Source: a virus. From it: a stretch of 31,364 nt of DNA. The stretch spans positions 1-31,364 of IMG/VR virus record IMGVR_UViG_3300030102_005261. One strand, given 5' to 3'. Shown here piece by piece: positions 1 to 31,364 of the stretch. Made by a program: the position numbers and the translations under genes. The notes under the pieces were generated by a model. It was not told where the DNA came from. It ran no database searches and saw only the letters and a list, made by a program, of their open reading frames with translations. Each line of letters opens with the position of its first letter. Position 1 is the stretch's first letter.

Positions 1-2
1 AC

Positions 3-203
3 AGAAACAGAACTACAATAAAATACTCTATATTTAAAACCTCGTTTAAATGTAGCCAACTAATAAGTAGAATATACAGAATATTACTTAGCGAAGAAGA
101 TCTACCTGTTTCAGAGCGAAGTGTATTTTTTAATAATAAATCATATACAGACAAAGTTTACAATAAAGCTATAGATGATATGATAAAAGATAAAGATAGA
201 TAA
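3..203 (+). CDS. 3' end of an unrecognised CDS (5' truncated by window edge)
   Basis: This frame is open from the first bases of the window to a TAA at 201-203, giving 66 codons with no start in view. The C-terminal part is charged and lysine/aspartate-rich and ends in IKDKDR. It has the same base composition and strand as the genes downstream. The stop is followed after one base by the next start (TAATATG), the junction type used elsewhere here, which supports it being a real gene end. No family is recognised and no membrane segment is visible. Confidence 0.55.
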   Translation, partial: RNRTTIKYSIFKTSFKCSQLISRIYRILLSEEDLPVSERSVFFNNKSYTDKVYNKAIDDMIKDKDR

Positions 204-204
204 T

Positions 205-417
205 ATGGCGTTTAAAATGAAAGGTTTCAGTGGCTTTGGAAATAAAGACAAAAGAATACTTAGAAAATCTAACAGAAATTTAATAAAAGAACAAAGAGAA
301 TTATATAAACAGGGCAAAATAACTAAAGATCAATTTAAAGCAGCTAAACAAGAAATAAAAGGTTATACTGATGTCGATGTAGCTAAAGAACATTTAGAAA
401 GAATAAAAAACAAATAA
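205..417 (+). CDS. Small basic protein, function unknown
   Basis: The product is 70 aa, lysine/arginine-rich, and probably mostly helical after a glycine- and phenylalanine-rich head (MAFKMKGFSGFG). The middle (residues ~18-50) could form a short charged helix pair. It starts one base after the preceding stop and ends one base before the next start, so it is embedded in a translationally coupled string. The N-terminal MAFK is shared with the next gene. I recall short proteins beginning MAFKMKGFS as frequent in marine phage genomes, but I know no function for them. A small virion-associated or DNA-binding role would be a guess. Confidence 0.7.
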   Translation: MAFKMKGFSGFGNKDKRILRKSNRNLIKEQRELYKQGKITKDQFKAAKQEIKGYTDVDVAKEHLERIKNK

Positions 418-418
418 T

Positions 419-811
419 ATGGCATTTAAATTAGGATCATCAAGAGGTATAGAAATAAATGGAGGTGAAGTAAATTCAAAGTTGTCTTTTAAAAAAGAAG
501 ACAACGTTATACCAGGTACACCTGTTTTAAGAAAGTCTTTAGGTGAAGGCATATTAGGAGAGGCTAATAATGATGGTACTATATTTATAAGTAACAAAGT
601 AGAGCCAGGAAGCGATCAAGAAACACAAGTGCTTATACATGAGATGGTACACATGAAAGATATGAAGCTAGGTAAGTTAGCTTATAACGACGATTATATA
701 ATGTGGGACGGCAATACGTACGAAAGAAAAGATGGTAAAATTGATTACAATGGGAAAAAACTACCAGAAGGTGACAAATCATTTCCTTGGGAACAAATGC
801 CTTGGGAATAA
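419..811 (+). CDS. Small zincin-like metallopeptidase (HEMVH)
   Basis: The product is 130 aa. Residues 74-78 read HEMVH, the HExxH zinc-binding and catalytic signature, set in a hydrophobic helix (QVLIHEMVHMKD). The part before it (residues 28-60) is beta-rich with several glycines. The tail (residues ~88-130) has aromatic and acidic residues and ends SFPWEQMPWE. A third zinc ligand cannot be assigned by eye. No signal peptide or membrane segment is seen. It lies just upstream of the holin, so it may be a lytic peptidase, but a virion-associated or maturation protease is equally open. The peptidase call rests on the motif; the substrate is unknown. Confidence 0.65.
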   Translation: MAFKLGSSRGIEINGGEVNSKLSFKKEDNVIPGTPVLRKSLGEGILGEANNDGTIFISNKVEPGSDQETQVLIHEMVHMKDMKLGKLAYNDDYIMWDGNTYERKDGKIDYNGKKLPEGDKSFPWEQMPWE

Positions 812-821
812 AAAATAAACA

Positions 822-1214
822 ATGAGTATATTAGGAAAAATATTTTCAAGTGGAGCTAATGAATTAGTAAAAGGTGTAGGCGGCGTAATAGACGAACTAC
901 ATACTTCAAAAGAAGAGAAGCTTGAAGCAGAAAGAAAAATAAAAGATATGATAATGGGTTACGAAGCTAATATGCAACAGCAAGTAACTAAAAGATGGAA
1001 GGTCGATATGGCTTCTGATTCTTGGTTATCAAAAAACATAAGACCTTTAGTTCTTATATTTCTAGTAGTATCAACAGTGTTAATGATATTTATTGACGCT
1101 GGTGTTATTGCTTTTGAAGTAAAAGACACTTGGGTTGATCTATTACAACTAGTATTAATAACCGTGATCGGTGCCTACTTTGGTGGTAGATCACTAGAAA
1201 AAGTAAAAAAATAA
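822..1214 (+). CDS. Holin, GTA-type 3TM family
   Basis: The product is 130 aa. An N-terminal amphipathic and charged region (residues 1-60) is followed by a SWLSKNIRP stretch (residues 67-75) and two clear hydrophobic segments, about residues 74-96 and 105-121, with a basic C-terminus (RSLEKVKK). This layout matches the 3TM holin family first named from gene transfer agents, in which SWxxxxRP precedes the first strong membrane span. Its role would be to permeabilise the host inner membrane at the time of lysis. It follows the zincin gene by 10 bases and precedes the next gene by 4, so it is in the same transcript as a possible lysis pair. No Rz-like spanin is seen nearby. Confidence 0.75.
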   Translation: MSILGKIFSSGANELVKGVGGVIDELHTSKEEKLEAERKIKDMIMGYEANMQQQVTKRWKVDMASDSWLSKNIRPLVLIFLVVSTVLMIFIDAGVIAFEVKDTWVDLLQLVLITVIGAYFGGRSLEKVKK

Positions 1215-1218
1215 AACG

Positions 1219-1938
1219 ATGAGTAAATTATTTAAAGTAGTAAAACCAGTTATGCCTGCTAGTATACAAGCAGCTGCTTATGCAGATACTGAAATACTTT
1301 TTGATTGGCATAAAGTAGATGCTAGAAAAATATCTTCAGTAAGCGGCTTGCAATGTATTGTTAGAGGTACAAATGGAGCTGATCAAACAATGGTAGGTAT
1401 TGATTTGTTTTTTGCAACAAGTCATATACCAACGCCTAGCGACGGTGTAAACGTAAGCGTAGATACAGTACCTACTACGTTAGGAACAACAGGCGCAGCA
1501 GTAGATACACCAGGTTGGTTCAACAATTTGTGTGGCTATGTTCCTATTGCGGCTAGTGACTTTAACGATGGAGATTTAATATATTTAAACATAGCTACTA
1601 AGTCAGGATTAGACATACCGGTTAATGGTGATTTATATGTAGCGGCTGTAGCTAAAGGCGCTTTAGATTTTAGAACTACAGTTCAAGTTAACGAAGCTAA
1701 CTTTGCAGCTGGAACGCAAACAGTAATAACGTTAGATACTAAAGATGCAACTTTGTTGTTTGCGCCTGGAGATGTTATACACGCTGTAGACGACGCTGTG
1801 CTTGGTACTATTAAAACCGTTGACTCTGCAACACAAATAACTTTAACAAAACCTAATGTTGATGCAATAGAAAATAACGACGTTTTATATAACGTTAGCC
1901 CTATTACGCTAGTATTATCTTGCGAGTGCTTCAACTAA
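1219..1938 (+). CDS. Beta-rich virion protein, possible head decoration or fibre
   Basis: The product is 239 aa, rich in Val, Thr, Ala, Gly and Asp, with alternating hydrophobic residues typical of beta-sandwich virion proteins. Residues ~155-230 form a small module with GDVIHAVDD, a turn, then TQITLTKP and a closing strand, which resembles the hinge or KOW-like inserts seen in phage head proteins. The extreme C-terminus carries a CEC motif (SCECFN). There is no signal peptide or membrane span. I do not recognise the family. Composition and its place among virion genes suggest a structural protein such as a capsid decoration or head-fibre subunit, which is inference. Confidence 0.6.
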   Translation: MSKLFKVVKPVMPASIQAAAYADTEILFDWHKVDARKISSVSGLQCIVRGTNGADQTMVGIDLFFATSHIPTPSDGVNVSVDTVPTTLGTTGAAVDTPGWFNNLCGYVPIAASDFNDGDLIYLNIATKSGLDIPVNGDLYVAAVAKGALDFRTTVQVNEANFAAGTQTVITLDTKDATLLFAPGDVIHAVDDAVLGTIKTVDSATQITLTKPNVDAIENNDVLYNVSPITLVLSCECFN

Positions 1939-1964
1939 ATTAATAAACAATTAAATTAAATAAA

Positions 1965-2228
1965 ATGGCAAAAAGAAAAACAAAGAAAGTCGAAAAGGCT
2001 ACAAAAATTACAAACGAAGAATTAAATAAAGTACAATCTATAATTAATGATATGAATAGAGCTCAATTAGAAATAGGTTCTATGGAAAGTAAAAAACATA
2101 ATATTTTACATCACATATCTACGCTACAACAACAATTAAGTTTACTGCAACAAGAATTTGAAAAGACTTATGGTACAGCTGATATTAATATTCAAGATGG
2201 TGCTATAAACTACGAAAAAAATGAGTAA
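1965..2228 (+). CDS. Small coiled-coil protein, function unknown
   Basis: The product is 87 aa. A very basic start (MAKRKTKKVEK) leads into a long helix (residues ~17-70) with heptad-like hydrophobic spacing and a Gln/Leu-rich core (STLQQQLSLLQQEFEK), followed by a short beta-like end (DINIQDGAINY). Similar short coiled-coil proteins upstream of packaging genes are familiar to me from marine phage genomes, without a known role. Its end overlaps the next start by 8 bases, so the two are probably translated together. No membrane segment is present, so I do not call it a spanin. Confidence 0.65.
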   Translation: MAKRKTKKVEKATKITNEELNKVQSIINDMNRAQLEIGSMESKKHNILHHISTLQQQLSLLQQEFEKTYGTADINIQDGAINYEKNE

Positions 2229-2442
2229 ACTAATTAGAAAAATTACTGTAGGTAAAGACTACAAGGAAAACGCTATGCACTATGCTGTAGGCCAAGATGT
2301 TTATGGTGGTCATACTATATCTGATATTATTGAAGAAAAAGACAAATATTCTATATATATAAAAAAGAATAAAGACGTTTTACCTTGGAAAGACTTTAAC
2401 AAAAATATGGCTATATCTGTAGAGTATAATTTAGAATATTAA
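2221..2442 (+). CDS. Small conserved-looking phage protein, function unknown
   Basis: The product is 73 aa: MSKLIRKITVGKDYKENAMH, a central GGHTISDII stretch, and a hydrophobic and aromatic end (MAISVEYNLEY). Alternation of hydrophobic and polar residues suggests a small beta-rich fold. It overlaps the upstream gene by 8 bases and its TAA overlaps the next ATG by one base (TAATG), so it sits in a coupled run with its neighbours. The pattern is familiar from marine phages but I know no assigned function. No catalytic motif is visible. Confidence 0.65.
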   Translation: MSKLIRKITVGKDYKENAMHYAVGQDVYGGHTISDIIEEKDKYSIYIKKNKDVLPWKDFNKNMAISVEYNLEY

Positions 2443-3032
2443 TGAAAGCGCCTTTTGACTTTGTTATAGAGCCAAAAGGTAATAGATATAACAACGTTAA
2501 AAAAGTTGGTGATAAAGACCTTATTGTTAATACAGAGATATTTAATCATCAATTTATAAATAGAGAAGCTGTTGTTAAATCTATACCTACAGCCTATAAA
2601 ACAAAAATAAAGCCTGGTGACACAGTTATAGTACATCACAATGTGTTTAGACGTTGGCACGATATGCAAGGTAATGAAAAAAATAGTAGAAGTTATTTTA
2701 ATGAAAACACGTATCTTGTAAAGCCTGATCAAATATTTTTATATAAAAGAAATAACAAGTGGTTAGCTACAGATGGATATTGTTTTGTACAACCAATAAA
2801 ACAAAGAGACAAACTAAAACCAGGAGAAGAAGAAGAGTGTATAGGTATAGTTAAATATACTGATGGCGTTAATGAGGTTGGTGATCTTGTAGGATTTACA
2901 CCTTTTTCAACTTACGAGTTTATAATCGATAATAAAAGATTATATAGAGTTTTAAATAAATTTATTACAATTAAATATGAATATCAAGGAAACGAAGAAG
3001 CTTATAATCCAAGCTGGGCACAGAGCAGTTGA
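2442..3032 (+). CDS. Probable tandem GroES-like co-chaperonin
   Basis: The product is 196 aa and appears to hold two GroES-like halves. Half one (residues ~5-103) has an opening FVIEP strand, a long variable loop, then KIKPGDTVIVHHN (55-67) and YLVKPDQIFLY (91-101). Half two (~112-182) has GYCFVQPI (112-119), GIVKY (135-139), VGDLVGF (146-152) and YEFIIDNKRLYRV (158-170). GroES has the same order: an N-terminal core strand, a GD-V-F turn, then a two-strand end that includes idgeey and an I-a-i ending. T4 gp31 is a known phage co-chaperonin for capsid folding, and the location before terminase and capsid genes suits that role. The call is from pattern, not a search, and a plain structural protein is possible. 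The last 56 bases overlap the next gene. Confidence 0.5.
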   Translation: MKAPFDFVIEPKGNRYNNVKKVGDKDLIVNTEIFNHQFINREAVVKSIPTAYKTKIKPGDTVIVHHNVFRRWHDMQGNEKNSRSYFNENTYLVKPDQIFLYKRNNKWLATDGYCFVQPIKQRDKLKPGEEEECIGIVKYTDGVNEVGDLVGFTPFSTYEFIIDNKRLYRVLNKFITIKYEYQGNEEAYNPSWAQSS

Positions 3033-3219
3033 AGAATTAATTAACGTTGCTAAAGAAAAGATAATTACAAACACAGACGATGACGTTAGCGCTGATAGAT
3101 TAAAAAATGCTGCAGCTACTAAAAAACTAGCAATATTTGACGCGTTTGAAATACTTAACAGAATACAAGAAGAAGAAAACTTGCTTGATCTAAGTAATGT
3201 ACAAGCAAAATTTAGTTAA
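2977..3219 (+). CDS. Candidate small terminase subunit
   Basis: The product is 80 aa, almost all helical and charged, with a conserved-looking segment ADRLKNAAATKKLAIFDAFE (residues 39-58) and an acidic end. There is no other methionine, so the start inside the upstream gene (56-base overlap in another frame) is the only ATG choice. It overlaps the start of TerL by 23 bases. Position directly before TerL, small size and helical content suggest the DNA-recognition subunit of the packaging motor. However, 80 aa is short for TerS, and no helix-turn-helix is clear. If it is not TerS, its function is unknown. Confidence 0.5.
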   Translation: MNIKETKKLIIQAGHRAVEELINVAKEKIITNTDDDVSADRLKNAAATKKLAIFDAFEILNRIQEEENLLDLSNVQAKFS

Positions 3220-5413
3220 GGTCGTAGAACCAATAAAGAAAACAACAATCACACGGATGAACCGTGGTAAAAAATGGAAATATGGATACAATAAAGAACA
3301 TGATATTATCGTTATATCAAAAACTGGTAAACTTGGGAAGATACTTGAGATACAAAATTTGCGTATTGGCTTGCCGTTGGAACCGATGCAAGTGCACATG
3401 CACAAATCCTCTAGATGGCAAAAAATAGAGTATCCAAAAGCGTTAAGTAAACTTAAAAATATATTTGACTGGAGATCGTACCCTGAAGATCAAAAAGAAA
3501 AGTGGTACGATTATATAGACGAAGAGTTTAAACGTAGGGACGAGGGCTTTTGGTTTATGAATAACAATAAGCCAACATATATAACAGGTAGCCACTATAT
3601 GTATTTACAATGGAGTAAAATAGACGTAGGTGCACCTGATTTTAGAGAAGCAAATCGTTTGTTCTTTATATTTTGGGAAGCTTGTAAAGCTGATAAAAGA
3701 TGCTACGGTATGTGTTATTTAAAAAATAGACGTAGTGGATTTAGCTTTATGTCTTCGGCTGAAACCGTTAATTTAGCTACAATATCAAGTGATAGTAGAT
3801 ATGGTATATTATCAAAAAGCGGTGCTGATGCTAAAAAAATGTTTACAGACAAAGTTGTTCCAATATCGGTTAATTATCCTTTCTTTTTTAAACCAATACA
3901 AGATGGTATGGATAGGCCTAAGTCTGAACTTGCTTATCGTGTACCTGCAAGTAAGTTTACGCGTAAAAAAATTACTGCAAACGAACAGCAAGAAGACTTG
4001 GTTGGACTTGATACTACTATTGATTGGAAAAACACAGGTGATAATAGCTACGATGGAGAAAAGCTTAATTTATTAGTACATGATGAGAGTGGTAAATGGG
4101 AGAGACCAGACAATATATTAAACAACTGGCGGGTAACAAAAACGTGTTTAAGATTAGGTAGTAGAGTTGTAGGTAAATGTATGATGGGTAGTACTAGTAA
4201 CTCTCTAGATAAAGGTGGTGGTAATTTTAAAAAACTATACTATGATTCAGACGTTACAAAACGAAATAGAAACGGACAGACAAAGTCTGGTTTATATTCT
4301 CTTTTTATACCAATGGAATGGAATTACGAAGGATTTCTTGATGGATACGGGCAACCAGTTTTTGATAACCCAGATAATGATGTGTTCGGACCAGATGGCG
4401 AGCTAATAGATTATGGTATTATAGATCATTGGAATAATGAAGCTGAAGGTTTAAAAAATGATCAAGATGGTTTAAATGAATTTTATAGACAGTTTCCACG
4501 TACAGAAGAACACGCATTTAGAGACGAAGCTAAGAATAGTATATTTAATCTAGTTAAGATATACGAACAGATAGATTACAACGATGGTATTGGTGCACAA
4601 GGTAACGTAAGTACTGGAAACTTCCAATGGGTTAACGGTATAAAAGACACTCGAGTTATATTTTATCCAGATCCAAAAGGTAGATTTAAAGTAAGCTGGT
4701 TTCCACCTCAACACATGCAAAATAGAGTTGTAATTAAAAATGGAATTAAATATCCGGCTAATGAACACATGGGCGCTTTTGGTTGTGATAGTTATGATAT
4801 ATCAGGAACAGTTGATGGTAAAGGATCTAACGGAGCACTACACGGTTTAACAAAGTTTAGTATGGAAGACTGTCCGCCTAATCACTTTTTTTTAGAGTAT
4901 ATAGCAAGACCTCAAACAGCTGAGATATTTTTTGAAGATGTGTTAATGTCTTTAGTGTTTTACGGTATGCCGTTACTTTGTGAAAATAATAAACCTAGAT
5001 TACTTTATCACTTAAGGCGTAGAGGATATAGAGGTTTCAGTATGAATAGACCAGATAAAATTTGGAATAAATTATCTACAACAGAAAAAGAAATAGGTGG
5101 TATACCTAACTCAAGTGAAGACATAAAACAAGCACATGCCGCTGCTATTGAAATGTATATACAACAACACGTTGGTCATTTACAAGATGGTGTTTATGGT
5201 AATATATATTTTAATAGAACTTTAAACGATTGGTCTAAATTTGACATAACAAAACGTACTAAGTACGATGCGACAATAAGTAGTGGATTAGCTATAATGG
5301 CTTGTAATAGACATTTATATAGGCCTAATGCTAAAATAGAAAAACCAAAATTAAATATAAGTATAGCCAAATATTCAAATAAAGGCAGTACTTCAAGAAT
5401 AATAAAGAATTAA
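3197..5413 (+). CDS. terL: Terminase large subunit (packaging ATPase and nuclease)
   Basis: The product is 738 aa and powers DNA translocation into the head and cuts the concatemer. ATPase features: a deviant Walker A at ~176-183 (KNRRSGFS), Walker B with the catalytic Glu at 290-297 (LNLLVHDE), and a motif C-like GKCMMGSTSN at 326-335. A conserved YRQFPRTEEHAF (430-441) follows, typical of the region between the two domains. The nuclease domain begins near residue 527 with a candidate catalytic Asp in GCDSYDISG (D531), and another acidic candidate is E596. The length fits the ~700-750-aa TerLs of crAss-like and related phages. A later ATG at 3257 is possible, but the longer form is kept because the added residues look normal and overlaps are common here. 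Confidence 0.9.
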   Translation: MYKQNLVKVVEPIKKTTITRMNRGKKWKYGYNKEHDIIVISKTGKLGKILEIQNLRIGLPLEPMQVHMHKSSRWQKIEYPKALSKLKNIFDWRSYPEDQKEKWYDYIDEEFKRRDEGFWFMNNNKPTYITGSHYMYLQWSKIDVGAPDFREANRLFFIFWEACKADKRCYGMCYLKNRRSGFSFMSSAETVNLATISSDSRYGILSKSGADAKKMFTDKVVPISVNYPFFFKPIQDGMDRPKSELAYRVPASKFTRKKITANEQQEDLVGLDTTIDWKNTGDNSYDGEKLNLLVHDESGKWERPDNILNNWRVTKTCLRLGSRVVGKCMMGSTSNSLDKGGGNFKKLYYDSDVTKRNRNGQTKSGLYSLFIPMEWNYEGFLDGYGQPVFDNPDNDVFGPDGELIDYGIIDHWNNEAEGLKNDQDGLNEFYRQFPRTEEHAFRDEAKNSIFNLVKIYEQIDYNDGIGAQGNVSTGNFQWVNGIKDTRVIFYPDPKGRFKVSWFPPQHMQNRVVIKNGIKYPANEHMGAFGCDSYDISGTVDGKGSNGALHGLTKFSMEDCPPNHFFLEYIARPQTAEIFFEDVLMSLVFYGMPLLCENNKPRLLYHLRRRGYRGFSMNRPDKIWNKLSTTEKEIGGIPNSSEDIKQAHAAAIEMYIQQHVGHLQDGVYGNIYFNRTLNDWSKFDITKRTKYDATISSGLAIMACNRHLYRPNAKIEKPKLNISIAKYSNKGSTSRIIKN

Positions 5414-5414
5414 T

Positions 5415-7814
5415 ATGAGGCAATTTCCAAGTCAAGTAGTAAGCGACGTAGAAAAAATAAGCTATGATTATGGGCTTAAAGTAGCTCAAGCTATAGAAAG
5501 AGAGTGGTTTGATAAAGATAACTACAGTGGCAGATATATACATAATAGAAACAACTTTAGACAACTAAGACTCTATGCTAGAGGAGAACAATCAATACAA
5601 AAATATAAAGACGAGTTATCTATTAATGGTGACTTAAGTTATTTAAACTTAGACTGGAAACCTGTTCCTATAATACCTAAGTTTGTAGATATAGTTGTAA
5701 ATGGAATATCAAATAGAACTTATGATGTAAAAGCTTACTCGCAAGATCCTTATGGAGTTTCAAGAAGAACAGAATACATGAACTCTTTAATGGAAGATAT
5801 GAATCAAAAAGAGTTAAAAACTTTCGTAAAAGAAAGGTTTGGTATGGATCTTTTTAACACACCTACAGAATTACTTCCAGACTCACAAGAAGAGTTAGAT
5901 CTGCACATGCAAATTAATTACAAACAAGCTGTAGAAATAGCAGAAGAACAAGCTATAAACGTATTATTAGAAGGAAGTAAATATGAGCTAACAAAAAAGA
6001 GGTTTTATTACGATCTTACTGTTTTGGGTATAGGTGCTGTAAAAACTTCTTTCAACACTTCTGAAGGTGTAAAAGTTGAATACGTTGATCCTGAAAATTT
6101 AGTTTACTCACATACAGAGTCTCCTTATTTTGAAGATATATATTATGTTGGTGAAGTAAAAAATATACCTGTTAATGAATTAAAGAAACAGTTTCCACAT
6201 TTAACTCAAGAAGATTTAAAAGAAATAACTTCTTATGGCAGCAAAAGCTACGGTCAATATACTACGTACAAAGATGTAAACGAAGAAAGAGACAATAACA
6301 AAGTTAGAGTTTTATATTTTGATTACAAAACTTATATGAACGAAGTTTACAAGATAAAAGAAACAGCCACAGGAGCTGATAAGGCTATTAAAAAAGACGA
6401 TACATTTAATCCTGGTGAATCAAAAAACTTTAGCAAAGAGTCAAGATCTATAGAGTGTTTATATGAAGGCGCTTTAATATTAGGTACTAAAAAATTACTT
6501 AAATGGGAAATGTCTAAAAACATGATGAGACCTAAAAGTAATTTTACAAAAGTAAAAATGAACTACTCTATTGTTGCACCTCGTATGTATGAAGGTAGAA
6601 TAGAGTCTCTTGTTAGTAGAATTACTGGTTTTGCTGACATGATACAACTAACACACTTAAAGTTACAACAAGTTATGTCTCGTATGGTACCAGATGGTGT
6701 TTATTTAGACGCTGATGGTTTAGCAGAAGTTGATTTAGGTAACGGAACAAACTACAATCCACAAGAAGCTTTGAATATGTTTTTTCAAACAGGTAGTATA
6801 ATTGGTAGAAGTTTTACTTCAGAAGGTGATTTAAATCCAGGTAAAATACCTATACAAGAAATAACTAGCGGAGCTGGTGGGCAAAAAATGCAAGCTTTAA
6901 TTGGTAACTACAATTATTATTTGCAAATGATTAGAGATACTACAGGTTTAAACGAGGCTAGAGATGCTAGTGTTCCAGATCCAAAGGCTTTAGTAGGTGT
7001 ACAAAAAATGGCCGCTGCAAATAGTAACACAGCTACAAGACATATATTGCAAGGAGGTTTATTTTTAACACAGTCTATATGTGAGTGTTTGTCATTGAGA
7101 ATATCAGATATTATAGAGTTTTCTCCAACAAGAGAGTCTTTTATACAAACTCTTGGAGTACACAATGTTGCCACGTTAAATGAGATGTCTGATTTATATT
7201 TGTATGACTTTGGAATATTTATAGAGTTATCACCTGATGACGAAGAAAAAGCTATATTAGAAGCTAATATACAAGCTGCTTTAGCACAACAAAGTATAGA
7301 GCTTGAAGACGCTATTGATCTTAGAGAGATAAAAAATCTTAAACTAGCAAATCAATTGCTTAAAATAAGAAGAAGAAAGAAAGTTGCTAAAGATCAAAAA
7401 ATGCAACAAGAAAATATACGAGCTCAATCACAAGCTAATATTCAAGCGCAACAAGCTGCAGCGCAGTCAGAAATACAAAAACAACAAGCTTTGGCACAAA
7501 CACAAATGTCAATTGAACAAGCTAAAGTAGGTTTTGAAACTGAAAAACTTCAACAAGAAGCTAATATTAAAAAAGAGTTAATGGCATTAGAGTTTCAGTA
7601 TAACATGCAATTAAAAGGCTTAGAAGTTGAAGGTAGTAAATCTAAAGAAAAACAAAGAGAAGATCGTAAAGACAAAAGAACTAAAATACAAGCCACTCAA
7701 CAAAGTGAGCTTATTGACCAAAGAAACAATAACAAACCACCTAAAAACTTTGAATCATCAGGTAATGATATATTAGGAGGTATGGGTGATTTATCTAGCT
7801 TTGGTCCTAGATAA
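5415..7814 (+). CDS. Portal protein
   Basis: The product is 799 aa. As the dodecameric ring at the head vertex it would be the port for DNA and the platform for head assembly. It directly follows TerL (stop, one base, start), the usual order. The body (residues ~1-600) is of mixed fold, with a probable stem and clip region. The C-terminal ~150 residues form a long Gln/Ala-rich helix (AQSQANIQAQQAAAQSEIQK and following), as expected for a portal barrel like that of P22, and end in a flexible Gly/Asn-rich tail. The size is close to the ~800-aa portals of crAss-like phages. The call rests on gene order, length and helical C-terminus rather than a recognised active motif. Confidence 0.8.
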   Translation: MRQFPSQVVSDVEKISYDYGLKVAQAIEREWFDKDNYSGRYIHNRNNFRQLRLYARGEQSIQKYKDELSINGDLSYLNLDWKPVPIIPKFVDIVVNGISNRTYDVKAYSQDPYGVSRRTEYMNSLMEDMNQKELKTFVKERFGMDLFNTPTELLPDSQEELDLHMQINYKQAVEIAEEQAINVLLEGSKYELTKKRFYYDLTVLGIGAVKTSFNTSEGVKVEYVDPENLVYSHTESPYFEDIYYVGEVKNIPVNELKKQFPHLTQEDLKEITSYGSKSYGQYTTYKDVNEERDNNKVRVLYFDYKTYMNEVYKIKETATGADKAIKKDDTFNPGESKNFSKESRSIECLYEGALILGTKKLLKWEMSKNMMRPKSNFTKVKMNYSIVAPRMYEGRIESLVSRITGFADMIQLTHLKLQQVMSRMVPDGVYLDADGLAEVDLGNGTNYNPQEALNMFFQTGSIIGRSFTSEGDLNPGKIPIQEITSGAGGQKMQALIGNYNYYLQMIRDTTGLNEARDASVPDPKALVGVQKMAAANSNTATRHILQGGLFLTQSICECLSLRISDIIEFSPTRESFIQTLGVHNVATLNEMSDLYLYDFGIFIELSPDDEEKAILEANIQAALAQQSIELEDAIDLREIKNLKLANQLLKIRRRKKVAKDQKMQQENIRAQSQANIQAQQAAAQSEIQKQQALAQTQMSIEQAKVGFETEKLQQEANIKKELMALEFQYNMQLKGLEVEGSKSKEKQREDRKDKRTKIQATQQSELIDQRNNNKPPKNFESSGNDILGGMGDLSSFGPR

Positions 7815-7842
7815 CAATTATTAACTATTATTATATTATATT
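7815..7842 (+). promoter_or_regulatory. A/T-only leader before scaffold gene
   Basis: The 28 bases between portal and scaffold contain a single C besides the first base and end in TTATATTATATTATG, counting the start codon. A near-identical leader occurs before the gene at 10708. It could act as a promoter -10-like element or as an unstructured ribosome-landing leader. There is no Shine-Dalgarno sequence and no match to the Bacteroidota TAnnTTTG box. Confidence 0.3.
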
Positions 7843-9099
7843 ATGGCAGAAAAAAAAGAACAGCCAGCCGTGGATAACGAGGTTGGTAAACTAAAAGTAA
7901 AAGAAAAGGTTGAAAAACAACCTGATGGTAACGAGACAAAAGGTAACGTTACTAAAGTTATGACAGATATGAAAAAATCAGCTGAAGATATAGAAACTAT
8001 AACTAAAGTTGATTTAAGTAAACCATTAAAAAAAGAAGAAGATGCCGTTCAGGAGCAAAGCACAGATGAGGTTTCTTTACGCGACGAATCCAAAGTTAGC
8101 GAAGAAGTACTCGAAGAAGTCGTCGAAACAACAGATGAAAAACCTACCGGAGAAGGTAGCGCCGTTCAAGATGAAAAACCCGTTGTTGAAGAAGTAACTA
8201 ACGAAGAAGTACAACAAGTACAAGAAGAAGTTATAGAGGCTATAGAAGAATCTGAAAAAAGCGGAAAACCTCTACCAGAAAGTGTTGAAAAGCTATTAAG
8301 CTTTATGGAAGAAACAGGCGGCGATTTAAGTGATTATGTTGCTATTAATAAAGATTACTCAGAGCTAGACAATAATAGCTTATTAAAAGAATATTACAAG
8401 CAAACTAAACCACATTTATCAGAAGACGAAATAGAGTTTATCATGGATGATAACTTTTCTTTCGACGAAGAAGAAGACGAAAAAATAGATATAAAAAGAA
8501 AAAAATTAGCTTTGAAAGAGCAAGTTGCCGAAGCAAAGCAACACTTGGAAAGTGTAAAATCCAAATATTATGAAGATATTAAAGCTGGAAGCAAGCTTAC
8601 AGAAAAGCAGCAAGAAGCTATTAATTTCTTCGATGAATACAACAAGGAAGTAGAACAATCATTAGAAATGCAAAAAAGTAGATCTGATGTATTTGCAAAA
8701 AAATCTAATCAAGTTTTTAACGAAAATTTCAAAGGTTTTGAGTATCAAGTTGGAGACAAAAAATTTAGATTAAACGTAAAAGATGCTAAAGCTGTCAAAG
8801 ATAGTCAATCAGATATTAACAATTTTGTCAAAAAGTTTTTGAACAAAGAAAATTATATGGAAGACGCAGCCGGTTATCATAGATCTTTATTTACAGCTAT
8901 GAATCCAGATATGATAGCTAGTCATTTTTACGAACAAGGAAAAGCAGATGCATTAAAAGATAGTATAGCTGAATCTAAAAATATTGATATGACACCTAGA
9001 CAATCGTTTATGGAAAATACTAATACTAGTGGATTTACAGCAAGAGTGTTAAATGATGATGGTCCTGAATTCAAGTTTAAAATTAAAAATAAAAATTAA
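7843..9099 (+). CDS. Probable capsid scaffolding protein
   Basis: The product is 418 aa and lies between portal and major capsid protein, the normal place for a scaffold. The first ~130 residues are low-complexity, very Glu/Lys/Val-rich (EEVLEEVVETTDEKPTGEGS), so likely disordered. Residues ~195-275 are helical and charged (KRKKLALKEQVAEAKQHLES), suggesting a coiled coil. The C-terminus is basic (FKFKIKNKN), as in scaffolds whose basic C-terminal helix binds the capsid shell. No protease motif is seen, so head maturation cleavage is not supported from this gene. A head-internal structural protein is the alternative. Confidence 0.65.
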   Translation: MAEKKEQPAVDNEVGKLKVKEKVEKQPDGNETKGNVTKVMTDMKKSAEDIETITKVDLSKPLKKEEDAVQEQSTDEVSLRDESKVSEEVLEEVVETTDEKPTGEGSAVQDEKPVVEEVTNEEVQQVQEEVIEAIEESEKSGKPLPESVEKLLSFMEETGGDLSDYVAINKDYSELDNNSLLKEYYKQTKPHLSEDEIEFIMDDNFSFDEEEDEKIDIKRKKLALKEQVAEAKQHLESVKSKYYEDIKAGSKLTEKQQEAINFFDEYNKEVEQSLEMQKSRSDVFAKKSNQVFNENFKGFEYQVGDKKFRLNVKDAKAVKDSQSDINNFVKKFLNKENYMEDAAGYHRSLFTAMNPDMIASHFYEQGKADALKDSIAESKNIDMTPRQSFMENTNTSGFTARVLNDDGPEFKFKIKNKN

Positions 9100-9118
9100 C
9101 AATTAAAATTACAAAATT

Positions 9119-10639
9119 ATGGCAATTACTGCAGGAGGTAGTTTGAATAGTGTGCCAGCTTCACAAAAGCAAACATTATCTACAAACTACATTGACTTCA
9201 ACCAAGATATGGGTTGGGCTCAACAATATTTACCAGACCTAATGGAGAAAGAAGCTGAAGTTTTCGGACCGAGAACTATATCAGGTTTCTTATCACAAGT
9301 TGGGGCTGAAGAGTCTATGCAAGCTGATCAAGTTATTTGGTCAGAGCAAGGTAGACTACATTTATCATACAAAGGAAACGTTAGCTCAGCTACTGGTGGT
9401 GCTGACGCTGGTTCTGGTGTATCTAATATCGCACAAGTAACTATTGAAGACGATATCGACGGTAACGTTGGTTCAGGTTTTACAGCTGCTAATCACGGTA
9501 TTAGAGTTAATGATACTATTATAGTTTCTAACTCTGATGGTGTTTTCAAATGTTTAGTATCTGTTGTTAACGGAGCTGTCCTTGATGTTTTACCTTACGG
9601 ACAGTCTGCTTTATCAGCAAACACAACTTCTAAAGCAACTACTATATTAGTTTATGGTTCTGAATTTGGAAAAGGTATGAGCTACGTTAAAGCTGCTGGT
9701 ACTTCAAACACTACAGATCAAAGAGGTGCTAACGAGCCAACATTTAAAACTTTTGCTAACAAGCCTATCATTATGAAGGATTACTACGAAGTATCTGGAT
9801 CAGATACTGCTAGAGTTGGTTGGATCGAAGTTGCTTCTGAATCTGGACAATCAGGTTACTTATGGTACTTAAAAGCTGAAGCTGATACTAGAGCTAGATT
9901 TACTGACTATATTGAAATGGCAATGTTAGAAGGTGAGTTAGCTGCTACTTCTTCTGAAGTTCAAGGTTCTACAATTTTACCTGGATCTACAGCTGATGCT
10001 GCTAACGACGCTGGTACAGAAGGTTTATTCTCTGCTATTGAAACAAGAGGTAATATTACTTCTGGTGTAACTGGTGTTAATGCTGCTACTGATTTAGCTG
10101 AGTTTGATGCAATACTAGCTGAATTTGACAAGCAAGGAGCTATTGAAGAAAACATGATGTTCGTAAACAGAACTACGTCTCTAGCTATGGACGACATGTT
10201 AGCTGCAATGAACTCTTACGGCGCTGGTGGTACTTCTTACGGAGTATTTAACAACTCTGAAGATATGGCACTTAACTTAGGTTTCTCTGGATTTAGAAGA
10301 GGTTCTTATGACTTCTACAAGTCTGACTTTAGATATTTAAATGACTTAGCTACTAGAGGTGGTATTAATGCTGCTGCTGGTGCTGGATCTGCTATCAGAG
10401 GGGTTATTATTCCAGCTGGTACTTCTACTGTTTATGACCAAATGTTAGGTAAAAATCTTAAGAGACCTTTCTTACATGTTAGATTTAGAGCTTCACAAAC
10501 TGACAATAGAAAGATGAAAACTTGGACAACTGGTTCTGTTGGAGCTGCTACATCTGCTTTAGATGCGATGCAAATCCACATGTTAACTGAAAGATGTTTA
10601 GTAGTACAAGGTGCTAACAACTTTATGTTAATGAAGTAA
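9119..10639 (+). CDS. Major capsid protein
   Basis: The product is 506 aa and forms the head shell, probably in an HK97-type fold. Support comes from position (after portal and scaffold), length close to crAss-like capsid proteins, and composition: Ala/Gly/Ser/Thr-rich with no signal peptide. Residues ~95-190 look like an inserted beta module (VNDTIIVSNSDGVFKC and following). The C-terminal part (FLHVRFRASQ, then a run to LTERCLVVQG) suits the shell-forming domains. Ile codons are mostly ATT or ATC, unlike the ATA-rich neighbours, as expected for the most highly expressed gene. A strong terminator follows 9 bases after the stop. The start is preceded by an A/T-only leader. Confidence 0.85.
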   Translation: MAITAGGSLNSVPASQKQTLSTNYIDFNQDMGWAQQYLPDLMEKEAEVFGPRTISGFLSQVGAEESMQADQVIWSEQGRLHLSYKGNVSSATGGADAGSGVSNIAQVTIEDDIDGNVGSGFTAANHGIRVNDTIIVSNSDGVFKCLVSVVNGAVLDVLPYGQSALSANTTSKATTILVYGSEFGKGMSYVKAAGTSNTTDQRGANEPTFKTFANKPIIMKDYYEVSGSDTARVGWIEVASESGQSGYLWYLKAEADTRARFTDYIEMAMLEGELAATSSEVQGSTILPGSTADAANDAGTEGLFSAIETRGNITSGVTGVNAATDLAEFDAILAEFDKQGAIEENMMFVNRTTSLAMDDMLAAMNSYGAGGTSYGVFNNSEDMALNLGFSGFRRGSYDFYKSDFRYLNDLATRGGINAAAGAGSAIRGVIIPAGTSTVYDQMLGKNLKRPFLHVRFRASQTDNRKMKTWTTGSVGAATSALDAMQIHMLTERCLVVQGANNFMLMK

Positions 10640-10648
10640 ACTATTTTT

Positions 10649-10685
10649 AAAAGACCGGGGCTTCGGCCTCGGCCTTTTATTTTAT
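10649..10685 (+). terminator. Rho-independent terminator after the capsid gene
   Basis: The arms AAAAGACCGGGGC (10649-10661) and GCCTCGGCCTTTT (10666-10678) form a 13-bp stem with one A-C mismatch and one G-U pair, closed by a TTCG tetraloop (10662-10665). A T-rich run (TTTTATTTTATT) follows. The C(UUCG)G loop is an especially stable RNA hairpin. It would end or attenuate transcription after the capsid gene and protect its mRNA end. Confidence 0.85.
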
Positions 10686-10707
10686 TAATTTTATTATATA
10701 TTATATT
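10686..10707 (+). promoter_or_regulatory. A/T-only leader after the terminator, possible promoter
   Basis: The bases up to the start at 10708 are only A and T and end ATATATTATATT before ATGGCA, nearly the same as the leader at 7815-7842. If the preceding hairpin stops most transcripts, a promoter in or near this stretch would be needed for the tail genes, but no consensus box can be shown. Confidence 0.25.
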
Positions 10708-11541
10708 ATGGCAAAAAAGAAAAAAGTAGAGGTTGAAGAACCTCAAATAGAAGAAACAGTTGTAGAAACTGTAATGGTTGAAGAACCAAAAGTAAGAGAA
10801 AGAGTTAAACCAAAAAACGAGTGGGAAATAAAAGATAGAATATACTATTTAAAAGGAAACAAAAAACCATTATCTAGATCTATTAGATCTACTAATGTTT
10901 ATTGGTTTGACGAAGAGCAAGGTTATGAAAGAGAGTTAAAATATACTTCTAACCAAAGAACACCTTTTGTTGACGAAATGAAAGGCGATCAAAGACTAGA
11001 GCATATAATTTTTAGATCTGGTAGTTTATATGTTCCAAAAGAAAAAACAGTATTACAAAAACTATTAAGTTTATATCATCCAGACAGAGATAAACTGTAT
11101 TACGAGTTTATGCCTGCAGCTATAGCTGAAGAAGAAATAGATGTTTTAAATATGCAAGTAGAAGCACTAGTAGCTGCTAGAAATGTAGACATTGATATGG
11201 CAGAAGCTATTATGAGAGTAGAAAAAGGTTCTAGCGTATCAGAGTTGAGTTCTAAGGAACTTAGACGTGATCTATTAGTATTTGCACGAAATAATCCTAA
11301 ATTGTTCTTAGAACTTGCGGACGATGAAAATGTAATGCTAAGAAACTTTGGTATTAAAGCTGTTGAACTAGGTATATTAAGACTGTCAACAGATCAAAGA
11401 AACTTCTTATGGGGAAGTAACGGTAGAAAAGTAATGACCATACCGTTCGACGAGCATCCATACACTGCTTTAGCGCATTGGTTTAAAACTGATGAAGGTA
11501 TGGAAATATATGCAAATATAGAAAAAAGATTAAATAACTAA
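10708..11541 (+). CDS. Virion structural protein, role unknown
   Basis: The product is 277 aa. A charged disordered N-terminus (residues 1-40, Lys/Glu/Val-rich) leads to a folded part with DRIYYLKGNKKPLSRSIRST (45-64), a conserved-looking GYERELKYTSNQRTPFVDEM (73-92), LYVPKEK and LQKLLSLYHPDRD (residues ~110-130), then a helical C-terminal half (~140-277). Similar proteins next to the capsid gene in marine and Bacteroidota phages come to mind, but without a clear function. It lies between two GC-rich hairpins, so its mRNA level may be set apart from its neighbours. A head-completion or minor head protein is the best guess. Confidence 0.6.
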   Translation: MAKKKKVEVEEPQIEETVVETVMVEEPKVRERVKPKNEWEIKDRIYYLKGNKKPLSRSIRSTNVYWFDEEQGYERELKYTSNQRTPFVDEMKGDQRLEHIIFRSGSLYVPKEKTVLQKLLSLYHPDRDKLYYEFMPAAIAEEEIDVLNMQVEALVAARNVDIDMAEAIMRVEKGSSVSELSSKELRRDLLVFARNNPKLFLELADDENVMLRNFGIKAVELGILRLSTDQRNFLWGSNGRKVMTIPFDEHPYTALAHWFKTDEGMEIYANIEKRLNN

Positions 11542-11547
11542 TCAAAC

Positions 11548-11584
11548 TGTAGAGCGGTCGCCCTACGGGGCGATCGTAACTACA
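11548..11584 (+). other. GC-rich intergenic RNA hairpin without U-tract
   Basis: The arms TGTAG-A-GCGGTCGCCC (11548-11563) and GGGCGATCGT-AA-CTACA (11568-11584) make a 10-bp stem with two G-U pairs plus a 5-bp lower stem, separated by a 1x2 internal loop, with a TACG tetraloop. It stands out in a very AT-rich region. The + strand continues with an A-run, not a T-run, and the - strand lacks a T-run on the far side, so it is not a normal terminator on either strand. An RNA stabiliser, processing site or attenuator is possible. Confidence 0.6.
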
Positions 11585-11597
11585 ATAAAAAAATATT

Positions 11598-12308
11598 ATG
11601 GTAAACGTAGATAGAGTATATCAAAGAGTTTTAGCTCTAGCTAATAAAGAGCAAAGAGGATATATAACACCAATAGAGTTTAACTTATTAGCTAATCATG
11701 CTCAGATGGATATATTTGAGCAATATTTTTATGATTTAAATCAATTTAGAAGATTAAACGGTAACGACACAATGTATGCTGATATGGTAGATATACTAGA
11801 AGAAAAAATTGAAATATTTCATAGTGGGCAAACGTTAACAGACGAAGAAGAACCATCTAACATATTTGATACTAAAGATCTTAATAATGAACTGTATAGA
11901 TTAAAACAAGTTAGATACAACCGTCCTGATGGAATAGGTGTTAAAATTGAAAAAACAATACACGACAAATTTATGCTAGCTCAAAACTCGCCTTTAACCT
12001 CACCTACTTTAATGAGACCAATTTACTATTTAAGAGGAACTAGTATAATTGTTGCTCCTAAAGAGATAACATCTATAGACGTTAATTACATTAGAAAACC
12101 AAATATAGTGCAATGGGCGTCTACTATGGCAGGAGACGTAGCTATATATAATCCAGACTTATCTGTTAATTTTGATTTACACGTTTCTGAAGAAACTGAT
12201 TTAGTTTTAAAAATATTATTATTAGCAGGTATAACTATAAAAGATCCTAGTTTATATCAAATAGCATCAGGAGAAGAAATAAAAAATATCCAACAAGAAA
12301 AACAATAA
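11598..12308 (+). CDS. Head-tail adaptor / tail tube A-like neck protein
   Basis: The product is 236 aa. The N-terminal part (VDRVYQRVLALANKEQRGYI, residues 4-23, followed by EFNLLANHAQMDIFEQYFYD) is helical and of a type common in marine podovirus neck proteins. The middle carries LYRLKQVRYN and the later part alternates beta segments with VNYIRKPNIVQW. Its place after the capsid genes and before the long muzzle-like protein matches the adaptor/gatekeeper position occupied by T7 gp11 or P22 gp4 in those phages. The fold cannot be confirmed by eye. Its leader is A-rich and starts right after the GC-rich hairpin. Confidence 0.6.
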   Translation: MVNVDRVYQRVLALANKEQRGYITPIEFNLLANHAQMDIFEQYFYDLNQFRRLNGNDTMYADMVDILEEKIEIFHSGQTLTDEEEPSNIFDTKDLNNELYRLKQVRYNRPDGIGVKIEKTIHDKFMLAQNSPLTSPTLMRPIYYLRGTSIIVAPKEITSIDVNYIRKPNIVQWASTMAGDVAIYNPDLSVNFDLHVSEETDLVLKILLLAGITIKDPSLYQIASGEEIKNIQQEKQ

Positions 12309-12312
12309 ATAA

Positions 12313-13794
12313 ATGGCGTTATTAAAACAATCACAACTAGAATACTATACTGATCCTACAACTTTTGGTAACTATCAATTTGTTTCTTTGGAAGATATAA
12401 TAAACCAATTTATGATAGTTTATGTTGGCGAAGAAAAAATTATTAGCAAAGTTAAAAGATCAGATGTTGCTTTTCACGCACAAAGAGCTTTAGCAGAGTT
12501 AAGCTTTGATACTTTTAAATGCGTTAAATCTCAAGAAATATCTTTACCACCTTCTTTAACCATGATATTACCACACGACTATGTTAACTATACTAAAATA
12601 TCGTGGAGCGATTCTGCTGGTATAAAACACCCTTTATATCCAACTTCTTACACTTCTAATCCTTTTAAAATAATACAAAACGAAGACAAGTCTTATGATT
12701 TCACAGTTCCTTCTTCTATAATTCTTAAAAATGGAGACTTTGGAACAGATACTACTTTAGCTACTAGTGGTACTCCTGATTGGTTTATAACTCCTATAGC
12801 AACTAGTCCATCTGGAGAAGACATAAGCGTAGTTAATAATGCGCTAACATTTACACAAGGATCAGTAGCTTTAAATGGAACGCCATCTAGTAGAGCTTAC
12901 GCTTGCTGGCAAGAAATAAACGTCGAAGGTATTGACTTGTTAGATTTATCTGCTTTAGGAACATCAGCAGCTTCGGCTACAGGAAAAGGTGTTGGTACGT
13001 TAAGAGTTGGTTTAAGTACCTTATCTCACAATGTTGAAGTAACTAATCCTAACAAAGCTAACAATGCGTCATTAAATAATACAGATGAAATTTTTGATGT
13101 GTTTACTATTACTGGTGCTCGTGCGTTAATAACTTTTAACGATGGTGCTGCAACTGCTTCTACAGGTACATTAGAAAATATAGACGTAAGTGGCTTTGAT
13201 ACTTTGTATGTTTTAGTTTCAAGCTTTATAGAAAGTTTTACAGATACTTCGCTTTCAGCAAGTCAAAACATAGTTGATGACATAACGCTAACTTTTGACG
13301 GCGTTGTAGAAAATTTACAACAAGCTAAAGAATCTACAACTTGGAACAGTTATAAAACTCATAACGAAACTACTAATAGTGATATACAAGATTTTGATTA
13401 CAACGAAAGTATTCACGAGTTAAACGTAGGACAAAGATATGGAATAGAACCTTCTTTTGCACAGACAAACGGATCTTTTTATATAGACCATGCAAAAGGT
13501 TTAGTACATTTTTCATCTAATGTTTCTGGAAAAACTGTAATATTAGATTATATAAGCGATAGTCTTGGTACCGAAGGAGAGATGCAAGTTCATAAGTTTG
13601 CAGAAGAAGCTATGTATAAATACATAACTCACGCGGTGTTATCTTCTAGATCTAATACACCAGAATATTTAGTTTCTAGATACAAAAAAGAAAGATTTGC
13701 CGCTATAAGACAAGCTAAATTAAGATTATCAAATTTAAAAATAGAAGATATTACCAACATACTAAGAGGTAAGTCTAAATGGATAAAACACTAA
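12313..13794 (+). CDS. Neck/tail ring structural protein
   Basis: The product is 493 aa. The N-terminal 110 residues hold a helical segment with LEDIINQFMIVYVGEEKII (26-44), then VAFHAQRALAELSFDTFKC and LPPSLTMILPHDYVNYTKIS, a set I associate with phage neck/ring proteins that pair with the preceding adaptor. The centre (~130-330) is a Ser/Thr-rich beta domain, possibly a carbohydrate-binding-like sandwich inserted between the two conserved ends. The C-terminal ~140 residues return to a conserved style (FYIDHAKGLVHFSS, VILDYIS, then a helical FAEEAMYKYITHAVLSSR). It starts four bases after the upstream stop. Exact ring position is inferred. Confidence 0.6.
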   Translation: MALLKQSQLEYYTDPTTFGNYQFVSLEDIINQFMIVYVGEEKIISKVKRSDVAFHAQRALAELSFDTFKCVKSQEISLPPSLTMILPHDYVNYTKISWSDSAGIKHPLYPTSYTSNPFKIIQNEDKSYDFTVPSSIILKNGDFGTDTTLATSGTPDWFITPIATSPSGEDISVVNNALTFTQGSVALNGTPSSRAYACWQEINVEGIDLLDLSALGTSAASATGKGVGTLRVGLSTLSHNVEVTNPNKANNASLNNTDEIFDVFTITGARALITFNDGAATASTGTLENIDVSGFDTLYVLVSSFIESFTDTSLSASQNIVDDITLTFDGVVENLQQAKESTTWNSYKTHNETTNSDIQDFDYNESIHELNVGQRYGIEPSFAQTNGSFYIDHAKGLVHFSSNVSGKTVILDYISDSLGTEGEMQVHKFAEEAMYKYITHAVLSSRSNTPEYLVSRYKKERFAAIRQAKLRLSNLKIEDITNILRGKSKWIKH

Positions 13795-13797
13795 AAT

Positions 13798-16700
13798 ATG
13801 CCGGAAATTAAAAACAACTTTACTCAAGGTAAGATGAACAAAGACCTTGATGAAAGAATAATTCCAAAAGGACAATATAGAGATGCTTTGAATATAGAAA
13901 TTTCAACTTCAGAAGGTTCTGATGTTGGAACAGTTCAAAATTTATTAGGCAACTCTAGAATAGAAAATATTATTGGTGACAACTCAACTTGTGTAGGCGC
14001 TATATCAGACGAAAAAAATAATAGATTTTTTTGGTATGTTAAAAACCCTAACAAAGACGCTATATACGAATATAACACAAATACAAATATAATTACACCT
14101 GTTATTATAGATAAAAATTTAGATGTTTTAAAGTTTCAAGATGGTATAATAACGGGTATTAATATTATAGACGATATATTACTTTGGACTGATAATCATA
14201 ACGAGCCAAGAAAAATAAATATTGAAAGATGTAAGCTTGGTGTAGACGCTACTAGTCCAAATAACACTCACACAAAGCTAGTTGTAAACGAAGAAGTAAC
14301 AAGTGAAGATTTAAAAGAAGAGCATATAACAGTTATAAAGAAAAGACCTTTTCACGCGCCTTATATTAAAATTGACAAAAGTGTAGTTGTTGCCCCGAGT
14401 GTAGGTATAGCTTCTTTTAGCCAAGGAAATAACGGTTCTTTTAGAGCTATAAAAGGTGACAGTATATTTGTTTACGTGCCTAGAGTTTTAAGTGGTATTG
14501 GTTTAAATCTTGAGGTAGGTATAGATGTTACTTCTGGTGACAAAGTTGCTGTAGGTCAAGTTGGTACTGGTGGTTCTTTTCCAACTAACGCTGAGATTAT
14601 TGGAGAAATTGTAAATATAGAAGTAGAAGTTGGTAATCCTGGTTATAGCAAAATTGAAATAGAAGTAATAGACTCTTTGAACGAGGCAATACCTTTAGAT
14701 ACTGTTAACGATAGTAGTACAGATGCTGTTACCGGAGGTGTTGAAGCAAATATAATTAAGGTTGTAGATATAGATAGCTCAATATTTACAAATAAATTTG
14801 TAAGGTTTGCAACTCGTTGGAAATATGAAGACGGAGAATATTCTGCGTTTAGTCCTTTTACACAACCTGCTTTCTTAGCAAAAGCTTTTAGTTTCCATCC
14901 TACAAAAGACTCTTTTAACAAAGGTATGGAGAATAATTGTTTTAAAATAAATTTAACAAAATTAGTACCTCCTAACACACCTAGAGATGTCGTGCAGGTT
15001 GATATATTGTTTAAATTAGAAAATTCTACTACTGTCTATTCTATAGATAGTATAAAAAGAAACGATCCAAACGTTTCTGGTACAAGTGAAAATCATTTTA
15101 ATGCTTTAGAGTCTTTTATATCTATAGTTGAATCTGACGGAACATTAAATACTTCGTTTGACGTGTCTGGTGGTTACACTGGTACTTACACTATAAATAC
15201 AGAGAACATATACGCTGCGCTACCTTCAAATCAACTTTTAAGGCCGTTTGATAACGTACCTAAAAAAGCCTTAGCACAAGAAGTTACTGGTAATAGAGTT
15301 GTTTACGCGAACTATACTCAAGGTTATGATATGATTGATAGCAATGGAGATGTCGTAAAGCCAACTATATCTGTAGACTATAGACAGCGCTCTTATGACG
15401 ACAATGATGTTATTGATTTTAGTAGCGGTAAAAAATCGCTTAAAACTTTTAAAAATTATCAAGTAGGTGTTGTTTATGGAGATGAGTACGGAAGAGAGTC
15501 ACCAGTATTTACTAGTCAAAACGCTTCTTTAAAAATACCTTGGGACTCAGATGAAACAGCTACTTTTTTAGGTAATGCTAGTAGATCAACACAACTGTTA
15601 GCTTCGGTAAAAGGAAACCAACCTAGTTGGGCTAGTTATTATAAGTTTTTTGTAAAAGAAACTTCTGGGCAATATTATAATTTAACAATGGACAAGGTTT
15701 ACAGAGATGAAAGTGGTGAAAACTTATGGATTTCTTTTCCTTCTTCTGATGTTAATAAAGTTCAAAAAGAAGAATATATAATATTAAAAAAGAAAGTAAA
15801 TCTCAACGAGCAAGTACCTATAGAAAATAAGTACAAAGTAATTGATATTAAAAACGAAGCACCAGACTTTATAAAATTTGACTTAGAGCCTGTAGGTAAC
15901 GTTGGTGGCACGGTTGGTATTGTTCAAAATTTATATATTGGCTATAATACAGGTGTTAATATACCTGAGGCTGGTCAAAACTTAATAGAAATAAAGAAAA
16001 GTGTTTGGATAGAAAATGGTGGTGCTGAACTTACTTCTTTTGAAGAACCTTTAGAGCTAATATTTACTAAGCTGGTAGGTGCTTCTACGTTACAGTCTCA
16101 AACATACAAAATAACTAGTGTTACTGAGTCTAATAACGAAGCTAATTACAAAATAAGTTTAAGTAAACCTATAACTATAAATGATAATTGGGTTATTAGT
16201 GATACTACTTCTGTGACTCTAGAGCCTACACTTAGATTAAAAATAAATAGAAGATTGCCTAAAGAAGGCAACGAGTTTTCTGGTAGATTTTTTGTAAAAA
16301 TAATTTTAGATTTAACAGCTAAGCAGTTTTTAGAATCTTCCATAGTAACAAACATAACTTTTAGAAACGCATTGAGTATAGACTCTTTTTATCTTTTTGA
16401 TGAACGCGCGAATTCTGGCGCTGCTGCTACTACTGGTGTTGTAAATACAAATAACTCTCAGTTAACAGCTAGTGACACAAATTTAAACGTAGATATTCAT
16501 ACAGAACCAAAAAGTAATACTAAAGCAGCTTGGGAAACTCTTTACGAGTTTGGGACTGGTAGCACATCGCCTAGTTTTTTTATAGATCAATCGTATTTTG
16601 CTAGTGTACACCCTATTGATTACTCAGATTTAACTGGTCAAACTGGCTCTTTAGATGCTAGTACTAGTGGTAGGTTTGTTAAGGGCTCGGGTGGACCTAA

Positions 16701-19269
16701 TGGAGAACTTTTTGTTGACAGTGTAGAAGGTATTATAGACACATCACTAGTAAATGGTTATGCTGCTGGTTCTACTACAGAGAGTCAATCTGGTTGGGGA
16801 TTTAGAAGCTGGACAACTAAAAGCCGTGGACTCAATAACGCGGTTGCTTTTGTTGCTGACGGTGGTACTAATGAAATAGACCCTATATATAGCTCTGGCC
16901 AATACTACATGCATTTATCTTTTGGCCCTGTTGGTCAAAAACTTTGGACAAAGCTTAGTAGCTCTACTTTAGCTGTGCACCCAAATGGTGATGGCACGTC
17001 TTTTTGGCAAAGTATAAATCCTGGTGATTTAGTAACTGAAAATCCAGTTCAAATTGGGGCGATACAGAGTGGTCCATTAGCAACAGAAAATGCTACCGCT
17101 ATGTCATTTTTAGGTAATTATCCTGGTGGTGTAGCGTATGGAAGTGGTGCTGGTGGCGGTAGTTTTACAGCTTGGAATCCTAATTACGAAACTAATCCTA
17201 ATTTAGCAGATCAGCCTCAAGTTCCAAATCCAAGATACGCAGATCAATGGAAAATTCAAGATGCTGAAGATGCTGCTATAGCTGCTAAAATAATAGAAGG
17301 AGCTCAATTTAAAATAGAAGGATGTGAAGAAGTTTTTACTATAATAAAGTTTAGCGTTAAAAGACTTTATAATCACACTGCTTTTAGAAGAACTCAAAAC
17401 GAGTGGGATGGAACAAGTCAAGTTCAAAGACAACCCCTATCTGTTGAAACTCTATACAAAAGATATATAAACCTTGTAAATCAAGGAGGCTTTAACACGC
17501 CTTATCTTCCAGGTGTTGGAGGTATTGGTGTTGGTTCAGGTACACAAGTTGAGGATTTAGTAGATGCTCTAGAAGCTTTTGGAGATCCTTCTAATAGAAG
17601 ACTTTTATATATTTTAGAACTAGACAAAGATCCTAGAGATTATGTGAGTGGAAGTGAGTTTACTTTCAATGCTATTACTAGTCAAATGATAAGATTTGTC
17701 GAGCCTATTGTTACGACTGAAAATGTAGATGTTACAAATCCAGCAATATGGGAGACAGAAATAAAAGAAGAAACTGATTTAAATATATATTTTGAAGCTA
17801 GCGATGCAATACCTATTAAGTTAAATAAAGAAAAAGCTGTTTCAGAAATTTATGCTCCAGTAGGCTCAAGAGTTTTTTGTAATAAAAGTGGTTCGATACC
17901 AAGTTTTAATGATGTAAATGGAAATCCTTTAAGCTTTAAAGTAAGAATAAAAGATTGGCACAAAAATACAAATGATATTTATCAAATAGTAGAATTAACG
18001 CCTGGGTTAAATGTTATAGGAACAGATAACACGCTTTCAGGTCAAAGTGCCGAGTACTCAGGAAAAACATTAAGATTTTTTAAGGAAGACGGAAATGATA
18101 GCTTTGTAACTTCTAAAATATCGGCTTCTGATGATTGTGTACAGGAGATAGTAGGAAGTGTTATTACTAAAATTAAAGTTGGAACTTTTAACTTTGCTAA
18201 AATGCAAGGCTTAGGCTATTATGATAACTTTTGTTTTGGAAACGGTGTAGAGTCAAGTACTATTAGAGATGATTTTAATGCCATGAGTATAGCCAAAGGT
18301 GTTAAAGCTTCTTCTGTTATACAAGAAGATTACCAAGAAGAAACTCGTAAAAACGGATTAATATATTCTGGTATATATAACTCTACTAGCGGTATAAATA
18401 ACTTAAATCAGTTTATACAAGCAGAGAAAATAACTAAAGATTTAAATCCTACTTATGGTAGTATACAAAAGTTATTTCAAAGAAGAATAGATTTAGTTAC
18501 TCTTTGTGAAGATAAAATAGTTAAAATACTTTCAAACAAAGACGCTTTATTTAACGCTGATGGTAATGCTCAGTTAGTAGCTACAAACAGAGTTTTAGGG
18601 GATGCAAATCCTTTTATTGGTGATTATGGAATATCTACAGATCCAGCTTCTTTTGCTAAAGAGTCTTACAGAGCTTATTTTACAGACAAGCAAAGAGGTG
18701 CTGTTATTAGATTATCTATGGATGGTTTAACGCCTATATCTGAGTCTGGTATGAGGCAACATTTTAAAGACGCTTTATCTAGCAGTAATAATATTTTAGG
18801 TACTTACGACGTTTATAAGGGAGAGTATAATTTAACTATTGACAACAAAACCGTTTCTTATAGTGAAAAAGTTAAAGGCTGGACTAGTTTTAAATCTTAT
18901 ATACCAGACTTTGGCGTAAGTTCTTCTAATAGCTACTACACATTTAAAGAAGGTAAAGCTTATAAACACCACGACGATAGTGTTAATAGAAACTTTTTCT
19001 ATGGAGATCAATTTAACTCTACTATAAATGTTATTATAAATGATCAACCAGCTTTTATAAAAAGCTTTAACACAATAAACTACGAAGGTACTGATGGTTG
19101 GGGTGGTGCTGTTATAGTTACTGATCAACAGTCTGGCACAATTTCAGATTTTGTTGAAAAAGAAGGTAAGTACTTTAATTATATAAAAGGAAATAATGAT
19201 GATATTGATACAAAAGCATTTAACTTTCAAGGAATAGGTCAAACAATAGGAATAGAGTATAATATATGA
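13798..19269 (+). CDS. Long tail tubular/stabilisation (muzzle-like) protein
   Basis: The product is 1823 aa. It opens with IKNNFTQGKMNKDLDERIIP and GQYRDALNIEISTSEGSDVG, the usual head of phage nozzle proteins in which a QG-(L/V)-D-P-like segment precedes an R-(D)AxN motif (T7 gp12, P22 gp10 and crAss muzzle are functional parallels). The body is beta-rich, and the C-terminal ~250 residues have propeller-like turns such as VKGWTSFKSYIPDFG and YYTFKEGKAYKHHDD. Residues ~870-1170 form a Gly/Ser-rich block (SGRFVKGSGGPNGELFVDSV and others) that looks like an inserted domain. It would form the distal tube through which DNA leaves. Its TGA overlaps the next ATG by 4 bases (ATGA). Confidence 0.65.
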   Translation: MPEIKNNFTQGKMNKDLDERIIPKGQYRDALNIEISTSEGSDVGTVQNLLGNSRIENIIGDNSTCVGAISDEKNNRFFWYVKNPNKDAIYEYNTNTNIITPVIIDKNLDVLKFQDGIITGINIIDDILLWTDNHNEPRKINIERCKLGVDATSPNNTHTKLVVNEEVTSEDLKEEHITVIKKRPFHAPYIKIDKSVVVAPSVGIASFSQGNNGSFRAIKGDSIFVYVPRVLSGIGLNLEVGIDVTSGDKVAVGQVGTGGSFPTNAEIIGEIVNIEVEVGNPGYSKIEIEVIDSLNEAIPLDTVNDSSTDAVTGGVEANIIKVVDIDSSIFTNKFVRFATRWKYEDGEYSAFSPFTQPAFLAKAFSFHPTKDSFNKGMENNCFKINLTKLVPPNTPRDVVQVDILFKLENSTTVYSIDSIKRNDPNVSGTSENHFNALESFISIVESDGTLNTSFDVSGGYTGTYTINTENIYAALPSNQLLRPFDNVPKKALAQEVTGNRVVYANYTQGYDMIDSNGDVVKPTISVDYRQRSYDDNDVIDFSSGKKSLKTFKNYQVGVVYGDEYGRESPVFTSQNASLKIPWDSDETATFLGNASRSTQLLASVKGNQPSWASYYKFFVKETSGQYYNLTMDKVYRDESGENLWISFPSSDVNKVQKEEYIILKKKVNLNEQVPIENKYKVIDIKNEAPDFIKFDLEPVGNVGGTVGIVQNLYIGYNTGVNIPEAGQNLIEIKKSVWIENGGAELTSFEEPLELIFTKLVGASTLQSQTYKITSVTESNNEANYKISLSKPITINDNWVISDTTSVTLEPTLRLKINRRLPKEGNEFSGRFFVKIILDLTAKQFLESSIVTNITFRNALSIDSFYLFDERANSGAAATTGVVNTNNSQLTASDTNLNVDIHTEPKSNTKAAWETLYEFGTGSTSPSFFIDQSYFASVHPIDYSDLTGQTGSLDASTSGRFVKGSGGPNGELFVDSVEGIIDTSLVNGYAAGSTTESQSGWGFRSWTTKSRGLNNAVAFVADGGTNEIDPIYSSGQYYMHLSFGPVGQKLWTKLSSSTLAVHPNGDGTSFWQSINPGDLVTENPVQIGAIQSGPLATENATAMSFLGNYPGGVAYGSGAGGGSFTAWNPNYETNPNLADQPQVPNPRYADQWKIQDAEDAAIAAKIIEGAQFKIEGCEEVFTIIKFSVKRLYNHTAFRRTQNEWDGTSQVQRQPLSVETLYKRYINLVNQGGFNTPYLPGVGGIGVGSGTQVEDLVDALEAFGDPSNRRLLYILELDKDPRDYVSGSEFTFNAITSQMIRFVEPIVTTENVDVTNPAIWETEIKEETDLNIYFEASDAIPIKLNKEKAVSEIYAPVGSRVFCNKSGSIPSFNDVNGNPLSFKVRIKDWHKNTNDIYQIVELTPGLNVIGTDNTLSGQSAEYSGKTLRFFKEDGNDSFVTSKISASDDCVQEIVGSVITKIKVGTFNFAKMQGLGYYDNFCFGNGVESSTIRDDFNAMSIAKGVKASSVIQEDYQEETRKNGLIYSGIYNSTSGINNLNQFIQAEKITKDLNPTYGSIQKLFQRRIDLVTLCEDKIVKILSNKDALFNADGNAQLVATNRVLGDANPFIGDYGISTDPASFAKESYRAYFTDKQRGAVIRLSMDGLTPISESGMRQHFKDALSSSNNILGTYDVYKGEYNLTIDNKTVSYSEKVKGWTSFKSYIPDFGVSSSNSYYTFKEGKAYKHHDDSVNRNFFYGDQFNSTINVIINDQPAFIKSFNTINYEGTDGWGGAVIVTDQQSGTISDFVEKEGKYFNYIKGNNDDIDTKAFNFQGIGQTIGIEYNI

Positions 19270-20549
19270 AAAAAATAAAAAGCTTTGAAATAGACGAATC
19301 AGACATGTCTGCTTTAGCGCAGTCTAGAGTTTTTTCAGTATCAGGAGATGAAGGCGCTGTATTTAATTTAACAGTAACAACTCCAACTAAGTTTTATAAT
19401 TTTGTTAATAAGACTTTTCAAACTTCACAAAGCAGTGAAACAACTTTGTCTAACACTAGATTAGACGGGGGTTTGTTTATTGGAGATATAGACTTTCCAG
19501 CCGATGCAGATGGAGAGGTTTATACTTTAAATTTAATAGCACTGCCACATTTTGAAACAGAAATAGATTCGGCAATACAAGACCTTAATAATATATTTTT
19601 AACTAGAACTATAACGCAAGTAGCCGATGTTACAATTACATTTCAATCAAAACCAACTACAACCGCTAATTTTGAAGGTAGCTCACACTCTAGAACAGCC
19701 ACAGCAACTCAATCGCCAACTGTAACAACACCTGTAACAGTTGATATTGATTGGGAATTTGAAAATGCAGCAACTGATGCAAAAGGTTTTGGTTTTATTC
19801 CTGTTGCTACATTAAGAAGAGAAAACGCAGATTCTTCGTTAGGGCCTTCTGTACCTGTAGATGATTCTAGTTTTTATGCGGGTGGCAGTATAGTTATAAA
19901 CGACACTATATCAGACGATGGCGGTGGAAGTAGTCATTTTAATTATGTAGTAGATACAATATCTGATGTTTCAGTAGGAGACAAAGTTGTCAGCGTTTCT
20001 TCTGGTAGCTTAAGCGGAACTCCTACTTTAACAAGAGCTGCAATTTTTGCACAAGACACTAGATCACCAAACAAGCCTTTTATAAAACTTAGTAGTGGAC
20101 AAGTTTTTGCAAATGGCGTTACTCTTAATACTTTTTCATTTGGTATTAATGGAATTAAAAAAACTACTGGTATAGATATGGTTATAAATGAAATGACATT
20201 AACTCAAACACCTTTAACAAAAACAGTTAATGGAGCCGTAAATAACTCTACAACCATAACTTTAGCTGGTACTTATGGTATTAGTAGAGGTGCTTATTTA
20301 GAAGGATTTGGCATGGATAATAGCACTAACAATCCTATAACTGAAGTTGGTTCACCAGGCGCGTCTTCCGGAGAAGTAACCGTAACAGTAGCGCAAACAT
20401 TAAGCGCAGGAACAGTTTTAAACGTTGAAGGTAGTAGCAATAAATACACTGTAAAAGGTAGTATTACAATAAATAAATTTCCACAGTCTAACACTACTGT
20501 ATTTTTAGATTTAGACTCTATATTAACATTAGGAACACAATCACCGTAA
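19266..20549 (+). CDS. Beta-rich tail protein, possible tail appendage
   Basis: The product is 427 aa, Thr/Ser/Val/Asn-rich, with many short beta segments and no membrane span. It starts in an ATGA overlap with the long muzzle-like gene, suggesting the two are made in fixed ratio. Residues ~205-245 (DTISDVSVGDKVVSVSSGSL) and ~315-400 (TTITLAGTYGISRGAYLEGF and following) look like small repeated beta-sandwich modules similar to those in the capsid protein and the protein at 1219. No depolymerase or lectin motif is recognised. A tail hub or appendage subunit is the likeliest role, by position. Confidence 0.55.
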   Translation: MKKIKSFEIDESDMSALAQSRVFSVSGDEGAVFNLTVTTPTKFYNFVNKTFQTSQSSETTLSNTRLDGGLFIGDIDFPADADGEVYTLNLIALPHFETEIDSAIQDLNNIFLTRTITQVADVTITFQSKPTTTANFEGSSHSRTATATQSPTVTTPVTVDIDWEFENAATDAKGFGFIPVATLRRENADSSLGPSVPVDDSSFYAGGSIVINDTISDDGGGSSHFNYVVDTISDVSVGDKVVSVSSGSLSGTPTLTRAAIFAQDTRSPNKPFIKLSSGQVFANGVTLNTFSFGINGIKKTTGIDMVINEMTLTQTPLTKTVNGAVNNSTTITLAGTYGISRGAYLEGFGMDNSTNNPITEVGSPGASSGEVTVTVAQTLSAGTVLNVEGSSNKYTVKGSITINKFPQSNTTVFLDLDSILTLGTQSP

Positions 20550-20551
20550 TT

Positions 20552-20971
20552 ATGGCAGACAGAATAAATTTTAACCACCCAATAAACGATTCAGCTCAAG
20601 TAGGAGATATACTTTATTTTGCTAGCGTTAGTCCTGTTGGTGAAAGTCAAACAAACTCACCTATTACAGAAATAGGACCAATAACAGCTATAGGAGAAAA
20701 CTTTGTAGAAGTAAACGGTAACGCTCCAGCTAATTTTACCCAACAACAAATAGAGACAGGTTTTGTAACTGTTCAAGTTGTAGATGAAAATGGAGACCCT
20801 GGCACTGCTTCAGTTCCTGTTGCGCCGCCGTTATTTATGTTTAGAAAAAATGCAAAAGCAAACGTATCTACTTTGTTAGGCTACTTTGCCAATGTAAAGA
20901 TTACTAACTCTACTAATCAAAAGGCAGAGCTATATAGCGTTGGGTCTGAAATATTTTTAAGTAGTAAATAA
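20552..20971 (+). CDS. Small beta-rich virion protein, role unknown
   Basis: The product is 139 aa. The N-terminal half is beta-rich (QVGDILYFASVSPVGE, then ITEIGPITAIGENFVEVNG) and the C-terminal half carries LLGYFANVKITNSTNQKAEL and ends VGSEIFLSSK, a type of ending I associate with small marine phage virion proteins. It follows the previous stop after two bases, so it belongs with the tail genes. No catalytic residue set is visible. It may sit on the tail or connect tail and internal proteins; neither can be decided. Confidence 0.6.
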   Translation: MADRINFNHPINDSAQVGDILYFASVSPVGESQTNSPITEIGPITAIGENFVEVNGNAPANFTQQQIETGFVTVQVVDENGDPGTASVPVAPPLFMFRKNAKANVSTLLGYFANVKITNSTNQKAELYSVGSEIFLSSK

Positions 20972-21010
20972 TAAGTAAAAAGTGTAATTATACATAAAAC
21001 AAATTAAATT

Positions 21011-21865
21011 ATGGCAAATAAAAATTCAAAATCATCACCAAACAAATTTATTAGTTTGCTTTTTGGAGGAGCGGCTAGAAGACGAGAGCAAAGAGCTGCT
21101 AACGAACAGTATGAATTTTGGTTAGATGAATTTGCAGAACAAAAATTTAATAATCCTTATGAAGGCGTAAAAAATCCTTACGAAGACATGGAAAATGTTT
21201 ATGAGGATGCTAAAGTAAACTTAAAGGCTGCAGATTACGCAAGAGAACAATCACAACAAAACATGGCTAATATAATGAATAATATGCAAGCTTCTGCTGG
21301 ATCTTCTGGTATAGCTGGGCTAGCACAAGTATTAGCTAACCAAGGTGTTGAACAAGCTAGAAAACAAGCTATAGATATAGGAGAGCAAGAACAAGCAAAT
21401 CAATTAAGAGCTAGAAGAGAAGCTGGTAGGTTAGATCAGTTAGAAAGAGAAGGTGAGCAAAAGAGAGATTTATTGATGAGAAAAGGTCAAGCTCAAGTAG
21501 AAGAGTTTGAAAGACAACAAGAAGTAAAGATGTTAGAAATGGCTGGTGAAAGAAAAAGTGCCGCTGACGCCGCTAGAGATAGAGCTAGAGCCGCAGGTGA
21601 TGCGTTTATTTCTGCCGCTGTTTCAACTGCAATACCTGGTCTACCATCTGATATAAGATTAAAAGAAAATATAGTACGCACAGGAACTTCAGACTCTGGA
21701 ATACCAATTTATACATTTAACTACAAAAACAATAATCAATCATGGTCAGGTACAATGGCTCAAGACTTAATAAGCATGGGTAGACAAGACGCTGTAACTG
21801 TTATGAATAATGGCTACTACGCTGTTTATTACGACATGATAGATGTTGATATGATTAAAAATTAG
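21011..21865 (+). CDS. Internal/ejection-type coiled-coil protein with C-terminal peptidase S74 chaperone domain
   Basis: The product is 284 aa. Residues 10-35 are basic. Residues 48-68 hold three N-(P/V)-Y-E heptapeptide repeats. Residues ~70-130 are Ala/Gln/Gly-rich (GSSGIAGLAQVLANQGVEQA) and ~115-198 a long charged coiled coil, as in podovirus internal virion proteins. Residues ~213-284 match the intramolecular chaperone/peptidase S74 domain: SDIRLKENI (213-221), YTFNY (234-238), GTMAQDL (247-253), AVTV and a closing YYDMIDVDMI. The expected Ser-Lys autoproteolysis pair is in place as S213 and K218. S74 domains normally trim tail fibres; here the attached protein is not fibre-like. It ends in TAG and is followed after two bases by the next gene. 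Confidence 0.7.
   Translation: MANKNSKSSPNKFISLLFGGAARRREQRAANEQYEFWLDEFAEQKFNNPYEGVKNPYEDMENVYEDAKVNLKAADYAREQSQQNMANIMNNMQASAGSSGIAGLAQVLANQGVEQARKQAIDIGEQEQANQLRARREAGRLDQLEREGEQKRDLLMRKGQAQVEEFERQQEVKMLEMAGERKSAADAARDRARAAGDAFISAAVSTAIPGLPSDIRLKENIVRTGTSDSGIPIYTFNYKNNNQSWSGTMAQDLISMGRQDAVTVMNNGYYAVYYDMIDVDMIKN
21152..21214 (+). repeat. Three tandem heptapeptide-coding repeats
   Basis: Residues 48-68 of the S74-tailed protein read NPYEGVK, NPYEDME, NVYEDAK: three head-to-tail 7-residue units with N, Y and E fixed. The DNA units (21 bases each) have diverged more than the protein, suggesting selection on the peptide. Confidence 0.7.
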
Positions 21866-21867
21866 TT

Positions 21868-22695
21868 ATGAAAAGAGATATAGAAAGACTAGAAAGATAT
21901 TATGAAAACGTACCTTATGGCGAAAAGTCTAGGGCTGTAGAAATACATGGTTTAAAAAATCAAGAAAGAATTAACAACTACGTCGCTAGATTAGTAAAAG
22001 GTCATAGCGAAGCTATATCAAAAGGCGATAAAGCAACCGCTTCAAAAATACAAACACTTATATACCATATAGATAAAGAAGTTGCTAATGCAGAGGTTAT
22101 GAAACAAGAACATGCTGCTGGTTTAAGATCTACTTCTAATTGGGCTGATATGACTTTTATGGATAAAGCTATGTTAGAACAAGCAGAAGTTAATTTTAAT
22201 GAAGACGGTAAAATGACTTTTACAGCTGAAGATCCAAGAACAGGCATAACAAGAACAGAGACTATAGAATCTATGTCTGCTAATTTTGAAGAAATAGGTG
22301 ATTGGATGCAACCACTTATGAAAGCTAAACAAGATCTTCTTGCCGCTAGAAACGACAGGGGTAACCCACCGCCTTTTGATATTAATTATTTTACAAATAA
22401 TTTAATAAAAAATAATTGGAAAAGTATCGTGGCAGATAAAGACCCTACGTTAGATCCTAACGGTCCTTCAAGAGGATATAGATTACAGCTAATGTTATTA
22501 GAAGCAGCTGATCAAGAAGGCAATTTGCCAGATGATTTTAATATAGATAAAAATTCTTTTGATCCTACAATAGATGATAGAATATTTAAAAATATATCAG
22601 AAGAACTAAAAAGAGTTTTTTATGGCTCTAAACCTAATACAGAAGAGCCTCAAACAGAAGCTCAAAAACTAATGTCTAGACTAGACAATAAATAA
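21868..22695 (+). CDS. Helical protein of probable ejection module, function unknown
   Basis: The product is 275 aa, mostly helical and charged. Residues 1-90 form long helices (IERLERYYENVPYGEKSRAV, then VARLVKGHSEAISKGDKATA), a short beta-like stretch follows (MTFTAEDPRTGITRTETIES, ~residues 111-130), and the rest is helical with an acidic Gln/Pro-rich end. There is no signal peptide, membrane span or catalytic motif. It lies two bases after the S74-tailed protein and 13 bases before the giant protein. The three-gene string after the tail genes resembles the internal virion/ejection protein sets of podoviruses, which is the basis for the suggested role. Confidence 0.6.
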   Translation: MKRDIERLERYYENVPYGEKSRAVEIHGLKNQERINNYVARLVKGHSEAISKGDKATASKIQTLIYHIDKEVANAEVMKQEHAAGLRSTSNWADMTFMDKAMLEQAEVNFNEDGKMTFTAEDPRTGITRTETIESMSANFEEIGDWMQPLMKAKQDLLAARNDRGNPPPFDINYFTNNLIKNNWKSIVADKDPTLDPNGPSRGYRLQLMLLEAADQEGNLPDDFNIDKNSFDPTIDDRIFKNISEELKRVFYGSKPNTEEPQTEAQKLMSRLDNK

Positions 22696-22708
22696 AATAT
22701 AATTTCTT

Positions 22709-25700
22709 ATGAGTAAAAACTCAACCACTCCATTAAAACATACCGCAGATCCTGCGCATAAAAACATTTCAAAAGAAGAGCATATTGCTTTACACGGCGG
22801 TGATGTTGAGGCGGCTGGTTATAAAAAAGAAAAACCTCAAACAGTTACAATAGGTGACAACGAAGCTGATTTATTATTTAAATCTCTTACGGACTCTTCT
22901 GCTTATACAAATGAAAAAGTACTTAAGGCTAGAGAGAAAGATCAAAAATTAAAAGCACAAAGAGAAAATAAAAAACAAGAGTTAAAAGTTAAAACTATTA
23001 AAAACGAGCGTATACAAAAATACGAAGACTCTGGTTTGTACGATGAAGAAGAGTTAAATATAATTCAACAAGAAATATTAAGCACTCCTTTTGTTATACC
23101 TGAAGTTTCTCAAGAACAATTTACAGAGTTTAAAAAAGCAGAAGTTTTTAATAAAATCTTTAAACCTTCAGACATAATGTTAACTGGAGCTAATTTTGAA
23201 ACTGTAGATTTACTTTCTAAATTTTTAAAATACGATGATACATATAAAAATATTGAAGAAGAGTTTGACGCTGTTGTTTCAGACATAAATAGCGGTAATA
23301 TTAAATATGATGAGTTTGAGGGTATCATTAGAATAGATAGCAACACGTTATATCCATTTGTGTATCCACAAGAAAGCGCGATTATAGGTAGTGAAATATA
23401 TATAGATAAAGCTACAGGTGAAATTATAGATAAGTCGAGTTTAACTCGTAAACAAATTATGATGTTAGATAGTGAAAAAGAAATATTTGAAGCTATTGAA
23501 CAGGGTAAAGAAATAGATCAGAGTGTTTTTTACAATACAACTGTAGACGCGGATGGCCAAGAAATAATAGATGGTTATAATTATTTTGCAGAAGATCAAA
23601 AACAAATTTTAAGTTTACAAGAGTACGAATATTTATTTGAAAACTGGGTTAAAGCTACTGATCCAAGTATTGATTTAGAAGAAATTAGTATAGAAGAAAA
23701 TTTAAAATTAAGAAAAAGTTTTAACGATCAAGGTGGTTTTATAGATGGTGAAACTTATATGAGAATTTATAATCAAAAAGTATTTAAAAAACAATATCAA
23801 AATCAAGGTGTAATGGATTTTGGTACAAATAGTGAAACAGATATAACAGGTAACCTTCGTCAAATTACTAAGGCTTATGAAGATTTAGCTCCAAATATAC
23901 AGACGTATGTTTTAGATAGAGCAAGTTTACAGACGTGGAAAAACGATTATTCAGTTGTATACTCTCCGTTAACAAATCAAGGCGCTTTTTTAAAAAATAT
24001 CTCAGGTGAAAACGATTTTGTTGGAGATTATATTTATAGACTTGATCAAAATGTTTTTCTTCCAAACGAAGAAATTACAAGTTCTGTAGAGCAATTTGAT
24101 GAGTTTATAAAAAATTATAATGCTTTAGCTGATGATTATAGAGGCGATTTGACTCTTTTAAACAATGCATTTAATTTAGACGAGATGCGTAATTTAAGAA
24201 GAGGATTATCAGCGCGATACCAAACTCAAGACGCAAAATTAAGAGCAGATCTTGAAATTACATCTGCTGTTGAAAATACTTTTAATGATCAATTAGAAGG
24301 ATCTGGATACACTATTAAAGTAACAACTAAAAATGGAACTGTAACTTTTGACTTAATGAAAGAAGGAGAAAATGTACTTTCTTCTACGTCTAACGGTGTA
24401 AAAAGTCCAGACACAGAAGTTTTAAAGCATATAGTCGAAAATATAACTTCTCAAGAGCTTACCGCTATAACTAAAAAACAAGTAGTAGATCCTATCAAAG
24501 AAATACAGCAAGGAAAGAAAGAAAGATTTGAATCAAATGTTAGGGATTTAACAGAAAAAGAAGTTGTAGATGACTATTTTGAAAATTTATTTATTCCTAC
24601 AATAACTGTCTCTAGAGGCAGATATAATTTAACTACTGAAAATAAAGAAGCAGGTGTTATAAATTATATTAAAAATCAATTAGCGTCTGGTAATGAAATT
24701 AATAAAGATGAGATACGTACAATAGTTAGATCATATAATAGGCTAGAAGACGGGTCTTATATAAACGAAGTAACAGATAAATATTATGAATTTGGTATTT
24801 TAACTAGAGATGAGTATAATAAAAACAAGCAACAATCAAGAATTGATTTAGCAGACAGAAAATCAAAAACTTGGGCCAAAAAAACAGCTGAAAAAAATGG
24901 TTACAGTCAAACATTTGATTATTCTACAAATAAACATATAGTTAATATAGACGGAGAAGAACAAGTTGTTAGTGGTAATACTTATAGAAAGTATCAAGAT
25001 TTAGTAGTAAAAGAAAACATTAAAGAAGTCTCTAACTTTTTTGATGAAAAGGATGGTTTTGTAGAGCTTAGTAAAAAAGCAGCAAAAAATGGATATTCTT
25101 TAGTTTTTGAGCAAAATGGTAGATTACTTAAAAATACTGATGAAGACTTTAATGATTTGTTTGAACCTGGCATGCCATTTAAATTTATCCGCGCAGAGTG
25201 GGAAAGAGAAGGTGATGAAACTAAAAGTTTTTCTTTAATAGAGCTAGGCGAAGATAAAGATGGTAATATTATTTATTTAAACGATAAAATTCAAGAGCTT
25301 GAAACAAATCACGAAACTATTATTAACGAGCTTCAAGAGTCTTTTTTAGATTATCGTAACAATGTGTATGATTCTTTTGAAGCATCAGATTTATTAGACA
25401 TATCTTTGTCTCAGCAGGGTATAGAAAGAGACTACTCAACTATATGGTCCGAAAGATTTGGCAATGGTGTTGATGGTGTTTTTTATAGTATACCAGCCTT
25501 GTTTGGTAATGAGTTTTCTCAAAATATACTAGATAGAAACGAAGCAGACGCTAGAACTCAAAGGCAATTTAAATGGGGTGAAGATGCTTGGTATCAAAAC
25601 GCTGGTTTAGTTTTTGCTGATCAAGGCGCTAATATGTTGTTTTTTATAGGTACTATGGGTACTGGTAGTTATTTTAATTTAGCAAGAACAACGTCTATGT

Positions 25701-28700
25701 ACGTGGCTTCTGGTGGTGTGGGTCTTCAAGAAGGTGGTAGAACTCATACTAGACTTTTAAATAATAAGAAAAACGCCTCTATTGCAGATCAACAAATTAA
25801 AGAATTACAAGCTTCTTTGAAAAAAGGTATTATTGGTAAAAATTATTTTGATAAAAGAGTAGAGCTTCTTAATGAGGTTGTTGCTCTCGGCGATTTAGAA
25901 CCATGGCAACACTGGGGTACCGTTGGTAGTTCTATTGCTTTTGAAGCTGGTTTTACTGCTCTTTTTGGTAGAATGGGTATAGGTAGAGTGAGTACTGCTG
26001 ATAGATTTGTAAATGCTTTTGTTAACGCAGGAGCTAGTAGAAATGTAGCTAATTATAGTGGCGTTAAGCAAATATGGAACAGCGCTTTAACTATGGCAAA
26101 AAGTGCTGGAGGTGAGGTTATTGAAGAAGAAGCAATATATATATCTACACAGCTTTCAGACGCTTTGTTTACAGGTACAGAAGTTGATCTTAGTCAAATA
26201 AATAAAGTTGCTATTGACGCGGCTATTATGTCAGGTGGTACCAACGCTTTATCTCTTACGTACGATGGTTTTATGAATCATGGTACTAGAAAAAAGTTAG
26301 CAGAAAAAATTGGATTTCAAAGTACTAAAATAAAGAATTACTCAGATGATATAAAAGAATTACAAAGAAATACAAAAATAAATAAAAAAGATAGAGACGA
26401 ACAAATAGAAAATTTAAAAACTTTAAGATTAGATGCTATAAATAAAAGATCTATGCTTATTGGAGAAGCAGAGATAGAGGTGTTAGGTTTAGATGAAGAG
26501 TCTCAATTAGCTATTTTACAAAACTTTAGTACATTATATAATCTTCACGAGCAAGCTGGTATATATCAAAAAGAAAATTTATCTGAAGCTTCTATCAAAG
26601 CTAGAATAGATTTTCATGTGCAAAAATTAAATAAAGAAGAAGCTGGCTCTGGTGACGCTTGGTTAGAAAATTACGAAACTCAAAAGAACAAGGTAGAAGA
26701 AATTAGTGAAAACTATAACGAAGAAACAGCTATAAATGCTTTGTATGGAGGAGATGTGCAGAAAAGAAATAAAGTTATAGATCGTATAAAAAGAAACAAA
26801 AGTTGGTCTTCAAAATACGAAAAAGCAAACTCTAAACAAAGGCTTAAATTAGAAATGAACTTCATGTACGAAGAAAATTTAAGAACTAATGCTAACGCTG
26901 TAAAAAACGATGCTAACATAAAAGAACAAGTAGAACAAGAAGTTTTTAGCGAAAGAGATGAAACTGGTAAAATAACAGAAAGACTAAATCAAGAGCAGTG
27001 GAAACAAAAAAATAATAAAAAAAGAATATCTAGCAGTCAAAAACAAGAGTTAGACACTTGGTATAATCAAGTTGCTAGAACAAGAATATCAACTAATACT
27101 GGTAGAGATATTACTACTTTTGAAGAAGGTCAGATAAACGCTGAAAACATTATTAAAAAAGTTAAAGAAGACACAGGTAAAGATTTAGTTATAGTTTATG
27201 ATGATAACGTAGAAACGCTAATTGAAAAGTATATATTTCCTAAAGGAGGAGCTGGTCCAACAATAGGCGGTATGAGCGCTCAAGAAAAGGCAGATGTAAT
27301 TAACGCTCTTAAAGATGGAAATGGCGCTATTGTAGGAAATAAGTTTTTAACTGTAAATCCTAATGCTAGAGCTCAGTTAAATTCTAAAGACGCCTTAAAT
27401 AGAAACAAAGCTTTTATAGGAGCTGTTTGGCTTCATGAAACTGGTCATTATTTAGATAACTCTACAAAATCTAGATCAGAGCTAAATGAAAAAGCGTTTT
27501 TATTATCTAAAGGTTTAACAGAAAAAGGCGGTGTAGTTTCCATTATAAACGAACAAGCATTAAGTATATTAAATCAAAAAGGTATTAAGGTAGATGGCAA
27601 GGCAGTTACTAACGTAGAACAAGTTTATAATAGACTAAAAACAGAAAAAGATCAACAAATTATAAACGAAATAAATACGTTTCTTGACGAATATATTAGA
27701 GAAACTGAGTTTACTTTACAGAGTAGAGAAAACGATTTTATATATACCAAACTATTAAACGAAGGTAGACGTTTTAATAAAATTAGAAGTTGGAAAGGTG
27801 ACTATACAATTAGAAGTGGTAGAGACGCTATATTTGAAGTGGTTAGTTATATACAAGCTTTTAGAAAAGGTGAGTTGTCAGCTGCTTATAAATCACAACT
27901 AGAAAGAGCAGGAGGAAGAACTGATTTAGTTGGTGACGAAAGTAAAATACAAAAATCTAGTCAAGTTGAGATAAACAAAATAGTAAGAAATGAAAACAAA
28001 GAAGTTGTTACTAAAGAGCAATACGATAGAGTAAATGTTAATGACGCCGCAATGCTGCTAACGCCTGAAAACGAAAGCTTAAATGGTCTTATTGTAGATT
28101 TAGGGTTTAAAATAGAAGGTAATAACGTTTATGGTTTTTCAAAAAATGAATTTATACAAGCCGTAAAAGACCAATTAAGCACGGCTGTAATAAACTATAA
28201 TCCAGAGACGTTATATAAAAATGTAGCCCAAGGAGATTTGTCGGGTTGGTTGGCTCTTCATATAATTCTTAAAAAACCTGGTGTAGTAGATGATTTTAAA
28301 AAGAGAAGAGAAGTTATTGACGCGGCTGGAAAACCCGTAGAAGACCCAGAACGTATTGAGACTCAAGAAGGAACTGTTATATTTGCTAAAAGACTTGGAT
28401 TTGAAGAAGATGTTGTTCGTAAAGATGAAAATGATCAAGACATAACTAGAAATGAGTTTGATTTAATAATAGAAGGTGCTTTTGATGAAATAATAAAAGC
28501 AAATCCAAAGTCTTATAAAGACGTTAAAGATCTAGTTAAAGGAGGTGTTTTAGTGCAAGTGCTGAACAAAGTGGCAGAAGAATTTGGTGTTAATCCAAGT
28601 AAATTAATAAATGATACATCGTTAACTGTAACTGAAAGAAGATCTATACAGACAAAAATAAGATCTCTTACAGCTAGAACTTTATTAAACGCTCTGCCTG

Positions 28701-31364
28701 AAGGATTTAACAACGTAGCTGAGTCTACAGGTTTACCTAACGTTTTATTAAACGCTAAAAATCCAGAAACTGGAGAGCCAAATTTATTATATACTAAACA
28801 AGAAAAAAGAGCTAAAACAGGTGTAAAACAAAGAGTTGGAAGAAGATTTATATTTCCGCCAAAGAAAAAAGACAAAGGTGGCGCTGGCCCTTTTTTACAA
28901 GTAATGAATTTTGTTGACAATATAAACGAATCTCACTTTTTAAATTTATTTGGTATAACACCTGTAGGAGTTGAAAGTAAATTTAGAACAGAAGATAGAA
29001 GCGTTGATAGTCCGTTGAGGGCTATTGTGGTGCAAGTTGCTGCATTAGTAGCTAATCAGTCTACAAGAAAAATAGCTAACGAGCGAGGATTATTTGGTTT
29101 AGAAACTATAGCTAGTGGTAAAGCAGATGTTCAATATAGTAAAGCTATTTCATTATCTAACATACAACAATTAATAAGCGATTATGATAACGGTAGAGAG
29201 TTGTTTATACAGTCTTTAAACTTATTAGGTGTAGGTAAAGTTGCTCGTAACCAAGAACAATTTAAAAGTTTGTTTAACCGTGCATTAGATATAGCATATC
29301 CAAATGTAAAATGGGATTATGTTGTAGACGGAAAATCTATTAATTATAGAACTAAACTTTACAATGAGTATAATAAATACAGAAAAGACTTTGTTGAAAG
29401 ATATTTGCCTTACGAAAAAAATTTAGATTTAGAGTCAAAATATGATCTCTCAGATTATTTAACGTTAGCTTCTATGCAAGACACAGATCTTATAATATCT
29501 CAGATATTTAATATAGAAGAAGGTATAACGACTTGGGTGGAAAACGAAATTAACAGAGAGAACCAAAGATCTTATAATAGAGCTCTTATTCCAGATTATA
29601 TAAAACTATTAAATAAAAGAGGTAAATTCAACAAACAGATAATTAGTTCTGCTAAAAAATTAAATGTTACACCAGCTGAACTTCAAGCTTTGATACAATT
29701 TTCATTTTTAAAAAATGCTTTTGAAGCTGGATTTGACAAAGACTCTAAAGGAAAATACAGAGGCTCTCAATCTATATTTAAAAATAAAAGTTTTTATTTT
29801 GAAAACTTTTTAAAATTAATAGCTCCAAATTTAGAGTCTATTGTAAGAAAAAAGACTACTTTACAAATAACGATTGACGGTAAAACAGAAGAAATACAAA
29901 AGCCTGAGCATTATAACTATATTAACAAACAAAAGACAGAAAAACAACATTTATTATCTTTTACAGAAAAACAAATTGAAGATCATGTAAGTGGAAAAAG
30001 TAAGATAAAACTACCTAAAGAGTTAATTAAAGAAATGCAGCTAAGAGAACAATTAGCTGAAGAAGCAATACAATTTACAGATGATATATATGCTATTGGC
30101 GCTAATATAGCTAAAGATCTTAATAGTGATTATAACAAGTATAACTTTGCTGTTTTAATTGATCAGTTCAACAAAGATATGAAGACGCCTCTTAGAATAG
30201 GTGCGCCTGCAATGTGGTTAGCTTTAAATCCTCCAACAACGTCGCTTAACGATGAAAATGGTAAAAGAAATTTTGAGTGGGAGCATGGTGGACCAGCTGC
30301 AAAAATAAACATTATGTTTATTGAAAAACATTGGAAAGGTGGAGATGTAAGCTTAGATAACATAAAGAAAACTTTTCAAGTAGGTGTTTTACATAGAGAC
30401 TTTAACGATAACGTTGGAAGGTTTTTTAAAAGAAGTATGAACTTTGATTACGAAATAGGCGATTCACCAGTTGGAAGATGGAACAATAGTTTACTTTTAG
30501 GTGGGCCTGCTCATTTATTATTTAATTGGAAGACAGGTGAAATAGCTGGACAAAATCACGTTAATTATTACAAGCTAACTGACAATTATAACAAAGGCAT
30601 GCAGCAGAGTAAAGCTGTTAAAAACTCTAGATTAATAGATAAAAACACTAAAAGTAGAGGTATGTCTGCTTTTGATTTTGATGAAACATTAATAGACAAA
30701 GGTGAGAACACTATTATAGCTACTAAAGGTGATGATGTAGTAAAAATAAGCTCTAGAAACTGGCCTATAGACGGCCCTCGTTATACTAAAGAAGGTTACG
30801 AGTTTGATTTTAGCGATTTTATAAATGTTAAAGGAGGTGTTGAAGGGCCATTAATGCAAAAATTTAGAAACAGAATAGCTAAGTACGGTATTGAAAACAA
30901 CTATATACTTACCGCTAGACCAGCTGATTCTGCACCAGCAATACGGGCTTGGTTAAAAACGCAAGGTATAAATATGCCAATAGAAAACATTACTGGTTTA
31001 GGTAATAGTACAGGCGAAGCAAAAGCTATGTGGATAGCTGGTAAATTTTCGGAGGGCTACAACGATATATATTTTGTTGACGATGCGCTACCTAATGTTG
31101 AGGCCGTTAAAAATATGATGCAGCAACTAGATATTAAAGGTAGTTCTGTACAAGCTAAAATACAATTTAGTAAAAACTTAAATAACGAGTTTAACATTAT
31201 ATTAGAAAAAACAACAGGTATTGATGCTCAAAAACGTTTTTCTAATGCACAAGCTAAACTAAGAGGTAAAGGCTTTAAATTTACAGGTTTAATACCATCT
31301 TCTGCTCAAGACTTCCAAGGTTTGATGTATAGCTTTTTACCAACTGGTAAAGAAGGTGAAAAAG
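22709..31364 (+). CDS. Giant multidomain protein with zincin and HAD domains (3' truncated by window edge)
   Basis: I read this frame open from the ATG at 22709 to the window end: 2885 codons without a stop. The N-terminal ~950 residues are charged and helical with no recognised domain. Residues ~960-1190 hold Gly/Ala-rich hydrophobic stretches (ANMLFFIGTMGTGSYF; VGSSIAFEAGFTALFGRMGI) that may insert in membranes. Residues ~1205-1450 are coiled-coil-like. A zincin motif HETGH is at 1576-1580. Around 2060-2110 is another conserved-looking region (FLNLFGITPVG). A HAD phosphatase domain spans ~2652-2800: FDFDETL (D2656, D2658), T2735 in ILTARP, K2772, and FVDD (2789-2792). Such peptidase-plus-HAD giants fit the polyvalent proteins of phages, thought to be injected with DNA. 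No tape-measure-like repeats are seen. Confidence 0.85.
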   Translation, partial: MSKNSTTPLKHTADPAHKNISKEEHIALHGGDVEAAGYKKEKPQTVTIGDNEADLLFKSLTDSSAYTNEKVLKAREKDQKLKAQRENKKQELKVKTIKNERIQKYEDSGLYDEEELNIIQQEILSTPFVIPEVSQEQFTEFKKAEVFNKIFKPSDIMLTGANFETVDLLSKFLKYDDTYKNIEEEFDAVVSDINSGNIKYDEFEGIIRIDSNTLYPFVYPQESAIIGSEIYIDKATGEIIDKSSLTRKQIMMLDSEKEIFEAIEQGKEIDQSVFYNTTVDADGQEIIDGYNYFAEDQKQILSLQEYEYLFENWVKATDPSIDLEEISIEENLKLRKSFNDQGGFIDGETYMRIYNQKVFKKQYQNQGVMDFGTNSETDITGNLRQITKAYEDLAPNIQTYVLDRASLQTWKNDYSVVYSPLTNQGAFLKNISGENDFVGDYIYRLDQNVFLPNEEITSSVEQFDEFIKNYNALADDYRGDLTLLNNAFNLDEMRNLRRGLSARYQTQDAKLRADLEITSAVENTFNDQLEGSGYTIKVTTKNGTVTFDLMKEGENVLSSTSNGVKSPDTEVLKHIVENITSQELTAITKKQVVDPIKEIQQGKKERFESNVRDLTEKEVVDDYFENLFIPTITVSRGRYNLTTENKEAGVINYIKNQLASGNEINKDEIRTIVRSYNRLEDGSYINEVTDKYYEFGILTRDEYNKNKQQSRIDLADRKSKTWAKKTAEKNGYSQTFDYSTNKHIVNIDGEEQVVSGNTYRKYQDLVVKENIKEVSNFFDEKDGFVELSKKAAKNGYSLVFEQNGRLLKNTDEDFNDLFEPGMPFKFIRAEWEREGDETKSFSLIELGEDKDGNIIYLNDKIQELETNHETIINELQESFLDYRNNVYDSFEASDLLDISLSQQGIERDYSTIWSERFGNGVDGVFYSIPALFGNEFSQNILDRNEADARTQRQFKWGEDAWYQNAGLVFADQGANMLFFIGTMGTGSYFNLARTTSMYVASGGVGLQEGGRTHTRLLNNKKNASIADQQIKELQASLKKGIIGKNYFDKRVELLNEVVALGDLEPWQHWGTVGSSIAFEAGFTALFGRMGIGRVSTADRFVNAFVNAGASRNVANYSGVKQIWNSALTMAKSAGGEVIEEEAIYISTQLSDALFTGTEVDLSQINKVAIDAAIMSGGTNALSLTYDGFMNHGTRKKLAEKIGFQSTKIKNYSDDIKELQRNTKINKKDRDEQIENLKTLRLDAINKRSMLIGEAEIEVLGLDEESQLAILQNFSTLYNLHEQAGIYQKENLSEASIKARIDFHVQKLNKEEAGSGDAWLENYETQKNKVEEISENYNEETAINALYGGDVQKRNKVIDRIKRNKSWSSKYEKANSKQRLKLEMNFMYEENLRTNANAVKNDANIKEQVEQEVFSERDETGKITERLNQEQWKQKNNKKRISSSQKQELDTWYNQVARTRISTNTGRDITTFEEGQINAENIIKKVKEDTGKDLVIVYDDNVETLIEKYIFPKGGAGPTIGGMSAQEKADVINALKDGNGAIVGNKFLTVNPNARAQLNSKDALNRNKAFIGAVWLHETGHYLDNSTKSRSELNEKAFLLSKGLTEKGGVVSIINEQALSILNQKGIKVDGKAVTNVEQVYNRLKTEKDQQIINEINTFLDEYIRETEFTLQSRENDFIYTKLLNEGRRFNKIRSWKGDYTIRSGRDAIFEVVSYIQAFRKGELSAAYKSQLERAGGRTDLVGDESKIQKSSQVEINKIVRNENKEVVTKEQYDRVNVNDAAMLLTPENESLNGLIVDLGFKIEGNNVYGFSKNEFIQAVKDQLSTAVINYNPETLYKNVAQGDLSGWLALHIILKKPGVVDDFKKRREVIDAAGKPVEDPERIETQEGTVIFAKRLGFEEDVVRKDENDQDITRNEFDLIIEGAFDEIIKANPKSYKDVKDLVKGGVLVQVLNKVAEEFGVNPSKLINDTSLTVTERRSIQTKIRSLTARTLLNALPEGFNNVAESTGLPNVLLNAKNPETGEPNLLYTKQEKRAKTGVKQRVGRRFIFPPKKKDKGGAGPFLQVMNFVDNINESHFLNLFGITPVGVESKFRTEDRSVDSPLRAIVVQVAALVANQSTRKIANERGLFGLETIASGKADVQYSKAISLSNIQQLISDYDNGRELFIQSLNLLGVGKVARNQEQFKSLFNRALDIAYPNVKWDYVVDGKSINYRTKLYNEYNKYRKDFVERYLPYEKNLDLESKYDLSDYLTLASMQDTDLIISQIFNIEEGITTWVENEINRENQRSYNRALIPDYIKLLNKRGKFNKQIISSAKKLNVTPAELQALIQFSFLKNAFEAGFDKDSKGKYRGSQSIFKNKSFYFENFLKLIAPNLESIVRKKTTLQITIDGKTEEIQKPEHYNYINKQKTEKQHLLSFTEKQIEDHVSGKSKIKLPKELIKEMQLREQLAEEAIQFTDDIYAIGANIAKDLNSDYNKYNFAVLIDQFNKDMKTPLRIGAPAMWLALNPPTTSLNDENGKRNFEWEHGGPAAKINIMFIEKHWKGGDVSLDNIKKTFQVGVLHRDFNDNVGRFFKRSMNFDYEIGDSPVGRWNNSLLLGGPAHLLFNWKTGEIAGQNHVNYYKLTDNYNKGMQQSKAVKNSRLIDKNTKSRGMSAFDFDETLIDKGENTIIATKGDDVVKISSRNWPIDGPRYTKEGYEFDFSDFINVKGGVEGPLMQKFRNRIAKYGIENNYILTARPADSAPAIRAWLKTQGINMPIENITGLGNSTGEAKAMWIAGKFSEGYNDIYFVDDALPNVEAVKNMMQQLDIKGSSVQAKIQFSKNLNNEFNIILEKTTGIDAQKRFSNAQAKLRGKGFKFTGLIPSSAQDFQGLMYSFLPTGKEGEK

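What the first reader, a model, noticed from the sequence alone, without database searches (positions are those of the whole stretch)
22709..31364. Giant, probably virion-carried protein combining a zinc peptidase, a membrane-like stretch and a HAD phosphatase
One uninterrupted frame of at least 2885 codons follows the tail and ejection-type genes. It carries HETGH at residues 1576-1580 and a full set of HAD motifs at 2656-2792, plus long regions I cannot place in any family. Polyvalent proteins (large multidomain proteins with peptidase and other effector domains delivered with phage or plasmid DNA) are established, including zincin types. What this combination acts on in the host, and what the first ~950 residues do, is unknown. 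The rest of the protein lies outside the window.
Basis: partly seen in the sequence, partly recalled or inferred. Interest (0 to 1): 0.7.

Follow-up and report, generated by a model that had tools for sequence, protein, structure and literature searches.

The report
Giant phage ejection protein, swappable enzyme slot
A marine phage of Bacteroidota makes a 3,645-residue, probably virion-borne protein that always keeps a zinc-peptidase site and, just before a conserved tail end, has a slot where related phages carry a phosphatase, a kinase or both, which suggests a delivered, interchangeable tool for early infection.

Summary
The frame at 22709 runs past the window to a stop at 33646 (3,645 codons, one 10-N assembly gap at 31365-31374). 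They are not chance: among 106 non-redundant relatives from uncultured viruses, 105 have exactly one HExxH (about 0.9 expected in total), and an AlphaFold model gives a zincin topology around it. The HAD is supported by family profiles and fold search. The 'membrane-like' module (about 930-1260) is homologous to gp101 of Cellulophaga phages phi38:1/phi40:1, and phi40:1 gp101 is annotated from experimental MS/MS proteomics. The C-terminal fold is shared with phage giants named as 'large polyvalent protein' proteins. So the polyvalent, ejection-type reading is supported, though virion presence of this protein is inferred. New here: the HAD sits in an exchangeable slot. Relatives carry a Zeta_toxin/AAA_33 P-loop kinase there instead, or, in three cases including the window's nearest relative, a kinase inserted inside the HAD. 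No homology to the N4 virion RNA polymerase's zincin or C-terminal domains was detected. The first 900 residues match no known family. Substrates remain unknown.

The parts
22709..31364 (+). Giant ORF, residues 1-2885 of 3645; continues outside the window to the stop at 33646 across a 10-N gap (31365-31374)
22709..25495 (+). N-terminal region, residues 1-929: lineage-specific, no Pfam or PHROG family, essentially shared only with L003 (from residue 325)
25496..26488 (+). Membrane-like module, residues about 930-1260; homologous to phi38:1/phi40:1 gp101, Gundel_1 gp74 and elemo gp18
27176..27943 (+). Zincin-type metallopeptidase domain, residues about 1490-1745; HETGH at 27434-27448, candidate third ligand E1654 at 27668-27670
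28106..29158 (+). Moderately conserved helical region, residues about 1800-2150, function unknown
30674..31087 (+). HAD-type phosphatase core, residues 2656-2793 (exchangeable slot in the family)
31193..31364 (+). Start of the highly conserved C-terminal domain (residues about 2829-3485, mostly beyond the window); fold shared with phage polyvalent-type giants
21868..22695 (+). Late gene directly upstream (275 aa), no significant family
3197..22695 (+). Late block in which the giant gene is last: terminase, portal, major virion protein, 1823-aa virion protein and others; same order as in phi38:1 and elemo phages

Best explanation
A phage-type polyvalent (ejection-type) protein of a podovirus-like phage of Bacteroidota. 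Shown by sequence or structure comparison: a lineage-specific N-terminus, a membrane-like module, one conserved zincin domain, a helical middle, an exchangeable enzyme slot (here a HAD phosphatase) and a conserved C-terminal module. Inferred: it is packaged in the virion and ejected with the DNA; the membrane-like module engages the cell envelope; the zincin cuts the chain itself (or a host protein) during or after entry; this frees or activates the slot enzyme, which changes phosphorylation of a host or phage molecule in the first minutes of infection.
For: One HExxH in 105 of 106 relatives, at a conserved place between the membrane-like module and the slot. Three strands, HExxH helix and Glu helix in the model. 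HAD motifs and folds. Slot content varies: HAD core in 69, P-loop kinase in 11, of which 3 have both, neither in 29. C-terminal fold matches over nearly the full length to phage giants named PolyVal ART / large polyvalent protein, 52 hits at E<=1e-3. Syntenic last late gene; phi40:1 gp101, which shares the membrane-like module, is annotated from MS/MS proteomics. Polyvalent proteins with zincin hubs lie beside late genes and are thought to be processed by the zincin (PMC5512222).
Against: No direct proteomics for this protein or for any member with the same C-terminal domain. N4 virion RNA polymerase, a zincin-bearing giant, is packaged unprocessed, so self-cleavage is not general (PMC5512222). 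phi40:1 gp101 lacks the zincin, HAD and C-terminal parts. Sequence-level Pfam LPD domains were not detected. PDB fold search with the whole zincin-bearing model gave no significant match.
Confidence: 0.66

Rival explanations
1. The zincin is not for self-processing: it is an effector peptidase that cuts a host protein, or it helps the phage cross the cell wall or envelope.
For: Iyer et al. list effector use as an option (PMC5512222). Full-length transfer of zincin-bearing N4 vRNAP, ArdC and TraC1 argues against obligatory self-cleavage.
Against: The domain is kept in 105 of 106 members while the neighbouring cargo varies, which fits a housekeeping role for the protein itself better than one specific host target.
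Confidence: 0.3
2. The slot is a nucleic-acid end-healing unit of polynucleotide kinase/phosphatase type, delivered to mend tRNA or DNA cut by host defence nucleases.
For: PHROG 'polynucleotide kinase' matches 16 of 33 HADs (best 2e-7); the only two HAD structures in a loose PDB profile search are mammalian PNKP, though not significant (E about 1); three members carry kinase and phosphatase in one nested unit.
Against: The kinase matches Zeta_toxin about as well as AAA_33 and one close viral protein is named UDP-N-acetylglucosamine kinase. Fold search favours Ceg4 and Lem4, Legionella effectors with a HAD fold. Most members have only one of the two enzymes.
Confidence: 0.2
3. The slot enzymes act on cell-wall precursors (zeta-toxin-like UDP-GlcNAc kinase, with the HAD as its counterpart) or on host phosphoproteins.
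For: Zeta_toxin above the Pfam cut-off; zeta-like kinases are known in polyvalent and MuF proteins (PMC5512222); HAD matches to Ceg4 and Lem4.
Against: No substrate-defining residues were tested; DUF2608 and HAD profile hits are weak and do not define substrate.
Confidence: 0.25
4. It is a purely structural internal-core or tail protein, and the enzyme motifs are relics.
For: Homologues are annotated as structural proteins; HAD is absent in part of the family.
Against: Invariant zincin motif and complete HAD motifs in 58 members show selection on catalytic residues.
Confidence: 0.1

Closest known systems
Phage-type polyvalent proteins (Iyer et al. 2017, PMC5512222)
   Same: Very large; unrelated enzyme domains in one chain; zincin hub; encoded with late virion genes; C-terminal fold shared with phage giants named PolyVal/LPD
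   Different: HAD phosphatase is not mentioned in that paper's main text ('phosphatase', 'haloacid' and 'hydrolase' do not occur); HAD/kinase exchange and kinase nested in HAD were not found described; no sequence-level LPD match
gp101 of Cellulophaga phages phi38:1 and phi40:1 (Pervagoviridae)
   Same: Same syntenic place as last late gene; homologous membrane-like module (iE 5e-30); annotated from MS/MS proteomics in phi40:1
   Different: 1691 aa, no HExxH, no HAD, no matching C-terminal domain
Gundel_1 gp74 (Tenacibaculum phage, Pachyviridae) and elemo gp18 (Flavobacterium phage)
   Same: Membrane-like module in both (iE 1e-41, 8e-31); HExxH in both, zincin profile match in elemo (iE 4e-11), C-terminal profile match in Gundel (iE 2e-10)
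   Different: No HAD motif; different middle parts
N4 virion RNA polymerase gp50 (Schitoviridae)
   Same: About 3500 aa, virion-borne, hydrophobic N-part, HExxH domain followed by a large helical C-terminal domain (PMC12633501)
   Different: No detectable homology of zincin or C-terminal domains (hhalign probability 1.9% and 0.1%); no Pfam family of any kind, polymerase included, hit here

Membership tests
Phage-type polyvalent protein | Several unrelated enzyme domains in one very large protein | tested here: met
   zincin plus HAD, kinase in relatives
Phage-type polyvalent protein | Encoded among late virion genes | tested here: met
Phage-type polyvalent protein | Shares modules with known polyvalent proteins | tested here: met
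   C-terminal fold, 52 hits E<=1e-3 including PolyVal/LPD-named giants; sequence-level Pfam LPD not found
Phage-type polyvalent protein | Delivered into the host with the DNA | not testable with these tools
   Only indirect: phi40:1 gp101 annotated from MS/MS proteomics
Zincin metallopeptidase | HExxH helix preceded by a small sheet, followed by a helix with a conserved Glu | tested here: met
   HExxH 61/61, E1654 95%, predicted strands 555-557, 600-603, 607-610 and helices 632-647, 710-731 of the model
Zincin metallopeptidase | Similarity to a solved or curated zincin family | tested here: inconclusive
   PDB profile 1c7k E=0.043 over the HExxH region; a few weak Pfam peptidase hits; PDB fold search of the whole model uninformative
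HAD superfamily | DxDxT, motif II Thr/Ser, motif III Lys, motif IV acidic pair | tested here: met
HAD superfamily | HAD fold | tested here: met
   On relative L004: best PDB fold matches by probability are HADs (6aok 0.99, 2w11 0.95), E-values 0.08-0.28
Polynucleotide kinase/phosphatase | HAD of PNKP type joined to a P-loop kinase | tested here: inconclusive
   phrog_415 hits, nested kinase in 3 relatives, not in the window protein; kinase also matches Zeta_toxin
N4 virion RNA polymerase | T7-like RNA polymerase module | tested here: inconclusive
   no Pfam hit of any kind in residues 1-2885; no direct comparison with the N4 polymerase domain was made
N4 virion RNA polymerase | Homologous zincin and C-terminal domains | tested here: not met
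   hhalign probability 1.9% and 0.1%

The most novel reading that the evidence does not exclude
The giant protein is a delivery chassis (membrane module, self-cutting zincin, conserved C-terminal module) with one cargo bay where phages swap phosphorylation enzymes, a phosphatase, a kinase or a kinase nested inside the phosphatase, released in the cell at entry to undo a host defence (for example mending cut tRNA ends or reversing a defensive phosphorylation).
Probability: 0.2. Interest if true: 0.78.

Novelty: new variant of a known kind. Interest (0 to 1): 0.5.

Why it matters
At least 572 relatives exist in IMG/VR, while tblastn of residues 1-2885 found no match among 50,697 phage records and the C-terminal part matched only Gundel_1, weakly, so a common marine phage protein is almost unseen in isolates. 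The fixed zincin beside a variable enzyme slot makes a testable case for programmed release of cargo from an ejected phage protein, and the kinase nested inside a HAD phosphatase looks like an unusual enzyme layout.

Tried and rejected
Whole-protein Pfam and PHROG scans and tblastn of residues 1-2885 in phage records found nothing useful. A viral scan with residues 1-2885 failed because its probe peptides were not conserved; the C-terminal part worked. PDB fold search with the 1196-residue model gave only helical-bundle noise. N4 vRNAP homology was tested by profile-profile comparison and not found. N-terminal parts of 78 members gave no recurring Pfam family. An attempt to fetch T4 Pnkp for a profile comparison hit the wrong part of the T4 genome and was dropped.

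Full report
Observation. The frame at 22709 is open to the end of the window (2885 codons). The source record is an IMG/VR virus record of 34,194 bases, and the gene goes on to a stop at 33646, 3645 codons in all. A run of 10 N at 31365-31374 explains where the window ends. The frame is kept across it; relatives have about six codons more at this point, so the N run is probably a placeholder. HETGH and the HAD motifs are at the stated residues.

Relatives. The C-terminal part (756 aa after the gap) finds at least 572 relatives in IMG/VR, and a second query from a distant member and a genome-contig scan add more. The genome contigs are mostly MAG bins of Bacteroidota. Isolated phages with related terminase genes are Cellulophaga, Flavobacterium (elemo), Tenacibaculum and Maribacter phages. 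In phi38:1 and elemo phages the last gene of the same late block encodes a large 'structural protein'.

Conservation. A MAFFT alignment of 61 full giants shows HExxH invariant, E1654 at 95%, and the C-terminal 2840-3485 as the most conserved part. In a wider set of 106 giants, 105 have exactly one HExxH, where composition predicts about 0.9 in the whole set. The HExxH lies 715-2002 residues (median 1221) before the C-terminal domain.

Zincin. An AlphaFold model of residues 940-2135 (mean pLDDT 68) places three short strands before the HExxH helix and the conserved Glu in a later long helix. This is the layout given for polyvalent-protein zincins by Iyer et al. (PMC5512222). Profile search against the PDB gives only a weak zincin hit (E=0.043) and whole-model fold search is uninformative, so the fold is well supported but not proven.

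Membrane-like module. Residues about 930-1260 form a module found in 63 of 106 giants at E<=1e-5 and, with iE 1e-30 to 1e-41, in phi38:1 gp101, elemo gp18 and Gundel_1 gp74. phi40:1 gp101, almost identical to phi38:1 gp101, is annotated 'based on experimental MS/MS proteomics analysis'. In the window protein itself the hydropathy of this stretch is modest.

The slot. The HAD core has all four motifs. DUF2608 matches 29 of 33 members and HAD families a few; PHROG 'polynucleotide kinase' matches 16; fold search of a relative (L004) puts HADs among the top PDB matches. In 106 giants the HAD core is found in 69, a P-loop kinase motif in 11 and neither in 29. The kinase matches Zeta_toxin and AAA_33 above Pfam cut-offs in every P-loop member scanned. 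In L003, L033 and L174 the kinase sits inside the HAD, between the DxDxT and LTAR motifs; L003 and L174 align over 364 residues at 49%. L003 is the window's closest relative (64% over residues 940-2135), so kinase insertion or loss is recent on that scale.

C-terminal domain. The model of HAD plus C-terminal domain of L004 (pLDDT 75) matches viral predicted structures over nearly its whole length, including proteins named PolyVal ADP-ribosyltransferase, ART-PolyVal-like and large polyvalent protein-associated, and Gundel_1's structural protein. No Pfam LPD model is hit by sequence.

N4 comparison. N4 vRNAP has a similar order (hydrophobic N-part, cargo, HExxH domain, helical C-terminus; PMC12633501), but profile-profile comparison finds no homology and the window protein hits no polymerase or other Pfam family. 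It works like it at most in layout.

Conclusion. A phage-type polyvalent protein, a new variant with a HAD/kinase slot. Packaging, self-cleavage and substrate are inferred.

Noticed in passing
window 419-811: Small 130-aa protein with its own HExxH (LIHEMVHMKD), weak Peptidase_M91/M90 and PHROG hits
   Followed up: partly
window 822-1214: Protein with a near-threshold match to GTA_holin_3TM, probably a holin
   Followed up: partly
window 21011-21865: C-terminal Peptidase_S74-like intramolecular chaperone signature, sub-threshold
   Followed up: partly
L087 (phage ctfjg026) giant gene: Terminase 63.5% identical to the window's, yet its 3859-aa giant is not found by tblastn with the window's giant and has two zincin-like regions (HEFGH at 1615 and 2500)
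   Followed up: partly
L063:8189-9814 and L075:7886-9811: The slot appears to hold another domain shared by these two members, no Pfam hit
   Followed up: no
L128:3311-11986: The one giant among 106 without any HExxH
   Followed up: no
window 31365-31374 (just outside): 10-N scaffold gap inside the gene; relatives suggest about six more codons there
   Followed up: partly
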